Shown here: positions 1 through 64,000 of the stretch, in pieces
How the letters are laid out: every line of letters begins with the position of its first letter
How positions within the stretch are numbered: position 1 is the first letter of the stretch
Source: Oscillatoriales cyanobacterium
GTDB lineage: Bacteria > Cyanobacteriota > Cyanobacteriia > Cyanobacteriales > Microcoleaceae
Direction of reading: 5' to 3'
Assembly (NCBI GenBank): GCA_004293365.1
Contig: RDYN01000009.1
Location: forward strand, 1-64,000
DNA: 64,000 bases
Position numbers and translations under genes: made by a program
Notes under the pieces: generated by a model
Databases searched by the model: none
What the model was told of the DNA's origin: nothing
The model's input: only the letters and a program-made list of their open reading frames with translations

Positions 1-24
1 AGGGAGGTGATGTTACTTGCGCCC

Positions 25-100
25 TCAGAAACCCGGTTTCTTGATATATTTCTGGTTTTTAGTCGCAAATTTTGCTCAGAAACCGGGTTTCTTGTCCCCC
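25..100. repeat. Two CAGAAACC(C/G)GGTTTCT palindromes
   Basis: Two copies of a 16-bp palindrome lie near positions 27-42 and 78-93. The same family recurs at about 13.1, 18.66, 18.86, 52.96 and 62.42 kb. It looks like a dispersed, non-coding palindromic repeat. No gene is visible in the first 400 bases. Confidence 0.8.
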
Positions 101-142
101 TTCGTAAGAAATGTTAATGTCATGTGCTTGACAATTTATACA

Positions 143-232
143 AAATCTTCAATCTTCAATCTTCAATCTAAAAAATCTAAAAAATCTAAAAAATCTAAAA
201 AATCTAAAATCTAAAATCTAAAATCTAAAATA
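143..232. repeat. Heptamer-type tandem repeat tract (AATCTTC / AAAAATCT)
   Basis: Short AT-rich units (caatctt, then aaaaaatct, then aaaatct) are repeated in tandem. This matches the short tandemly repeated repetitive (STRR) class described in filamentous cyanobacteria. It lies downstream of petJ, and nothing coding is seen here. Confidence 0.8.
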
Positions 233-411
233 AAATTCCCTCCCCCGCCCTTGGGCTAATAAAAATCTGATTTCTGGCGGGCTTTCCCAAATAGGCTAAG
301 ATCGCTGCAAACCGAGATTTATTTACCAAAGGGAGAGAGAGGGTGCGATCGGGAAGACAAGTTTTAAATTAAATCAAGTCCGCCCAAGTTGTCCGACTTC
401 AAAGAGGCAGT

Positions 412-750
412 TTAGCCTTTCCAGTCTTTCTCAGATTGTTCGAGCACGTAGGTTGCTACATCCTCGATTTGGTCGGGCTTCAAGCGGCCGCCGAAAGCAG
501 GCATAGCATTTTTGCCCTTAGTTACCTGAGTCGTAATAGCTTCGATAGAATTCATGCCATACTTCTCAAGAGCGCCCTTTTTCAAGGTTTTCATTGCCAT
601 AACGACGTTGCCGCCACCGATGTGACAAGCAGAACAGTTGTTACTGAAGATTTTAGATCCTTTAACAGCATCTCCAGCCAGAGCAGGGCTGCCGAAGCCG
701 AAGGTGAAAATTGTGAACGCTAACAGGGCGATCGATAAGAGTCTTTTCAA
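412..750 (-). CDS. petJ: Cytochrome c6
   Basis: Soluble lumenal c-type cytochrome that carries electrons from cytochrome b6f to photosystem I, and also to the terminal oxidase. The 112-aa precursor has a signal peptide (about residues 1-25, ending ALA) and an 87-aa mature part, the usual size. The heme-binding motif CSACH is at residues 39-43 and the axial methionine is Met83 in NAMPAFGG. It is the last gene of a same-strand cluster psbV - psbV2 - petJ, separated by 128 and 247 bp, so each gene may have its own promoter. The same order is known from Thermosynechococcus. The family assignment is secure from the motifs. Confidence 0.97.
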
Positions 751-878
751 CGCAGTTCTCCTCTAATGGACACAAAGGGTGATTCTTTAGTTATTTTACC
801 TGTTTTAACAGGTGCGATCGCGATTACACCCACGATTGCTTTCTCCCGAGTAATTTACCACTTTTTGGCAGTGGCAGT

Positions 879-1379
879 TCAACTCTCAAAATTATCCACG
901 CCCCAGCCCGGAGCTTTCTGAGCCGCCCGGATCACAAAAGCAGCCAAATTTTCAACCTCAGCCTGCGGCATCCAGCTTTCGGGTACTTGGCGGCACCAAA
1001 AAGTTTCCTCACTGCCGTCATAAGTCATCGGCTCTCTCAGATACGACACCAAACCATTGATGTTGCTGCGGGGAGGCGTTGCCCCCTGGAGATCTGCCAA
1101 AGACAGAGATATCATCGGATCGGGCAAAGTTGCTCCTCCGACGTGGCAATTCATGCAATTTTGCTCGAACAACACCTTGCCGACAGACAAATCTTGAGCT
1201 GAAAACAACCGAGTGTTTCCCTCAGCGTCCAATTCCAGTGCTACAGGTTCCCTGGCTTGTAAATATCTATTCACGTAAGAATCGCCAGCAGCCAAAACAG
1301 GTTGGGGAGCCAGCAGCACGAGCGGCAAAATAATTAACATCCCCAACAGAAAGCAGAGAAAAACACCACGATGCAGCAT
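879..1379 (-). CDS. psbV2: Cytochrome c550-like protein PsbV2
   Basis: 166-aa paralogue of PsbV, placed between psbV and petJ as in Thermosynechococcus. An N-terminal signal peptide (about 1-30, ending VLA) directs it to the lumen. The heme motif CMNCH is at residues 75-79. Where PsbV has its second heme ligand His (SELHPSM), this protein reads ETFWCRQVPESWM, with Cys129 available instead. A Cys axial ligand has been reported for PsbV2 from Thermosynechococcus (recalled, not checked). In that organism it partly substitutes for PsbV; its role here is inferred. The protein is full length and shows no damage. Confidence 0.9.
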   Translation of the reverse strand: MLHRGVFLCFLLGMLIILPLVLLAPQPVLAAGDSYVNRYLQAREPVALELDAEGNTRLFSAQDLSVGKVLFEQNCMNCHVGGATLPDPMISLSLADLQGATPPRSNINGLVSYLREPMTYDGSEETFWCRQVPESWMPQAEVENLAAFVIRAAQKAPGWGVDNFES

Positions 1380-1626
1380 AAGGGCGTAGAAAAGTCAATA
1401 ATTTACTAACATTTGCTCGCACAATCCAATTTTGTTTTTGCGCTCTGACTTTCGTCAGCATCAACCAGTCCACAAGCTCAAGTCAGCGAGTGCGACTGGG
1501 GAGAATCAATCAACCAGAGGTAAATTTGAGATTTCAGATTTTCGATAGAAAAACGGCGAGCCAGCAATCCTTGCCAAATCCCAGCCCCTCTCAATCCAAA
1601 ATCCAAAATCTCAAATTTCAAATTGA

Positions 1627-2115
1627 TTAGCGAGCGCCTTTGCCACCAGCCCACTGGCGGGAGATAATTTTCGGCTGCAACAGAATGTGACCGGCAATCG
1701 CGTACAAATCTTCATCGGAGAGATTTCTCATCTCAGCGAAAATATCGGCACTCTTCATGCTCGGATGCAGTTCCGAAATTTCTTGAAACCCGTCATAAGT
1801 CGTGGGATTTTTCATATAGTCCACCAGCGACTCAATATTATTGCGGGGCGGGTTGGCCAAAGCCAGAGTTTCGGGACTCAAATTGAGGTTCGGGTCAGTT
1901 TTTGTCATGCCGGAAGCGTGACATTGAGCGCAAGTGTTTTGGAACTGGCGTTTGCCTTGCTGGACTTGTTTGAGGCTCAGCACTACGGGAGTGCCTTTGT
2001 CATTTAAAGGTACAGTGCGAAGTTCAGCACTCAGTTCGACAGCCATCGCGCTGCTGACAAATAACTGAAATGTCAAGAAGACAGCGGTCAGAGCAATGAA
2101 ATATCTTTTAAGCAT
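1627..2115 (-). CDS. psbV: Photosystem II cytochrome c550
   Basis: Extrinsic lumenal subunit of photosystem II that stabilises the oxygen-evolving Mn/Ca cluster. The 162-aa precursor has a signal peptide (1-25, ending AMA) and a 137-aa mature protein starting VELSA, the family size. The heme motif CAQCH is at residues 62-66 and the distal ligand is His117 in SELHPSM. A clear ribosome-binding site (aaggaga) precedes the ATG. It is the first gene of the psbV-psbV2-petJ cluster on this strand. Confidence 0.97.
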   Translation of the reverse strand: MLKRYFIALTAVFLTFQLFVSSAMAVELSAELRTVPLNDKGTPVVLSLKQVQQGKRQFQNTCAQCHASGMTKTDPNLNLSPETLALANPPRNNIESLVDYMKNPTTYDGFQEISELHPSMKSADIFAEMRNLSDEDLYAIAGHILLQPKIISRQWAGGKGAR

Positions 2116-2264
2116 GGTTCTCCTTAAAAAAATCCGGCAAATTATTGAACGCTAAGAGAGTATAGCTGGCAAACAGATTTCTGTTCAAAATTCCTTTCTT
2201 TGGCGCCAACTGGCGAAAGTTTGTGCAGCCATACCTTTAAAGGTAGAGGAATTTTGCGATCGAT

Positions 2265-2456
2265 CTAATCTGCAATTTGTTTTGAGTCGCGCCTTTTTTC
2301 GAGAGCGGACATAATTGCCTTAACATCTTCCAAAGCCAAACGGGTTTGAGGGTGTTTGTAGGCAATTTCCAGCTCATCACACAAGCGGAGCACGTCTTCA
2401 ACAGGGACGTTGAAGTCTTCTGCTATTTCTGCGATGGACAGGTCTGCAAAACCCAT
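2265..2456 (-). CDS. Small conserved protein with IF-2 N-domain-like helices
   Basis: 63-aa protein, mostly helical, with the pattern SIAEIAEDFNVPVEDVLRLC. This resembles the small helical N-terminal domain of translation initiation factor IF-2 and other short helix-turn-helix modules. No membrane segment or enzyme motif is visible. It is read towards psbV, 149 bp upstream of that gene's start. The function is unknown; a nucleic-acid-binding adaptor is only a guess. Confidence 0.7.
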   Translation of the reverse strand: MGFADLSIAEIAEDFNVPVEDVLRLCDELEIAYKHPQTRLALEDVKAIMSALEKRRDSKQIAD

Positions 2457-2600
2457 AATTTTCAGGTCGCTGACGGATCAGAATTGAGTTGACGGCTGTT
2501 GAATGAAAGCTGGACAATTTAACAAAGCGCTGTTAGCTGTCATCTGATAGTTTGTTCTGAGATTTTGTGCGATCGCCAGCTAACTAATCACTAATTAACA

Positions 2601-2687
2601 CTAAGCATTTTTGCTCAGCCAAGCTTCACACTCCATCAACTTCCAACCAATATCATCCCATTGCCGCGTCTTTATTATCAATAGGAC
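2601..2687 (-). pseudogene. Possible C-terminal gene remnant
   Basis: In one minus-strand frame the bases read TRQWDDIGWKLMECEAWLSK, then NA and a stop. This is protein-like (Trp-rich, amphipathic), but no start codon or longer frame exists, because a hairpin (CGGGG-caaaaaa-CCCCG, about 2697-2713) lies just upstream. It could be the tail of a decayed gene. The rest of the 475-bp gap up to accD shows nothing recognisable. Confidence 0.35.
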
Positions 2688-2931
2688 TTGGGCGCGCGGG
2701 GCAAAAAACCCCGTATCTGCGTGCATATCTCGCTACCAAACTTCATGTTTTTCGTAGAAACCACGGTTTTTGGGGAATTCCTCTGACATTTTCGTCTTTG
2801 GCGGACTCACCAACAGACGGGGCGATTTTCCATTTTTCGATTTGAGATTTACTCCACAGGTGTCTTATGGGGCTTGAACTTTGGTCGAAAATTTTGATCG
2901 GTTCGCCACAGGAGTCATCCGGCGCAGCAGC

Positions 2932-3885
2932 TTAGGGAGAAAGCTTGAAAGCGTGAGTCGGTGTCGCCACAGCGTGGTGGCTTTCGGTAGCATCGTGGGC
3001 GGGGAATTCCGAGTCTGCCAAGAAAGGCTGGGGCTGGTGGAGGCTGATGAGTCCAGCCAGAGTTTTCTTTAATTGAGTTCGGGGTACGATCAAGTCTACA
3101 AAACCGTGGGCGAAGGAGTATTCGGAAGTTTGATAATTTTCCGGCAGCTTTTCGCGCAGAGTTTGCTCGATTACCCTGCCGCCCGTAAAGGCTACAGTAG
3201 CTTTTGGCTCTGCAATTATAATGTCTCCTAACATGGCAAAACTAGCGGTGACGCCGCCGGTGGTCGGGTGGGTCAAAATTGGGATGTAAAGCAGTCTCGC
3301 TTCCCGGTGGCGCTCTAGAGCCCCGGAAATTTTAGCCATTTGCATCAGGCTGAGCATTCCTTCCTGCATTCTCGCACCGCCGGAAGCGCAAACAATGAGT
3401 ACGGGTAAGCGTTCCCGGGTGGCGTGTTCGATGAGGCGAGTCAGTTTTTCTCCGACAACTGAGCCCATGCTGCCGCCGATGAACTGAAATTCCATGACTC
3501 CGAGGGCGACTGGCAAATTTTCGATTTTGCCGGTGCCTGTTTCTACGGCGTCTAGGTGGCCTGTTTTTTCTTGAAATTCTCGGAGTCGATCGCTATATTT
3601 TTTGCGATCGCGAAATTTCAGCGGATCTGTGGCGTGGAGTCCTGCGTTAATGGGCATCCAGGTATTGGGGTCAATCAACTGCTCGATGCGATCGTCGCTG
3701 TAAACTCTGATATGATGCCCGCATTCCAAGCAAACCATTTGATTTGCTCGCAGGTCTTTGGTATAGCTCAGGGCATCGCAAGCTTCGCATTTATGCCAAA
3801 GTCCGTCCGCAATTTCTCGTTCCGGCCGTTCTTGGGAGTTCGGTACTGATTTTCGTCGATTTGCAAACCAATCAAATAGAGACAT
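2932..3885 (-). CDS. accD: Acetyl-CoA carboxylase carboxyltransferase subunit beta
   Basis: Cytoplasmic subunit of acetyl-CoA carboxylase. Together with AccA it transfers the carboxyl group from biotin to acetyl-CoA to make malonyl-CoA for fatty acid synthesis. The protein is 317 aa. It has the N-terminal four-cysteine zinc ribbon (Cys33, Cys36, Cys52, Cys55) and the crotonase-like carboxyltransferase core with conserved glycine-rich stretches ([29 protein letters not shown]). The length is normal for the family. It is followed by a repeat-filled gap and has no operon partner here. Confidence 0.97.
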
Positions 3886-3892
3886 TAAAACT

Positions 3893-3960
3893 TGGGAATT
3901 GGTAATTGGTAGTTGGTAATTGGGAATTGGTAATTGGGAATTGGTAATTGTTAGTGGTTA
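3893..3960. repeat. STRR heptamer tract (GGTAATT variants)
   Basis: About nine imperfect units of ggtaatt/ggtagtt/gggaatt lie in tandem immediately upstream of accD on its promoter side. This is one of many heptamer tracts in the window. Confidence 0.8.
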
Positions 3961-4124
3961 GTTGTCAATTGCCATTTGTCATAATATCAAGTCCGCACTA
4001 CAGGGGAATTATACTATAAACTGCCCGATCGCGCCGAATAACTACGAACGCCTCGATCGGCTCGGTGAGATACTCGCGCTGCACTCTGAAGGTTATTATT
4101 CCGATGATCGTCTCAAAGATATCA

Positions 4125-4358
4125 ATTATCTACTATTGACTATCTACTATTGACTAATATTCGATCGCGGGGGGATCGCTAATGACTACCCTTCGACTTC
4201 GCTCGCGGACTCTTCTGAGGTTGGACTAATGACTGTTGACTGATGTTCGCGAGTTGTTGCTTGCTCGGACTTCTGACTAATAACTGATGACTAATGACTA
4301 ATGACTATTGACTATTGACTAATGACTAATGACTATTGACTATTGACTAATGACTAAT
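4125..4358. repeat. STRR heptamer tract (ACTATTG / ACTAATG)
   Basis: Long runs of the heptamers gactatt and gactaat lie downstream of the DUF2007 gene, interrupted near 4155-4260 by other sequence. No gene is supported between 3886 and 4363. Confidence 0.8.
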
Positions 4359-4363
4359 AACTC

Positions 4364-4576
4364 TTATTCTGGCTCATCTTCAACAGGACTGATGAGCAGC
4401 GACGCAGTGCGCTGGTGTTGGGGAAGAACTTGCAAAGCTGTTGCACTTCCAGCCCCAAAATAAGATGCTATGCCCAAGTCTACAATTCGAGCCGGGATTT
4501 GATGAGCCGCCAGGAGCTGCTGCATTAATTCGGCTTCCCAACGAAAGCTAGTGGTTTTGAGTGTAATCCAAGACAC
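4364..4576 (-). CDS. DUF2007-type small protein
   Basis: 70-aa protein beginning MSWITLKTTSFRWEAELMQQ from a GTG codon. The sequence (move along the chain, pick a ligand-like residue pair, LLAAHQIPARIVD, then a C-terminal acidic tail) fits the small DUF2007 family, called putative signal-transducing proteins; the biochemical role is unknown. A TnpB-type element ends about 20 bp upstream of the start codon, so the native promoter has probably been displaced. No good ribosome-binding site is visible. Confidence 0.7.
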   Translation of the reverse strand: MSWITLKTTSFRWEAELMQQLLAAHQIPARIVDLGIASYFGAGSATALQVLPQHQRTASLLISPVEDEPE

Positions 4577-4595
4577 GGGATAATTTTACCAATTT

Positions 4596-5956
4596 GTCAA
4601 CTACCCATCATCAAGCGGGGTACCGCTATGATGTGGGCTTGTATCTGAACTCCACCGCAATTCCGAAAACCTAGATAGAATCTCAGCTTTAGTTTCACTG
4701 CCCGATACATTAGGGGATGCTGACAAGCTCCCCGTACTCATCCAGTCTTGCCGGACAAGCAACGCTCTCATTGCAATGTTTTGTGCACCAACCAAATCAG
4801 CGTGTAACTCATGACCACAGCATTCACAGCGAAACAATAGCCCTTTGTTAGGTCTATTAGCATCCGAAGTATGTCCACATTTAGGACAACTCTTCGATGT
4901 ATAATGCGCCGGAACTTTAGTTGCTAACGAACCATTTAGATTGGCTTTGTAGTCAATATAGCCGTGCAATTCGGCAAAAGACCATTTCGCCTTATTTCTA
5001 TTAGCTCTACGCTGCTTCTTGCTAGCCTTTTTCCCAGATTTAGACTTAGTTCTATCCCTAATTCCGGTCAAGTTTTATAGTCCAATCAGGCTGTTAGGCT
5101 TGGCAATTTCCTTGCTAATTTGGTGGTTCACGTCAGCGATAAACCGTCTTTCTCTTCCTGACAAAGCGATTAGTCTGCGCTTGGCCGAACGAGTGCCTTT
5201 ACGCTGAAGAGTTGGTCTGGCTTTGTGATAACGGTTGGCTTTGTGTCTCGGGTCTTTTCCTGAGTAGAATTTCGACTTATTTTGTAAGTCTGTTTCTACT
5301 GCTAAGTAGCGCATACCCACATCAATACCAGAAACTCTGGTTATTTTTAGTGGGTTAATTTCAGGTACTTCTACTTCAATACTTACCATTAAGTAGTAAG
5401 TCTTAGAAGAACGCTGATAGACGATTTTAGCTGCCCCAATCTTGGCACCATTGGCAATCAAATCTAGATGCTTGTTGTAGCCATCATACGGGACTACTAT
5501 TCTACCTTGCAGCGTGATAATACTCACTTGCTGTTCGGCTTTAAAAGAGTAGTCCCGCTGATAATTTAAGGTACAGGTTCGAGAAATGTATTTAGGGGGT
5601 TTGTCCAACCCTTTGTACCGTCTCTTGGTATAACCTTTGGCAATAGCATCGTTAGATTGTTTTACCTTAGTCCAAAGAGTTTTGTAGGTTCCAGACACTT
5701 GTCTGGGTACGTTGCAAGCCATCTGAGCACCGAGTCCAAAACGAACTCGCAACTCGTTGTAGACGGCTTTTTGCAACTTCAAACCGTTACTGGTTTTACC
5801 CGTATCAAAAGCGACTTGTGAAGTATAGTTCAAAGCATCTCGGTAGGCTAAAGCAATCTGAGACACCAAAGCTTTTTGCTCGGCATTCAGGTTGAGTTTT
5901 AACTTGGCGGTGATTATTTGAGGCATTACTTTCACTAACTCTGAAAATATTGTATC
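4596..5956 (-). mobile_element. TnpB-only IS605/IS1341-type element, copy 1
   Basis: Non-autonomous transposon with only a tnpB gene and no tnpA. The right end is a hairpin at 4604-4637 (CCCATCATCAAGCGG against CCGCTATGATGTGGG) followed by a GGGTAGTT end on the minus strand. The left end holds TGAAAATATTGTATC at 5942-5956 (plus strand). The second element at 7.8-9.0 kb has a near-identical left motif and a similar right hairpin, which supports these limits. The exact boundary bases are inferred. Confidence 0.75.
4601..5926 (-). pseudogene. tnpB: tnpB (RNA-guided nuclease) with in-frame stop at the catalytic Glu codon
   Basis: TnpB is the RuvC-type RNA-guided nuclease of IS605 elements and the ancestor of Cas12. 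The start chosen is MPQIITAKL at 5926, because the longer frame runs out through the left transposon end. The RuvC-I Asp is residue 202 (SGIDVGMRY). After NSLIGL comes TAA at 5077-5075, then NLTGIRDRTK continues in the same frame. In relatives this position reads LIGLEDL/LAVENL, so the stop falls on the RuvC-II Glu codon (GAA/GAG to TAA). The zinc finger (CPKCG and CECCG) and the RuvC-III Asp (HADLVGAQN) remain. It is probably inactive unless the stop is read through. Confidence 0.9.
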
Positions 5957-6071
5957 TCGTGAATACGGCAAAAGCAAGTGGTGTGGCAGAAATAATTTGT
6001 ACAGCGAGTCGACCGCCCCGAACCCTCCGATTTCTAAAGCTACCGATTTGGTTTGGGGCGGATCTCTTCAC

Positions 6072-6125
6072 TCACGCGCATTCATCCCGACGCTCACCTG
6101 GAAGTAGAGCGCGGGACTCCTGCTG
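6072..6125 (-). mobile_element. Possible decayed right end of a third TnpB element
   Basis: A hairpin at 6085-6116 (TCCCG-a-CGCTC, loop, GAGCG-CGGGA) is followed on the minus strand by GATGAATGCGCGTGAG. One minus-strand frame ends QESRALLPGERRDECA, which is similar in flavour to cyanobacterial TnpB tails. No tnpB body is present. This is a tentative remnant located between element 1 and pilD. Confidence 0.3.
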
Positions 6126-6181
6126 ATTTAGTTGAACTGATCTTATGTTCGATCGCGCTTTGTAACGGCACATCGCCAACC

Positions 6182-7003
6182 CTAATTCGGGAAAAACAAC
6201 TGCAAGTAAATAGATAAGATCGGTTCGCCCCAGAGAGCTGTAACGGCTGCACCGAAAGCGAGAAACGGGCCGAAGGGCATGGGTTGACGCCGATCGAGCA
6301 ATCCGATCGCGATCGCTCCGCCACCAGCCAAAGCCCCGGCTAAACAAGCGATAAAGCCCGCTAGCAGCAAGAGTTTCCAGCCCAGCCAAGCTCCCATCAA
6401 GGCGGCTAATTTGGTATCTCCCATCCCCATAGCAGTTTGCCCGAAGCCGATCGATCCTGCAAGTCCGATCGCGTCAAACAACCACAATCCGACAACCGAT
6501 CCCAAAATTCCGTCTAGTACCAGATAGTGCACGGAGTCGATCGGGCTAAATGTTGGCCACCAACCTTTGGCGATTTGGAAAACCAATCCGAGCACCAAGC
6601 CCGATCGAGTCAAAGAATTAGGCAAAGTCATTGTATCGCAGTCAATCAAAGACAAAGCCAACAGCCAGCTAAACAAAGTCCACAACCCCAAAGTTTGCAC
6701 GCTCACTCCAAACCGCCAATAGATCAGCAAAAACAGCAAACCCATAGCTGCTTCCACCAGGGGATAGCGGGCAGAAATCGGGCTGTGACAGTGATTGCAG
6801 CGTCCCCGCAGCCACAGCCAACCGAATACGGGTATATTTTCGTAAGTTCTGAGTTGATTTAAACATTTGGGACAGCGGGAAGGAGGATGTATTACCGACA
6901 AACTCGCAGGCAACCGATAGATTACCACATTCAGAAAGCTGCCGATCGCTGAGCCGATCGTAAAGACGATGACTGTGACTAGGGTATTAAAGATTGTTTC
7001 CAT
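6182..7003 (-). CDS. pilD: Type IV prepilin peptidase / N-methyltransferase
   Basis: Inner-membrane aspartyl protease that cleaves prepilin leader peptides and N-methylates the new N terminus; it is needed for type IV pili, motility and natural transformation. The 273-aa protein has the N-terminal GSFLNVVIYRLP signature, a cytoplasmic zinc site with two Cys pairs (RCPKC and RCNHC), and several membrane helices. The two catalytic Asp motifs are SLIDCDTMTLPN and the GxGD motif GMGDTKL. It lies between the two TnpB elements, with no pilin genes nearby. Confidence 0.96.
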   Translation of the reverse strand: METIFNTLVTVIVFTIGSAIGSFLNVVIYRLPASLSVIHPPSRCPKCLNQLRTYENIPVFGWLWLRGRCNHCHSPISARYPLVEAAMGLLFLLIYWRFGVSVQTLGLWTLFSWLLALSLIDCDTMTLPNSLTRSGLVLGLVFQIAKGWWPTFSPIDSVHYLVLDGILGSVVGLWLFDAIGLAGSIGFGQTAMGMGDTKLAALMGAWLGWKLLLLAGFIACLAGALAGGGAIAIGLLDRRQPMPFGPFLAFGAAVTALWGEPILSIYLQLFFPN

Positions 7004-7109
7004 TAAGTTGGCGGTACGACTGTTGAAAGTCGGGATTTATTAGTTGTTATTTGTTAGATTTTGTCCTGTAAATTACCCATCATATTTGTAGTGATTAATC
7101 CAAATTTTC

Positions 7110-7296
7110 TGATTTTTATGCGGACTAAAGTCCTCACTACTAACCTGATTTTTATGCGGACTAAAGTCCTCACTACTAACCTGATTTTTATGCGGACTAA
7201 AGTCCTCCCTCACTACTAACCTGATTTTTATGCGGACTAAAGTCCTCACTACTAACCTGATTTTTATGCGGACTAAAGTCCTCACTACGAACCATT
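7110..7296. repeat. Five tandem GGACTAAAGTCC palindrome units
   Basis: The unit gcggactaaagtcctcacta followed by ctaacctgatttttat begins at 7120, 7156, 7192, 7232 and 7268. The period is 36 bp, with one 40-bp unit that carries a 4-base insertion. It sits upstream of pilD. The core palindrome is the same family that invades gene ends elsewhere in this window. Confidence 0.9.
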
Positions 7297-7364
7297 TTTT
7301 CCAATTGTGCGATGTGTTTTAATTTGAATTTGTTACTAATTACAATCACTAATCACCAACTGTC

Positions 7365-7404
7365 AATTACCAACTGTCAACTGTCAACTGTCAACTGTCA
7401 ACTG
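7365..7404. repeat. STRR heptamer tract (TCAACTG)
   Basis: Five to six copies of tcaactg/ccaactg lie directly downstream of the 86-aa open frame. Confidence 0.8.
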
Positions 7405-7405
7405 A

Positions 7406-7666
7406 CTAATACATTTGCGATTCAATTTCGTCAAAAGTAACAAAACGTTCACCGGGCAATAAAACGGGCTGCAAAGCAAAAATTAGCTGACCTCGATCGC
7501 TTCCTTGGCTGACAACTACACCGGCCGGGCGCTGCATCTGATCGGAATGCACTTTCAGATACATACTATATGCCGATCGAGCAGCTCGGATCGAATTGGG
7601 AGCTAGCAAGCTGTGACGATCGCAAATTTCTATGCTGGGTTCTGGGTTACGCTGGTATCGGGTCAC
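7406..7666 (-). CDS. Hypothetical protein, 86 aa
   Basis: Not recognised. The frame has ordinary composition, with a possible beta-rich C-terminal half (QRPAGVVVSQGSDRGQLIFA) and an acidic end (FDEIESQMY). The STRR tract begins right after the stop codon, which is the usual position of these repeats relative to real genes. A competing plus-strand frame (7570-7773) overlaps it and looks less protein-like. Moderate support only. Confidence 0.5.
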   Translation of the reverse strand: MTRYQRNPEPSIEICDRHSLLAPNSIRAARSAYSMYLKVHSDQMQRPAGVVVSQGSDRGQLIFALQPVLLPGERFVTFDEIESQMY

Positions 7667-7773
7667 TGGAAACTTATGATAATGGTATAGGTCTAGCTAT
7701 TGGTTTTGGCTCTGTTATCGATCGAACTTACCTTATTTTTAAGAATAGACTTAGGTGGAAATTAATAGAGTGA

Positions 7774-9018
7774 ACTACCCACCGTCAAACGAGTATGCTA
7801 TGACGGGGGCTTCCAACTTCAACCGGAATAGCATCCAGTAAGGCCGAAGCCTTACCAGGTTGACTTACATTCCGTCCATTGGCAGCAGCACTAGTTCCTA
7901 ATGCCAAAATCCGCAAGGCTTCATCCCTAATATTCTTTGCCGCATTGATGTCTCTATCGTTACGACTATGACATTTAGGGCAATCCCAATGACGCGCGTT
8001 TAAGGGCATTTCCGATACTTTGTGAAGACAATTATTGCAAGTCTTAGAGCTGGGGAAAAAACGATCTATCTCAATGTAGGTCTTTCCTAGTATCTGGGCT
8101 TTGTACTTAAGCATTGTTCCAAACATACCCCATCCAGCATCGCTAATAGCTTTTGCTAAACAATGGTTACGTACCATGCCTTTGACCTTGAGATTTTCTA
8201 CTGCAATGACTTGGTTTTTGTCTACTATCTTGCGGGATAGTTTGTGCAGAAAATCCTCACGTACTCTTTTGATTCTCGAATGAACTCTGGCAACTAATCG
8301 TTTAGCCTTATATCTGGTATTACTCCCTTTCTCTTTACGGCTTAGTTTCTGCTGTTTTCGCTTCAGATTGCGGCGATGTTTCTTGAGATGTTTAGGATTT
8401 GTATACTTGCTACCATCACTGGTTACAACAAAGTCAATCAATCCAACATCTAAACCGATAGCTCTACCATTAGCATCACTTTTAGGTGTTTCTAGTCCAT
8501 CATCAATCAAGATTGAAACATAGTATTTTCCGTCAGTATTTTGGGAAATAGTAACGGTTTTGACAGTGCCCTCTAGTGTTCGATGAATCCGGCAATGCAC
8601 CTCGCCAATGATTGGTAATTTGATGAAGCTATCTCCTACTTTGACATTCTGAGGATAACTAATAGACTGTCTGCCATGCTTCGATTTGAAGCTAGGAAAA
8701 CCACCGCGTTTATCAAAAAAGTTTTTGTAAGAAGTTGATAGATTCAGTGCGACTACTTGAAGTGATTGAGAATAAGCATTGGTCAACCAGGGATATTCCT
8801 TTTTGAGATTTGGGAGTAATCCTTGAATTGCACTTCTGCTCAGTCCTTTACCAGTATCTTTGTAGGTTTGCTGACACAGATTCAAGCTATAATTCCAGAA
8901 CCAACGACAACAACCGAAAGCACCCGCAAAATACGTTTGCTGCTCGGCTGTTGGATAGATTCGGAATTTGTAAGCTTGGTACATTATCGGTTATCGGCAT
9001 TTGTGATAATATTGTATC
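7774..9018 (-). mobile_element. TnpB-only IS605/IS1341-type element, copy 2
   Basis: The right end has a hairpin at 7778-7810 (CCGTCA paired with TGACGG, flanked by CCC/GGG) and the same GGGTAGTT terminal motif as element 1. The left end carries TGATAATATTGTATC at 9004-9018, differing from element 1 by one base. There is no tnpA. The hairpin overlaps the tnpB stop codon, the layout expected for a right-end (omega) RNA. The guide would be the flanking bases just beyond about 7774, reading towards lower coordinates. Confidence 0.8.
7785..8984 (-). CDS. tnpB: TnpB RNA-guided nuclease
   Basis: Intact 399-aa TnpB. The N terminus MYQAYKFRIYPT is the classic OrfB helix-turn-helix start. The RuvC catalytic residues are Asp179 (GLDVGLIDF), Glu263 (VIAVENLKVKGM) and Asp345 (RDINAAKN). 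A zinc finger is formed by Cys316, Cys319, Cys335 and Cys338. TnpB cuts DNA next to a short TAM using a guide from the right-end RNA, and helps retain the element. It belongs to a different sequence group from the broken tnpB at 4.6-5.9 kb, yet both lie between near-identical ends. TnpA would have to be supplied in trans for transposition. Confidence 0.95.
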   Translation of the reverse strand: MYQAYKFRIYPTAEQQTYFAGAFGCCRWFWNYSLNLCQQTYKDTGKGLSRSAIQGLLPNLKKEYPWLTNAYSQSLQVVALNLSTSYKNFFDKRGGFPSFKSKHGRQSISYPQNVKVGDSFIKLPIIGEVHCRIHRTLEGTVKTVTISQNTDGKYYVSILIDDGLETPKSDANGRAIGLDVGLIDFVVTSDGSKYTNPKHLKKHRRNLKRKQQKLSRKEKGSNTRYKAKRLVARVHSRIKRVREDFLHKLSRKIVDKNQVIAVENLKVKGMVRNHCLAKAISDAGWGMFGTMLKYKAQILGKTYIEIDRFFPSSKTCNNCLHKVSEMPLNARHWDCPKCHSRNDRDINAAKNIRDEALRILALGTSAAANGRNVSQPGKASALLDAIPVEVGSPRHSILV

Positions 9019-9148
9019 AAGGATATCAAGAAAATACAAGGAATTTGTACGGCGAACTCATGCGCTACTCATTTACTGCTGGCTGCACCTCACATCACGC
9101 GCAAGCGGCGCAATCGTCTTCTCACGAGCCGCCCGTCCCACCACTAAG

Positions 9149-10750
9149 ATGAGTACACCTATAGCGGGGGAATTCCCGTCTGCCCAGTTAACCTACAATC
9201 CTCCCTTGGCTGCGATCGAACTGCGACTGCGAGATCTCCTTTCGTCTGAACTCTACGCTGGTGCGTGGGTAGATCCGTCCCCCACGACGTTAATGGGGGT
9301 TTTCGAGCACCTGCGAACTCTCCGCTACATCCTTCACGACTACGTGCCCAGGCCCGTATCCGAATCTCCGTCTAACCCAGGAGAGGTGCGCTACCAATGG
9401 CAAACAGGCACTTTGCTATTCACCGATTTAGCTGGGTTTACGTCGCTTTTGGAAGCAAACGCAGCCCAGGGGCGCAAGGGCGCTGAAACGCTTTTGGGGG
9501 TGATTAACGACTATTTTGCCTCAATGATTGAAATCGTCAGCAAGTCGGGGGGAGATTTGCTGGAGTTTACAGGAGATGCGCTGCTGGTGCAGTTTCTGGG
9601 AGGGATCGATCGAGAGGAGGATACAGCTAGGGCGGTGCGGGCGGGTTTGCGGATGCAGCGGGCGATGGCTAATTTTGCCAATATTGAAACGGCGCGGGGT
9701 GTTTTGTCTTTGAGGATGCGGGTGGGTATCCATTGCGGGCGCTACATTAGTGCTGATATCGGTACGCCGCTGCGGATGGCTCACGTACTGCTGGGGCATT
9801 CAGTCCAGCAAGCCAAGCAGGCTGAGGGTTCTGGGGCTGTGGGGCGGGTGTGTTTGACTGAAACTGCTAGTTCGTCTTTGGGGGAGCAATTTCGTTTTGA
9901 ACCCGGGAAATCGGGTTATTTGTTGGTGGCGGACGATTTCACGGACGATCGGCTCGGAGAGTACGATATTACTTTGACTGGGCGGCGGATGCCAAGTTCG
10001 ATATTGCTCGATCGCACGGTATCGGGTTTGGTGAGCGAAATCGAGGAAGCCGTGAAACGGGTTGAACCCCTTGCTAGTTATATTCCCAAAAGCATCTTGA
10101 GACTGCTGGTGGAAAATGCCGACAGGCGGAAAATCCCGCCGGATTTTCCCGAACCGACGGTGATGTTTGTCAACTTGATCGGTTTACCGGAGTTGGTGGA
10201 CAAAGCAACGCCAGCCGAGGAAGCTAATCTGGTACTGGGCTGTTCTCGGGTGTTTGCGCTAATTGATGCTGTGGTGTCCGCGAAAGGGGGCGTGCTGCAA
10301 AAAGTAACGGCGCATTTGGATGGTTCGGATATACTGATTTATTTTGGCGTCCCGGACGTTCATACCGACGATCCGAGTCGGGCGGCGAGTGCGGCGATCG
10401 CGATCCGGGATCTGATTGCCAGTTTACCTGCGATCGCGATCGGCGGTGAAAATGTGAAAGTAAGCTGTCAAATTGGGCTGTCTCGGGGCCCTGTGTTTGC
10501 TGCTGAGGTTGGGGAACCGCGAGGGCGCAGGGAGTTTAATGTCCTCGGCGATACGGTGAATACGGCTGCTAGGCTGATGAGCAAGGCGGGGGAAAATGAA
10601 ATTTTGATTGGCGAAAGGGTGTTTGAGTCGATCGGGCTAAACTTCGATTGCGAGGCTTTGGGAGCTGTTTCTCTGAAGGGCAAATCTGCACTGACTCCGG
10701 CTTTTGTGTTGCACGGTTCCAAGGTGGAGAGGGGAAAAGGCAGCGTTTAA
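9149..10750 (+). CDS. Adenylate/guanylate cyclase with two complementary catalytic domains
   Basis: 533-aa protein with two class III nucleotide cyclase domains (about residues 85-270 and 335-515). ATG at 9149 is chosen because the longer frame starts inside the TnpB element. Domain 1 has both metal-binding aspartates (LLFTDLAGFT and FTGDALLVQF) but lacks the Asn-Arg pair (it reads LLGHSVQQAK). Domain 2 lacks the first metal Asp (MFVNLIGL) but has the intact VLGDTVNTAARL motif. Together they could form one intramolecular active site, as C1/C2 do in animal adenylyl cyclases. No membrane segment or sensor domain is obvious. Substrate choice (ATP or GTP) is unresolved. Confidence 0.9.
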   Translation: MSTPIAGEFPSAQLTYNPPLAAIELRLRDLLSSELYAGAWVDPSPTTLMGVFEHLRTLRYILHDYVPRPVSESPSNPGEVRYQWQTGTLLFTDLAGFTSLLEANAAQGRKGAETLLGVINDYFASMIEIVSKSGGDLLEFTGDALLVQFLGGIDREEDTARAVRAGLRMQRAMANFANIETARGVLSLRMRVGIHCGRYISADIGTPLRMAHVLLGHSVQQAKQAEGSGAVGRVCLTETASSSLGEQFRFEPGKSGYLLVADDFTDDRLGEYDITLTGRRMPSSILLDRTVSGLVSEIEEAVKRVEPLASYIPKSILRLLVENADRRKIPPDFPEPTVMFVNLIGLPELVDKATPAEEANLVLGCSRVFALIDAVVSAKGGVLQKVTAHLDGSDILIYFGVPDVHTDDPSRAASAAIAIRDLIASLPAIAIGGENVKVSCQIGLSRGPVFAAEVGEPRGRREFNVLGDTVNTAARLMSKAGENEILIGERVFESIGLNFDCEALGAVSLKGKSALTPAFVLHGSKVERGKGSV

Positions 10751-10785
10751 ATAAATTTTAAGACCTAGGCAAGTTATATTATTCG

Positions 10786-11295
10786 CTACTCGCACAGACT
10801 AAACTCCGATCGATATTTCACCGTTCCGCTGCAATCCTGCAAAGCTCCTCTTTCTAACTCCAACACCATAAAAGCTTCATCAGGTACATCATATTCGCCT
10901 TCCAACATTTTGCTACTAGCAGGAACGAACCCGAAACGCGAATAGAAATCAGGAGATCCCAGCACAACTACTGCCTGAAAGTGCGATCGGGCGCACTGTT
11001 TTAAACCCTCGCGGATCAGCAGCGAGCCGATACCTTGCCGCTGATAGTTTGGTAAAACTGCGACTGGCGCCAAACCCAGAATTGACAAAGTGCTAGAACA
11101 TTTTCCTGCGATGACAACCGGACTGAAGAAAATGTGTCCGACTACTCGATCCGATTGTACGGCAACCAAGGAAAATGTAGATGCAATTCCCCGCAGGCGA
11201 TCGACTAAGTTTGCCTCATTTTCTCGCCCGAATGCCACAAAATTGACATTGCGAACAGTTGCTACATCTTCTGGCTTTTCAGTACGGATATCCAT
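10786..11295 (-). CDS. GNAT family N-acetyltransferase (YhbS-like)
   Basis: About 169 aa from the start MDIRTEKPEDVATVRNVN; this ATG is preferred over one 69 bp upstream because the GNAT fold begins here. The acetyl-CoA binding loop is visible as VLPNYQRQGIGSLLIREGLK, with the typical following strand VVVLGSPDFYSRFGF. GNAT enzymes transfer acetyl from acetyl-CoA to an amine; the substrate is unknown. It converges on the cyclase gene with only 35 bp between the stops. Confidence 0.9.
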   Translation of the reverse strand: MDIRTEKPEDVATVRNVNFVAFGRENEANLVDRLRGIASTFSLVAVQSDRVVGHIFFSPVVIAGKCSSTLSILGLAPVAVLPNYQRQGIGSLLIREGLKQCARSHFQAVVVLGSPDFYSRFGFVPASSKMLEGEYDVPDEAFMVLELERGALQDCSGTVKYRSEFSLCE

Positions 11296-11477
11296 AGCTA
11301 ATACCAAGAGTGACAAATCAATGCAACGATATTGGTAGGGTGTGGATTCATCGAGAGTATCCAAGAAAGAGGCGAAAAATCTATCGAGCGACGCACCATC
11401 GACAATATTTTAGAAAACAAACTCAACATCAATTATTGTAGCAAGGATGTTTTAAATTGGTATAAGTCCTGTGAATG

Positions 11478-11894
11478 CTACACTCGAATATAGCTTTGGT
11501 TGCCCTCTGCTGATAAAATATTTAACCGTTGATTTCTCAAGTCCGGTTCTAAACCCAAATCTTCGAGGGGAATTAAGCCTAGTAAAGGTTCTTCTCCTGC
11601 GGGAAGTTCTACACAATCATACCTGCCTTCCCGGCCAGCTACGGCAATACTGACATCTTTGAACAGACGAAATTGTCTGGCTCCTATTGCTGTATTTCCT
11701 TGGATTTCACCAACTAGGGTTAAACCTAACTGACTGATAATATCTGCTGGCAAACAGAGTCGAGTTGCTCCTGTATCGACTAAGACGTTATCGATGGTGA
11801 TAGAGCGTATTTGCTCTGGGGGGATGAACCCTCTTTCTCCCAGGATTTCATCAATGTGATTGGTGACGGTTATTGTTGCGGTAACTCTGCCCAT
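11478..11894 (-). CDS. Clan AA aspartic protease-like protein
   Basis: 138-aa protein of the retropepsin type. The catalytic triad VDTGATRLCLP is at residues 39-49, followed by a second hydrophobic-Gly region (GLIPLEDLGLEP). Such single-domain proteins are common in cyanobacteria and would act as homodimers; substrates are unknown. Another member lies at 44.8 kb with a small partner gene. No partner is seen here; the gene stands alone. Confidence 0.85.
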   Translation of the reverse strand: MGRVTATITVTNHIDEILGERGFIPPEQIRSITIDNVLVDTGATRLCLPADIISQLGLTLVGEIQGNTAIGARQFRLFKDVSIAVAGREGRYDCVELPAGEEPLLGLIPLEDLGLEPDLRNQRLNILSAEGNQSYIRV

Positions 11895-12049
11895 TTTTTT
11901 ATCCTTTTGTTTTGCTATAGAATGTTTTCGTTGACTTTTGAGAGAAAAAGATACAACCTAGGGTGCATATTCTATATTTTAACAATATTTGTAATTGAGC
12001 GCAATATTTTTATTCATTCCTAATTTTTTTTACTGATAAATCTTGCACG

Positions 12050-12535
12050 TTAATAGCAAAAATGCTCTATAAATATTGATTGTCGAAGCTTTTTCCATTC
12101 TTGTTTAGAAACATCTGCACGAGTTTTATTACCCGATGGATCGCGGATAGTCCAAATTGTATCTGCAATGCGATCCTCTTCGAGGGCTCCGCTAACGAGC
12201 GATCGCCCGTGAGAACCAGCATCGAAGTCCCAGAAGGCATCACCGACGCAATCTCCTGCTGTAGCAATCATTTCGCGATCGACTGTACGGCGAATAGCAT
12301 TCCATTCGCGGATGTAGACAGGAGAATCGTCCGATCGCAATTTTCGACCTCCCAATTGAGGATTAACCTTGTAGAAAAACCAATCCGTAAGCCTATCTAC
12401 GGCTTGAGTTAGTGATTCTAAATCCCGCGCTGTAGCAGTGTCTATATTTGCGCCGCCTAGCACAAGGGAAAAAGCCAACGCACACACCGCTGAAAACTTC
12501 GAGACTGAATTAATGGACGGTAATTTAATTAGCAT
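12050..12535 (-). CDS. Secreted protein with two internal repeats, paralogue A
   Basis: 161 aa from MLIKLPSINSVSKFS; this start matches the neighbouring paralogue and leaves a 17-bp gap to it. A signal peptide spans about residues 1-37. The mature part contains two related halves: DRLTDWFFYKVNP...SPVYIREWNAIRR and DRIADTIWTIRDP...DVSKQEWKKLRQ. Cysteines near the middle and the C terminus could form a disulfide. The function is unknown; a periplasmic or extracellular role is inferred from the signal peptide. It is a tandem duplicate of the gene at 12553-13032. Confidence 0.8.
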   Translation of the reverse strand: MLIKLPSINSVSKFSAVCALAFSLVLGGANIDTATARDLESLTQAVDRLTDWFFYKVNPQLGGRKLRSDDSPVYIREWNAIRRTVDREMIATAGDCVGDAFWDFDAGSHGRSLVSGALEEDRIADTIWTIRDPSGNKTRADVSKQEWKKLRQSIFIEHFCY

Positions 12536-12552
12536 AGTGATGCGATCGCCTT

Positions 12553-13032
12553 TCATAATCCACAATTAGAAATATACATATACTGTCGAATTGCTGACCA
12601 TTCACTGATGCTAATTTTATCGCTTTTGGGAATTGGCTGTCCAGTCCGTTGAGGATGGCGACTGTAAAAAATTGTATCTGCAAGGCGATCGTAGGTTTGT
12701 TCGTAGGTTTCGCCGTTAATTGTGGTGAATTCCCATCCGATATCTCCTGGGCCCGGACTATTGCAGACTTCTTGGGCGGGCTTAACTCGCGGATCGATCG
12801 CCTCGCGCAATTTTTGCCATTCTGTTATGTAGTTGCGATCGCCCGTTTGCAGTTTACGATTGTTTAACTGAGGATTTACCTTGTAGAATAAAAAGTCTGT
12901 TAATCGATCGACGGCTTGTTCTCGCGATTCGGCTTTGGCTGGATTGGGGTTGAGGAGGAGAAGGGCGATCGTCAGAGCACAAACCATTGAAAATCTGGAG
13001 ACGAGTTTAATTGACAGCGACTTGATTAGCAT
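12553..13032 (-). CDS. Secreted protein with two internal repeats, paralogue B
   Basis: 159 aa with a signal peptide ending about AKA (residue 34). It has the same two-half plan as its neighbour: DRLTDFLFYKVNPQLNNRKL...YITEWQKLREAI and DRLADTIFYSRHPQ...SISEWSAIRQYM, with Cys residues in the middle and near the end. The two genes are co-directional and almost contiguous, probably one transcript. The family is not recognised. The conserved positions are D-R-[LI]-[TA]-D, a Pro, and E/Q-W-x-x-[IL]-R. Confidence 0.8.
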   Translation of the reverse strand: MLIKSLSIKLVSRFSMVCALTIALLLLNPNPAKAESREQAVDRLTDFLFYKVNPQLNNRKLQTGDRNYITEWQKLREAIDPRVKPAQEVCNSPGPGDIGWEFTTINGETYEQTYDRLADTIFYSRHPQRTGQPIPKSDKISISEWSAIRQYMYISNCGL

Positions 13033-13099
13033 AGTGATTTGGCATTCATTCCTGATTCTATCCCAACCATCTTAACCAGCACTTACAAAGGGTGTCCAG

Positions 13100-13164
13100 A
13101 AACCGGGTTTTTATGGTAAAAAAATATTTTTTTACCGTCGGCAGATTCGGTAAAAACCCGGTTT
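13100..13164. repeat. Nested inverted repeat upstream of the secreted pair
   Basis: The arms AAACCGGGTTTTTA (13100-13113) and TAAAAACCCGGTTT (13151-13164) are perfect complements. Between them is a 22-bp perfect palindrome, 13115-13136 (GGTAAAAAAATATTTTTTTACC read without a loop). This is a CAGAAACCGGGTTT family repeat with an added inner palindrome, and it could extrude as a cruciform. Confidence 0.85.
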
Positions 13165-13254
13165 ATTTGGCGGAGTGCGTAGTTTATGTAGATACAATTC
13201 CGGGTGGATATTGTATATTTGAACAATATTTATAAGTGAAAGCGATATTTTGAT

Positions 13255-15054
13255 TTATTCCTGAATTTCTGCTAATAACTGTTCCCCGAAAGGATGTTTT
13301 TGCAATTGCTCAAATGTAAAAATTCCTTTGCTGATTCCTTTCCGCCATAACCCAACATAATTTTTCCAACATAGGAGAAGATTAGGATGATTTTCCGGCA
13401 ATTTGCTGCGAAGAATTTTCACTGCTTGCAAATACAGCGGTTCTGCTTCCGAGTATCTTCCTTGGGATTTATAAAGTTCGGCTAAATTGTTGAGGTCAAT
13501 GGCTAAACTGGGGTGGTCTTTAGGGAGCGATAGCCTGTGTATTTCTAATGCTTGTAAATACAGAGGTTCCGCTTCGGAGTACCTTCCTTGAGATTTATAA
13601 AGAAAAGCTAAATTGTTGAGACCAGTTGCTAAACGAGGATTGTCTTCAGGGAGCAACGATCGCCTATGTATTTCTAATGCTTCCAAATATAGGGATTCCG
13701 CTTCCGAGTACCGTCCTTGGGAACGATAAAGTCCGGCTAAATTATTGATAGCAATAGCCCAACTCGCATGATCTTCTAAAAGTGAACGCCTGCCTATTTT
13801 TAACGCTTGCAAATACAATCTTTCGGCTTCCGAGTACCTTCCTTGAGATTTATAAACTAAAGCTAAATTATTGAGGCGTGTGGCCAAACTGGGATGGTCT
13901 TCTCCAAGCGCTCGCTTGTCTATTTCTACTGCTTGTAAATACAGCAATTCTGCTTCAGAGTACCTTCCTTGAGAACGATAAAGTCCGGCTAAATTATTGA
14001 GAGCAATTGCCAAGCTAAAATCGTATTGTGGGAGCGATCGCCTGTCTATTTCTAATGCTTCCAAATATAGTTTTTCCGCTTCCAAATATCTTCCTTGAAA
14101 TTCATAAAATCTGGCTAGAGTGGTGAGGCGATCACCTAACCTTGGATGGTCTTCAGGGAGCGCTAGCCTGTCTACTTGTAATGCTTGTAAAAAAAGTGGT
14201 TCGGCTTCCGAGTACCTTCCTTGAGATTTATAAAATTTCGCGAGGTAACTCAAACTAACTGATAATTCCGCTTCCATATCTAAATCTTGTTGAAGCGATA
14301 TCGCCTTTTTAAAATAATCGATCGTCAATTCATACTCTTTCTGAAAATTTTGGCACTCCCCAAACTCTATCCTTCTGTTATGAATCTTCCCCATACTAAC
14401 ATAAATACTTGCCAAACAGGGGTCTTGGAGTCCTTTTTCCTGTTCTGTTCGCGCGATTAAATCCGGCAAATCTTCCAGTGGAATCAAACTTGGCAGTTCA
14501 CGATCGTCTTCAACTAACAATCGCAACGGTTCAAATTCCTCTTTCGTAATAGCCGCAGTTTTTTTAGTATCGAAGCGAAACACACCTTTCCGCCAACTCC
14601 AAAAATCAGGAGACTCATTGCTAATCAAAACTTCAATTTGTCGCGTCACCCACAACACAATCGAAAACGGAAAATCCCGCAATGCTTCGCGCGTCCATTG
14701 CAAATAGCCAAAAAACACTTCTTGTTCCGATCGACTTTCGCCAAATTGTTTAAAAAACCGCAGTTTCTCCACACCCGTCACGGTGATTACAGCTTTTCCC
14801 CCCTGTTGCAAATACGGTTCTTGTGCGACTAAATTGGCAATAGCCGATCGCAAACTCGGTTCACCTCTAGCCAATTCTACGCGATAGCGGCGGATATCCG
14901 GTTCGAGTTCTGCTTCATAATCGGAGATAATGCGATCGCGACAGTCGCTATCATCGCAAACAGCGATTAACAAATTGAGAATATCTTTACCCGCTTCAAT
15001 TGACACGAGTAAATCATCATAATTATCTTGGTTTTGACTGTTGAGATTCGACAT
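13255..15054 (-). CDS. TPR protein with degenerate ATPase-like N-terminal domain
   Basis: 599 aa. Residues 1-185 form a domain with strand-helix features such as KAVITVTGVEKLRFF and FPFSIVLWVTRQIEVLI, plus an aromatic WSWRKGVFRF motif. It resembles a nucleotide-binding fold that has lost its Walker A loop (inference). From about residue 235 there are eight or nine 42-residue kinesin-light-chain-type TPR units (LYKSQGRYSEAE, LYLQALEI). These are protein-protein interaction repeats. The neighbour upstream on the same strand is a P-loop ATPase, 269 bp away. They may act together, with the TPR part as sensor or scaffold. Confidence 0.85.
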   Translation of the reverse strand: MSNLNSQNQDNYDDLLVSIEAGKDILNLLIAVCDDSDCRDRIISDYEAELEPDIRRYRVELARGEPSLRSAIANLVAQEPYLQQGGKAVITVTGVEKLRFFKQFGESRSEQEVFFGYLQWTREALRDFPFSIVLWVTRQIEVLISNESPDFWSWRKGVFRFDTKKTAAITKEEFEPLRLLVEDDRELPSLIPLEDLPDLIARTEQEKGLQDPCLASIYVSMGKIHNRRIEFGECQNFQKEYELTIDYFKKAISLQQDLDMEAELSVSLSYLAKFYKSQGRYSEAEPLFLQALQVDRLALPEDHPRLGDRLTTLARFYEFQGRYLEAEKLYLEALEIDRRSLPQYDFSLAIALNNLAGLYRSQGRYSEAELLYLQAVEIDKRALGEDHPSLATRLNNLALVYKSQGRYSEAERLYLQALKIGRRSLLEDHASWAIAINNLAGLYRSQGRYSEAESLYLEALEIHRRSLLPEDNPRLATGLNNLAFLYKSQGRYSEAEPLYLQALEIHRLSLPKDHPSLAIDLNNLAELYKSQGRYSEAEPLYLQAVKILRSKLPENHPNLLLCWKNYVGLWRKGISKGIFTFEQLQKHPFGEQLLAEIQE

Positions 15055-15077
15055 AATTGATTGTCATTTGTATCGAA

Positions 15078-15226
15078 GTCTCGATCCCCCTAAATCCCCC
15101 TTAAGGAGGGGGACTTTGATCGTACTCACTCTTGTCCCCCTATTAAGAAGGGGGACTTTGATCATACTTTGATCGTACTCACTCTTGTCCCCCCCTTCTT
15201 AAGGGGGGCTAGGGGGGATCGACTGT
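15078..15226. repeat. C-rich/G-rich palindromic repeats between TPR and ATPase genes
   Basis: Three inverted CCCCC...GGGGG units (for example CCCCCTTAAGGAGGGGG) are linked by repeated gactttgatcgtactcactcttg. The same family appears at 16.72-16.80 and 53.21-53.27 kb. It also lies in-frame inside the DUF255 gene (31.7 kb) and dnaX (58.98 kb). Confidence 0.85.
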
Positions 15227-15323
15227 GGACTCACACATTATCTTAGTCTCGCGTTGCGCGGACTTCGTTTGTGTAGACGCGGTTTCAACCGCCGTTTCAA
15301 CCGCAGATTATCAAAAAAGATTA

Positions 15324-16613
15324 TCAACCCGGAAAATCATCTCGCTGCTTTAACAATTCTAGCACGATCGGATGAATATCATACCACAAAACAGCATTGC
15401 GATACTCCAAAACATACAACCCATGAAGCAAGTCCAAAAATTCTTTTGCTTTTGGATCGGCAGGTTTAAAATCCCTATAAGTTGCCATCAACATCTCATA
15501 ATCAGTCGTTCCCAAACGAGTATCAAAATCAATCCGCAATTTATTAATCGCTTCCTCAAACACCTCGGCATTAATTTTCACCTCAGCTTCTGGATTCCGC
15601 CGCACCAACCGCAAACAAATGCGACAACATTCGTTAGCAATTCTAATCAATTCTCGCAATACTCCACCACTGTAAACGACAAGGCGATCGAGTATTTCTA
15701 TTTCAATCAATTCGCTTCCCAAACGTTTAGCTAAAATCTCTTTCAATCTCGCCGCCGGTTCCGTCATGGGAATAGCATCAGCATTCCGGCTTTCCCCGCG
15801 CTTGAATAGCTTTGTGACTGGCATGAACACGATTTGATCGTTGGTTTCTGTTTCCACAGTAGCCGCCAAAGAGACATCTCGCAGCGCCGAAATCGGAGTT
15901 GTTAAAATCATCCTAAAATTTGGTAAAAACAGCGCCTTAATATGTTCTTGATAAATTTGGCGCACGACACCTAAATCCAATTTATCCAGGTCATCAATCA
16001 CCACCATTATCGGTTTGTCAGCGCCAATTTCAACTACGGCTGCAATCTCGTTAATTGTCGCCACCAAATCAGAAACTTTGCGAATAAACTCTTGTTTAAT
16101 TTCTTCGCGAATCGTCGCATCAGCTTTTAACTTGCCTTGAATCATCTTAAATAAGTTAAAACCCACCGATCCGCTGGCGCCCAATTCATCAATTTTTGTT
16201 TTAGTTTTAGTAGCAAACCAGTTATAAAATGATTCTTTAATTGATTGTTTAATGGGAATTTCCTGTTTTTCGGCGGCATCCATCAACTGAACTGCGATCG
16301 CAAACAAGATATTGATATGATTGACATCCGACATTTCGATCAAGTCGGAAATTGAGAAAAAGACCGTAAAATAGCGATCGTCCATTTGGCGGCAAAACTC
16401 AGCCAACAGCGTAGACTTACCGCAACCGCGATGTCCGCTGAAAATAATTTTACCGCTACCGGAAGGGTCATCTTCAACTAATTGCTCTAAGTTTTCGATC
16501 ACTTCCGTCCCGTATTCTACGCGGAAGTTTGCCACTTCTTTCGGAGTTATCAGCGGCGATAACTCCATATTTGCATAGGCTGTCCGAAAAGATTCTAGTA
16601 ATATTTTTGACAT
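15324..16613 (-). CDS. P-loop ATPase (AAA/STAND-like)
   Basis: 429 aa. Walker A GHRGCGKST is at residues 60-68, Walker B MVVIDDLDKL at about 203-212, and a sensor-1-like strand RMILTTP at 234-240. A winged-helix-like C-terminal part follows (GTTDYEMLMATYRDF through LWYDIHPIVLELLKQ). The arrangement is typical of ATPases that act as regulatory or defence switches, but no effector domain is visible on this chain. The downstream TPR gene is the obvious candidate partner. Substrate and trigger are unknown. Confidence 0.88.
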   Translation of the reverse strand: MSKILLESFRTAYANMELSPLITPKEVANFRVEYGTEVIENLEQLVEDDPSGSGKIIFSGHRGCGKSTLLAEFCRQMDDRYFTVFFSISDLIEMSDVNHINILFAIAVQLMDAAEKQEIPIKQSIKESFYNWFATKTKTKIDELGASGSVGFNLFKMIQGKLKADATIREEIKQEFIRKVSDLVATINEIAAVVEIGADKPIMVVIDDLDKLDLGVVRQIYQEHIKALFLPNFRMILTTPISALRDVSLAATVETETNDQIVFMPVTKLFKRGESRNADAIPMTEPAARLKEILAKRLGSELIEIEILDRLVVYSGGVLRELIRIANECCRICLRLVRRNPEAEVKINAEVFEEAINKLRIDFDTRLGTTDYEMLMATYRDFKPADPKAKEFLDLLHGLYVLEYRNAVLWYDIHPIVLELLKQRDDFPG

Positions 16614-16721
16614 GGCACTCTGAGGCTATTATTTAATGTTATTCATGATTATAAACTGTCTAGCATCTAAATTGTAGATTTTGGGGCTGGTTCTCGTGCC
16701 CATCCCACAAGAGTTTTTTGA

Positions 16722-16805
16722 CCCGGAGATCCCCCCTAGCCTCCCTTAACAAGGGGGGGACAAGATTACTCAAAGTCCCCCTTTTTAATGGGGATTTAGG
16801 GGGAT
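16722..16805. repeat. C-rich/G-rich palindromic repeat
   Basis: Stem units cccccctagcctcccttaac...aaggggggg and cccccttttt-aatgggg-atttaggggga lie between the ATPase gene and the kinase gene. No gene is supported in 16614-16846. Confidence 0.8.
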
Positions 16806-16846
16806 CTGAATTTGAGGTGAAATGTTGAATATTTAATAGTTAATTC

Positions 16847-18607
16847 CTACTTCCAACCCAACCACCTTAACAAAGGCACAACTAAATAATGACTCACTCC
16901 CAAACAAAGCCCGATCGCACTTCCCAACAAACCAAAAAACACAATAGATCCCCAAACCTGCAACCAGCCGAAGGAAGCACCAGACGACAGTGACAAAATC
17001 CCGAAAAAACTCCCCGGAAAAATGTTCAAAACATTCAAAAACAGAAACATTCCCGTCGAACAAGCAGCCACCACCAAAGCATGAACTAACTGATGGCTGC
17101 GCAAACCCATTCCCACAGTCAAAGAGGCGATCGCAAAAGCCCCCAAAATAATCCCCTGCACGCCGCTAAAAGCAGTCGCTTCCATCCAGCACAAACCTGC
17201 CAATAAATAGCCCTGAGCACCCATCAATCCCGACAGCCAATACTGTTTTTGCTGGCGAAAACTCCCCGCATCCGTCAAACCTATCGCAGTGCCCCAGCCC
17301 GCAAAAGCAAACAATAGCACTTCCGGCCCGACGGCAAAACTCATATGAGGAATTAATTGGTGCAAACCTTCATTCAAAAAATTCGCAAATTCCGGGCCAA
17401 TAGGCGAAGCATAGGCCAAAACCAAACCGCCGATCGCCCCTGCGCATCCACCAACCCCACCGAGCACCATTTCCCAGCCCGTATCCAGAGAAGCTACCAC
17501 GATTTGGGCGATCGCGCCGAACACCAAAACTGTCAAACTCGCGGTTTTTTGCGCCGTCGCCACTACTACTTGCCGGCAAAATTCCACAATAGCTTGACTC
17601 GCCGGGGCTAACGCGATTTTGCCGTTACTCCTAGCATAAATATCCTGCAAACGCGATCGAACATCCGCAGCCGAAGCCGGACGCTGCTGTATATTCGATC
17701 GCACCATATCATCCAACAAATTCGCAAAAGCCGGACTCACAGACACAATGTGGCGCCACCGCAACTCCCCCGTCATCGGATCTTCAATTTCGGCCGGATA
17801 CTTCCCCGTCAGCAAATGAATGCAAGTCCGCCCCAAAGCATAAAAATCCGTCGCCGGTACCACACCGCCGCCCACAATTTGTTCCGGCGGGCTGTACCCA
17901 GGCGAAATCAACCGCGTCGAGCTCGGAGAATCTTTCCCCGCCGGTTCGCCACCGCCCATCTGTTTAACTCCCCCAAAGTCGATCGCCACCAACTGCAAAC
18001 CGCCCAAACCTTTGCTCAGTAAAATTTGTGGCGATTCTGGATCTCGCAGCATCAAATTGCTCGGTTTAATGTCGCGGTGAATAATCTGACACCTGTGCAA
18101 CTCCTCCAGAATATCTACAGCTTGACTCAGCCAACTAAATACCCATTCCTGCGGACATCCCTGAGGGTGATCTTCAAGAATTTCTTCTAAAGTTTTGCCG
18201 TGAATCTTTTCCATTACCAAACAAGGCAAGCGCCTCGCTGTGGCATTTCTATCCCCGTTTCCAAAATTTTGGGTTTGCACGTGAAAATAACCGTCCGGCT
18301 CGACTCTCGGGACACCCGGGTGGCGCAAAATAGCCAAAACCCAAGCTTCTTGCTCGAACAGTTTCACCGCTTTCGGGGAAGTTTCGAGCAACAATTTCAG
18401 GACGCGCTCGGTTTCAGTTTCTGCGTCCCAAACTGTGTAGATGGCTGCAAAACCCCCGGTACCGAGGCCTTGTAGAGGTATGTAGCGATTTTTTAGCCGC
18501 AGCGGAGTCCCGCAACTCTGACAAAAATTGTTGCCCCAAGTCTGAGGGTAAGGCCTTGGGCAATCTGGATTGATGCAGTGGACGGCTTTTGAAGGGGGGT
18601 GAGGCAC
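16847..18607 (-). CDS. Membrane serine/threonine protein kinase with N-terminal zinc ribbon
   Basis: 586-aa Hanks-type kinase. A zinc-ribbon (CINPDCPRPY and FCQSCG, residues 11-33) precedes the kinase domain (about 41-325): glycine loop GLGTGGFAAIY, Lys71, catalytic loop HRDIKPSN (177-184) and the DFG-type motif DFGG (210-213). Residues 355-586 hold several hydrophobic helices, so the C terminus is a multi-pass membrane domain. All catalytic residues look intact. Substrates are unknown; cyanobacterial kinases of this group are linked to stress and cell-surface responses. Confidence 0.95.
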   Translation of the reverse strand: MPHPPSKAVHCINPDCPRPYPQTWGNNFCQSCGTPLRLKNRYIPLQGLGTGGFAAIYTVWDAETETERVLKLLLETSPKAVKLFEQEAWVLAILRHPGVPRVEPDGYFHVQTQNFGNGDRNATARRLPCLVMEKIHGKTLEEILEDHPQGCPQEWVFSWLSQAVDILEELHRCQIIHRDIKPSNLMLRDPESPQILLSKGLGGLQLVAIDFGGVKQMGGGEPAGKDSPSSTRLISPGYSPPEQIVGGGVVPATDFYALGRTCIHLLTGKYPAEIEDPMTGELRWRHIVSVSPAFANLLDDMVRSNIQQRPASAADVRSRLQDIYARSNGKIALAPASQAIVEFCRQVVVATAQKTASLTVLVFGAIAQIVVASLDTGWEMVLGGVGGCAGAIGGLVLAYASPIGPEFANFLNEGLHQLIPHMSFAVGPEVLLFAFAGWGTAIGLTDAGSFRQQKQYWLSGLMGAQGYLLAGLCWMEATAFSGVQGIILGAFAIASLTVGMGLRSHQLVHALVVAACSTGMFLFLNVLNIFPGSFFGILSLSSGASFGWLQVWGSIVFFGLLGSAIGLCLGVSHYLVVPLLRWLGWK

Positions 18608-18658
18608 AACCAGAGTAAAGATGGGGCTAGATATCCATAGTAGACTTACGTGCAGCTA

Positions 18659-18945
18659 ACGCAGAAACCCGGTTTTGAGCGAGGTTAAATTGCTGTAACG
18701 ACGGATTTGGTCTGAGAAACCAGGTTTGCGGCACAAGTCCTGTCCATATTATGTGCTATGCTGCCGACTTTTGACTTATAGGTACGTAGTTGCACTTGGG
18801 CGCTCTTTCATATATGAAAGAGTGCCCAAGCGCAACTACGTACCTTTCGCGCTTCCAACCTCAGAAACCCGGTTTCTGTGTATATTTCTCGTTAATAAAC
18901 GCCAATTTTTCGTAGAAACCCCGTTTCTAGCCCCCTTACGGGATT
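18659..18945. repeat. Four CAGAAACCCGGTTTC-type repeats
   Basis: Copies lie near 18661-18675, 18714-18727, 18862-18878 and 18914-18927 in the gap between the kinase gene and rbcL. Apart from the palindrome at 18781-18844, STRRs and the rbc leader, nothing coding is seen in 18608-19368. Confidence 0.75.
18781..18844. repeat. 64-bp loop-less palindrome
   Basis: The 32-nt left arm starting GGTACGTAGTTGCACTTGGG is the reverse complement of the right arm except at two positions, with no spacer (centre CATATATG). On each strand one of the two mismatches would be a G-U wobble in RNA. It lies about 520 bp upstream of rbcL. The role is unknown: transcription terminator for the kinase side, protein-binding palindrome or cruciform. 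Confidence 0.9.
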
Positions 18946-19135
18946 TGATATTTGGGATTTGAGATTTGAGATTGCTACAATCCTCTATTGCAGTTGAGAT
19001 CGATCGCCCACCATCTCTGTAAGTATTTATAACTAATTTTTTCCTGCGTCCAACCCAAAATTTAATATCTAAAATTTAATCGATCTCCACCATAATTTTA
19101 AGTATTTATGACTAATTTTTTCTCCTTCTCCAATC

Positions 19136-19165
19136 TAAAATCTAAAATCTAAAATCTAAAATCTC
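19136..19165. repeat. STRR tract (AAATCTA)
   Basis: Four units of aaaatct lie in tandem in the rbcL upstream region. Confidence 0.8.
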
Positions 19166-19221
19166 ATCGATCCCCAGCCCTTACCCCTGCATCCTTCGCT
19201 ACTTTTGTTTTATAAGATATG

Positions 19222-19244
19222 TTACATAAAATTTCCTAATGTAA
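19222..19244. promoter_or_regulatory. Candidate LysR-type operator upstream of rbcL
   Basis: An inverted repeat TTACAT-N11-ATGTAA lies 125 bp before the rbcL start, in AT-rich DNA. LysR regulators (RbcR/CmpR type) are known to control cyanobacterial rbc genes and bind such dyads. Assignment to a specific regulator is inference. Confidence 0.4.
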
Positions 19245-19368
19245 ACATAAATAAACAATACTTATGATGATTAAAAGAATATTAAAATTTCAGCGCGCCA
19301 CTTTATTGATATATTTCTAAGAGCCTGCGATCGGGCAAAAAAATTAAGCGAATACTAGGAAGCGAGAT

Positions 19369-20799
19369 ATGGCTTACGCGCAAACCCAAACTCAATCAAA
19401 GGCTGGGTATAAAGCCGGAGTTCAAGACTATAAACTAACGTATTACACACCGGACTACACGCCGAAAGATACAGATATTTTGGCAGCATTCCGCGTCACA
19501 CCTCAGCCAGGAGTTCCCCCAGAAGAAGCTGGAGCTGCTGTGGCCGCTGAATCTTCCACCGGTACATGGACAACTGTGTGGACTGACCTCCTGACCGACC
19601 TCGACCGCTACAAAGGTCGCTGCTACGACATCGAGCCAGTTCCCGGCGAAGACAACCAATACATCTGCTTCATCGCTTATCCTTTGGATTTGTTTGAAGA
19701 AGGTTCCGTCACCAACCTGCTGACCTCTTTGGTCGGTAACGTGTTCGGTTTCAAAGCTCTGCGCGCTCTCCGTTTGGAAGACTTGCGGATTCCCATTGCT
19801 TACCTGAAAACATTCCAAGGCCCTCCTCACGGTATTACCGTTGAGCGCGACAAATTGAACAAGTACGGCCGTCCTTTGCTGGGTTGTACAATTAAGCCCA
19901 AATTGGGTCTGTCTGCTAAGAACTACGGCCGCGCCGTTTACGAAGTTCTACGCGGCGGTTTGGACTTCACCAAAGACGACGAAAACATCAACTCGCAACC
20001 GTTCATGCGCTGGCGCGATCGCTTCCTGTTCGTTCAAGAAGCTATTGAAAAAGCCCAAGCAGAAACTGGCGAAGTTAAGGGTCACTACCTCAACGTAACC
20101 GCCCCTACCTGCGAAGAAATGATGGAGCGGGCTGAGTTCGCTAAGGAAATCAAAACCCCCATCATCATGCACGACTACCTGACCGGTGGTTTCACTGCAA
20201 ACACAACCTTGGCCAAATGGTGCCGCCGCAACGGTATTCTGTTGCACATTCACCGCGCCATGCACGCCGTGATCGATCGTCAAAAAAATCACGGTATCCA
20301 CTTCCGCGTGCTTGCCAAGTGCTTGCGGATGTCCGGCGGCGACCACCTGCACTCCGGTACAGTTGTGGGCAAACTCGAAGGCGAAAAAGGCATCACGATG
20401 GGCTTCGTAGACTTGATGCGCGAAGACCACATCGAAGAAGATCGCAGCCGCGGTATTTACTTCACCCAAGATTGGGCCTCCATGCCCGGTGTCATGCCGG
20501 TTGCTTCTGGCGGTATCCACATCTGGCACATGCCAGCTTTGGTGGAAATCTTCGGCGACGACTCCTGCTTGCAGTTCGGCGGCGGCACCTTGGGCCACCC
20601 TTGGGGTAACGCACCTGGTGCAGCAGCTAACCGCGTTGCTTTGGAAGCTTGCGTCCAAGCTCGCAACGAAGGCCGCAACTTGATGCGCGAAGGCGGAGAC
20701 ATCATTCGCGAAGCTTGCAAATGGAGCCCTGAACTGGCTGTTGCTTGCGAACTCTGGAAAGAAATCAAGTTTGAGTTCGAGGCAATGGATACCCTTTAA
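19369..20799 (+). CDS. rbcL: RuBisCO large subunit
   Basis: Form IB ribulose-1,5-bisphosphate carboxylase/oxygenase catalytic subunit; it fixes CO2 onto RuBP inside carboxysomes. The protein is 476 aa, the standard length. The carbamylated lysine is Lys202 in LDFTKDDEN and the loop-6 lysine is Lys335 in [10 protein letters not shown]. The start [17 protein letters not shown] is typical of filamentous cyanobacteria and follows an AGGAAG ribosome-binding site. It is the first gene of rbcL-rbcX-rbcS. The 135-bp gap to rbcX contains an 8-bp inverted repeat (GCAAACTT, 20833-20840 / AAGTTTGC, 20878-20885) that might tune downstream expression. Confidence 0.99.
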
Positions 20800-20934
20800 G
20801 GATTTTTGGTTGGAGATTTTAGGTTTTAGGTCGCAAACTTGCTGTTAAGTCTTTATCTTTGAAGAAGATTTACAAGTAAGTTTGCATCCAAAATCTAAAA
20901 TCCAATACCTAAAATTTGAGGGAGCTGGGGTCAA

Positions 20935-21345
20935 ATGGATCTCAAACAAGTTGCGAAAGACACCGCTAAGGTGCTGGCAAGTTACCTAACCTATCAATCC
21001 GTGCGGATTGTGGTCGCTCAGTTGAGCGAAACCAATCCTCCTCTGGCAATCTGGCTGAATGACTTTTCTACTAAGGGCAAAATCCAAGATGGAGAAGCTT
21101 ACATTGAGGAACTGCTGAGGGAAAATCAAGACTTAGGATTTCGGATCATGACTGTGCGAGAGTATCTGGCTCACGATGTGACGGAATTTTTGCCAGAAAT
21201 GGTTTGTACTGGCATTCAACAGGCGAATATGGAACACAGACGCCAGCATTTAGAGCGAATTACGCAACTTAATTGGTCTGTTTCTAGCAGCAATCCTGAA
21301 GCATCAATAGATTCTGAACCGAATCTGGATAATTTGTCGAGTTAA
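20935..21345 (+). CDS. rbcX: RuBisCO assembly chaperone RbcX
   Basis: 136-aa dimeric helical chaperone that binds the C-terminal tail of newly folded RbcL and promotes assembly of the L8 core. The N-terminal helices (DLKQVAKDTAKVLASYLTYQ) and the conserved region REYLAHDVTEFLPEM are recognisable. It sits between rbcL and rbcS as in other form IB cyanobacterial operons, 48 bp before rbcS. The C-terminal tail is variable in the family and ends here with a short Ser-rich stretch. Confidence 0.97.
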   Translation: MDLKQVAKDTAKVLASYLTYQSVRIVVAQLSETNPPLAIWLNDFSTKGKIQDGEAYIEELLRENQDLGFRIMTVREYLAHDVTEFLPEMVCTGIQQANMEHRRQHLERITQLNWSVSSSNPEASIDSEPNLDNLSS

Positions 21346-21393
21346 TCGATCGCCCGAAAGCGCGATCGAACACACACCTTAGAGATACACAAA

Positions 21394-21729
21394 ATGAAGA
21401 CTTTAGCTAAAGAGCGTCGTTACGAAACTCTGTCATATTTGCCCCCGCTGACAGATGCCCAAATTGCCAAGCAACTGCAATACATCTTGGATCAAGGCTA
21501 CATTCCCGGCGTAGAATTCAACGAAACCTCTGCCGCTGAAATGCGCTACTGGACATTGTGGAAGTTGCCTTTGTTTGGTGCTCGCAGCGTCCAAGAAATC
21601 ATGGCTGAAGTTCAAGCTTGCCGCTCTGAAAATCCCACCTGCTACATCCGCGTCATGGGTTTTGACAACGTGAAGCAGTGCCAAGTGCTCAGCTTCATCG
21701 TGCACAAGCCTAACACCAGAGGCTACTAA
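21394..21729 (+). CDS. rbcS: RuBisCO small subunit
   Basis: 111-aa small subunit that caps the L8 octamer to give L8S8 holoenzyme. The family hallmarks [15 protein letters not shown] near the N terminus and [12 protein letters not shown] in the middle are present, and the length is normal. It is the last gene of the rbc operon and is followed by a terminator-like hairpin. Confidence 0.99.
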
Positions 21730-21771
21730 GCTTTAACAGCTCTATTTTGTAGAGAAAAGTTAGCTAAAAAT

Positions 21772-21804
21772 TGAGGTAGGGAATTCTCCCCGCCTCATTT
21801 TTTT
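21772..21804 (+). terminator. Terminator after rbcS
   Basis: Stem TGAGG...CCTCA, with inner GGG/CCC pairing around AATT, is followed by seven T residues. It is placed 43 bp after the rbcS stop and fits a Rho-independent terminator. Confidence 0.75.
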
Positions 21805-21877
21805 GTGCAGAAGACTCGGCGGTTGAAACCGCGTCTATACATACAAAAGCCGCTTCCGCCGTTTCAAGATTGGATTG

Positions 21878-22516
21878 TTAGAGCTTGCAAATAGCTTTGA
21901 GCACTTGCAGTAACACAACTGAAGATTCTGGTTCCATCAAACTCAGAAATGGCATTAATTGATAGGTGGGCGGATTTCCACGACGGATATTGACAAACTG
22001 ATAAAACTCTCCGCTAGTTGCAAGTCCCCAGACTGACTCCTGATATTCTAAACTTTTATAGGCATAAGTTAGCAGTTGGGGCAAACCAGCACGGGGAGCA
22101 ATCAGACTGTTCTTAGATTCTATTACTAAAATCCAAAATTGTATATCAGTCGCGATTTGTTTCTCTTTATTGATTGCTAAGATGTCAAGCCTGCCTGTAA
22201 TCGTTGTGTCTTCATCTTCTATAGTAATATTAGCAATATTTTCTTCCAGACTCATCTTTAAAGGCGATCGGTAAAAGCCAGCCAATCGCATCAAAGGAAA
22301 GGTAGTTAGAGCTTGTACCAACCCTTCTGAGACTCTTTCAAAAGAGAGGTATTCGCGAAAATCGTTGCGGATTTGCACGAGTTCTAGCTGTTCAAACTCG
22401 GTGAGTGGTTCTAAGGACAAAAAGCTTGGGTAGGTGTCGTTGTTAAAGAGTTGTTGAAACTTCAAAAAATCACTAACTTCATTGAGCGTGAGGTTTTTGG
22501 CATTAATAACTGTCAT
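21878..22516 (-). CDS. PD-(D/E)XK nuclease-like protein (type I R subunit N-terminal type)
   Basis: About 212 aa from MTVINAKNLTLNEVSDFL; the longer frame would run into the repeat array, so this ATG is preferred. The nuclease motif is visible as TGRLDILAIN ... FWILVIESKNS, giving Asp and E-x-K residues of the PD-(D/E)XK core. This resembles the free-standing nuclease domain proteins annotated as restriction endonuclease subunit R in cyanobacteria. No methylase or specificity gene is nearby, so a complete restriction system is not supported. Confidence 0.75.
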   Translation of the reverse strand: MTVINAKNLTLNEVSDFLKFQQLFNNDTYPSFLSLEPLTEFEQLELVQIRNDFREYLSFERVSEGLVQALTTFPLMRLAGFYRSPLKMSLEENIANITIEDEDTTITGRLDILAINKEKQIATDIQFWILVIESKNSLIAPRAGLPQLLTYAYKSLEYQESVWGLATSGEFYQFVNIRRGNPPTYQLMPFLSLMEPESSVVLLQVLKAICKL

Positions 22517-22562
22517 AACTTTAAAACCAATCAAGTCTCTATTGAAATTATAACATATGCAC

Positions 22563-23066
22563 AAAACTAGGTTCGTAGTAAGGACTTCAGTCCGTCTATC
22601 TTCTGCTTTAAGGACTAAAATATTGACTGCGAACCTCATCTATTTGCTCTATTAAAAATCTGTCAACTATTTCAAAACTTTAAGGACTAAAGTCCTTACT
22701 ATGAACCTAATCTATTTGCTCCATTACAACTCCGTCAACTATTTCATAAGTTTAAGGACTGAAGTCCTTACTACGAACCTAATCTATTTGCTCTATTAAA
22801 AATCTGTCAACTATTTCACAATTTTAAGGACTGAAGTCCTTACTACGAACCTAATCTATTTCCTCCATTACAACTCCGTCAACTATTTCACAATTTTAAG
22901 GACTGAAGTCCTTACTACGAACCTAATCTATTTGCTCTATTAAAAATCTGTTAACTATTTCACAATTTTAAGGACTGAAGTCCTTACTACGAACCTAATC
23001 TATTTGCTCCATTACAACTCCGTCAACTATTTCACAATTTTAAGGACTGAAGTCCTTACTACGAAC
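22563..23066. repeat. 72-bp tandem array made from a gene 3' end plus a palindrome
   Basis: Units start (at ctaatc or ctcatc) at 22635, 22707, 22779, 22851, 22923 and 22995; the seventh copy is the real gene end at 23067. Spacing is exactly 72 bp throughout. Each unit has 39 bp matching the last 12 codons plus stop of the 77-aa gene, then about 33 bp containing GGACTGAAGTCC. Half of the units carry a variant gene tail (ctctattaaaaatctg). Confidence 0.95.
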
Positions 23067-23300
23067 CTAATCTATTTGCTCCATTACAACTCCGTCAACT
23101 ATTTCGTAACCCCAACTAGAATGCTTAGCTGCAAGTTGTTTCGCCATGTCATATTCGCCCAAGGTGCAAAGTTCTGTTAACTGCTGAAAACCTAAACTTT
23201 TTTCCCGCTGCAATCTTTCCTGACGCAGCTTTTCTCTTTCTGCATCTGAAGGATTTGGGCGCTCACTTCCCAGCGGATTGATATCGCTAATTCGTTTCAT
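23067..23300 (-). CDS. Small protein with WGYEIVDG tail
   Basis: 77-aa charged, helical protein (SDAEREKLRQERLQREKSLG) ending SSWGYEIVDGVVMEQID. The tail is shared with the upstream 405-aa protein (PEWGYEIVDGEIVESIPF), which ends 10 bp before this start, so the two are surely co-transcribed. The function is unknown; the shared tail hints at a common partner or a small domain duplication. Its 3' end has been copied six times downstream as part of a 72-bp tandem array. Confidence 0.7.
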   Translation of the reverse strand: MKRISDINPLGSERPNPSDAEREKLRQERLQREKSLGFQQLTELCTLGEYDMAKQLAAKHSSWGYEIVDGVVMEQID

Positions 23301-23310
23301 GTTAGCCTCA

Positions 23311-24528
23311 TTAAAAAGGGATAGATTCTACGATTTCACCGTCAACTATTTCATAGCCCCATTCTGGATTAGCAGCTATTTGTTTTTCAACGATACTTCG
23401 ACCTAGAGAAGTTTGGTAAGCTTTTTGCAAAAAGGAAATACTCGGGATTTCGTCGGTAGTTGGTGGCTGTTGTTGTTCGAGCTTTGGCGGTTCTGCGATT
23501 GGTTCAGATGTGGATTGATTCAGGGCTAATTGCGGCGCGATCGCCCCTAATTTCTGCATCACGCTTTCTTTGGTAATTTGCGGTTTTTCATTGAAAGAAG
23601 AGGGCAAATATGCGTTTTGCACGCCTTGGTTTTTGGCTTTGAGCGCATCGTCCGCAATACGATCGCACTTTCGCAAAAAACCCTCCCACAAATCCTTACC
23701 CAAAACCGGATTTCTCAAATCAGCGCGGGCTTTAGATACCGCTGCTTCCAGCGGTTCGCCTTTGTGCACGTAATACTGAATTCGCTCCTCCTCAAACGCC
23801 GGATAAGGCACTTCCGGCTCAATTTCCCACTCCCGCTTAACTTTCTGACTTTCTCCTAAAGGAATTCCGGCGATAAACTCGTCCCAAAAAGTCGAAGTTA
23901 AGCCCTTTGTCATGCTGTCAATAATTTTAAAAGCCCATCCCGAAGGATTGCCAAACCATAAGTTATGCTGTCTGGCATATTCTTCTAAAGCTCGCTGAAA
24001 GTTATGCAGTTCTTCTTGGGAATTCCAAGGCCCGCTAAATCTGTAATTTGGATTGACTGCAACCGCTATTTGCTGGCGCGGTTGCCCGAAATATTTGTCG
24101 GTTTTAACTTCATGATTTTGGGGGGAAGTTGCCGCAACTATTTCTACAGGGGGATTGTTGTTTTCGCGGATTGTTTCTGTTATAATATCAGCCGGATTAG
24201 TGGCAAACAAGTTATTAAGTTTTTCCTCGAAAGCGTCAATGTCCGCCCAGAGTTCGAGAGTGTTGGGATTTGTGGATTTTTCCTTCAGGAGCGATCGCAC
24301 TTTCAGCAATTTGATCGCAAGTTCCTGTTCTTCGCGATTTAAACCTGTAGCTTTTTCAATTTCGCCGCTGTTAGTTTTTACCCATTCGGCGGATTTCGAC
24401 TGTTGTGCTTGCCATTGCAATAATTGACACAGAAAAATGCTAGCAGTGACTCCGCCAGTAATTTTGCCTAGTGTGGGATAGTAGATGGCGGGATTTCCGA
24501 GATTTCCTAAAAATATTCCTATTTTCAT
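23311..24528 (-). CDS. Replication-protein-like hypothetical (DnaD-type winged helix)
   Basis: 405 aa. The N-terminal 80 residues (ITGGVTASIFLCQLLQWQ; EWVKTNSGEIEKATGLNREE; LLKVRSLLKEK) follow the winged-helix pattern seen in DnaD-like and phage/plasmid replication proteins. The middle contains a helical block with Trp-rich segments (ARQHNLWFGNPSGWAFKIID), then a Pro/Gln-rich linker and the tail PEWGYEIVDGEIVE. Whether it is a prophage or plasmid relic or a host gene is unclear, since no other replication or phage genes flank it. Function not established. Confidence 0.55.
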   Translation of the reverse strand: MKIGIFLGNLGNPAIYYPTLGKITGGVTASIFLCQLLQWQAQQSKSAEWVKTNSGEIEKATGLNREEQELAIKLLKVRSLLKEKSTNPNTLELWADIDAFEEKLNNLFATNPADIITETIRENNNPPVEIVAATSPQNHEVKTDKYFGQPRQQIAVAVNPNYRFSGPWNSQEELHNFQRALEEYARQHNLWFGNPSGWAFKIIDSMTKGLTSTFWDEFIAGIPLGESQKVKREWEIEPEVPYPAFEEERIQYYVHKGEPLEAAVSKARADLRNPVLGKDLWEGFLRKCDRIADDALKAKNQGVQNAYLPSSFNEKPQITKESVMQKLGAIAPQLALNQSTSEPIAEPPKLEQQQPPTTDEIPSISFLQKAYQTSLGRSIVEKQIAANPEWGYEIVDGEIVESIPF

Positions 24529-24540
24529 GTTTTATATTCC

Positions 24541-24716
24541 TAATTCCCTTGAATCGTAGGGTGCGCACTGCGCACCTTACCTTCTAATTCCCTTGAATCG
24601 TAGGGTGCGCACTGCGCACCTTACCTTCTAATTCCCTTAAATTGTAGGGTGCGCACTGCGCACCTTACCTTCTAATTCCCTTAAATTGTAGGGTGCGCGC
24701 ACTGCGCACCTTACCT
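24541..24716. repeat. Four 44-bp tandem repeats with GGTGCGCACTGCGCACC palindrome
   Basis: Units beginning taattccctt start at 24541, 24585, 24629 and 24673. Each ends with the palindrome GGTGCGCACTGCGCACC. Single related copies occur at 46.46 and 62.53 kb. The array lies just upstream of the 405-aa gene. Confidence 0.9.
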
Positions 24717-24913
24717 AACATTAGAGTGTGCCAAATAACACCTTACTTCGACAAAACTAGCATTAAAAAACTTAAGATTTTCTTTAAGCTTCTATCTATT
24801 CCTGACTGAATGGAGATTCTAGAGGAAAGACGGGGATCGCATATGCGATCGCCTGATTGACAGAACAGAGTTAAACGTAATAATAAATTATTTACCGTAC
24901 ATTTCCCCCCAAA

Positions 24914-25183
24914 ATGAATCCAGAACGCCAAGAGGCTTATTTGAACTTGATCGAGCGAGTGCTTACCTGTCCCAACGGCCAAGAACCAGAGGTTTTAAGT
25001 TCCTGTTCCGATTTAATAGATGCGGGATTTGTGCAAATGCTAATCCAGATATCAGCTTCCATGGCCCGGGAAGGTGACGAAGATACTGCTAATTTTTTAG
25101 TGCAACTTGCTCGCTTGCTTGGGAAATCTTTGGGTTTGTCGCCGGATGTCGTTCCTGCTAGCTACAGCAGCCCACAGCGGTAG
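24914..25183 (+). CDS. Stand-alone N-terminal domain of CHAT/TPR-type proteins
   Basis: 89 aa, beginning MNPERQEAYLNLIERVLTCP and including LIDAGFVQMLIQISASMA. This helical stretch is what typically opens large cyanobacterial TPR-CHAT proteins. Here a stop follows after a short tail, with no TPR or CHAT region downstream. It may be a functional adaptor or a truncated gene. No remnants of the rest are seen in the next 90 bp before the convergent gene. Confidence 0.65.
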   Translation: MNPERQEAYLNLIERVLTCPNGQEPEVLSSCSDLIDAGFVQMLIQISASMAREGDEDTANFLVQLARLLGKSLGLSPDVVPASYSSPQR

Positions 25184-25276
25184 ATAAAAGTACCCATGAC
25201 GTAGCTATGCCGAGAGAGTCGCCTCGTTGTATCATGATTTTGGGAAATCGGGGCGATCTTAACTCCATCGATAGCT

Positions 25277-25651
25277 TTACAATTGATATTCAAGAGGCTC
25301 GCAAAAATCATTTACCCCAGTTTTAAATACATAAATAATCACCGATGTCACCAAAATCTGCGGGCAAGTTTTGGCAGCAACTAAATCTCTAAATGCTGCA
25401 TTCAATTGTCCGTTTATCAAGTCTTCTTTTACCTCAGATTTACAAATAGCAACGCGGCATCTTTTTGCCAATCCGTCCAACCAGTTTTCAGAAATATTCG
25501 GCTCTTGTCCAGCTTGAATTGCTAGAGAAATCGCTGCATCTTCGATGTTGCCTTCACAATCTTCGATTTCGTCTAGGGCTTTGAGGGCTGCGGGATATTC
25601 CGCTAATTGCGATCGAAATTGGGCAATTTCTTGTGAGGTAATAATCACCAT
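25277..25651 (-). CDS. Conserved cyanobacterial hypothetical, 124 aa
   Basis: Helical protein with the pattern LAEYPAALKALDEIEDCEGNIEDAAI and a C-terminal stretch of hydrophobic residues (LVTSVIIYVFKTGV). Similar frames are widespread as unannotated cyanobacterial proteins, often beside defence or accessory genes (recalled, not checked). No catalytic motif is visible. It converges on the 89-aa gene. Confidence 0.6.
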   Translation of the reverse strand: MVIITSQEIAQFRSQLAEYPAALKALDEIEDCEGNIEDAAISLAIQAGQEPNISENWLDGLAKRCRVAICKSEVKEDLINGQLNAAFRDLVAAKTCPQILVTSVIIYVFKTGVNDFCEPLEYQL

Positions 25652-25942
25652 AAGATTTTCCTGTGTTTCCGCCTCGCGGACTTAAGTTTAGCAGTTAAAG
25701 TTGGTATTATAGCATTTTTTGCTTGAGGTTGGGATTTGGCGATCGAACATAATTAAATTTGCAACTGATTTTTGGTACTTCGCAATAGCTCGCCTGGAGG
25801 TTAAATCCTCATCTCAAAGCGGAAGTCCGCGCGATGAAGACTGATGTTAAAATTGATTAGTTTCCTCTGTAATTGCGAAGTTCGTGAATCAATCGCACAC
25901 ATTAGGCGATAAATCTGTTATTGACAAAAAAGAGACTGAATA

Positions 25943-26440
25943 TCAAGACTGCAACCACTTCATAAACTTATCCGTCGCAGTACCGATAGACTCTCCCACC
26001 TGTTTCTTCAAACGCCACCGCCCAAACGCTTGTTCGTAATCTTCCCCTTCATTTTGATAAACATTCCAAGCATTCAGCGACAATCCCAATCCCCAGGTTA
26101 GTAAAATGAACAGCGACCAAGAAAGCTCGTGCGATCCTGCTAGATTAAACAAAACTAAAAAAGTATTGACAATGCCGTACTTTGTCAAGTTTTTCCGCAA
26201 TTTACCCCGACGGTAAGAGTTAAAAACCAGTTTTTCTTGAGATTCGCCTCTAGTGGTCAACCATTGCTGTTCCGCCGCGATAATATCCTGTTCGGAAATG
26301 CCCAATTCCGCCCCAATCTCGAAAAGCTGCACTCGGGAAAGTTCGCCGTCATCTTGTCGCCGGGCGATCGCAAGCTGTAAAATACCTTGGGCATCCTCAG
26401 CACCGTAAATTTGATTTATTTGGCTGTCATTTGTTGCCAT
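25943..26440 (-). CDS. 2TM-domain membrane protein
   Basis: 165 aa. The N-terminal half is a soluble helical region (DAQGILQLAIARRQDDGELS). The second half has two hydrophobic helices (VNTFLVLFNLAG and LFILLTWGLGLSLNAW) with the charged flanks of the 2TM family. Such domains are often fused to kinases and LytTR regulators; here the protein stands alone. The gap 25652-25942 shows no gene. Confidence 0.7.
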   Translation of the reverse strand: MATNDSQINQIYGAEDAQGILQLAIARRQDDGELSRVQLFEIGAELGISEQDIIAAEQQWLTTRGESQEKLVFNSYRRGKLRKNLTKYGIVNTFLVLFNLAGSHELSWSLFILLTWGLGLSLNAWNVYQNEGEDYEQAFGRWRLKKQVGESIGTATDKFMKWLQS

Positions 26441-26570
26441 AACAAGTTTCCTATAATTCCTGATATCCTTTCTATGATAGAGACAAGCGCTGTTAAACGG
26501 TAGGTAGGGACAGTGGCGGATTTCAACACCCGGAAAATGCGGACTAAAGTCCTCACTACAAACCTTTATT

Positions 26571-28178
26571 CTAACCCAAAGTATACATCCAGCCGTCCCT
26601 GGCGCAAATCTTCACCAGCCCCTCCCAAACTACAGGTGTCGCCTCAAACGACAAACCCGGTTTAAATCTCCCCGATTCTTTTACCTTCAAACGGTAAAAC
26701 TCGCCTTTAGCATTTTTCAAAGCATTCTTATCCCCCGATTTTGCCCGTTCCCACTTCAACTCAAACAAATAAACACCATTATATCCCGCACTAATCAGTT
26801 TATTCCCATCAGTAAAAATCGGAGTCGAAATCGAAGAACCAATCTCCTTTTTAAACACGATTACCGGAGTATCGTAAGACTGATTTCGCCAAGGCACAGC
26901 ATTTTTTTTCCCTGTAATCGTATCTTGGGAACCGATGTACAAATTGCCGTCGATCGCATTTGTGGCAAATAGCGCTGGAAACCCCCCAGGATTGTACTCA
27001 TCATTCAGCGCCACCGAACCGATTATCCCGCCTTCCCAGCCAGAAAGCCGGCGATTTCCGGTAGGTAAAAACCATTCGACGCTGGCATTCGGTTCTTTGT
27101 TGGGATTTAGTTTGAGGACTCCACCGTTACCTGCAATGTATTGTTTTTCGATCGCACAAAACAGTTTCCCCGATTTAGAAATTACAGCACTTCCATCAAT
27201 ATCTGAACCAGTATAGAAATCCCATACTATCTTTTTGGTTTTAATACTGATACCATAAATATGTCCAGAACCCGCAGCTATAAATAATCTATCTTTGAGC
27301 CGAGACGGAGATGATTCTGCTACCAAGTTACCGCCGTGCTTGCTGATATCTCCCGACGCATAAAGCTGCACTTCCGACAAGATTTGCGGTTGCTTAATTC
27401 CTTGTTTAACTTTAGCTTTGCTGGCCGAACTATTGATAAAATAGCCGATCGCATTTTCCCCCGCATTGAACAACACGCCATCGCCCAGATACAAAGCGCT
27501 GCTGTCGTTATCCTGGCTGTAGCTGGGCGTTCTCCTGATGTCCAACTTCCACAGTTCCTTGCCGGTTCTAAAAGATATTGCCCGAAAACTCGGGACAACA
27601 TTTTTGCCACCACCACCGCTGCGGCTGCCTTGCAAAATCACAATTCTGTTTTCAGCGCTGGCTGTTTTGTCGATATAAATTGTTGAAGTTCCTTTAATTA
27701 TATCATCAAATTCATAGCGCCAAACTTCTTTATTAGTCGCCATGTCTATTTTGTGCAAATAGTGGTCGAAAGAACCTATAATTAAATAAGTTTTATCCCG
27801 GTCTCTAGTAATTGTTGGCTGTCCTGTCCAACCGGCACCACTCCAAACTTGAGATTGCCTTCCCAGAAAAGTCCGGCCGCTTCCTAGCTCAAATTTGTTG
27901 ATTAACTTCAAGCCTTTGGGGACACCTCTACCGTAAAACCTGCGCTGGTCATTTCCCAAAAAAGTCGGCACGAATAATTCTACTTCTTGGACTACTTTTT
28001 TAGTCGGAACTTTCTTACTATTGCTTTTTAATACCGCTTGGTTTGATGGTTCGGCTTGGTTTGATGGTTCAGCTTGGCACTGTTTGAGAATAGCGGGAGG
28101 AACTGCCGCAGTCAGTAAAAATTGTCCAAGCCGTTGATTGAAGGTTCTCCGAGATGATAAACTCATTGTGGCTCTCAA
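26571..28178 (-). CDS. Exported PQQ-like beta-propeller protein
   Basis: 535 aa. The N terminus SSRRTFNQRLGQFLLTAAVP contains a twin-arginine-like signal and is followed by ILKQC, which could be a lipobox. The body consists of repeated beta-propeller blades with Trp-containing motifs (GKELWKLDIRRTPS, KIVWDFYTGSDIDGSAVI, NGVYLFELKWERAK). It resembles outer-membrane or periplasmic WD/PQQ-repeat proteins and shows no residues for PQQ cofactor catalysis. A structural or binding role outside the cytoplasm is inferred. A second start, MSLSSRR (four codons later), is possible. Confidence 0.8.
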   Translation of the reverse strand: MRATMSLSSRRTFNQRLGQFLLTAAVPPAILKQCQAEPSNQAEPSNQAVLKSNSKKVPTKKVVQEVELFVPTFLGNDQRRFYGRGVPKGLKLINKFELGSGRTFLGRQSQVWSGAGWTGQPTITRDRDKTYLIIGSFDHYLHKIDMATNKEVWRYEFDDIIKGTSTIYIDKTASAENRIVILQGSRSGGGGKNVVPSFRAISFRTGKELWKLDIRRTPSYSQDNDSSALYLGDGVLFNAGENAIGYFINSSASKAKVKQGIKQPQILSEVQLYASGDISKHGGNLVAESSPSRLKDRLFIAAGSGHIYGISIKTKKIVWDFYTGSDIDGSAVISKSGKLFCAIEKQYIAGNGGVLKLNPNKEPNASVEWFLPTGNRRLSGWEGGIIGSVALNDEYNPGGFPALFATNAIDGNLYIGSQDTITGKKNAVPWRNQSYDTPVIVFKKEIGSSISTPIFTDGNKLISAGYNGVYLFELKWERAKSGDKNALKNAKGEFYRLKVKESGRFKPGLSFEATPVVWEGLVKICARDGWMYTLG

Positions 28179-28419
28179 TAATCAATCATCATATTAAAAC
28201 ATGATTGAGTAGGTCGGCATGAATAAATTTAACGAGAGTGCGTCTAAATAATTTTTTAGGGGGTATTGCCCGTGTCTACCATGCCGTCTTTCAGCCGCAG
28301 ATAATTGTTAAATAACTAACAAGCAATAACTCATAACTCATTACTAAAAAAAGTAAATTTCGGATTTGCTTGTTTGGCCAACCGAATATAAAATATCATC
28401 ACAATATTATTAAAACTAG

Positions 28420-28530
28420 AGCTGCGATAAAATTATCTCAAGTAGCAGGTTTACCTTCTGGGATACTCAACGATATCGATGGTATTTCAACTAATGCTGG
28501 CGTCATATTTGTACAAATGGAAACTAATTA
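28420..28530 (+). pseudogene. Possible coding remnant
   Basis: One plus-strand frame ends LSQVAGLPSGILNDIDG, ISTNAGVIFVQMETN and stop, which is protein-like. No start codon is present in a usable position and the frame is short. It could be the tail of a decayed gene that overlapped the exosortase end. The rest of 28179-28527 shows no gene. Confidence 0.3.
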
Positions 28531-29364
28531 GTTTACAGAGGGTTTACTAATTTTGCTATCTTTTTTTAACATGAATTGATAAAATATTCCAAACAAAATT
28601 ACCCCTATCATTCCCACAACTAAAGAACCTTCACCATCATGCCAATATTTAAATAAATCTAGGCGCTTATGTGCAACTAACAATGCCATTGCAGCCACTC
28701 TAAAAGCATTGACAATATAACCGCAAGCGATAGCGAAACCTATTGCCAAAGCTTTATTTTGCTTGGTAGGAAACATCACCAAACAAACTACGGATAAACC
28801 TAATAAGTAATTCATTGCCTCCAGACCCGAACATCCCCCATATACCAAGACTCTTCCTGTTGGTAAACTAACGTAGTTACCCTCACGCATTACATCAAAT
28901 CCTAAATACCACAAAATAACATGAGCCGACTTAGCAGTAAAACTGGCAATAAACTCAGACAAAGGTGCTGTAATTGCACTGGGAACGCCATGAAAAAATA
29001 GTATTACTAATTCACGCCAATATTTTTTTAAATCCTGAAAACCTACCGCAATTATGCCCAAGCCTAAACCAGACAAAAAAGGTGCAACTCTTAAGAATGG
29101 ATCTAATTTATTGGAAACCATGGCACTTTTAAATAAAATAAAAGCTATTAATATGGTTCCGGCAACTAGAGATAATAGATCTCTTTTTCCTCCGCTTTGT
29201 TTGAGAATATTCTGCTTATCCCAAAGTATGGAACCCACAGCCAACCAAAAAACTAGACTCATATAAAAATGTGCCCTATCCCCCATTTTCCAAAGGAGTG
29301 TCATGTTCAGGGTTATTAAACCTGTGGCGATAACGATTAGCCAAAAAAGTTTTCTGTTGAACAT
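28528..29364 (-). CDS. Exosortase (cyanoexosortase type)
   Basis: 278-aa multi-pass membrane transpeptidase that processes PEP-CTERM proteins, the bacterial counterpart of archaeosortase. The catalytic triad is visible: Cys178 in VYGGCSGLEAMNYLL, Arg222 in NAFRVAAMALL and His242 in YWHDGEGS. About eight hydrophobic helices are present. A PEP-CTERM protein is encoded 161 bp upstream on the same strand, a likely substrate. No EpsI domain is fused, in line with the cyanobacterial subtype. Confidence 0.92.
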   Translation of the reverse strand: MFNRKLFWLIVIATGLITLNMTLLWKMGDRAHFYMSLVFWLAVGSILWDKQNILKQSGGKRDLLSLVAGTILIAFILFKSAMVSNKLDPFLRVAPFLSGLGLGIIAVGFQDLKKYWRELVILFFHGVPSAITAPLSEFIASFTAKSAHVILWYLGFDVMREGNYVSLPTGRVLVYGGCSGLEAMNYLLGLSVVCLVMFPTKQNKALAIGFAIACGYIVNAFRVAAMALLVAHKRLDLFKYWHDGEGSLVVGMIGVILFGIFYQFMLKKDSKISKPSVN

Positions 29365-29525
29365 TTTGATATTAGTTATTAGTTGAGAGATTAGATGGTG
29401 TCATTTAAATAATACCCAGATAATAGGAAAGCTGGTTTCTTGATGAAACCAGATTTTGAGAGAGATCTAAAAGTAATTATTTTGGGGTCAAGCCCTGATG
29501 CAAAACCCCTGAAAATGATGGTTGT

Positions 29526-30191
29526 CTATTCAGCTTTTTGAGCCTGAGCGCGTTGCTTTTTGAACATGGCGCCAAAACCAACGGCGGCTCCTGCAGCAAG
29601 CATGGTTAAAGGTTCGGGAGTATTTTCAGTGTTGCCGCTGCTGCTGATGAAACTATCGCTTGCACCATTTGGCAACGCTTGAACGTGCAAACCTAATTTT
29701 AAGGCACCGCTATTTAAGGCGGCAACTACGTTATTATAATTACCGCTAAAGCTCAATCCCAGAGCTTCGCCACCTTGGACGCCCCATTTATTACCAGCAC
29801 CATTGTTACTTGAGAAGGCATAGTCTGTGGTGAAGCCATTACCACCTTGAGGGAGCCGATCGCCAGAAGCACCACCAGTAAAGGCTACGTCACCAGTGTT
29901 GCCAACGTTAGCCGAGGGAGCAGACAGATAGCCATTATCATCAAAGAAAACTTTACTAATAAACATAGTAGAGGCTGCGGCATTGCCCGAGTTGGCAATC
30001 TTAAAAAAAACTGATGAGGCATCTCCTGTTACGTCAAATGTAAAGCTATCTTTATAGGCGTCTCCCACTGTATCGCCACCCACGATATTACCAAACGTGA
30101 AAGCGGAGGCAGGTGCAGCGGACAAAGCACTAAGAGCAGCGACACTGGCAACAGATACAATGGACTGAACAAATGTTAATGGGAATTTCAT
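29526..30191 (-). CDS. PEP-CTERM surface protein
   Basis: 221-aa secreted protein. A signal peptide (about 1-30, ending ASA) precedes a Gly/Ser/Asn-rich beta-type body (NIVGGDTVGDAYKDSFTFDV). The C terminus has the sorting signal TPEPLTMLAAGAAVGFGAMF followed by a basic tail KKQRAQAQK. The exosortase next door would recognise PEP and cut the C-terminal anchor. It may be a biofilm or sheath component (inference). Confidence 0.92.
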   Translation of the reverse strand: MKFPLTFVQSIVSVASVAALSALSAAPASAFTFGNIVGGDTVGDAYKDSFTFDVTGDASSVFFKIANSGNAAASTMFISKVFFDDNGYLSAPSANVGNTGDVAFTGGASGDRLPQGGNGFTTDYAFSSNNGAGNKWGVQGGEALGLSFSGNYNNVVAALNSGALKLGLHVQALPNGASDSFISSSGNTENTPEPLTMLAAGAAVGFGAMFKKQRAQAQKAE

Positions 30192-30738
30192 GATTAATAC
30201 CTTAGATTTGCAATTTTGCTGGACTTATGTTTGTTTATTTCACATCTTTAATCTAAACCGAAGCACAGGTAAATGCAATAGTTTTTGATAAAGTTTTGAT
30301 GAAGTTTTTGGCGATGAAGATTCTCCGAAAAATTACCCAGATTGTCGGTATCGATGGCCATACTTAGGGGTTTTCTCTTACGCACGTAGATTTTGATTTT
30401 AACAGCAGCAACGGCTGCAATCAGCAAAAAACACAGTGTAACCTATGTTGATTGAAGGTTATCCGACACGCTCGACTCATTTTCAACCCAGATAACTTAG
30501 CTATCAGACAATATCCTTGGGATAATACCGCTGCGGAAGTAAAAGTCGGTGAAACACAGATATGGAGATTGCTGCGCTGTTCGCTCCGGTCAGCAATGAT
30601 ACGCAAAACCGTTAATCCAAGCATATTGAGTTATAATTTAAAAAGAGGGCGAGTGACCAGGATGCAAGTAAAACATCTGGCGCTAAACTGCTAGAGAAGT
30701 AACAAGCGCAGTCAGCACGAGTTAAATTATCTTTGATT

Positions 30739-32853
30739 ATGGTCAACCGTCTTGCTCAATCCCAAAGCCTTTACCTGCGGAAACACGCGGAAAATCCGAT
30801 CGACTGGTGGCCCTGGTGCGATGAAGCGTTAGAAACGGCCCGCAGCCAAAATAAACCGATTTTCCTGTCGATCGGCTACTCTAGCTGCCACTGGTGTACC
30901 GTGATGGAAGGGGAAGCGTTTTCCGATCGCGCGATCGCCGAATACATGAATTCGCAGTTTGTACCGATAAAAGTCGATCGCGAAGAACGCCCGGACATCG
31001 ACAGCATATATATGCAAGCTTTGCAAATGATGACGGGCCAAGGCGGTTGGCCGCTCAACGTTTTTCTCACTCCCGACGAGCGAATTCCCTTCTATGGCGG
31101 CACTTATTTCCCCGTAACTCCGCGCTACGGACGCCCCGGATTTTTAGAAGTGTTGCAATCAATTCGCCGCTTTTACTACACAGAAAAGCGCAAATTGCAA
31201 GCTTTCAAAGGAGAAATTTTAGACAACCTCCATCAGTCGGTACTGCTGACAGCAGCAACCGCAGAATTAAATCGCGAAATCTTCCAAAAAGGCTTAGAAC
31301 TCAATACCGGAATTATTGCCGGCAGTAACCCCGGGCCCAGTTTTCCAATGATGCCCTATGCTGAGCTAGCACTGCGGGGAACGCGCTTTAATTTTGATGC
31401 AAAATATGACAGCAAACAAGTCTGCACTCAACGCGGCTTAGACTTAGCCTTGGGCGGCATTTACGACCACGTTGCGGGGGGATTTCACCGCTACACGGTT
31501 GACGCGACTTGGACTGTGCCGCACTTTGAAAAAATGCTCTACGATAACGGTCAAATTGTTGAGTATTTAGCGAATTTGTGGAGTGCGGGGATTGAAGAGC
31601 CTGCTTTTGCAAGTGCGATCGCGCGGACAGTAGAATGGTAGAAGCGAGAAATGACCGCGCCGAGTGGTTATTTCTACGCTGCACAGGATGCCGACAGTTT
31701 TACCCCCCCAACCCCCCCTTACCAAGGGGGGGCAACGGGGGGGTCTGAACCGGAAGAAGGAGCGTTTTATGTTTGGACTTACACCGAACTACAAACGCTG
31801 TTAACTGTCCAGGAATTTGCGGAAATCCAAGAACAGTTTGACGTGAGTCGCAGCGGCAATTTTGAAGGCAAAAATGTATTGCAGCGCCGGCATCCGGGAA
31901 AACTCAGCGAAACGGTAGAAATGGCTTTAGCTAAACTTTTTGCTGTGCGCTACGGCGGCAGTCCAGATACTGTGGAAATCTTTCCGCCAGCCCGCAACAA
32001 TCAGGAAGCTAAAAACGACAGTTGGCCGGGGAGAATTCCCGCAGTTACTGACACGAAAATGATTGCTGCTTGGAATAGCTTAATGATTTCGGGTTTGGCG
32101 CGGGCGGCGGCTGTTTTTGGAAATTTTGAGTATTTGGAATTGGCTGTGAAAGCTGCTAATTTTATTTTAGACAATCAGTGGATTGACGGGCGGTTTCAGC
32201 GGCTGAATTATGACGGACAATCGGCGGTGGCGGCGCAGTCGGAAGATTATGCTTTGTTTGTGAAAGCTTTGTTGGATTTGCATCAAGGGAGTTTGATGTT
32301 AGGAAACGCGGAAGCAGCACAGCAGTTACCAAGTTCTCAGTTTTGGTTGGAGAAAGCTGTGCGGGTACAAGATGAGTTTGATGAGTTTTTGTGGAGCGTG
32401 GAATTGGGCGGGTATTACAATACTGCTAAGGATGCTAGCGGGGATTTGTTGGTGCGGGAACGCAGTTATACTGACAATGCTACTCCGGCGGCGAATGGAG
32501 TTGCGATCGCCTCTTTGGTTCGTTTGGCGCTGCTGGGCCAAAATTTAGAATATCTCGATCGCGCCCAACAAGCTTTGCAGGCTTTCAGCAGTATTGTCCG
32601 AGATAGTCCCCAAGCTTGTCCCAGTCTGCTTTCGGCTTTGGATTGGTATCACCATTCTACCCTGGTTCGCACTTCGCCAGACCAGATTTCTGGGTTGATT
32701 TCGCGGTATTCTCCGACTGCTGTCTGTCAGATTGAGACTGATTTGCCTGAAGGTGTTATCGGGTTAGTTTGTGAGTGTTTGACTTGCAAAGAACCTGCGA
32801 AAAATCTAGAGATGCTGTTGGCAGAAATTCTGCACAGTCAAACGCGGGTATAG
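30739..32853 (+). pseudogene. Thioredoxin-domain DUF255 protein (YyaL/SPATA20 family), interrupted by one stop
   Basis: The two halves are in one frame, 30739-31641 and 31651-32853. The first has the DUF255 thioredoxin-like region (AENPIDWWPWCDEAL, SCHWC and WPLNVFLTPD); the second has the glycoside-hydrolase-like alpha/alpha barrel part. Between them TVEW-TAG-KREMTAPSGYFYAA shows a single in-frame TAG, probably from TTG (Leu). A 17-18 residue insertion (TPPTPPYQGGATGGS) replaces the family's DADSEGEEGAFYVW junction and matches the C-rich palindromic repeat. So two separate events affect this gene. Without readthrough the product is truncated. Confidence 0.9.
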
Positions 32854-33030
32854 AAGGAGAAGGACTGAAGTCCGAACGATCAAACCTTTAGAGGAGAAAG
32901 ACTGAACTCCTTACTACAAATCTTTAGAGGAGAAGGACTGAAGTCCGAACGATCAAACCTTTAGAGAAGCAGAAGGACTGAAGTCCGAACGATCAAACTG
33001 GTTCGTAGTAAGGACTTTAGTCCTTTCAAT
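32853..33030. repeat. GGACTGAAGTCC palindromes after the DUF255 gene
   Basis: Four units of agaaggactgaagtccgaacgatcaaacctttagag (about 37-46 bp apart) begin immediately after the stop codon and end with a ggttcgtagtaaggactttagtcc copy. Confidence 0.85.
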
Positions 33031-33038
33031 GTTAGCCC

Positions 33039-33140
33039 TCAATTTGCCAAAATCTTGACTAAATCTTCTATCGTCACCCCGACAGCATGGGCGATTAACA
33101 CCTGCAATTGACAACAGCCCGGACGTGCGATCGCCTTCGA
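33039..33140 (-). pseudogene. Remnant of an XRE-type regulator
   Basis: A minus-strand frame reads AIARPGCCQLQVLIAHAV, then GVTIEDLVKILAN and a stop. This matches the C-terminal half of small XRE repressors such as those at 49.8-50.5 kb (KIARAFDVTMEDLVEILED). The N-terminal helix-turn-helix is missing, so it is a fragment. Confidence 0.6.
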
Positions 33141-33367
33141 GGGTAAAAATTGTATAGAAAAAAAACTTGACATCAGCCAACGATAGAAAGTAAAAATAAA
33201 TAACAGCAATCACTAAAAAGAGGCTTTATGTTTGATTCGCGATCGGCGATCGACAAGTATGACATTGATAAGTTGCTATCTCCTACAACAATTTTGGCTA
33301 AAAGACATCCGGTAAAATACGGAGAATAGATGTTTTTTTTGAACTTTGTTCCGCAATCTAAAATTCG

Positions 33368-33405
33368 CAATTCTTGAATCTAAAATCTAAAATCTAAAAT
33401 CTAAA
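33368..33405. repeat. STRR heptamers ending at the GT start codon
   Basis: Four units of aatctaa/aaaatct run right up to the ATG at 33406. They fill the usual ribosome-binding-site region, so unit number could affect translation. Confidence 0.85.
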
Positions 33406-34602
33406 ATGGCAACAGCTATTCTCGACCTGGAAATCTCCCAACTACCGCCAGAAATAGCGGTTGAGGAGCGTTACAGCAAAGCCTTGGTTTTAATTAGACT
33501 GCACGGAAAACCGATCGGTCAAGCGACATTGCCTGCAGTCGGAGGTCGCATAGACGGCTCCCAATTGCGGGAAACTCTCATGAATGCAGTGGGCGATAAC
33601 CTTTGGAAAAATTGGCTCTACGATGCCCTAGAATGGGACGAACGCGGCCCTGTGCAGGCAATGCCCGCAGCCACTGTAGCGGTTTGCACGCGCGATCGCC
33701 CGGAAGATTTGCAGCGCGCTCTTGAAGCGTTTATGCGGCTGCCCGATGACGGTCAGGAATACTTGGTAATTGACAATTGTCCCGCCACGGAGGCGAGCAG
33801 GGAATTGGTCGAAAATTACCCAAAAGTCCGCTACGTGCGCGAGGACGTACCGGGCTCCAGCGCTGCCCGCAACCGAGCTTTACGCGAAGCTAAACACGAT
33901 TTCGTTGCGTTTACAGATGACGATGCCGTGCCAGATCCGAATTGGTTGCGATCGCTCTTGCAAAATTTTAGCGATCCGCGCGTGATGTGCGTGACGGGGC
34001 TGGTGATGCCCTTGGAACTCGAAACCAAAGCACAAGAATGGTTCGAGCGCTATAGCCCCCACGGGCGCGGCTTTTATCGGCAAGTTTTTGATGGGGCGCG
34101 CTGCAATCCTCTGGTTGTGGCTCCGGTGGGTGTTTCGGCGAGTATGGCTTTGCGTAAAAGCGCGATCGACTCGATCGGCCTGTTTGACGAAGCTTTGGGG
34201 GCGGGGACGCCGACTGTCGGGGGCGAAGACTGCGAATTGTTTGCCCGCATTTTGCGATCGGGCTACCGCATTGTCTACGAACCGAGAGCCTTGAGTTGGC
34301 ACCGCCACCGGCGCACCTGGGAAGAATTGGAAAAAACGCTGCACGGCTACGGCATCGGAGTCTATGCTTTTTGGACTCGGATGTTTGTCATCAACCGAGA
34401 ATTTAGTGTGCCTCTATTAGCTTGGGGATGGCTGCGACAAAAACAAATTCCTGAATTAGTTGCTTCTTTGCGAAAGCAGCCGGAGTCGGTTCCGAGCGAT
34501 TTGCTGTTAGCTCAATTGCGGGGCTGTGTTAAGGGCCCGATGGCTTATTTTGCTTCTCGCAAAGGGTTGCAGGAAGTTAAGGAAGAAGTCAGCAGTCAGT
34601 AG
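33406..34602 (+). CDS. GT2 glycosyltransferase 1 of polysaccharide locus
   Basis: 398 aa. A short N-terminal module (residues 27-66: LVLIRLHGKPIGQA, LRETLMNAVGDNL) is followed by a family 2 glycosyltransferase domain: VAVCTRDRPEDLQRALEAF, acceptor-proximal VIDNCPA, and the nucleotide/metal motif VAFTDDDAVPDPNWL. A further conserved GGEDCELFARIL and HRHRRTWEELEKTLHGYG follow. It probably transfers sugars from nucleotide donors to a growing lipid-linked or polymer chain at the membrane. The C-terminal codons (VSSQ) run into an STRR tract that contains the stop codon. Confidence 0.93.
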   Translation: MATAILDLEISQLPPEIAVEERYSKALVLIRLHGKPIGQATLPAVGGRIDGSQLRETLMNAVGDNLWKNWLYDALEWDERGPVQAMPAATVAVCTRDRPEDLQRALEAFMRLPDDGQEYLVIDNCPATEASRELVENYPKVRYVREDVPGSSAARNRALREAKHDFVAFTDDDAVPDPNWLRSLLQNFSDPRVMCVTGLVMPLELETKAQEWFERYSPHGRGFYRQVFDGARCNPLVVAPVGVSASMALRKSAIDSIGLFDEALGAGTPTVGGEDCELFARILRSGYRIVYEPRALSWHRHRRTWEELEKTLHGYGIGVYAFWTRMFVINREFSVPLLAWGWLRQKQIPELVASLRKQPESVPSDLLLAQLRGCVKGPMAYFASRKGLQEVKEEVSSQ

Positions 34603-34764
34603 TCAGTAGTCAGTAGTCAGTAGTCAGTAGTCATTAGTCAGTAGTCAGTAGTCATTAGTAAGATGAGCATCTCAATGAATTTAAAAACCATTTTTTATAA
34701 ATGCTGTCCCGCTCGCTTGCGGATACATAAGTGATGTCCCCGCTCGCTTGCGGATACATAAGTG
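34590..34764. repeat. STRR (AGTCAGT) and a 28-bp direct repeat
   Basis: Heptamers gtcagta run from 34590 to about 34660 and include the stop codon of the GT gene. A direct repeat gtccccgctcgcttgcggat then acataagtg occurs at about 34703-34731 and 34736-34764. Confidence 0.8.
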
Positions 34765-34868
34765 CCAGGGGACACCACTAATACAACAGCCAAACTGAGA
34801 TGAGCGCAAATTAAAAAGTAAGAGGGACAAAGTAAGAGGAAAAAGTGTTTTAAAGTTAAATCACCAAC

Positions 34869-34911
34869 TACCAATTACCAATTACCAATTACCAATTACC
34901 AATTACCAATC
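34869..34911. repeat. STRR heptamers (ACCAATT) upstream of GT gene 2
   Basis: Six tandem units of accaatt stop 10 bp before the start codon at 34921. Confidence 0.9.
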
Positions 34912-34920
34912 AAATCTAAT

Positions 34921-36237
34921 ATGAATAGAGAAAATCCAACTGTTAGCGTAATTATTCCCAGTCACAATCGAAGTTCTTCGCTGCGGCGCGCTCTTGATGC
35001 TTTGCAGTCTCAGACTTATCCGATCGACCTCATGGAAGTTACAGTAGTCGCAGATAACTGCATTGACGATACTTTGGCAATGCTACAAGACTACAAAGCT
35101 CCGTTTAAGCTGCACGCGATCGAGGTAAATTGCCGGAGTGCAGCAATTGCTCGCAATACGGGCGCGGCTTCGGCTAGCGGAGAATTGCTGCTGTTTCTGG
35201 ATGACGATATCGAAGCAATGCCGCCCTTGGTGGAAAGCCACGTTCGCACTCACCAAGAACGTCCTGGCTCTGCTGTTATGGGCCCTTACCCGCCCAAGTT
35301 GCAAGGGAGCACTAGATATTTTGATGTGGAAGTGCGGGCTTGGTGGGAAGAAAAATTTTACCAGATGAGCCGCCCCCATCACAGGTTTGAGTACCAAGAT
35401 TTGCTCAGCGGCAATCTTTCTCTGGATGCAAAACTGTTTGCTCGTCTCGATGGCTTCGATTCGGCTTTCGGAAACTGCGGCGGGGAAGATTACGAGTTTG
35501 GGGTGCGCTTGTTGAAAGCTGATGTACCTTTTGCGATGGCTGCGGGCGCTGTGGGCTATCATTACGAACACGAAACTAACAATCTCGATCGCTCTTTTCG
35601 CCGAGCTCGTCAAGAAGGGCGATCGGATGTTTCGATCGGTCACAGACACCCGGAACTCAGACCCCTACTGCACATCAAAGACTACGAAATTCCTTATTCT
35701 TTAGCCGATAAAATTTTGTCTGCCGTGGCGTTTGTCTGGCCTGCGGGGGTGGATTTGCTGGCGGCGGTACTGAGAAAATCTCTGGATGTTCTCGAAAGTT
35801 TGGGGATGCGGACAACTTGGCGGTGGCTGCGGGGGAAATTGCGCGGTTATTGGTATTTCCGGGGGGTGATTGATGAGTTGAAAACTCGATCGGCAATTTC
35901 GAGTTTTATGCAAGGTGGGCCGGCCCGCGCCGATTTGAGCGATCGCGAAATTGAGATCGATTTGCAGCAAGGTTGGGAAGCAGCAGAAAGGTCGATCGAC
36001 GCTGAACGGCCCGATGGCATTTATCTGTTTTACGGCGAACTTCCCGTCGGCCACGTTCCTCCCAAATTCGGTGTCGAGCCGCTGCGGGGCGTCCACCTGC
36101 GTTCAATTTTGGCAAATCTCGTGTCGGATGAATTGCTAATTGCGATCGCGGTTAACGGTATGCCAAAAACTACTGAAACTGCTCTCGAAAACCCTCTAAT
36201 TGCTTTGGAAAATAATTATGAGTTGGCAGTTAAATAA
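34921..36237 (+). CDS. GT2 glycosyltransferase 2 of polysaccharide locus
   Basis: 438 aa. A family 2 glycosyltransferase domain is at the N terminus: VSVIIPSHNRSSSLRRALDA, VVADNCIDDTL and the metal motif LLFLDDDIEA; a catalytic-type GGEDYEFGVRLL follows. Residues 366-405 carry the locus-wide module in C-terminal position (YLFYGELPVGHVP, LRSILANLVSDEL). A helix-rich region lies between. It is soluble or peripheral, since no clear membrane helix is present. It is followed by an STRR tract (about 36242-36273, aatgggt units). Confidence 0.93.
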   Translation: MNRENPTVSVIIPSHNRSSSLRRALDALQSQTYPIDLMEVTVVADNCIDDTLAMLQDYKAPFKLHAIEVNCRSAAIARNTGAASASGELLLFLDDDIEAMPPLVESHVRTHQERPGSAVMGPYPPKLQGSTRYFDVEVRAWWEEKFYQMSRPHHRFEYQDLLSGNLSLDAKLFARLDGFDSAFGNCGGEDYEFGVRLLKADVPFAMAAGAVGYHYEHETNNLDRSFRRARQEGRSDVSIGHRHPELRPLLHIKDYEIPYSLADKILSAVAFVWPAGVDLLAAVLRKSLDVLESLGMRTTWRWLRGKLRGYWYFRGVIDELKTRSAISSFMQGGPARADLSDREIEIDLQQGWEAAERSIDAERPDGIYLFYGELPVGHVPPKFGVEPLRGVHLRSILANLVSDELLIAIAVNGMPKTTETALENPLIALENNYELAVK

Positions 36238-36241
36238 TTAA

Positions 36242-36364
36242 TTGCTAATGGGTAATGGGTAATGGGTAATGGGGAATAACTGGTTCCAAGGCTGTGCTTG
36301 ATAACGAATAAAAGTCTTCCTGATGACCAATGACTAATGACTAATGACTAATGACTAATGACTT
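36242..36364. repeat. Two STRR tracts upstream of GT gene 3
   Basis: Units of aatgggt at 36242-36273 and of atgacta at 36325-36362. A ribosome-binding site (taggagc) lies between the second tract and the ATG at 36394. Confidence 0.85.
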
Positions 36365-36393
36365 CTTCTTACCACTATTTTTAGGAGCAATTT

Positions 36394-37638
36394 ATGGGCA
36401 TAAAACTGCTGAAACTAGAGTTTTCAGAACCGATAAATCCGATTCGCGGACTTGAGAAATATGAAAAAATCCGCCTCTTGGTATGCTACCGGGGAGTGCC
36501 TCTCAAATGGGTGGAAATATTGAACGATCCTTGGCAGGCAATGATTGGGGCCGATCGCGTGCGATCGACAATTGTGGCCCAATTAGGCAAGGAATTGGCA
36601 AAAGCAATTCTCCCTCTTCAGTTGGGCCTGCAAACAGAGCCAAATTATCCGCTGCCGCCGATTAGCGTGGTCATCTGCACGCGCGATCGCACGGACTTGC
36701 TCAAAGGCGCTTTGGAAGCAATTCTTGCCGTGGACTATCCCGATCGCGAAATCATCGTCATAGACAACGCTCCTTCCAACACCAGCACCGCTGAATTGGT
36801 CGCGCGATTGCCTGTACGCTACGTCAAGGAAGAACGGCCAGGATTGGATTGGGCGCGCAATCGCGGCATCGCTGAAGCCAGCCACGAGATTGTTGTTTTT
36901 ACAGACGACGACGTGCGGCCCGATGTCGGTTGGCTGCGGGGAATGGCTGCGGGTTTTGCCGATCCGGAAATTATGGCAGTTAGCGGTTTAGTGGCGCCGG
37001 CGGAACTCGAAACAGAGGCTCAAACTCAATTTGAATTCGGCTATGGGGGGATGCTGCAATATCTCCACAGTTTTAAGGTTGATGGTAGCAAGCTTTCGAC
37101 GAAGAGCTTGCTGTGGGCCAGCGCTTACGGAGTCGGCGCCAATATGGCTTTCCGGCGGCAAGTGTTCGCCGAAGTTGGGACTTTTGACCCGGCTTTGGAT
37201 GTGGGGACTCCGACTCGGGGGGCTGGGGATATCGAGATGTTTCACCGGATTTTGGCGAAGGGATACTCGACTTTCTACGAGCCCAGAGCTTTTGTGTGGC
37301 ACGTACACAGGCGCAGCGGCGAGGCTTTGAGCCGGCAGTTAAGGGATAACGGGCGCGGTTTTGGGGCTTATTTGCTGACGTGCGATCGCAACCGCACAGT
37401 CAGCCGCCTAGAAATTTTGCATTTTGCTTGGTCTCAGTGGCTGAACTGGTGGCTGCTGCGCCGTTTGATACGTCCGGGCTGGTTCCCCCGCAAATTGGTA
37501 GCGAGCGAGTTGCTGGGAGCTCTGCAAAGTCCTTTTGCTTACAGGGAAGCGCAGTTGCAAGCGCAGCGGTTGGCCGCTCTCCCGGATCCAGAATTGCAGG
37601 AAGTTGAAGGGCCGGTAATTGTTGGGGGTGTACAGTGA
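36394..37638 (+). CDS. GT2 glycosyltransferase 3 of polysaccharide locus
   Basis: 414 aa with the same plan as GT 1: an N-terminal module (residues 27-68: LLVCYRGVPLKWVE, VRSTIVAQLGKEL), then the GT2 domain with VVICTRDRTDLLKGALEAIL, VIDNAPSNTST, VVFTDDDVRPDVGWL and GAGDIEMFHRILAKGY. The similarity to GT 1 across the whole length suggests a duplication. Its stop overlaps the GTG start of the permease gene by 4 bp (GTGA), so translation is coupled to the exporter. Confidence 0.93.
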   Translation: MGIKLLKLEFSEPINPIRGLEKYEKIRLLVCYRGVPLKWVEILNDPWQAMIGADRVRSTIVAQLGKELAKAILPLQLGLQTEPNYPLPPISVVICTRDRTDLLKGALEAILAVDYPDREIIVIDNAPSNTSTAELVARLPVRYVKEERPGLDWARNRGIAEASHEIVVFTDDDVRPDVGWLRGMAAGFADPEIMAVSGLVAPAELETEAQTQFEFGYGGMLQYLHSFKVDGSKLSTKSLLWASAYGVGANMAFRRQVFAEVGTFDPALDVGTPTRGAGDIEMFHRILAKGYSTFYEPRAFVWHVHRRSGEALSRQLRDNGRGFGAYLLTCDRNRTVSRLEILHFAWSQWLNWWLLRRLIRPGWFPRKLVASELLGALQSPFAYREAQLQAQRLAALPDPELQEVEGPVIVGGVQ

Positions 37639-38426
37639 TCAATGCAGTAAAACTGGTAAATCGGCGCAAAATTGCTCATTTTTTCGATTTGCTGCGGGAG
37701 TTGGTCGATCGCGACATGAAACTACTCTACAAGCGATCGACCCTGGGGATTGCTTGGACTCTGATCAATCCGCTGTTGCAGTTGGCGGTTTTTTCCTTTG
37801 TATTTCGATCGGTAATTCCGGTAAATATTCCCCAGTTTTCTTCCTTTGCCTTCAGCGGTTTATTAATTTGGACTTGGAGTCAGACGGCGCTGTTTCAAGC
37901 AACCGGACTAATTACTGGCAACCTGCCTTTAATCAGACAACCAAATTTTCCGACAGCTATTTTACCTGTAGTGACAACTACCACCGGATTGATTCACTTT
38001 TTACTGGCGCTGCCGGTGCTAATTATCTTTTTGGCAATGGACGGAATTCAGCCAAGTTCGGCGCTGTTTTCCCTGCCACTTTTGATGATTATTCAATTCA
38101 TTTTGACCGTGAGTTTGGCCTATCCCCTCGCTGCCATTAACGTGACTTTCCGCGACACCCAGCACACTTTGGGCGTGTTGTTGCAGATGCTTTTTTACCT
38201 AACTCCAATTTTCTACGACCTCAAAAGCGTGCCCAAAGAATTTCAGCCTTTATATCAGTTAAATCCGATGGTGCCGCTGATTGAAGCTTACCGAACAATA
38301 CTGCTCAAAGGTATTCAGCCGGACTGGCCAACCCTGCTAATTCTGAGCTTGGTTGTGGCTGCTCTTTTGCCGCTCGGACTAGGAATTTTTAGACGACAAA
38401 GCGATCGATTTGTGGAGGAATTATAA
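37635..38426 (+). CDS. ABC-2 type polysaccharide export permease (Wzm-like)
   Basis: 263-aa membrane permease with six hydrophobic segments. The N-terminal amphipathic region REVDR-type (LRELVDRDMKLLYKRSTLGI) and the conserved LTPIFYDLKSVPKEFQPLYQ are typical of Wzm/TagG/RfbA permeases. It exports completed or lipid-linked glycans across the inner membrane. The start is GTG overlapping the preceding GT gene, and the ATPase gene begins one base after its stop codon. Confidence 0.94.
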   Translation: MINAVKLVNRRKIAHFFDLLRELVDRDMKLLYKRSTLGIAWTLINPLLQLAVFSFVFRSVIPVNIPQFSSFAFSGLLIWTWSQTALFQATGLITGNLPLIRQPNFPTAILPVVTTTTGLIHFLLALPVLIIFLAMDGIQPSSALFSLPLLMIIQFILTVSLAYPLAAINVTFRDTQHTLGVLLQMLFYLTPIFYDLKSVPKEFQPLYQLNPMVPLIEAYRTILLKGIQPDWPTLLILSLVVAALLPLGLGIFRRQSDRFVEEL

Positions 38427-40499
38427 ATGCGTCAAGCTATTGTTGTCAACGGTTTGGGGAAACGTTTCAACCGCTACAGTGCCGATCGACCTCTGACAAT
38501 TATGGAGGCCGCATTGTGGGGTTGGTGGCGGATGAAACCCCAGGCAAATTTTTGGGCGCTGCGGGATGTCAGCTTTACAGTTTCTCCCGGGGAAATGCTG
38601 GGAATTCTCGGCAAGAATGGGGCGGGAAAATCGACACTGCTGCAACTTATCGGCGGTATCGGCCGCGCTGAAGAAGGCACGATTAAAGTTAACGGTAGAA
38701 TTGGCGGTTTGTTGGATTTGGGTGCTGGTTTTCACTCAGATTTAACTGGTAGAGAAAATGTGTTTGTGGGTGCGGTGGTAGCAGGTTTGACTCGCCGGGA
38801 AGCGGCGCGGCGGTTTGACGCTATTGTTGAATTTGCGGAATTAGAACAGTTTATCGACAGCCCGCTGCGGACTTACAGCACGGGGATGCGAATGCGGTTG
38901 GCATTTTCGGTGGCAATTCATACCAATCCAGAGGTGCTGTTAATTGATGAATATTTGTCGGTTGGGGATGTGGCTTTTCAAACTAAATGTTTGAAAAAAA
39001 TCGACGAGTTTAAGAATCAAGGTGCCGCGATTGTTTTAATTTCTCACAGTGCGGCGCAAATTCAAAAAACTTGCGATCGCGGTATGTGGCTGCGGGAAGG
39101 TAAAATCATGGCTTACGGCGAGACGGAAGTCGTAGTCGGTCAGTATTTGTCGGAAATGCGATCGGAAACTGACAAGCGCACTCCCATGCGTCCTCCTCAA
39201 GTTACAAGTACGGGATCGGAATTGCGAGTTAACGAAAACCGTTTCGGTTCTTTGGAAGTAGAAATTACGGATGTCAAAGTGTTACCGGATGAGGAAATAG
39301 ACAGCGGTGACACAATTACTATTGAAATTCATTACGATGTTCCAAAACCAATTTCTGCTGCGATTTTTGGCGTAACAATCAGCCGGGAAGACGGTCAAAG
39401 TTGTTTTGAGACTAATACTAATCAAATGGGCCGGTTGATACCGCTGGCGAAAGGTAAAGGCAAAATCCGGCTGCACGTAGACAGGTTGGATTTAGGAAAC
39501 GGGCAGTATTACGTGAATCCTGGGGTATACGAGAAGAGTTGGGCCTACGCTTACGATTATCAGTGGCACGTTTATCCGCTGTACGTGCGATCGACTGTAC
39601 ACCAAAAAACCATCCTTTGTCCGCCCTACCGCTGGGAATTTGACGGCAAAATGCAGGTTGCAGATTTGCCAGAAACAACTGACAAAGTTCACGCTTTGAA
39701 CAAAAATAATCCCAGCTACGCCAAGATTTCCACTCAGTTGAAAAATAAGCAGTCACCAGACTTTTTAATGATTGGCGCTCAAAAGTGCAGCACCGAGGCT
39801 TTATACGGCTATCTCGACAATCACTTGCAAAATATCAAAGAAGGTGCTAAGCAAGTACACTTTTTTGAATTGAATTTCGAGCGCGGTGTTGAGTGGTACA
39901 GCAAGCAGTTGACGCGGAGTGTCGCGGGTGACAAGGTGCTGCTGTGGGAGATGACTGCTTACTATATTTACCATCCCTTGGTGGCCGAGCGAGTTTACAA
40001 GTGCTTCCCGGATGTTAAGCTGATCGTGATGCTCCGCAACCCGGTACAAAGGGCGTGGATGCACTATCATTTAGAAGTGGCGATCGGCTGCGAAAAGCTG
40101 GATTTTGAAAAGGCGATCGCATCTGAACCCGACAGACTCAAAGGTGAGATCGAAAAAATCAAAGCCGATGAAGGCTATTACAGTTTCAATCACCAGCATT
40201 ATTCCTACTTATCGCGGGGAATTTATGTCGAACAAATCAAGAATTGGCTCGATTATTTCCCCCGGGAACAGTTGCTAATCCTCAAAAGCGAAGACTTTAA
40301 CAAAAATCCGGGTAACGTGTTTTCTAGGGTGTTAGATTTCTTAGACATCAAGGTGAGTGCTGTCAAAGAATATCAGGGGAATAATACTGAGGATTACAGT
40401 AATATGCCTGCGGAAATCGAACAAGAATTAACCAATTATTTTAAGCCTTACAATCAGGAGCTTTCTGATTTGTTGAAGGAAGATTTTAGTTGGAGTTAG
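38427..40499 (+). CDS. Polysaccharide ABC-transporter ATPase (Wzt-like) fused to a sulfotransferase
   Basis: 690 aa in three parts. (1) ABC ATPase, residues 1-240: Walker A GKNGAGKST (62-70), signature TYSTGMRMRLAF (149-160), Walker B VLLIDEYLSVGD (170-181), switch His in ISHS. (2) Wzt-C-like beta-sandwich, about 270-405, which in relatives recognises the glycan. (3) Sulfotransferase, about 444-690: PAPS 5'-loop DFLMIGAQKCSTEAL, 3'-phosphate motif LRNPVQRAWMHYH, and YLSRGIYVEQIKNWLDYFP. PAPS-dependent sulfation would be coupled to export. The loop reads KCSTEAL rather than KxGTTxL, so catalysis needs checking. Confidence 0.92.
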   Translation: MRQAIVVNGLGKRFNRYSADRPLTIMEAALWGWWRMKPQANFWALRDVSFTVSPGEMLGILGKNGAGKSTLLQLIGGIGRAEEGTIKVNGRIGGLLDLGAGFHSDLTGRENVFVGAVVAGLTRREAARRFDAIVEFAELEQFIDSPLRTYSTGMRMRLAFSVAIHTNPEVLLIDEYLSVGDVAFQTKCLKKIDEFKNQGAAIVLISHSAAQIQKTCDRGMWLREGKIMAYGETEVVVGQYLSEMRSETDKRTPMRPPQVTSTGSELRVNENRFGSLEVEITDVKVLPDEEIDSGDTITIEIHYDVPKPISAAIFGVTISREDGQSCFETNTNQMGRLIPLAKGKGKIRLHVDRLDLGNGQYYVNPGVYEKSWAYAYDYQWHVYPLYVRSTVHQKTILCPPYRWEFDGKMQVADLPETTDKVHALNKNNPSYAKISTQLKNKQSPDFLMIGAQKCSTEALYGYLDNHLQNIKEGAKQVHFFELNFERGVEWYSKQLTRSVAGDKVLLWEMTAYYIYHPLVAERVYKCFPDVKLIVMLRNPVQRAWMHYHLEVAIGCEKLDFEKAIASEPDRLKGEIEKIKADEGYYSFNHQHYSYLSRGIYVEQIKNWLDYFPREQLLILKSEDFNKNPGNVFSRVLDFLDIKVSAVKEYQGNNTEDYSNMPAEIEQELTNYFKPYNQELSDLLKEDFSWS

Positions 40500-40507
40500 G
40501 AGAATAG

Positions 40508-40620
40508 TTTTTAACCGCAGAGAGCGCAGAGAGCACAGAGAGAAGCATGAATTATACTTTTTTCTTCTCTCCCTCTTTCTTCTCTCCCTCTGTGTCCTCT
40601 GCGCTCTCTGCGGTTAAAAA
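40508..40620. repeat. Long inverted repeat after the Wzt-sulfotransferase gene
   Basis: A perfect 24-bp inverted repeat: arms 40508-40531 (TTTTTAACCGCAGAGAGCGC...) and 40597-40620, flanking 65 bp. With T/A-rich ends it could terminate transcription in either direction. The CCGCAGAGAGCGCAGAG motif is a common dispersed repeat. Confidence 0.85.
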
Positions 40621-40740
40621 AATCGTAATTGCTCAACTACCCCCCCTCCCCTGAAACTGCCTTCTAGACACAGCTTCAGATTGTGAATTTTCAGCAAAAA
40701 GCTTCTTCTTCAATAAAATTTACGAGAGAATGAGGGTTTC

Positions 40741-40783
40741 AGCTTTCTGATTTGTTGAAGGAAGATTTTAGTTGGAGTTAGGA
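40741..40783 (+). repeat. 43-bp duplicate of the upstream gene's 3' end
   Basis: Identical to 40459-40501, the last 14 codons plus stop of the ATPase-sulfotransferase gene. The 239 bp between the copies hold the inverted repeat. This looks like a target-side duplication around inserted DNA. Confidence 0.9.
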
Positions 40784-40836
40784 TGTTTGTGAAACCGCAG
40801 ATGAACGCGGATAAATACGGTAAAACATAATTCCTG

Positions 40837-40897
40837 TAGGGGCGGGTTCGCCAACCATATTTAATTTTTACCAACAATCTAGATAAACCCGCCCCCA
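40837..40897. repeat. GGGGCGGGTT inverted repeat
   Basis: GGGGCGGGTT near 40839-40848 pairs with AACCCGCCCC near 40886-40895, across 37 bp. It is a dispersed-type repeat upstream of the next gene; nothing coding is seen in 40500-40945. Confidence 0.75.
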
Positions 40898-40945
40898 CCC
40901 AACGAAAGAAATTAGATCGCCCATTTATCAATATAAAATCTAACA

Positions 40946-43444
40946 ATGAAAAAACGAATATTTTTAGTGGGTTCTCCAAGAAGCGGTACTACAATCCTTC
41001 AGAGTTTATTGGCCGCTCATCCCGAAGTTATTTCTTTTCCTGAATCTAAGTTTTTTCACTATTTATTGTACGACAAGTTTGTGGCAAAGTTGCCAAGTAG
41101 GATGGAATCTTTTTTTAAGGATGAGATTAATCGCCCTGAACTTTTGCAAGGTTTTGATGACAGTCAAAGTGTGGAAGCTAAAGTTAGTTGGTTTGTGGGA
41201 GTTTTGGATGGTTTGGCTGCGGAACAACACAAAAGCATTTGGTTGGAAAAAACGCCGGAACACATCTATTTTATTCCTGATATAGAGCGCTTTTTGCCGG
41301 ATGTTAAGTTTATACATATTTTGCGAAACAGTATGGATTGCATCGCTTCTATGCATGAGGCTACTCGGGATTTTAACGAATTGTGGGGCGGTGGTTGGGA
41401 TTTAGCTCGCTGTATCGATGGATGGAAATATGCAGTATTAACTAGCCATAAATATCTTGATAAATCTAATCATATCTTGGTTAAATATGAAGAGCTTGTA
41501 GACAATAAAAAGTTAGTCTTAGAGGATATTTGTAATTTCCTTGGAATTGAGTATGATGCTGGAATGCTGATTAATTATAAAGAAAAAGCAGCTAAGTTGA
41601 GTTTAAATTTACCTTGGCATCAAGGAATTGCCAGGGATATTCAAAGCACTAAGGTTCACAAATATCATGGAGTTTTTAAAGATAGTGAAATTAAAAATAT
41701 TCTAACTCATATCGAGTGGGTAAATTCGAGAATTGCCTACAAGGTTACGGTGGAGGTGAGCGAATTCATTGCGGATATTAAGGTTCCACAAATATTCGAT
41801 CGCGTTTGCTGTACAATCAAGTTAGCAGGTGTTGAACTCGAAGTTAGGGATTTGCAGCTTAATACTATACCAATCCTTTGGCTGCTCCTTCGACAATACA
41901 ATAGCATGGCTGGGCTCTTATTTCTACGCAAGTCCCTTATTGAATTGCCAGTCTGTGACGGGATTGTGGCGGGTGCGGTGTTGGCAGATGCGATCGCAGC
42001 CCAGTTTGCTTGGCCAATTCTCTCACGCTTCTTTCAAGACAATCCCGAAACTCCCCAACTGGAATGGACGCTATTTTTGCAAGAAATCTGGAATCGTCCG
42101 CATTGGGTTGAGGCTAATTTTTACAATCCCGAAACCGCCGATGAAGCAGTCACAATCACTCTCGATGGAGACTTGATTGCTGTGGAAGTTAGCGCAGAAT
42201 TGCCTAACATCAAAGTTGAGCTTGCTGAAATAGACGTGTTGGTGAAAATAGGCGGTGTAGCGATCGCTATTGTAACCGTTGCGGTGGAAAATAATTTTGT
42301 TTCTGCTCAAAAAGTGCGATCGACAATTATTCGACATATCGGTTTTGAGTTGTGCGTCGCCACCGTGCGAGAAGCTTTGCTTGGCAAATCATTTGATAGT
42401 GAGACATCGTTGCGATCGCGCTTAGCCTCTGCCGCCCAACAAAGGTCGAATCAGCCCGACTGGTTGAATGCAGCTAGTTCTGGAGGCATTTACCCCCAAG
42501 ATGCGGTGATGTTTGGCCGGCGATGCGGTGCAACAGGAACCAGTGTCAGCCGTCGGGCCGCACTTCCAGCCCAGGCGCTGCGGGAATTAACGAAATCAGC
42601 AGCAATCGCAGGGGAAGCGATAATCCAAATTCCCAGAGAAAACGAGTTGCCAAAGCAAGTATTTTACGCACCGGAAATCATTTGGCAAAAATCGCCTTAC
42701 CGAGAAGTTTCTCACTCAGTGAAACCTCAAATATTTGATAATGATAGCATTACAAAAAAACTTCCTATTCTCGCCTACCGTCGTATTTCTCCCGATGGTT
42801 TAAATGCAATTACTCCGCAGGTGTTTGAACAGCAGTTGCACTATCTCAAAGAGAATCGTTATTACAGTGCAACTTGGGAAGATTGGCAAAATGCAAAACT
42901 AACTAAAACTCCTTTACGAGGTAAAGCTGTATTACTTACTTTTGACGGTGGCTATCTCGACTTTTTTACCTATGCTTTCCCTTTGCTAAAACGCTTTGAT
43001 TTTACAGCAACTGTTTTTCTAGTAGCCGAGTCAGTAGGAAAGACAAATAGTTGGGAAAAAGCAGATACTGAACAAGTGCAGTTAATGGGATGGCCAGAAA
43101 TTCGGCAATTGCAGGATGCAGGGATTGAATTTGGTTCCATGTCTGCCACTTATCAGCCTCTGACTGCATTGTCACCCACAGAAATTGTGCGCGAAGGGGC
43201 TAAATCCCGCGCTATCTTGGAACGGGGATTAGGGAAATCTGTGAGAGTTTTTGCTTATCCTTACGGGAATGTCGATAAAATTGTAGCACATTTAATCGGA
43301 GCAAGTGGGTATAGTTTCGGTATATCATATAGATCGAGTACGAGCAATTTTAACGATTCTTTAATGTCGCTACCGCGCATTCAAGTCACAGCAGAAAATT
43401 TCTGGGAATTGGTTCGTAGTGAGGACTTTAGTCCGCATTCATAA
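40946..43444 (+). CDS. Sulfotransferase - linker module - degenerate polysaccharide deacetylase fusion
   Basis: 832 aa. Residues 1-265: sulfotransferase with PAPS loop FLVGSPRSGTTILQSLL (9-16 core) and 3'-motif ILRNSMDCIASM. Residues 280-480: beta-rich region containing the locus module (431-470: VLVKIGGVAIAIVT, VRSTIIRHIGFEL). Residues 600-820: NodB-type deacetylase fold, LLTFDGGYLDFFTYAFPLL and VFAYPYGNVDK. In NodB enzymes the motifs are TFDDGY and HTxxH; here the second Asp is Gly and both His are Met/Tyr (GSMSATYQ, 730-737), so deacetylation is unlikely. The last ten residues (VRSEDFSPHS) come from an inserted palindromic repeat. Confidence 0.9.
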   Translation: MKKRIFLVGSPRSGTTILQSLLAAHPEVISFPESKFFHYLLYDKFVAKLPSRMESFFKDEINRPELLQGFDDSQSVEAKVSWFVGVLDGLAAEQHKSIWLEKTPEHIYFIPDIERFLPDVKFIHILRNSMDCIASMHEATRDFNELWGGGWDLARCIDGWKYAVLTSHKYLDKSNHILVKYEELVDNKKLVLEDICNFLGIEYDAGMLINYKEKAAKLSLNLPWHQGIARDIQSTKVHKYHGVFKDSEIKNILTHIEWVNSRIAYKVTVEVSEFIADIKVPQIFDRVCCTIKLAGVELEVRDLQLNTIPILWLLLRQYNSMAGLLFLRKSLIELPVCDGIVAGAVLADAIAAQFAWPILSRFFQDNPETPQLEWTLFLQEIWNRPHWVEANFYNPETADEAVTITLDGDLIAVEVSAELPNIKVELAEIDVLVKIGGVAIAIVTVAVENNFVSAQKVRSTIIRHIGFELCVATVREALLGKSFDSETSLRSRLASAAQQRSNQPDWLNAASSGGIYPQDAVMFGRRCGATGTSVSRRAALPAQALRELTKSAAIAGEAIIQIPRENELPKQVFYAPEIIWQKSPYREVSHSVKPQIFDNDSITKKLPILAYRRISPDGLNAITPQVFEQQLHYLKENRYYSATWEDWQNAKLTKTPLRGKAVLLTFDGGYLDFFTYAFPLLKRFDFTATVFLVAESVGKTNSWEKADTEQVQLMGWPEIRQLQDAGIEFGSMSATYQPLTALSPTEIVREGAKSRAILERGLGKSVRVFAYPYGNVDKIVAHLIGASGYSFGISYRSSTSNFNDSLMSLPRIQVTAENFWELVRSEDFSPHS

Positions 43445-43549
43445 AGGAATGAAATCCTCACTACAAATACCAGAAAATTTCTGGAAATTGGTTCGTAGTG
43501 AGGACTTTAGTCCGCATTCATAAAGGAATGAAATCCTCACTACGAACCT
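43392..43549. repeat. 79-bp tandem duplication of a gene end with GGACTTTAGTCC palindrome
   Basis: Copy 1 is 43392-43470, copy 2 starts at 43471. Each holds the last codons of the deacetylase fusion (cagaaaatttctgg.aattgg) followed by cgtagtgaggactttagtcc. Copy 1 supplies the present stop codon. Confidence 0.95.
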
Positions 43550-43573
43550 AATTTAGGATTGTTTAGATAATTG

Positions 43574-44800
43574 CTAGAAACTTTTTCTCAGCCGCTGCAT
43601 CAATCCCTGAAATTTACGCCACAAATAACCGCCAAATCCTCTGGAAATCTTCTCAAACTTATAATAAAATAAAATATCCATGATATCTTCAGTTTTCATA
43701 TACTTTAAATAAGAAATCATTTTATCTGTCAGTTCATCATTCACATCATCAATATACTTTCTCACCGCCAACCTTTCCGAAATATTCCATTTCCCATCAA
43801 ACTTGCGGTGCATTTGGGTTTCATAATCCCGAAAATCTGAGATTTTCCCATCCAAATATTTTTCAATGTATTTCCCAGCGATTTCAGCGCCATCCATCCC
43901 GTGTCTGATACCCTCACCGCCCAGAAAATTAACTGTCGAGACAGTATCGCCGATCGCAATTATGTTATCCTTCCAATAAATATCCTGCAAACCGCGACTG
44001 TATTTCAGCGTTGAACCGTGCTTGTCAATAATTTTATAATTTTTAGACTTCAAATATTCATCAATCAGCAAATCAATATACTGTTTCAGCGGTGACAAAT
44101 GCTTAACCGTTTTGGCATCTAAAAAAATGCGTCCCGCACCAACTTTCAGTCTATTTTGTTCCATGGGAAATATCCAAGAATAACCCTTAGGCATCCATTT
44201 GTCACCCAAAAAGAAGATTAAATCATTGGCATATTTATTGTAAACTTCCGGTTCAACTTCAATTAAATATTCGATGCCGGTTCCCGACAAAAAATTAGGC
44301 TTGTCGTTTTCTTTGTCGTACATAATCGCCCTAGCAAAGCCAGTAGCATCAACCAAGACTTTCGTGCTAACTTTGATAAGTTGACCGTCAGATAACTGTT
44401 TAAATTCTACTGCGGTTTCGCCGTTGGCTTGAGAATGTCCGGTGTAGCGACAACCAAGCCAAACTTCACCGCCAAATCGCTCAACTTCGTCGGCTAAAAA
44501 TGCTCTAAATTTTGCAAAGTTGAGTACAACTCCCAAACTTTCGGGAGATTCCCAAGTTTGAGTAACTTTGCTAGTTTCAATAGTCAGTTTGTGCCAAAAA
44601 CTGCCGATAACTGATTCGGGTAAATCGAATTGAGAGAGGGTTTCTAAAGGTGTGGCGGCGCTGGAAAAGTCATTTTTATTAAAATTGTCGTTTTGTTCTG
44701 CAAGCAAGACTGTGCGGCCTGATTTGGCGAGGATTCTTGCACAGTGACCTCCTGCTGGGCCGGCTCCTACTATTACTATATCAAAACTTTTTAAATTCAT
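43574..44800 (-). CDS. Geranylgeranyl-reductase-family FAD oxidoreductase
   Basis: 408 aa. The FAD-binding Rossmann motif VIVGAGPAGGHCARIL is at residues 9-24, and a second FAD motif IIAIGDTVSTVNFLGGEGIR lies near residue 285. The family (GGR/lycopene cyclase-like flavoproteins) reduces isoprenoid double bonds or acts in related oxidations. The chlorophyll enzyme ChlP is a paralogue; this one lacks close identity, so the substrate is open. It is convergent with the polysaccharide locus. Confidence 0.82.
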   Translation of the reverse strand: MNLKSFDIVIVGAGPAGGHCARILAKSGRTVLLAEQNDNFNKNDFSSAATPLETLSQFDLPESVIGSFWHKLTIETSKVTQTWESPESLGVVLNFAKFRAFLADEVERFGGEVWLGCRYTGHSQANGETAVEFKQLSDGQLIKVSTKVLVDATGFARAIMYDKENDKPNFLSGTGIEYLIEVEPEVYNKYANDLIFFLGDKWMPKGYSWIFPMEQNRLKVGAGRIFLDAKTVKHLSPLKQYIDLLIDEYLKSKNYKIIDKHGSTLKYSRGLQDIYWKDNIIAIGDTVSTVNFLGGEGIRHGMDGAEIAGKYIEKYLDGKISDFRDYETQMHRKFDGKWNISERLAVRKYIDDVNDELTDKMISYLKYMKTEDIMDILFYYKFEKISRGFGGYLWRKFQGLMQRLRKSF

Positions 44801-44807
44801 CTTGCTT

Positions 44808-45176
44808 TTAAATCGCTTCCAATGTCAAAATACCCGCCGAAATATCAACTACTAACCGCCGATTTTTCAGCCATTGCCGGCCGATTAAAATTTCCGGTAC
44901 TCCGTCACCTACATGAACAGGAATATCGAATTCTTGTTCGTAAATTCTAATTTTTGCTGCATAAATATCGAAATTAAATTCTCCTTTTGCTGTCCGCATT
45001 TTTTGCCGCCTAATATAAGTCCAATCAAGTCCTTCTAAATCCTGAATATCCATTGCTAGCCAGCCCGAAAAACCTGTATCTAGCAGAGCATCAACAGGTA
45101 ATTCTAAGCCGTTATCAGCAATCAATGCAATTTCAAAAAATAGCTCATCCTCATCACCAAATGTTCCTTGAATCAT
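44808..45176 (-). CDS. Clan AA aspartic protease-like protein with partner gene
   Basis: 122 aa from MIQGTFGDEDELFFEIALIA. The catalytic triplet DTGFSGWLAM starts at residue 33; the hallmark EILIGRQWLKNRRLVVD lies near the C terminus. The ATG overlaps the TGA of the 105-aa gene (ATGA), which strongly indicates coupled translation. Such protease-plus-small-protein pairs are frequent in cyanobacteria and may form a two-gene module; function unknown. It ends 7 bp before the flavoprotein gene's start. Confidence 0.82.
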   Translation of the reverse strand: MIQGTFGDEDELFFEIALIADNGLELPVDALLDTGFSGWLAMDIQDLEGLDWTYIRRQKMRTAKGEFNFDIYAAKIRIYEQEFDIPVHVGDGVPEILIGRQWLKNRRLVVDISAGILTLEAI

Positions 45177-45490
45177 ATCGTGCCACAAACCCCTGTAGGG
45201 TTGATGCGGAACATGAACGGGATAGCATTTGGGTGTTTCTGGTGGCACATTTTGGTAGCCACCATATCATCCTTGTCGATAAAATATTCCCCGCTGTCGG
45301 GTTCAACTGCCATGTACCAGTTGTAGTGGGTTTGAATTAATTCTGGTTTTAGGCGATCGAAAATTGGTTTGCAGCGCTGATAAAATGCTTCTCTTTCAGC
45401 ATACCATTGGGCTATTTCTTCTGAAGAACGTGTGCGTTTTGGGTGCAATCTTTTCCGGGGTACTGTGCGAGTTGGGTTGAGATAAGTCAT
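45173..45490 (-). CDS. 105-aa partner of the aspartic protease
   Basis: Basic N terminus (NPTRTVPRKRLHPKRTRSSE), then WYAEREAFYQRCKPIFDRLK and THYNWYMAVEPDSGEYFIDK. Similar small proteins precede clan AA proteases in many cyanobacteria (recalled, not checked). Stop and start overlap the protease gene by four bases. A small decayed copy of the junction lies upstream at 45530-45580. Role unknown: antitoxin-like or substrate-binding partner are possible. Confidence 0.75.
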   Translation of the reverse strand: MTYLNPTRTVPRKRLHPKRTRSSEEIAQWYAEREAFYQRCKPIFDRLKPELIQTHYNWYMAVEPDSGEYFIDKDDMVATKMCHQKHPNAIPFMFRINPTGVCGTI

Positions 45491-45499
45491 TGTTGATTC

Positions 45500-45640
45500 T
45501 CCTTTGTGTCAGATGGTACTATATTAGCTCGTCCTCATCACCAAATCTTCCCTCCATCATATCGTGCCACAAACTCCGGTTTCATTGATCCTAGTTGATT
45601 CTCCTTTGTGTCAGATGGTACTATATTTATGAGTTCAAGA
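45500..45640. pseudogene. Decayed duplicate of the protease/partner junction
   Basis: Bases 45530-45580 resemble the start of the aspartic protease gene (minus strand: GVCGTI-stop overlapping ATG, MEGRFGDEDEL). The flanking ttgattctcctttgtgtcag then atggtactatatt is duplicated at about 45491-45524 and 45596-45627. A second copy of the pair has evidently been mostly deleted. Confidence 0.7.
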
Positions 45641-45660
45641 GAATTTTCCTGAAACCAATC

Positions 45661-46428
45661 ATGGCAAACACTTTCAACTTAACTTCTAATTCTGATAATT
45701 TTACAGTCCCTCCTGGTTTGATGGCTCAGTTTCCTGGAGGTGTTCTTGGCTTGGAAGGCAATGATACAATCAGAGGCTCGTCTGAAAGTGAAATCATTAA
45801 CGGAAATGCTGGTAAAGATATTTTATTCGGTGGTGATGGCAATGACAACTTGCAAGGCGGTAAAGGGGAAGATGATTTATCTGGTGAAGGCGGCAGAGAC
45901 ATTTTGACTGGTGGTTCTGATGATGATTATATCGTGGGTGGTGACGGAGATGATGTCTTGAATGGCGGCCGAGGTGATGATTTATTAGAAGGAGGCGCGG
46001 GTAACGATACTCTGAGTGGCGATCGGGGTTACACTAATTACAGAGGCGGAACGGGCAGCGATGTGTTTGTGCTGAGAACGGATGTTGTTGCAGAAGATCC
46101 CAGGCGTAACTCTAACCGTAGTTTTAGTGGTTCGGCATGGGATGCTATTCTAGACTTTGAAAGGTCGGTCGATCGCATTGGCTTGACTGGCGGTTTAACT
46201 GAGGCAAATATTACACTTATTCCCTTTTCTTTCGCGCTATCGAATGTTATTTTCATTTCAGGGAGGTTTCCTCGAGAAGGCAAAATTTCAGCCGCCGATA
46301 CAGATGTAGATAAAAATAGCCGTTATGACGGTACTACGATTCAAATTGCTGCCACAGGTCAAATTTTAGGTAGAGTTCTGAGTGTGACACCATCTGATTT
46401 GCAGGGTCGTTTTATTACACTCTCATAG
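45661..46428 (+). CDS. RTX-type calcium-binding secreted protein
   Basis: 255 aa; start MANTFNLTSNSDNFTVPPG chosen, as the longer frame begins in repeat DNA. Glycine-rich nonapeptides GGxGxDxLx are clear (GGDGNDNLQGGKGEDDLSGE, VGGDGDDVLNGGRGDDLLEG). They fold as calcium-bound beta-rolls. No N-terminal signal is needed because RTX proteins leave by type I secretion through a C-terminal signal. The C-terminal half is a beta-rich domain often seen after RTX repeats. Probably a surface or extracellular structural protein. Confidence 0.9.
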   Translation: MANTFNLTSNSDNFTVPPGLMAQFPGGVLGLEGNDTIRGSSESEIINGNAGKDILFGGDGNDNLQGGKGEDDLSGEGGRDILTGGSDDDYIVGGDGDDVLNGGRGDDLLEGGAGNDTLSGDRGYTNYRGGTGSDVFVLRTDVVAEDPRRNSNRSFSGSAWDAILDFERSVDRIGLTGGLTEANITLIPFSFALSNVIFISGRFPREGKISAADTDVDKNSRYDGTTIQIAATGQILGRVLSVTPSDLQGRFITLS

Positions 46429-46456
46429 AGCGGTATTTTTGAGGATCTGTCTCGAA

Positions 46457-46490
46457 TGGTAAGGTGCGCAGTGCGCACCCTACAATTCTA
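46457..46490. repeat. GGTGCGCAGTGCGCACC palindrome
   Basis: Single copy of the same family as the 24.54-24.72 kb array, between the RTX gene and dxs, where it could help terminate both converging genes. Confidence 0.75.
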
Positions 46491-46495
46491 GCTAT

Positions 46496-48403
46496 TTACA
46501 CGCTAACTGGAGACTCTTTGCGGCTGAATGTTGCCAAGATGCGATCGCACATTTGCGACGGATTCAATCCCAAACTGGCAAATGACTGCTCTGGTGTAGC
46601 GTGATCCACCAATGTATCAGGTACGCCCAGCCGCATTAATGGAACCAGGATATTGTTATCCATCAAAGCTTCGGCTACTGCTGAACCGAAACCGCCCATC
46701 AAACAGCCTTCTTCCATTGTGACAACTTTGCCAATTCGCTGTGCTAAAGGTAAGATTAATTCCGTATCCAAAGGCTTGACAAAACGCGCATTAATCACAG
46801 TTGCTTCGATGCCGTGTTCGCTCAACATCTCGGCGGTTTGCATTGCCGGATACACCATCGAACCGTAACCTAAGATTAGCACGTCATCGCCGTTGCGGAG
46901 AATTTCCGCTTTGCCGATCGCCAATTCTTCCCAACCTTCTTCCATCAGAGGGACGCCGTAACCGTTGCCGCGCGGGTAACGCATGGCGATCGGGCCGCTG
47001 GTGTGGTTGATGCCGGTGACTACCATCCGCTGCAATTCCGCCTCGTCTTTCGGCGCCATAATTGTCATGTTTGGCAAGCAGCGCAAGTAGGAAATGTCGT
47101 ACATTCCTTGGTGCGTCGGGCCGTCAGCGCCGACAATTCCAGCGCGATCCAAACAGAAGAAAACAGGCAAGTTTTGGATGCAGACATCGTGAACTATTTG
47201 GTCGTATCCCCGCTGCAAAAATGTCGAGTAAATTGCGACAACCGGGCGCATTCCTTCGCAGGCTAAACCTGCCGATAAAGTCACTGCGTGCTGTTCGGCA
47301 ATGCCAACATCAATGTACTGTTTCGGCAGTTTTTCCTGAAGTTTGTCAAGGCAAGTTCCGGTTGCCATTGCAGCGGTAATGCCGACAATTTTAGGATTAT
47401 TTTCTGCTAGCTTGACCAGGGCGTGGGCAAATACTTTTGCGTAGGCTGGTGGTTTGGGTTTGGTGGAAGGAATACCTTTGCCCGTGGCTAAGTTAAAGGG
47501 ATTTTGGGCGTGATATCCTACTTGGTCTTTTTCGGCGATCGCATATCCTTTGCCCTTCACCGTCACCACGTGAACCAACACAGGCCCTTGGATAGTATGA
47601 CCTTGTTTGAAAGTAGCAATTAACTCTTCCAAATTGTGTCCGTCTACCGGGCCCATGTAGGTAAAGCCCAATTCTTCAATTACAGCCCCTACTTTCGATA
47701 CGGCTAAACGTTTCATGCCTTCTTTGAGGCGTTCCATTTCCGGGGTAAAAGTTTCGCCCACAAAGGGAATTTGTTTGAATTGTTCCTCTAAGTTATCTTT
47801 GAGAAACTGTACCGGCTGCGAGAGTCGCATCTTGTTCAAATAGCGGGTAATTGCGCCGACGTTGGGCGAGATTGACATCTCGTTGTCGTTAAGCACTACC
47901 ATCACATTGGTTTTCGGCATATGGCCCGCGTGGTTGATCGCTTCGAGTGCCATACCCCCTGTCAGCGCACCGTCGCCAATGACTGCTACGGTTTTAAAGT
48001 TTTCGCCCTTGAGGTCGCGCGCCATCGCCATCCCTAAGGCTGCGGAGATGCTCGTGGAAGCGTGACCGGCGCCGAAATGGTCAAATTTGCTCTCGCAGCG
48101 CTTGAGATAGCCTGCAACGCCGTCTTTTTGGCGCAGGGTGTGGAATTCGTTATAGCGGCCAGTGATCAATTTGTGCGGATAAGCTTGGTGGCCGACATCC
48201 CAGGTAACTTTGTCGCGATCGAGGTCGAGTGTTTGGTAAAGTGCTAAGGTCAGTTCGACTACACCCAATCCCGGGCCGAGGTGTCCGCCGCTGGCTGCTA
48301 CAGTTTCTAAATGCTTTTCTCGAATTTGTCGGGCAATTTGTTCGAGTTGATGAATCGAGAGGCCGTGTAATTGGTTTGGATGAGTCAGTTCGCTGAGATG
48401 CAT
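46496..48403 (-). CDS. dxs: 1-deoxy-D-xylulose-5-phosphate synthase
   Basis: 635-aa thiamine-diphosphate enzyme that condenses pyruvate and glyceraldehyde 3-phosphate: first step of the MEP isoprenoid pathway for carotenoids, phytol and quinones. The TPP motif [18 protein letters not shown] and the N-terminal [17 protein letters not shown] are clear; the C-terminal transketolase part contains [15 protein letters not shown]. Length is normal for the family. It stands alone, with the promoter region in 48404-48640 (no gene seen there). Confidence 0.98.
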
Positions 48404-48640
48404 ATTTTAAAATCCCGCTCCTAAGAATTAGGACGAATCCTTAACAGATATAGGTTGTGTCTGCGGCGTTGGTACGCGCAAACTTAGAATAGTTTACCTG
48501 TTATTTGAGAAAAACTGTTAGGCGTAAGATTTTTGTTATTTTTGACCTGGTAATTATAATAAGTAAGTCGCCAACAGTCAATATAAAAATTGCTTATGTT
48601 TTTAGTTGGTAACGGCTAATTATTAGCTGCACGGGGATTA

Positions 48641-48907
48641 TTAGCACTTTAAAACTGGTTTTTGTACTGATGGCTGACTTTTTAGCCATTGGGTTTCTAC
48701 AAGCGCACTGTGATGCAAAATCATTAACTGCGACTTGCTAAAAGCTTCTAGCGCGTAGGTACAACCGTGCAAATCGCTAAACTCAACTTCAACAAATTCT
48801 GCATCGTATTCATCAACTACTGTCCCCACTTGACCGCGATACAAGCCCTGGTGTGGTAAGTCTTCTAGTAATGCAACGACATCAAGCAGTTTGATTGTGA
48901 AATTCAT
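48641..48907 (-). CDS. DUF4926-type small protein
   Basis: 88 aa with VVALLEDLPHQGLYRGQVGT, typical of DUF4926, a small beta-rich domain found next to DUF6883 or in toxin-immunity contexts. It starts 15 bp after the DUF6883 gene. Likely the second half of a two-gene module; biochemical function unknown. Confidence 0.75.
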   Translation of the reverse strand: MNFTIKLLDVVALLEDLPHQGLYRGQVGTVVDEYDAEFVEVEFSDLHGCTYALEAFSKSQLMILHHSALVETQWLKSQPSVQKPVLKC

Positions 48908-48922
48908 TTTTAGATACCTCTT

Positions 48923-49255
48923 TCACGGAATATAACAAGTTACTAAGCGGGGAAAATTCTCGGTAGTTCTGATAATCCAAGCACTCCGTACTATAGCTTG
49001 TTTGTCGAGTCGAGTCATTAGAAAATCAACTACATATCTCTGACCGTGCCGGTCTTGTTGAGTCGGAATTGCTTCTGAAGTCAAAATTGCTTTCAACAAA
49101 GCTCTTCGCAGTTCGTCTACGTCCTCTAAGCCTATGCCTAAAGCCGATCGGAACACGCGCGCTTTATGTTGTCCATCGGAATGCTCTAAATCTAGACAGT
49201 AAGTTGACAGCTTCCTGATGTCAATTATAGCGCGATCGGCGTTAGGTAGCTTCAT
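48923..49255 (-). CDS. DUF6883-type protein
   Basis: 110 aa with LPNADRAIIDIRKLSTYCL and SDGQHKARVFRSALGI, then AWIIRTTENFPRLVTCYI. These fit the DUF6883 family that often occurs as a C-terminal toxin-like domain or as a small free protein. Paired with DUF4926 in a tight operon. No known catalytic motif can be named. Confidence 0.72.
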   Translation of the reverse strand: MKLPNADRAIIDIRKLSTYCLDLEHSDGQHKARVFRSALGIGLEDVDELRRALLKAILTSEAIPTQQDRHGQRYVVDFLMTRLDKQAIVRSAWIIRTTENFPRLVTCYIP

Positions 49256-49441
49256 GATAACTGTAAAATTTCAGTACAAGTATAAATTCGCTCGTTGGAT
49301 TGGTGAAGTTACTTTTAATATCAGAAGTTAAGTTGGGTCGATCGATCGCCTTTTCAGTTAGCATTAAGACAACAAAGCAGATCGCCCTTCACGATTTACT
49401 GCTTGCCAATTCAAACACAAAAGGGCGATCGCACTTATCCG

Positions 49442-49801
49442 TTAAAGCATTCGCTCTATCTCAGATGTCCGAGCATCTGGCAATTTTTCAGCCCCAGTCG
49501 TATCAAAGACGATCGCGTGTTTAGTCGCGGGTACTAACCGCCGTAAAATCTGGATATAGCCCTCAGCATCGCCGCGGCGGTGGAAGCGCGCCACAACCAA
49601 TCGCTGCATATTCGGCAGTTGCCGCACGATACACCAGGGATGAATGTGTGATTTAGGCTTTGATGTTGGTATCATAGGAAAATCGTGCCCCGCGTTTGCG
49701 GGGTTGGGTAGAAAAGCGATCGCCCTCAAGTTTTCCAGGCTAGGAGGGCGATCGTTTTCAGTGTACATAGATATCATATGTTGCATACGCATCAATGTCA
49801 A
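49442..49801 (-). CDS. Conserved hypothetical with HPWCIVRQLPNMQR motif
   Basis: 119 aa as the longest frame; the more likely start is MIPTSKPKSHIHPW at 49675 (about 77 aa), where the conserved part begins. The motif HPWCIVRQLPNMQRLVVARF, then RRGDAEGYIQILRRL, is seen in other cyanobacterial small proteins (recalled). Function unknown. The 5' region is divergent to the XRE array. Confidence 0.6.
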   Translation of the reverse strand: MTLMRMQHMISMYTENDRPPSLENLRAIAFLPNPANAGHDFPMIPTSKPKSHIHPWCIVRQLPNMQRLVVARFHRRGDAEGYIQILRRLVPATKHAIVFDTTGAEKLPDARTSEIERML

Positions 49802-49809
49802 GTTAAAAC

Positions 49810-50022
49810 ATGGGATACGTTAGACTGCGGATTCGAGAACTAGCTGAACAAAAGGGTTGGACGCTAAAGCAAGTTGCCGATCGATCCGGAGTCAACTACA
49901 ACACTGTCAGAAGCTACGTTCAGCGCGATACCTTAAACACAGTCGATTTGTCTGCTGTCTACAAAATTGCCCGCGCCTTCGACGTGACGATGGAAGATTT
50001 GGTTGAGATATTGGAAGATTGA
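49810..50022 (+). CDS. Small XRE-family regulator 1
   Basis: 70-aa Cro/CI-type helix-turn-helix protein: RIRELAEQKGWTLKQVADRS, GVNYNTVRSYVQRD, then LSAVYKIARAFDVTMEDLVE. It is a stand-alone DNA-binding protein without a sensor domain. It is first in a four-gene tandem array in which each pair (1+2, 3+4) repeats every 453 bp. Confidence 0.85.
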   Translation: MGYVRLRIRELAEQKGWTLKQVADRSGVNYNTVRSYVQRDTLNTVDLSAVYKIARAFDVTMEDLVEILED

Positions 50023-50032
50023 GGGCTCAGAA

Positions 50033-50245
50033 ATGGGGCGAGTTAGACTAAAAATTCGAGAGTTGGCAGAAGAAAAGGGTTGGACGCTGCAAGATGTGGC
50101 CGATCGCTCTGGCGTTAATTACAATACAGTTAAGGGTTACGCTAGACGGGATGACGGCATGAATACAGTTGACCTGAGTGCCGTTCAGAAAATCGCTATG
50201 GCTTTTGATGTCATGATTGAAGATTTGGTCGAGTTTTTGGAATAG
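50033..50245 (+). CDS. Small XRE-family regulator 2
   Basis: 70 aa from MGRVRLKIRELAEEKGWTLQ (internal ATG, aligned with its paralogues). HTH core VADRSGVNYNTVKGYARRDD. It begins 10 bp after regulator 1 and differs from regulator 1 by scattered substitutions. Confidence 0.82.
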   Translation: MGRVRLKIRELAEEKGWTLQDVADRSGVNYNTVKGYARRDDGMNTVDLSAVQKIAMAFDVMIEDLVEFLE

Positions 50246-50262
50246 TAAGGGCGATCGGGCTA

Positions 50263-50475
50263 ATGGGCTACGTGAGGCTGCGGATTCGAGAACTAGCTGA
50301 GCAAAAGGGTTGGACGTTCAAAGAAGTTGCCGATCGCTCGGGAGTCAACTACAACACCGTAAAAAGCTACGGGAGACGCGACGCTTTGAACACAGTCGAT
50401 TTGTCTGCTGTCTACAAAATTGCCCGCGCCTTCGACGTGACGATGGAAGATTTAGTTGAGATTTTGGAAGATTGA
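50263..50475 (+). CDS. Small XRE-family regulator 3
   Basis: 70 aa, closest to regulator 1 (MGYVRLRIRELAEQKGWTFK; same last 30 residues). It lies exactly 453 bp downstream of regulator 1, showing a recent tandem duplication of the two-gene unit. Confidence 0.85.
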   Translation: MGYVRLRIRELAEQKGWTFKEVADRSGVNYNTVKSYGRRDALNTVDLSAVYKIARAFDVTMEDLVEILED

Positions 50476-50485
50476 GGGCGCACCA

Positions 50486-50641
50486 ATGGGGCGAGTTAGA
50501 TTGAAAATTCGATATTTTGCCCAAGAAAAAAGCCCGACACTGCAAGATGTCTCTCCTGGATCGCCACAAGGTTTGCTTAGAAAAATGTATCAAACTTTTA
50601 CAAAAAAACCGATCGCACTCATAAAGCCGCCATCTTCGTGA
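50486..50641 (+). pseudogene. Truncated XRE regulator 4
   Basis: Copy of regulator 2's start (MGRVRLKIRYFAQEKSPTLQ) followed by unrelated sequence (DVSPGSPQGLLRKMYQTFTK). The recognition helix and C-terminal half are lost. It marks the decayed end of the duplicated array. Confidence 0.8.
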
Positions 50642-51255
50642 CTAAAGCACTTCGCCAGCATGAGTCAGGTTCTCTAAGTTGGGATTATTGGACTCTACAC
50701 CGCCCTCAAAACCCGAAAGATGAAGATTTGTAATGTTTTGTCAACATCTGTGGGCTGCTGGCTTAAAATCTTCTCATAAAAAAGATCTAGCTTTTAGCAG
50801 GCGCAAATTATGAAAAAAGGTTTAAAACTCAGCTTGTGAGATCGAATTCGCTGCTCTGACAAGGTGCAATAAAAATGTAACTTTTGATGCAAGAACCACT
50901 AGCATTAACTTTGTTGAAGGCCGCAGACCAATTTCAGTCCGTGCCTTCGGAAAATGGCTTTCCTCGTCGATCGATCGCATCAAATTTCAAGTGCAATTAC
51001 TTTGTTTGCACGACGGGAACCGCAGGTGTAGAGGAAAAATTTAAGTCCAAAGCTGACGCACCAGAACTTTGAGCGACGGTTTTTTGACCGACAACGAGGA
51101 CAGAAACACAGTCTTTTCCTCCATCAAACCTGGTTTTTGCGTCCAAGACTCAACTCGATCGAATCAATGAATGAATGAATGCAGTCGCAGCAAACATTTA
51201 GTTAGATGTTGCGATACTGCAAGTTGCGCGCTTGTACAGGGAGCTAACCGCAGTG
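50642..51255. other. Gap without supported gene
   Basis: No convincing gene. A 62-codon plus-strand frame (50884-51072) has no family signal. There is no strong repeat apart from short HIP1-like sites. Confidence 0.6.
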
Positions 51256-52890
51256 ATGGATCTCGATTGTTTACCTTACGGCGCAGGCCACGCCCAGGAA
51301 GGGGTCTGTCTGCTAGTACGAATGGGGCCGTACCGCATTTTACTCGACTGCGGTATAGAGGATGTCGCACCCCTGTCAGCGACACTAGATCGATCGCCCC
51401 CAGCCGATTTCGTAGTGTGCACCCACGCCCACTCCGATCATGCCAGAGGTTTGCTAGCACTCCACCAGGCTTTCCCTCAATTGCCAATTTACGCCAGCGA
51501 AGTCACAGCGCGACTGCTACCGCTCAACTGGCCAGAACAGGCTCAGCAGCCGGAATCCCGGTTCTGTCAGGCACTGCCCTGGCAGTCGTCGGTCGAACTG
51601 CGGCGGGGACTGAGCGTGCAGTTGTTCCCGTCGGGCCATTTGCCCGGAGCGGCGACTGTACTCTTGACTTATGAAGCCCCCCACCGCACCTACACCCTGC
51701 TTTACACCGGCGACTTTTTTCTGTCCAACTCTCGTTTGGTGGAAGGTTTGCCCCTGGGAGAACTCCGGGGCATGAAGCCGGACGTGTTAATTTTGGAAGG
51801 CAGTTACGGCACGGCGCGCCACCCTCACCGCCGACAACTGGAGAATCAGTTAGCCGATCGCATCCACCGGGCGATCGCCGACGGGTACTCGGTACTGCTA
51901 CCCGCACCCGCCCTCGGTTTGGGTCAAGAACTGCTGATGCTGCTCCGCAGCCACCACTACTTCACCGGGCGCGACTTGGATATTTGGGTAGACGGCACTG
52001 TCGCCGACGGGTGCGACGCTTATCTGGAACTGCTGCCCCATTTTCCCACCGCCGTTCAAAACTTTGCTCTCCACCAACCTTTGTTTTGGGACGAAAGGGT
52101 GAAACCTCGCGTGCGCCGGCTGTCTGCCGAACAGCGCTCCGAATTGGGGAAAACCCCGTGTATTGTAATTACTGACCAAATTTCCGATTTGGGTTTGTAC
52201 GTTGCCGATCGCACAAATCCTTGGATATTACTCGCACCTCAAAAACCCGGATATCCCGTCAGGGAATGGCTTGCCAACGGTTGGGAATCTGGAGTTCGGC
52301 TCATTGAAACTTATCTGCTAGCCGAACACTGCGACGGCCCTGGGACTACCCAGCTCATCCACAACTTGCGTCCCCAGCACATAATTTTGGTGCACGGTTC
52401 CCCTGCATATTTGGCTGATTTGGCTAACTTGGACGAGCTGCGAAACCGCTACCAATTGCACACTCCGGCGGTAGGGACTGTTGTTGAATTGCCGATCGGG
52501 GAAATGTTTTTGCAGCCCGCAATCCCGGAAACTAACTATGAGGGAGAACTCAGCGAATTGGAGACAGAGGTAGCAATTAGCTTGCCGAATCCGATTACAG
52601 CCGATCCTCGGTGGGCAAATTTTGCCGATACAGGCTTAGTAGAAGCCCGCTGGCAAGGAGAAGAACTCGTACTGCGCGGCATCTCCCAGCGGGAACTGCT
52701 GTTTCAAGGCAACGCCGTTCAAGCCAACCTCGAATGCTGTGGCAATTGCCAGCACTACCGCGGCCAGCGCTGTTGGAACCAGTCCAGTGCTTTGTTTGGC
52801 TTTAAAGTCACTCCCGACGGTTTCTGTCCGGTGTTTGAAGCGATACCGGAGTCTGAATTTTTCCTAGATGAGGAAATAGAGGGCGAATAA
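51256..52890 (+). CDS. MBL-fold (beta-CASP-like) hydrolase with C-terminal cysteine cluster
   Basis: 544 aa from MDLDCLPYGAGHAQEGVC. The metal motif THAHSDHARGLLAL is the metallo-beta-lactamase HxHxDH signature, and LLYTGDFFLSN plus LEGSYGTARH follow the RNase/beta-CASP pattern. A C-terminal extension has a compact cysteine cluster (LECCGNCQHYRGQRCW and GFCPVFEA), possibly a metal or Fe-S site. Target (RNA or small ester) not determined. The ATG at 51256 is preferred over an upstream TTG. Confidence 0.85.
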   Translation: MDLDCLPYGAGHAQEGVCLLVRMGPYRILLDCGIEDVAPLSATLDRSPPADFVVCTHAHSDHARGLLALHQAFPQLPIYASEVTARLLPLNWPEQAQQPESRFCQALPWQSSVELRRGLSVQLFPSGHLPGAATVLLTYEAPHRTYTLLYTGDFFLSNSRLVEGLPLGELRGMKPDVLILEGSYGTARHPHRRQLENQLADRIHRAIADGYSVLLPAPALGLGQELLMLLRSHHYFTGRDLDIWVDGTVADGCDAYLELLPHFPTAVQNFALHQPLFWDERVKPRVRRLSAEQRSELGKTPCIVITDQISDLGLYVADRTNPWILLAPQKPGYPVREWLANGWESGVRLIETYLLAEHCDGPGTTQLIHNLRPQHIILVHGSPAYLADLANLDELRNRYQLHTPAVGTVVELPIGEMFLQPAIPETNYEGELSELETEVAISLPNPITADPRWANFADTGLVEARWQGEELVLRGISQRELLFQGNAVQANLECCGNCQHYRGQRCWNQSSALFGFKVTPDGFCPVFEAIPESEFFLDEEIEGE

Positions 52891-52939
52891 GCTGTCAGGT
52901 ACCTCGAAACCAGCCCGCAGACAAACAAAACAACAGAAC

Positions 52940-53270
52940 ACTTGTGGACGCACTCCGGCAAAAAACCCGGTTTAAGCAGCGGCAAGCTCTTCATTCCTGG
53001 ACGCATCGATCGCGTATTTCTGTCATTGTGAGCGACAGCATGAGCGCGATCTCCGATCGAAGCAATCGCAGCATCTGTTTTTCATCGGTACTGCGTCCAA
53101 GATTGCTCTTTCTTGTGGCGCCCGCATCCTGCCCGCGATCGAACTCAAAATTAAATGCAAAACAACTTTAGGACTTACGCACGAAGTGGCTCAAATGCCG
53201 ATCCCACTCCTAGCCCCCCTTAAAAAGGGGGGAACCTGAAAGCCCCCCTTTTTAAGGGGGGTTGGGGGGA
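52940..53270. repeat. CAGAAACCCGG-like and C-rich palindromic repeats
   Basis: AAAAAACCCGGTTTAAG near 52960 and a double CCCCCC/GGGGGG hairpin at 53211-53270 (agccccccttaaaaagggggg, then ccccccttttt-aagggggg). No gene is supported in 52891-53420. Confidence 0.75.
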
Positions 53271-53420
53271 TCGATGCGTCCAGGATTGAACTTATTTGGT
53301 CACAACCCAGAAGATTTTTCGGCAAAACCGGGTTTTTTCCCCAATTCATCGACAAAAAAGGGAGAAAAGTCGTTTTCTTTTCCCCCAACTATTCTTTGTG
53401 CCTCAAGCTAAGGATCGAAA

Positions 53421-53732
53421 CTATTCTAAATTCGAGTCCGGGTAGTGATTGCGAATTTGCTCGGCTTCGGGACAATCGTCAGAAACTAGGGGTTCGCAGT
53501 TAGTTCTCGACACCGAAGCCAACTTCTGGGACACAGCTCCAATACTTTCTAGACGCACCATTTCTTCCCAGGAGCTAATTTCGTCTTCTTCGTCGGTTTC
53601 GTAGCGCAGCGTGACTAGATCCCCTTCAATATCTAGGATACGAGCGCGCTCTATCCAACGTTGCTGATCTCGAAGAAAAATAGAAACCTCACGACCATCA
53701 CAACAGAGTTGATAGATTTTGCGCTGTAGCAT
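53421..53732 (-). CDS. Conserved cyanobacterial hypothetical (DUF6679-like)
   Basis: 103 aa with LRDQQRWIERARILDIEGDL and RYETDEEDEISSWEEMVRLE. This matches a conserved small cyanobacterial family (I believe DUF6679; unverified). Acidic, no membrane segment. Function unknown. The divergent 820-bp region to tatA (53733-54551) contains no convincing gene despite a long plus-strand frame. Confidence 0.75.
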   Translation of the reverse strand: MLQRKIYQLCCDGREVSIFLRDQQRWIERARILDIEGDLVTLRYETDEEDEISSWEEMVRLESIGAVSQKLASVSRTNCEPLVSDDCPEAEQIRNHYPDSNLE

Positions 53733-54551
53733 TTGTCAGTTCTCCTGCGCAGTGTAACTTACTTAAAATATGGTCTGTTTACAGTAACGTACTTTGGGTT
53801 TTACATCGGAAGGCACAGCCCTATGGACTGGCCAGTTTCACGTTTTCCGAAACTTTGGCACCGATGGGAGTTACCATATTTCATTTTACCACCAAATCTA
53901 TCTTGTACGCCATTTATCCAATTGCAGATTTTGGCGCGGGCGGCATCCCTCGCGGGAGGCATTTGCCAGAATAGATTTGCAGCGTCAGGACTTGACGGAC
54001 GCGATCGCTCAAACAGCCACCATCTAAAGGGACTCTGCTGCTTTGTCGCTCTCGATAGCTCCTTATTTTTCCCAGAGACACTACTAGATAGCGGTTTAAT
54101 TGGCATTTGGCGATCGGCACGGACGCGCACGCTCTCGTCGCGGACGATCGCCAAGGGCGATCGCCACCATTCCTGTGCTACCAAGATAAAAAATACAACT
54201 GCCAGTTTCCCTAAAAAAGGCGAAAATCAAGCTAGGGAAATTGCAGTATATCCCTCGCAACAAACAGTTAGGCAACCGACAATCAGGAATACAAGCATCT
54301 AAAAACGCCCCCAAATATTATCGAATCCTCGCCCAAAAAGACGGACTAATTGCCAAAAACTGACAAACTTTCCGCAAAAAAACACAACAAAAATTAGCTA
54401 GAAATACATTTCACATCGGGGTATTTTTGAAAGCGATCGCGATGATTGCCAGCACATTATTATTTGGAAATATAGACATTGCCAAATGAAACATTCTCTA
54501 CATATACGATGACAGAGCGTTGCTGCTTCTACTTGCAGTTCGTTCAGCAAA

Positions 54552-54749
54552 TTACTTTCCTAGGGTTTGCTCTTCCTCTTTGTCCTTCTCCTTCTGGGTA
54601 GATTCATCATCAGCTTGACCGACCCCTTCCTTAAAACTCCGCAGCGTTTTGCCCAAAGCATTTCCCAACTCAGGAATTTTCTTGGGGCCGAAAATTAGAA
54701 TGGCGACTACCGCAACAATGCCCAATTCGGGCAATCCCAGACCAAACAT
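54552..54749 (-). CDS. tatA: Twin-arginine translocase subunit TatA/B type
   Basis: 65 aa. One N-terminal membrane helix (GLPELGIVAVVAILIFGPKK), the conserved FGPKKIPELG hinge and an amphipathic helix (LGNALGKTLRSFKEGV) are diagnostic for TatA/Hcf106. It forms the translocation pore for folded Tat substrates in thylakoid and plasma membranes. The PQQ-propeller protein at 26.6-28.2 kb may be such a substrate (inference). Confidence 0.95.
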   Translation of the reverse strand: MFGLGLPELGIVAVVAILIFGPKKIPELGNALGKTLRSFKEGVGQADDESTQKEKDKEEEQTLGK

Positions 54750-55050
54750 ACAAAATCTCCGCGCTTACCTACTTTGCTTTTTCCCTGCGAATTACCGCTA
54801 GTGCATTTATTTTAGCGGAGAGTTTCCGCAAATCTTACTCATTACTCGGGTTTTTATGGCAATTTATTGCTCTGTGCGACTGCCAATACCTAGACTAATG
54901 TCACACGGCTTTCTATCTTGGACAGATTTTTCTGTAAAACTTACTCGATCGCGCGTCGAACTGCTGATATCCTTAAAAGTATCTACGTTGTTTATTGCAT
55001 CCTGCAACCGTAGAATGAAGTTTTATTAAGCGATCGCCCGATAAATAAGA

Positions 55051-55788
55051 ATGTTAGAAACATCCAAGCCTTCCCTGCGCGACCAACAGCACTACCTTAT
55101 CCGCGAATTAGCCGATCGGATAGAATCAGTATGGCGTCGGTACCTCGACCTCGAACCCTACCACCTCCCCGCTGAGTTGGGATACGTGGAAGGGCGGCTG
55201 GAAGGAGAAAAACTGATCATCGAAAATCGCTGCTATCAAACTCCCCAATTCCGCAAAATACACCTGGAACTGGCTAAAGTCGGGCCGCTGCTGGATATCC
55301 TCCACTGCGTGATGTTTCCCAGACCGAATTATGCTTTGCCGATGTTCGGCACAGATATCGTAGCAGGCAAAGGTCAAATTAGCGCGGCGATCGCAGACCT
55401 TTCTCCCCTCAATCCCGATCGAACTTTGTCGGAAACCTACCGCACTCGACTGCAAACTTTGCCCGTAAACCAATTTTCTTGTCCCCGCCAAATTCCCGAA
55501 TGGGGCGATATATTCTCAGAGTTTTGCCTGTTTGTGCGCCCCGATTCACAGGAAGAAGAAAGCCGATTTCTCGACATAGTTGAATCCTACGTGGAAATTC
55601 ACTGCAAACTCGCAGTCGCTTCGGAACCAGTTTCTGTCGTCGAAGAAGCAAAAATTCTCGACGCTCAAATTTACTACTGCACCCAGCAGCAGCAAAACGA
55701 CAAAACCCGCCGCGTACTCGAAAAAGCTTTCGGTCAAGATTGGGCAGAACATTACATGACCGAGGTGCTGTTTGATTACCCTAAATAG
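55051..55788 (+). CDS. pcyA: Phycocyanobilin:ferredoxin oxidoreductase
   Basis: 245-aa enzyme that reduces biliverdin to phycocyanobilin, the phycobilisome and phytochrome chromophore. The catalytic His85 (LHCVMFPRPN) and Asp102 (FGTDIVAGKG) correspond to His88/Asp105 of the characterised enzymes. Length is normal. The gene is divergent from tatA, with promoters in the 300-bp gap. Confidence 0.97.
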   Translation: MLETSKPSLRDQQHYLIRELADRIESVWRRYLDLEPYHLPAELGYVEGRLEGEKLIIENRCYQTPQFRKIHLELAKVGPLLDILHCVMFPRPNYALPMFGTDIVAGKGQISAAIADLSPLNPDRTLSETYRTRLQTLPVNQFSCPRQIPEWGDIFSEFCLFVRPDSQEEESRFLDIVESYVEIHCKLAVASEPVSVVEEAKILDAQIYYCTQQQQNDKTRRVLEKAFGQDWAEHYMTEVLFDYPK

Positions 55789-55809
55789 CTGAAATCTGCT
55801 TACCTCAAC

Positions 55810-56721
55810 TTATTTCCGAGAGCCTGGACGTTTTGCTCCTACCTTCGCAGGGCTTTTTGTACCACCTTTGGCTGCACTTTTAGAACTACTTTTGCCGCTT
55901 TTTTGACCCTTAGCTCCTGCCAACTGGCTCTCATTCTCATTTGCAGGTCTGCCGGTAGGCGTTCTCGTAGTCCTAAAGGTAACATTCACCCCTTCATTCG
56001 ACTGTTCCAGCACCAACATCGGCGTCGGCTTCGCTTTTTGATCCCATTCAATGTGAACGATGCGACCTTGAATAGTCGGCTGCCAACTATCATGGTCGTC
56101 TGAAGGACTCAGATAAGTTTCCAAACAGTCAATGATTTGATTAATTGTCGCCGATGTTGCCTGAGTCGGCAGTTTCATCAGCTTAATTTGAATCCGAAAC
56201 AGCACTCGCTTTTCTATTTTTACGGCTGGATCGCCAGTTTCGTATTCGATATCAAACATCGAATCTACTTGCCTGCCGCTGCCAGCATTCCCATTTTTAT
56301 CTCCTACTGCACTCTGAGTCGGGCGCAGGGCAATACTAATTTTGTCTTTGACTTTTACTTTAATCTGGTTCACAATGGCAAAGTGAAAGACTTCTTCCGC
56401 CATCCGCATTCTCAGGTAGTCTAAATTAAAGTCTCGCGAGTGAATGAGGTCGGGGTTCTTTTCCATCTTTGATATGGTTTCCAGAGCCATTTTGTATTTT
56501 TTCTGGAGTTCTCGATTTCTAAACTCTTCAAATTTGAGCTTCTTACTCAAATCATCTAGTCTTAGCTTGGTAAATACCGCTAAACCGATCAGCAATAATA
56601 ACAGCAATCCCGACGATCCCATCAATATCTGGTCGGGGGACGGAGATCCGGGTTTAGCCTGTTTAGGTTTGGGAGAGGCTACTGCCAACCTTGGTTCTAC
56701 AAGGATGATTTGGGTTGACAT
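55810..56721 (-). CDS. Membrane-anchored hypothetical with Lys/Ala-rich tail
   Basis: 303 aa. One hydrophobic helix (MGSSGLLLLLLIGLAVF, about 35-52) is followed by a coiled-coil (LDDLSKKLKFEEFRNRELQK) and a beta-rich soluble domain. The C terminus is low-complexity (SGKSSSKSAAKGGTKS). The N terminus is probably cytoplasmic. Function unknown; conserved in related genomes judging by composition only. It converges on pcyA. Confidence 0.65.
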   Translation of the reverse strand: MSTQIILVEPRLAVASPKPKQAKPGSPSPDQILMGSSGLLLLLLIGLAVFTKLRLDDLSKKLKFEEFRNRELQKKYKMALETISKMEKNPDLIHSRDFNLDYLRMRMAEEVFHFAIVNQIKVKVKDKISIALRPTQSAVGDKNGNAGSGRQVDSMFDIEYETGDPAVKIEKRVLFRIQIKLMKLPTQATSATINQIIDCLETYLSPSDDHDSWQPTIQGRIVHIEWDQKAKPTPMLVLEQSNEGVNVTFRTTRTPTGRPANENESQLAGAKGQKSGKSSSKSAAKGGTKSPAKVGAKRPGSRK

Positions 56722-57249
56722 GGGCTTTTAAAGGGTAAATTTTGACGCTATATTTATACAGGATTCCAGAGTAGAGCTGGCAGTGTAACTCGATCGACCA
56801 ACGTTGACATCATTCCACCACCATCTTGGTATAACTGGATTTCTAGAACTCGAACAGGCACCCTCTAATTAATACTTTATCTTTAACTGCAAGCAGGTTT
56901 CCGAAATATCGGAAAATCCCGCGCTGGCACCGGCAAAAAGCAATGGTGAATTGTCTGTAATAGATTATACCAATATAGGTAAAAAAAAATTGGTTCCCAA
57001 GCCTCCGTTTCTAGCAAAAGAAAAATAAGTACACATAAATCAATACTAACTCTCTCCAGCGATCGCCAAAAACACTTCTGGAGAACAACCGATCGAGAAG
57101 CGGACTCTCCTATCGGGTGCTAATTACTACTGTTCGATCGCTCTCGCCCTGCTGGCCCACCGGGCGGCGGGCTGTGAGAGTAGATATCTGGTGCGATCGA
57201 ACAACGTGTCCTTAGCTAAGATTACAGCTAATACCACAAATATTCGATC
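56722..57249. other. Gap upstream of dnaX with structured element
   Basis: No gene is supported. CTCCAG...CTGGAG near 57055-57084 and the nested hairpin at 57132-57202 are the only notable features. Confidence 0.6.
57132..57202 (+). ncRNA. Candidate structured RNA or leader before dnaX
   Basis: Outer stem GTTCGATCGC (57132-57141) with GCGATCGAAC (57193-57202), inner stem CTCTC...GAGAG, and a central GCCC-acc-GGGC hairpin. The nested pairing and GC-rich core suggest an RNA, but no known family (4.5S, 6S, tmRNA, Yfr1) matches by eye. It could also be a dnaX leader or a cruciform. Confidence 0.4.
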
Positions 57250-59886
57250 GTGACCTACGAACCCCTGCATCACAAGTACCGCCCTCAGACATTTGCCGAA
57301 TTAGTCGGCCAAGAGGCGATCGCCCAAACCCTCACCAGCGCCATCCTGCAACAGCGCATAGCACCAGCATATCTATTCACCGGCCCCAGAGGCACCGGTA
57401 AAACCTCTAGTGCTAGAATTTTCGCCAAATCCCTCAACTGTATTTCTACCGGCGCCCCTACCCCGACACCCTGCGGCAAATGTAACGTTTGTCAAGAAAT
57501 TGCCCGAGGTTCCACACTGGATGTCATCGAAATCGACGCAGCCAGCAACACCGGAGTAGACAACATTCGGGACTTGATCGAACGAGCGCAATTTGCCCCC
57601 GTACAGTGCCGCTATAAAGTATATGTAATCGACGAATGTTTGAGCGGTGATTCTCACGTACAAACTAGCGAAGGTCTGATGCGGATCGACAATCCCAACA
57701 TCAAAGGCAAACAAGTTCTCAGCTATAACGAAACTTCTGAAACTTGGGAATTTAAAAAAGTTTTGAGGTGGTTAGACCAAGGTAAAAAACAAACACTGTT
57801 GATTAAAACCGCCAACCGAGAAATTAGATGCACTGCCAATCATCCAATCAGGACAGAACAGGGATGGATACTAGCCAAAGACGTAAAAGAAGGAGTGAAG
57901 ATACTATCCCCTGTGAATGTGGGTACGACAGCATTATGTAGCGCCGATATCCCCGTATCCCCCCTGGTGCTAACGAGTCTAACACCCAAAAATTACCTCT
58001 ACAAAAATCATCCAATTGATTCTAAATCGCTATACACACCGGCGCTGAAACCAGTAGAAAATGGGTGTCAAACTTTAAACAGTATTCAATCCCTACAATG
58101 GATTACAAATTCGGAGACAGTCGCATCTGTAAAAGTCGCTGGAGTCGAGAGGGTTTATGATATTGAAGTAGAAGACAATCACAACTTTGTGGCAAATGGA
58201 CTCTGTACACATAACTGCCATATGTTAACCGTGGCCTCGTTCAACGCCCTTTTAAAAACCTTAGAAGAACCGCCCGATCGCGTTGTATTCGTCCTCGCCA
58301 CAACCGACCCCCAAAGAGTCTTACCAACCATCATATCTCGCTGCCAAAAATTCGACTTCCGCCGGATTCCCCTCGATTCAATGACCGCCCACTTGCACAA
58401 AATCGCCCAATTAGAAAATATAAATATTGCCAGCGACGCAGTACAAATGGTAGCTCAAATCGCCCAAGGAGGACTGCGAGATGCAGAAAGTTTGCTCGAC
58501 CAACTCAGCTTATTTCCCGGTCAAATAACAGTCGAAAAAGTTTGGGATTTAGTCGGCGCAGTCCCCGAAAATGACTTGATGGAACTGCTGCAAGCGATCG
58601 CAAACGATAACGCTACAGCATTAATAGACATGACCCGCCACCTGATGGATCGCGGACGGGAACCGCTAATCGTGCTGCAAAGCCTCGCCAGCTTTTACCG
58701 AGATTTGCTCATAGCCTCATCTGCACCAAAACGGTCTGATTTAGTAGCTTTAACCGCCGCGACTTGGGAAAAACTTTGCGATTTTGCCCGCAGTTGGGAT
58801 GCCGAGTTAATTTTAGCAAGTCAAAAACACTTGCAAACCCACGAAGTGCAAATTAAAAACACCACTCAGCCGCGTTTGTGGCTGGAAGTAACGCTGTTGG
58901 GATTGTTGCCTTCAGCCATTAGAACTCAGCCACAACCAGCAGGCGAAGCAAGTCAAAATAGTGGTCAATCCCAAATTCACCCCCCCCAGCCCCCCCAGGC
59001 TTCGGGGGGGAGTTCCACAGCTCATATCGAACAGCCTCCCGCTGCCAAACCTCAAAATACTCCCCCAACTTCGCAACCTATTGTTAATCGCACAGAAAGC
59101 ACGCCTCCTGCACCGATTCCCGAAGCGATACCAACTCCTGAAACGAATCAAACAAATTATTCACCGACTAATTCAGCCGATGAAATGGATTTAAATAGAG
59201 TGTGGGAACAGGTACTTGCCAAAGTGCGACCGTTCAGCACTCAAGTCCTGCTTCGCCAACACGGAAATCTAGTAATTTTTACCAATAATACTGCCTATGT
59301 TAAGATTCGAGCGCCGAAGCTGCTCAATACAGCTAAAGACAAAGTAGCTAATATTGAAGAAGCTTTTTTGCAAGTTTTTAACCGACAAGTAACAGTAAAA
59401 GTGGGACTGACAAATCCCGCTGAAACTAATAGTTCCCGCGCCCAAGATTTACAAAATTATAACGGACGTGTTGCCGAAATTCCTGGGAATTTACCTGCTG
59501 TGAGTAATGATAATCAACAGGTTGAGGACTCGGGGAATTCTGAGATAGCAGATGATTTTTTGGGGAACGGGGGAGAAGAGCAAAAACACTCTTGGGCGGA
59601 TGAAAATACTGCCACCAATGTGCCAAATGTTTCTGAACCGCTGCGGCAGATAAACAGTTCTACAGACTCTCAGAATGAGTTAAATGCTCAGGCTGTAGCG
59701 GTGCGGGCTGATGCTCGATCTGTAGCGAATACTAGCAGGCAATGGGCTGATATGTTTGAAGGACAAGTTGTCGATTTGTCGGATGATTTAGAGATTTGGG
59801 AGTCGGGGAGTTTCAGCTTGGAAACTGAGGAAGATTTTCCTGAGTTATCTTCTGAGGTTGATGGGGATGATTTCATCGATTGGTAA
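57250..59886 (+). CDS. dnaX: DNA polymerase III tau/gamma subunit with mini-intein
   Basis: 878-aa precursor (685 aa after splicing). The start is GTG (MTYEPLHHKYRPQTF). Clamp-loader AAA+ domain: Walker A TGPRGTGKT (44-52), a four-cysteine zinc site, Walker B VYVIDE (124-129), then the intein, then CHMLTVASFNALLKTLEEPP. It loads the beta clamp and bridges the polymerase cores. A PPQPPQASGG stretch near residue 580 derives from an inserted C-rich repeat. The C-terminal region is long and acidic, as in other cyanobacterial DnaX proteins. Expression is probably constitutive. Confidence 0.97.
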   Translation: MTYEPLHHKYRPQTFAELVGQEAIAQTLTSAILQQRIAPAYLFTGPRGTGKTSSARIFAKSLNCISTGAPTPTPCGKCNVCQEIARGSTLDVIEIDAASNTGVDNIRDLIERAQFAPVQCRYKVYVIDECLSGDSHVQTSEGLMRIDNPNIKGKQVLSYNETSETWEFKKVLRWLDQGKKQTLLIKTANREIRCTANHPIRTEQGWILAKDVKEGVKILSPVNVGTTALCSADIPVSPLVLTSLTPKNYLYKNHPIDSKSLYTPALKPVENGCQTLNSIQSLQWITNSETVASVKVAGVERVYDIEVEDNHNFVANGLCTHNCHMLTVASFNALLKTLEEPPDRVVFVLATTDPQRVLPTIISRCQKFDFRRIPLDSMTAHLHKIAQLENINIASDAVQMVAQIAQGGLRDAESLLDQLSLFPGQITVEKVWDLVGAVPENDLMELLQAIANDNATALIDMTRHLMDRGREPLIVLQSLASFYRDLLIASSAPKRSDLVALTAATWEKLCDFARSWDAELILASQKHLQTHEVQIKNTTQPRLWLEVTLLGLLPSAIRTQPQPAGEASQNSGQSQIHPPQPPQASGGSSTAHIEQPPAAKPQNTPPTSQPIVNRTESTPPAPIPEAIPTPETNQTNYSPTNSADEMDLNRVWEQVLAKVRPFSTQVLLRQHGNLVIFTNNTAYVKIRAPKLLNTAKDKVANIEEAFLQVFNRQVTVKVGLTNPAETNSSRAQDLQNYNGRVAEIPGNLPAVSNDNQQVEDSGNSEIADDFLGNGGEEQKHSWADENTATNVPNVSEPLRQINSSTDSQNELNAQAVAVRADARSVANTSRQWADMFEGQVVDLSDDLEIWESGSFSLETEEDFPELSSEVDGDDFIDW
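57637..58215 (+). other. DnaX mini-intein (193 aa)
   Basis: Residues 130-322 of the precursor. Splicing block A CLSGDSHVQTSEG starts with Cys; block B TANHPIRTEQGWIL is at about 195-208; blocks F and G read VYDIEVEDNHNFVANG and LCTHN; the next extein residue is Cys. There is no LAGLIDADG endonuclease in the 85 residues between B and F. The insertion site is inside Walker B (VIDE/CH), the same site as the known cyanobacterial DnaX intein. Confidence 0.95.
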
Positions 59887-59919
59887 TCGATTGATTTTGG
59901 GAGTTCAATCAAGATGTTT

Positions 59920-59973
59920 GATCGTGAGGACTTTAGTCCGCATCTAAATTAGCGGACTAAAGTCCTCACGATC
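59920..59973. terminator. 21-bp perfect hairpin between dnaX and clpX
   Basis: GATCGTGAGGACTTTAGTCCG (59920-59940) pairs with 59953-59973 over a 12-nt loop. Placed between two convergent genes, it may act as a shared terminator. It is also a GGACTTTAGTCC-family repeat. Confidence 0.7.
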
Positions 59974-59983
59974 GAACCTATTG

Positions 59984-60140
59984 GCACGTTTGTAGTGAGG
60001 ACTTTAGTCCTCAGGAAGAAGGACTAAAGTCCTCACTACGAACCAATTGAGCTTTTAAGCTGCACGTTTGTAGTGAGGACTTTAGTCCTCAGGAAGAAGG
60101 ACTAAAGTCCTCACTACGAACCAATTGAGCTTTTAAGCTG
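59984..60140. repeat. 78-bp tandem duplication including the clpX stop
   Basis: Copy 1 is 59984-60061, copy 2 is 60062-60140. Each includes gcttttaagctg, which in copy 2 holds the clpX stop codon and its last two codons (SA), together with two GGACT(T/A)(T/A)AGTCC palindromes. Confidence 0.92.
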
Positions 60141-61476
60141 ATTCTGGTTTTGGTAGCGAAGACGGAAGCACTAACAATTCGGCAGTCGATCGCTTCTCAA
60201 CCATTTCCTTAGTAATCGTACACCGCGTCACATCCTTGCGCGACGGCAACTCGTACATCACATCCAACATCAATTCTTCGACAATTCCCCGCAGCGCTCG
60301 CGCTCCTGTTTTGCGGCGGTATGCTTCCTGGGCGATCGCCCGAATCGCATCCGACTGAAAATCCAACTGTACATTATCCATTTTTAGCAGCTTTTGATAC
60401 TGCTTCACCAAAGCATTGCGCGGCTCAGTCAAAATCGCCATCAGCGTTTCCTCATCCAGCGGATCTAACACCGCCGCCACCGGCACCCGCCCGATAAACT
60501 CCGGAATCATCCCAAATTTTACCAAATCGTCTGGTTCCAGTTGCCTGAGCACATCAGCGGCCCGCTTTTCCTTCGGTTGAGCTTCTCCCGGCTGAATAAA
60601 ACCCATTGACTTTTTACCAGTTCTCTGATCGATCACTTTGTCCAAACCGACAAAAGCGCCACCGCAAATAAACATGATATTGCTGGTATCAATTTGGATG
60701 CAGTCTTGATACGGGTGCTTGCGGCCGCCTTGAGGTGGTACATTGGCGATCGTCCCCTCCAGCATTTTCAGCAAAGCCTGCTGCACTCCTTCCCCAGACA
60801 CATCCCGCGTAATCGAAGGATTTTCGCTCTTGCGGGCTATTTTGTCGATTTCATCAATATAAATAATTCCGCGCTGCGCCTCTTCCACGTCCATATCTGC
60901 CACTTGCAGCAGCCGCAGCAAAATATTTTCCACATCTTCCCCGACATAGCCCGCTTCCGTCAGCGTCGTCGCGTCAGCCACCGCAAACGGCACGTCCAGC
61001 ATATCAGCCAAAGTCTGAGCCAGGAGAGTTTTGCCGCAGCCCGTCGGCCCGATTAACAAAATATTTGATTTTTGCAGTTCTACTTCTTCCGGGGGGTGCT
61101 TGCCGCTATTTTTGGCATGGATAAAGCTGAGGCGCTTGTAGTGGTTGTAAACTGCCACCGAGAGGACTTTTTTCGCCTCCTCTTGACCGATCGCATTTTC
61201 GTCGAGATAATTTTTAATTTCCCTCGGCTTGGGAATTTGGCTCATCGACATACTTTTGCCCGAGGTAGCGCGCCGTTTTTGCGTTGTTTCCTGCTTCGGA
61301 ACCGCTGCTGCTGCGGGCACAGCACTCGAATCAAACAACTCCTCATCTAAAATTTCATTGCACAAATCAACGCATTCATCGCAGATATAAACCCCGGGGC
61401 CTGCGATTAACTTTCGCACTTGCTCTTGAGACTTGCCGCAAAACGAACATTTTAGATGGGAGTCGTACTTAGACAT
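60133..61476 (-). CDS. clpX: ATP-dependent Clp protease ATPase ClpX
   Basis: 447-aa AAA+ unfoldase that feeds substrates to ClpP. The N-terminal zinc finger ([24 protein letters not shown]), Walker A GPTGCGKT, Walker [11 protein letters not shown] and sensor-type [15 protein letters not shown] are intact. Third gene of tig-clpP-clpX, 9 bp after clpP. The C-terminal codons (PESA) lie within the duplicated 78-bp unit. Confidence 0.98.
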
Positions 61477-61485
61477 AACAGCCTC

Positions 61486-62091
61486 TTAATTCAGTGCAGT
61501 GACGTTTTCTCCCGCAGCCGGAAGGTTTTCTTTTTCGATCACTCGATCGACCAATCCGTAATCTTTGGCTTCATCGGCTGACATAAAAAAGTCGCGTTCT
61601 GTATCTGCCTCTAATTTGTCGATCGGTTGACCCGTGTGATGTGCTAGCAGTTGATTCAGCTTACGCTTATGATAGAGGATTTCTTTAGCTTGAATCTCAA
61701 TATCTACTGCTTGACCTTGAGCGCCTCCCAATGGCTGGTGGATCATAATCCGGGAACTCGGAAGAGACATCCGTTTCCCGTGGGCTCCCGCTGTCAGCAG
61801 AAATGCGCCCATACTCGCAGCCAAACCGTAACAAATCGTCACCACATCCGGGCGAATTTGCTGCATTGTGTCATAAATTGCCATACCCGCCGTTACCGAG
61901 CCGCCGGGGGAATTGATGTACATTTGAACATCTTTTTCTGGATCTTCGGCATCTAGATACAATAGCTGAGCTACGATCGAGTCAGCCACTTCGTCGGTTA
62001 CGGGAGTTCCTAAAAACACAATGCGCTCCCGCAGCAAGCGCGAGTAAATGTCAAATGCCCGCTCGCCCATCCCCGACTGTTCTAGTACCAT
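61486..62091 (-). CDS. clpP: ATP-dependent Clp protease proteolytic subunit
   Basis: About 201 aa from [20 protein letters not shown], preferred over an upstream ATG at 62202 because the ClpP family starts here. Catalytic Ser is in [11 protein letters not shown], His in MIHQPLGG and Asp further on. It forms 14-mers for protein turnover with ClpX. Second gene of the tig-clpP-clpX operon. Confidence 0.97.
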
Positions 62092-62583
62092 CGGTACTAC
62101 ATTGCTGGGGCTAGAGCTGACATCAAAATCGTTATAGCTTGTAATTAGGTAATTGGAAGATTGAGATACCACCATAAGACACCAGTCAAGGATTCTAGAC
62201 AATTTGCTGCTGATGAAAGCTTGAAATTAAGCCGCCAGCTTTTAACTATTATGCCTCGAATGAACCCTGATGTGGGGAATGGGGAGTTTTGAGTCTTCAA
62301 ATTGCTTTTTTGGCGCAAAGCTGGCTTGACTCGCAACGCTCGGAGGGTGAATGAGTTAAAACACCTAGTTACAAATCAACGCTGTTTCTAGTCCGCGCGC
62401 CAAGCTTGTACAGAGCTTAGCAACAGAAACCCGGTTTCCTCGCAAAATCTTGGTTGGGCCGCGAGACATCTAAATAGAAACCGGGTTTCTAGCCCCCGTG
62501 CATTCAGTTCTGTTTTAGCAAGCAGAAGGGTGCACACCGCGCACCCTTCTACTTGTAGTTTCTCGAAGCCCAACTAGAAGCTT
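62092..62583. other. Gap with CAGAAACCGG and GGTGC repeats
   Basis: Two CAGAAACC(C/G)GGTTTC copies near 62423-62438 and 62476-62491 and a GGGTGCacaccGCGCACCC hairpin near 62529-62546 lie between tig and clpP. Such an interrupted operon could weaken tig-clpP coupling. Codons before 62091 in the long frame are not counted as coding. Confidence 0.7.
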
Positions 62584-63990
62584 TTACTCTTCGCCTACGA
62601 CTTCCACGTCGATCGCGCTCGTGGCTGCTTCCCCAGACTCTTCAGCGTCTGATTCTTCTATGGGATTGAGAGAGCCTTCAGGTACGAGTTCAATTGTCCC
62701 TTTTTCTTCCAACCATTTCAAGGTTTTTTGTTTGAGCAAGTCTTCTGCTACAAATTCCCGCAACTTTTCAGGGTCAAAATTCCCTTTGGGAAACTGCTTT
62801 CTGACTTTTGCTACTTCTGCTAATACTTCTGCTGGTTCAACAGATAAGGATTCCAGCTTGGCTACTTCTGCCAGAGCTAGAGTTTGTTTGAGCCTTTCTA
62901 CTGCTTCCGGACGAGAGCGTTCCCGCATCGGGCCGATATTTTGTTCGGTAAACAGTTGGTTGATATCTATGCCATAATTTTTCAACTGCATGGCTTGTTG
63001 GTTGAGCAAATAATCGATTTCGCGATCGACCATTGTTGCGGGAATTTCCACATCTATGAGCTGAACCAGTGCTGCTGATATGGCTTTTTCCTTATTAACT
63101 AATAACTTGTTTTCTTGCTCTGTTTTAAACCGAGTTTCGAGGGATTCGCGCAGTTGTGCTAAAGTTTCAAACTCGCTAACTTCTTGGGCAAAGTCGTCGT
63201 CCAACTCCGGCAATTCCTTTTCCTTCAGTTCTTTCAGAGTAATCGTAAATACTGCTGGTTTTCCCGCCAATTCTTCACTGCTATATTCATCAGGGAACTG
63301 GACGGAAACTTCTCTAGTTTCTCCCGGGTTCATCCCGATCATGCCTTGGATAAAGCCCGGTACAAACTGATTTTCCGACAATTCTACTTGAAAGTCTTCG
63401 GCATCGCCACCTGGAATTTCTGCGGGAGTTTCACCTTCGGCTGCTTCGGCAAATCTACCTGCGAAATCAACCAAAGCCATGTCTCCCAATTGAGCTGGCC
63501 GGCCTTCTACGGGGATTAAAGTCGCTTTGTCCGATCGATATTTTGCCAGTACCTCATCTACCTGAGCCTCATCATACTTAACTTCTTCTGCTTGAAGCTG
63601 CAAGCCGGTGTACTGACCCATTTTTACTTCGGGTTCTACATCAACCTTAGCCGAAAAAGTCAGAGGCTGTTCTGGATCGAACTTTCCTAGCAATTCTTCA
63701 AACTCAGTGCGGAGTTCAAAACTGCCAATTGCCGGAATTTTTTCTTGTTCGAGAGCTTTTTGCAGTGAATCATTAATCAAATTTTCCAAAGCTGTAGCTT
63801 TCAAGCGAGTCTGGCCCAGGCGCTGTAGCAAAACTTGGCGGGGAACTTTGCCTTTGCGGAACCCAGGAATATTGACCTCGCGAGCGAATTGTTTAATTAC
63901 CTGCTCGTAAGCTTGTTTTGATTTTTCTGATGGCACTTCGATTTCCAAACCAATTTGACTGGCTGGAAGTTTTTCCTGGGTTACTTTCAT
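62584..63990 (-). CDS. tig: Trigger factor
   Basis: 468-aa ribosome-associated chaperone and peptidyl-prolyl isomerase that receives nascent chains at the exit tunnel. The ribosome-binding signature GFRKGKVPRQV is at residues 43-53; a FKBP-like PPIase region and long helical C-terminal arms follow, ending in an acidic tail. Complete within the window (start 63990). Order tig-clpP-clpX is standard. Confidence 0.97.
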   Translation of the reverse strand: MKVTQEKLPASQIGLEIEVPSEKSKQAYEQVIKQFAREVNIPGFRKGKVPRQVLLQRLGQTRLKATALENLINDSLQKALEQEKIPAIGSFELRTEFEELLGKFDPEQPLTFSAKVDVEPEVKMGQYTGLQLQAEEVKYDEAQVDEVLAKYRSDKATLIPVEGRPAQLGDMALVDFAGRFAEAAEGETPAEIPGGDAEDFQVELSENQFVPGFIQGMIGMNPGETREVSVQFPDEYSSEELAGKPAVFTITLKELKEKELPELDDDFAQEVSEFETLAQLRESLETRFKTEQENKLLVNKEKAISAALVQLIDVEIPATMVDREIDYLLNQQAMQLKNYGIDINQLFTEQNIGPMRERSRPEAVERLKQTLALAEVAKLESLSVEPAEVLAEVAKVRKQFPKGNFDPEKLREFVAEDLLKQKTLKWLEEKGTIELVPEGSLNPIEESDAEESGEAATSAIDVEVVGEE

Positions 63991-64000
63991 CGGCTTTTGT

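Follow-up and report, generated by a model that had tools for sequence, protein, structure and literature searches.

A 64,000-nucleotide stretch of Oscillatoriales cyanobacterium DNA (the window) encodes a polysaccharide export ATPase whose chain continues into a sulfotransferase-like domain. This arrangement raises the question of whether the added domain sulfates the glycan as it is exported or serves the exporter in some other way.

An export locus with a fused ATPase

The genes under study all lie on the + strand:

33406..34602, +: GT2 glycosyltransferase a, 398 aa (Pfam PF00535, E 8.1e-23; syntenic in congeners)
34921..36237, +: GT2 glycosyltransferase b, 438 aa (PF00535, E 9.7e-21)
36394..37638, +: GT2 glycosyltransferase c, 414 aa (PF00535, E 6.9e-21)
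37635..38426, +: Wzm-type permease (ABC-2), 263 aa (Pfam PF01061, E 2.8e-19)
38427..40499, +: Wzt ATPase fused to a putative pseudo-sulfotransferase, 690 aa (Pfam, frames across genomes, site counts)
40946..43444, +: Sulfotransfer_3 / middle region / degenerate NodB protein, 832 aa (Pfam, motif counts)

The permease open reading frame (ORF) overlaps that of GT2 glycosyltransferase c by 4 bases, the Wzt ORF starts at the base directly after the permease ORF ends, and a 446-base gap separates the end of the Wzt ORF from the start of the 832-aa ORF. An ABC-2 permease gene and three GT2 genes adjoin Wzt, as expected for a Wzm/Wzt exporter. The locus is best explained as one for ABC-transporter-dependent polysaccharide export in a cyanobacterium of the Microcoleus/Tychonema type and, by homology, would export a lipid-linked glycan through Wzm/Wzt. 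No counterpart of GT2 glycosyltransferase c was found in L067, L068, or L142.

Pfam resolved the 690-aa ORF into an ABC ATPase, a Wzt_C domain, and a sulfotransferase domain within a single frame:

38559..38954, +: ABC ATPase domain, residues 45 to 176 (PF00005 ABC_tran, E 9.7e-22)
39231..39596, +: Wzt_C carbohydrate-binding domain, residues 269 to 390 (PF14524, E 1.1e-21)
39747..40496, +: putative pseudo-sulfotransferase domain, approximately residues 441 to 690 (PF00685, PDB relatives, site losses)
39783..39800, +: former 5'-PSB loop, residues 453 to 458, K-C-S-T-E-A (loop alignment, site counts)

The ATPase motifs are intact, with Walker A at residue 62, the signature at 150, Walker B at 171, and the H-loop at 206. 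When the whole chain was compared with the PDB, the best sequence match was 8dku (E 3e-67, residues 40 to 370). Like the Wzm/Wzt O-antigen ABC transporters (PDB 8dku, 7k2t, 5hno/5hnp, and 6o14), it joins an ABC ATPase to Wzt_C in one chain encoded beside an ABC-2 permease; in contrast to them, it carries ~265 extra sulfotransferase-derived residues after Wzt_C. Sulfotransfer_1 (PF00685) matched residues 444 to 653 of the chain (E 1.1e-14), and the best PDB match of the fused domain was the bacterial protein 3rnl (E 1.3e-24), with homology to 3rnl, heparan sulfate 3-O-sulfotransferase (3-OST), and NDST spanning residues 439 to 664. The AlphaFold models were poor (mean pLDDT of 48.2 for the 690-aa chain and 49.8 for the 832-aa chain), although a Foldseek search with the poor 690-aa model listed 3rnl and 3-OST, in agreement with the sequence homology.

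The initial annotation had described this gene order and a C-terminal sulfotransferase domain on the ATPase, and both are borne out by the ORF coordinates and the in-frame Pfam match. It had also allowed that the fusion might be an assembly artifact created by a missed stop codon near position 39760, and had suggested listing the genomes that share the domain order. That search found the fused frame in the window's own genome and in 25 of 28 same-genus genomes. The junction is open, with no stop, in 26 frames from these 26 genomes, which rules out the artifact; judging by these frames, the fusion is real. The length of the fused domain is constant, and it is full-length in every frame except L020, which begins at a contig end. 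G026, a congener of 95% completeness, gave no fused match. Microcoleus vaginatus is among the carriers according to a contig pattern scan, the patterns of which were derived from the fused domain and so reach close relatives only.

Distribution of and constraint on the fused domain

Elsewhere in the order, beyond the genus, the same Wzt was unfused in all 15 genomes that gave a match. Full-length searches of 243 genomes of the order, and of 386 genomes of the phylum (a set that overlaps the first and in which at most four candidates were scored per genome), returned no fusion outside the genus; such searches would overlook an independently arisen, distantly related ATPase-sulfotransferase fusion without Wzt_C. 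Only the window's copy, among 127 Wzt_C matches in 116 genomes of the class, sits in a frame longer than 600 aa; the longest frame after it, of 595 aa counted from its ATG in G069, contains ABC_tran and Wzt_C by Pfam and no sulfotransferase. Upon re-examination of 53 loci with sulfotransferases, the only frames combining a sulfotransferase with Wzt were the window's gene, seen in two overlapping loci, and a second copy in G014; the long sulfotransferase frames examined from the same-genus search were a subset of the matches listed. The fused domains form one clade (support 100/100) on a long stem (0.84).

The median dN/dS of the fused domain (0.151) was close to that of the ATPase (0.143), whereas absolute dN was higher in the fused domain (0.111 versus 0.074) and invariant columns were fewer (42% versus 66%). 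By sequence, the fusion arose once among the samples searched, occurs in nearly the whole genus, and is subject to purifying selection. A decaying domain was judged unlikely given this dN/dS and the constant domain length. The domain might instead be an inert, tolerated passenger that is retained only because its truncation harms Wzt folding, as could be argued from the orthologous Wzt proteins outside the genus that do without it and from the lack of a fused match in G026. However, a dN/dS near that of the ATPase and a domain kept at full length in all 26 frames bar the one cut by a contig end make this explanation very improbable.

A census of Wzt-linked modules was reportedly made by Mann et al. 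in 2019 and might mention such fusions. The terms "sulfotransferase" and "Wzt" both occur in PMC4390846, and excerpts of PMC9723792 contain nothing on this fusion.

Active-site losses in the fused domain

The full set of seven PAPS-binding or catalytic sites is retained in 44 of 46 relatives without a Wzt fusion versus 0 of 27 fused copies, a comparison that was not blind, since the sites were chosen after the fused alignment had been seen, and in which the 46 sulfotransferases were hand-picked among the matches listed, are not independent (16 are one same-genus paralogue group), and lie in part in other long proteins. Two duplicate rows were left out (L006, which is the gene of L009, and L037, which is that of L117), L119 was counted with the fused copies instead, and L007 and L008 contributed no alignment row; the L020 row lacks the loop region, so that n = 26 at the PSB loop. 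The literature yielded nothing useful on the 3-OST E90Q mutant, the catalytic base, or pseudoenzyme sulfotransferases, and the site roles below are therefore presumptive.

Position 545, where the Ser that we take to be the 3'-phosphate site by 3-OST numbering is expected, is Met, Leu, or Val in 27/27 fused copies. Arg537, presumably the 3'-phosphate-site Arg, is kept in all 27, but the Arg-Ser pair is broken in every copy by the loss of Ser545. In the PSB loop, residue 457 is Glu or Asp in 26/26 copies, and the relatives' residues are retained in 19/26 at position 453, 18/26 at 455, 15/26 at 456, and 0/26 at 457; the fused domain therefore lacks the combination of a conserved Lys/Arg, Gly, Thr/Ser, and nonacidic residue 457 that defines the loop. 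Glu476, which we assume to be the catalytic Glu of the 3-OST family, is kept in only 6/27 copies and lost in 21/27, with Gln in the window. Relative to 3-OST, NDST, and 3rnl, most or all fused copies carry other residues in the PSB loop and at the positions of the catalytic Glu and the 3'-phosphate Ser.

Of 69 conserved columns in the domain, 47 are retained. For the site counts, a hypergeometric test restricted to six such columns gave P = 0.011. Among the fused copies, the PSB loop varies more than the remainder of the domain does (1.0 versus 0.49 bits). Substitutions are concentrated where the cofactor once bound; here, Gly507 has become Trp in 26/27 copies and Ala509 has become Met in 27/27, giving Trp507 and Met509 as new fixed residues. 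As read from the alignment, the fused domain has lost PAPS-binding and catalytic residues.

These observations bear on two explanations in which the pocket still works. If the domain were an active sulfotransferase with a rebuilt active site, sulfation would be coupled to export, and its clear Sulfotransfer_1 homology, the retention of Arg537 in every copy and of Lys453 in 19/26, and the purifying selection on it would follow. The losses at 545, 457, and 476, together with the unusual variability of the loop, nevertheless led us to judge such activity unlikely, and we hold out little prospect for it. Alternatively, the remodeled pocket might bind another nucleotide or a metabolite and switch export on or off. 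The clustering of changes at the cofactor site and the newly fixed Trp507 and Met509 are consistent with such a regulator, but a loop that varies among the fused copies is a poor fit with a conserved new ligand there, and this alternative is also highly improbable.

We instead read the fused domain as a pseudo-sulfotransferase kept as a noncatalytic module. Since residues needed for the reaction have been lost, a role in holding or checking the sugar chain is likelier than one in sulfating it, and the domain is most probably a further recognition module, for the glycan or its cap, next to Wzt_C.

The downstream protein and a possible export checkpoint

The 832-aa protein encoded downstream comprises three parts:

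40958..41557, +: Sulfotransfer_3 domain, motifs intact, residues 5 to 204 (Pfam, E 1.9e-29)
41591..42745, +: middle region, residues 216 to 600
42914..43315, +: degenerate NodB domain, residues 657 to 790 (PF01522 Polysacc_deac_1, E 3.3e-22)

The Sulfotransfer_3 motifs (PRSGTT, E33, R127, and S135) are kept in 24/24 genus rows. The middle region, which had no Pfam match and no credible PDB match, is also found in L069, L072, and L155. The C-terminal part is homologous to polysaccharide N-deacetylases of the PgaB/IcaB type but differs from them in being joined to a sulfotransferase and in lacking the metal ligands: the Asp at 668 is Gly in 22/22 genus rows covering the site, the His at 732 is Met or Leu in 21/21, and residue 736 is Tyr in 13 of 21 rows and His in the other 8, such that the Asp-His-His triad is broken. 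The ligands have also been lost in a sister genus (L077 and L082) and are kept in two outgroups.

The "degenerate deacetylase" of the initial annotation is thereby upheld. Its broader interpretation stands with respect to the architecture and its conservation but not in having the fused domain couple PAPS-dependent sulfation to export, given the replacement of residue 545 in 27/27 copies, an acidic 457 in 26/26, and Glu476 in just 6/27. The likelier working sulfotransferase of the locus, going by its motifs, is the N-terminal Sulfotransfer_3 half of the 832-aa protein. An APS kinase is present in the genome, although its presence says little, as 11 of 14 control genomes also have one.

The Sulfotransfer_3 gene adjoins the fused Wzt in 24/24 named loci. 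This adjacency, and a fused domain that appears noncatalytic by its sites yet is constrained, would suit a scaffold that holds the sulfating and polymerizing enzymes at the exporter, with the pseudo-sulfotransferase contacting another protein (that of Sulfotransfer_3, a glycosyltransferase, or the second Wzt copy) rather than a glycan. The adjacency could equally be plain genus synteny, however, and the sister genus has the Sulfotransfer_3 protein with an unfused Wzt, which indicates that Sulfotransfer_3 is independent of the fused domain. We consider a scaffold rather unlikely.

Exporters of the Wzm/Wzt kind select their outgoing chains: according to excerpts of PMC11231755 and PMC9445017, a small ATPase-borne domain of the Wzt_C type reads the chain end before export in the systems studied, and a Wzt_C domain lies beside the pseudo-sulfotransferase here. 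We propose that a domain descended from a glycan sulfotransferase was added to the C terminus of the Wzt ATPase and that this domain, now apparently dead, would be a former writer turned reader. In the cytoplasm, the Sulfotransfer_3 enzyme would sulfate or cap the chain on its lipid carrier; the finished chain would be recognized jointly by Wzt_C and the pseudo-sulfotransferase, and this recognition would gate ATP-driven export via Wzm. In favor of the scheme, L160, from outside the genus, likewise joins a degenerate sulfotransferase domain to a sulfotransferase with intact motifs. Against it count the Sulfotransfer_3 protein found with an unfused Wzt in the sister genus, the retention of Arg537 and, in part of the copies, of Lys453 and Glu476, and the higher absolute dN and fewer invariant columns of the domain. 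We give this scheme about an even chance of being correct. A narrower version, in which the domain went from writing sulfate to reading it by losing its cofactor chemistry while keeping its grip on the acceptor glycan, and licenses export of a chain finished by the neighboring motif-intact sulfotransferase, is put forward only tentatively.

In most of the genus, including the desert soil crust pioneer M. vaginatus, the export ATPase bears a second domain that derives from an enzyme and looks dead. If sulfate or the finished chain is what this domain reads, export checkpoints would be seen to evolve from chain-decorating enzymes. Sulfotransferase domain counts can, moreover, overestimate sulfation capacity. 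The xss (synechan) cluster of Synechocystis 6803, as described in excerpts of PMC8205485, is likewise cyanobacterial and combines glycosyltransferases with sulfotransferases; unlike the window's Wzt fusion, it is of the Wzx/Wzy type with separate sulfotransferase genes. The term "Wzt" is absent from the main text of that article, excerpts of which only suggested ABC-route export of a sulfated polymer, in another species and from gene clusters. With the present locus, such export by these cyanobacteria becomes testable.

Architecture and distribution of the fused Wzt

The export genes lie on the + strand in the order three GT2 genes, a Wzm-type permease, the 690-aa Wzt, and the 832-aa protein. 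GT2c and Wzm share 4 bases, and no base separates the Wzm stop from the start of Wzt. In the window, 446 bases lie between Wzt and the 832-aa gene; across 23 fused loci this spacing runs from 72 to 477 bases, a span that depends on start codons picked by hand. The initial annotation had read ATPase, Wzt_C, and sulfotransferase (ST) as a single chain, and a Pfam search of the 690-aa protein, in which all ATPase motifs were located, bore this reading out:

38427-40499 (+): fused Wzt, 690 aa
Wzt residues 45-176: ABC_tran (Pfam)
Wzt residues 269-390: Wzt_C (Pfam)
Wzt residues 444-653: Sulfotransfer_1 (Pfam)
40946-43444 (+): 832-aa protein, comprising a Sulfotransfer_3 (ST3) half, a middle region, and a NodB half

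The genome holding the window comprises 7.3 Mb in 218 contigs, and the nearest named records in a scan with the fused domain were from Microcoleus, Tychonema, and related filamentous cyanobacteria. When 59 genomes were surveyed (this genome, 28 congeners, and 30 others), 25 of the 28 congeners carried the fused frame, as did the window's own genome, and none was among the matches listed for the 30 non-genus genomes; one metagenome-assembled genome (MAG) with 7% contamination, G014, carried two copies. The congeners without the frame were G002 (74% complete), G008 (84%), and G026 (95%), and given the completeness of G026, genuine loss is possible. Among 53 ST-bearing loci that were re-examined, several of them from the 30 others, the only genes that also matched Wzt were the one in the window and the second of the two G014 copies.

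Broader samples gave a similar picture. Matches to the 690-aa chain at E <= 1e-100 were found in 24 of 243 genomes from the order, nine of which belong to the genus and aligned over residues 1-690. The other 15 were unfused: their frames spanned 255 to 454 aa, and 14 of the alignments stopped between residues 405 and 432, the remaining one already at 245; three of the 15 alignments crossed a stop codon. The phylum sample (386 genomes, overlapping the order sample) yielded 6 fused proteins, all from the genus, and 8 unfused ones, while only the window's frame exceeded 600 aa among 127 Wzt_C matches in 116 genomes of the class. A scan of genome contigs returned 27 loci: 24 fused (23 full-length and one ended by a contig edge), which mostly repeat genomes of the 59-genome survey, 2 STs lacking a Wzt fusion, and 1 distant locus. 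Two names among the fused loci point to other genera, "Lyngbya sp. CCAP 1446/10" and "Richelia sp. CSU_2_1", the latter occurring twice; since these sequences group with the remaining fused loci, we take the labels to be naming problems. The Wzt-ST fusion is real and nearly genus-wide.

Cyanobacterial Wzx/Wzy- and ABC-type clusters contain sulfotransferases according to passages of Maeda et al., who suggest an ABC route for another species' sulfated capsule; neither "Wzt" nor "Microcoleus" occurs in the main text of that paper (PMC8205485). No report of a Wzt-sulfotransferase chain was found in the open-licence literature, judged mostly from listings.

Catalytic sites and constraint in the fused domain

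Heparan sulfate 3-OST and 46 relatives without a Wzt fusion served as alignment references for the fused domain, which was scored at seven sites that, from work on 3-OST and NDST, we take to bind PAPS or act in catalysis.

Residues kept at scored sites (other STs; fused copies)
K/R453: 45/46; 19/26
G455: 46/46; 18/26
T/S456: 45/46; 15/26
T/S/N/R457: 46/46; 0/26 (Glu or Asp in fused copies)
E476: 45/46; 6/27
R537: 46/46; 27/27
S545: 44/46; 0/27
All seven together: 44/46; 0/27

Each fused copy has lost 2 to 5 of the seven sites; the window's copy is changed at S455, E457, Q476, and M545 and keeps K453, T456, and R537. On both sides of the conserved Glu508, Gly507 is replaced by Trp (26/27 fused copies) and Ala509 by Met (27/27). 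In fused copies, variability is higher in loop 453-458 than in the remaining domain (1.0 versus 0.49 bits), whereas the other STs show the reverse (0.6 versus 1.45 bits). Given this divergence from 3-OST at presumed PAPS and catalytic sites, we infer that the fused domain no longer performs its former sulfotransferase chemistry. The proposal of a working sulfotransferase on the exporter is therefore not supported, and we correct it to a predicted pseudo-sulfotransferase.

Judged from sequence, the domain nonetheless does not look like one in decay. Columns conserved in at least 85% of other STs number 69; among fused copies, 47 of them still reach that level and 22 fall below it. The block YxSFNHQHYSYLxRGIY (584-600) is almost invariant in fused copies and similar in loci L147 and L148. 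Across 24 coding sequences, median pairwise dN/dS was 0.143 for the ATPase, 0.174 for Wzt_C, 0.291 for the linker, and 0.151 for the ST domain (the ATPase had a median dN of 0.074, the ST domain one of 0.111); invariant columns made up 66%, 44%, and 42% of the ATPase, Wzt_C, and ST domain, respectively. A tree built from 73 STs placed all 27 fused copies in a single clade (100/100), whose stem measured 0.84 changes per site. Nearest to it, on a branch that is not secure (93/82), were L035 and L038, which have all seven sites intact and no Wzt fusion; the L035 cluster contains its own Wzm and Wzt genes. The long stem, kept columns, and low dN/dS together argue for a burst of change at or after the split from L035/L038-type relatives, followed by constraint, a pattern that would fit a domain that has taken on a new, non-catalytic role.

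Outside the genus, L160 (G034:C195:472500-478500, - strand) encodes an 813-aa frame with two tandem ST domains. Degeneration is confined to the first, which has a QQCGVN loop, lacks the Glu, and has Asn replacing Ser; the motifs of the second are intact. This is a second example of an apparently live ST domain fused to a seemingly dead one.

The adjoining 832-aa protein and a possible export mechanism

The likelier working sulfotransferase is the N-terminal ST3 half of the 832-aa protein, in which PRSGTT, E33, R127, and S135 are kept in 24/24 genus rows. This protein adjoins the fused Wzt in all 24 named loci, although contig ends truncate it in three. Its NodB half has lost metal ligands, in keeping with the degenerate deacetylase originally described: residue 668 is Gly in 22/22 covering genus rows, 732 is Met or Leu in 21/21, and 736 is Tyr in 13/21 and His in 8/21. 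The sister-genus loci L077 and L082 have G, L, and Y at these positions, whereas D, H, and H are intact in the outgroup loci L069 and L072. In a UBA9251 MAG (L142:8629-11044), the ST3-NodB gene is broken into two frames inside the ST3 part.

Among 15 loci with an unfused Wzt (L069-L082 and L155), an ST3-middle-NodB protein was nearby in two (L077 and L082) and a GT2-middle-NodS-NodB chain in three (L069, L072, and L155); neither lay within the stretch compared in the other 10. Together with the fused loci, these architectures suggest a possible three-stage series, from GT2-middle-NodS-NodB with plain Wzt, through ST3-middle-degenerate NodB with plain Wzt, to ST3-middle-degenerate NodB with Wzt-pseudo-ST. 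The middle region (window 41591-42745; also in L069, L072, and L155) is ~385 aa long and accompanies NodB in multidomain proteins of more than one kind; the window's copy had no Pfam and no credible PDB match.

In characterised systems, as described in passages of two papers, the chain terminus is recognised and bound by a domain on the C-terminal side of the Wzt ATPase, and export is limited to finished chains (PMC11231755; PMC9445017). By analogy, the ST3 enzyme would sulfate or cap the chain in the cytoplasm, and the pseudo-sulfotransferase may form a second recognition surface beside Wzt_C; the main rival is that the pseudo-sulfotransferase acts as a scaffold. The genome encodes two APS kinases, which by gene content show PAPS synthesis to be within the cell's means; APS kinase was also found in 11/14 control genomes. 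One of the two genes shares its contig with a Sulfotransfer_1 gene located ~5.6 kb away (G000:C13:4794-11466; L157 and L002).

Flanking genes

Other genes around the export locus are as follows:

28528-30191 (-): Cyanoexosortase A gene (TIGR03763), adjoining an ORF with a C-terminal PEP-CTERM-like sorting signal (judged by eye)
30733-32853 (+): thioredoxin-like gene, interrupted by an in-frame TAG codon (31639-31641)
43574-44800 and 46496-48403 (-): geranylgeranyl-reductase-like flavoprotein and DXS

The flavoprotein and DXS genes adjoin the export locus in 6 congener loci, and our guess is that they are linked to a polyprenol carrier. The thioredoxin-like gene is a single 706-aa ORF in the congener locus L063.
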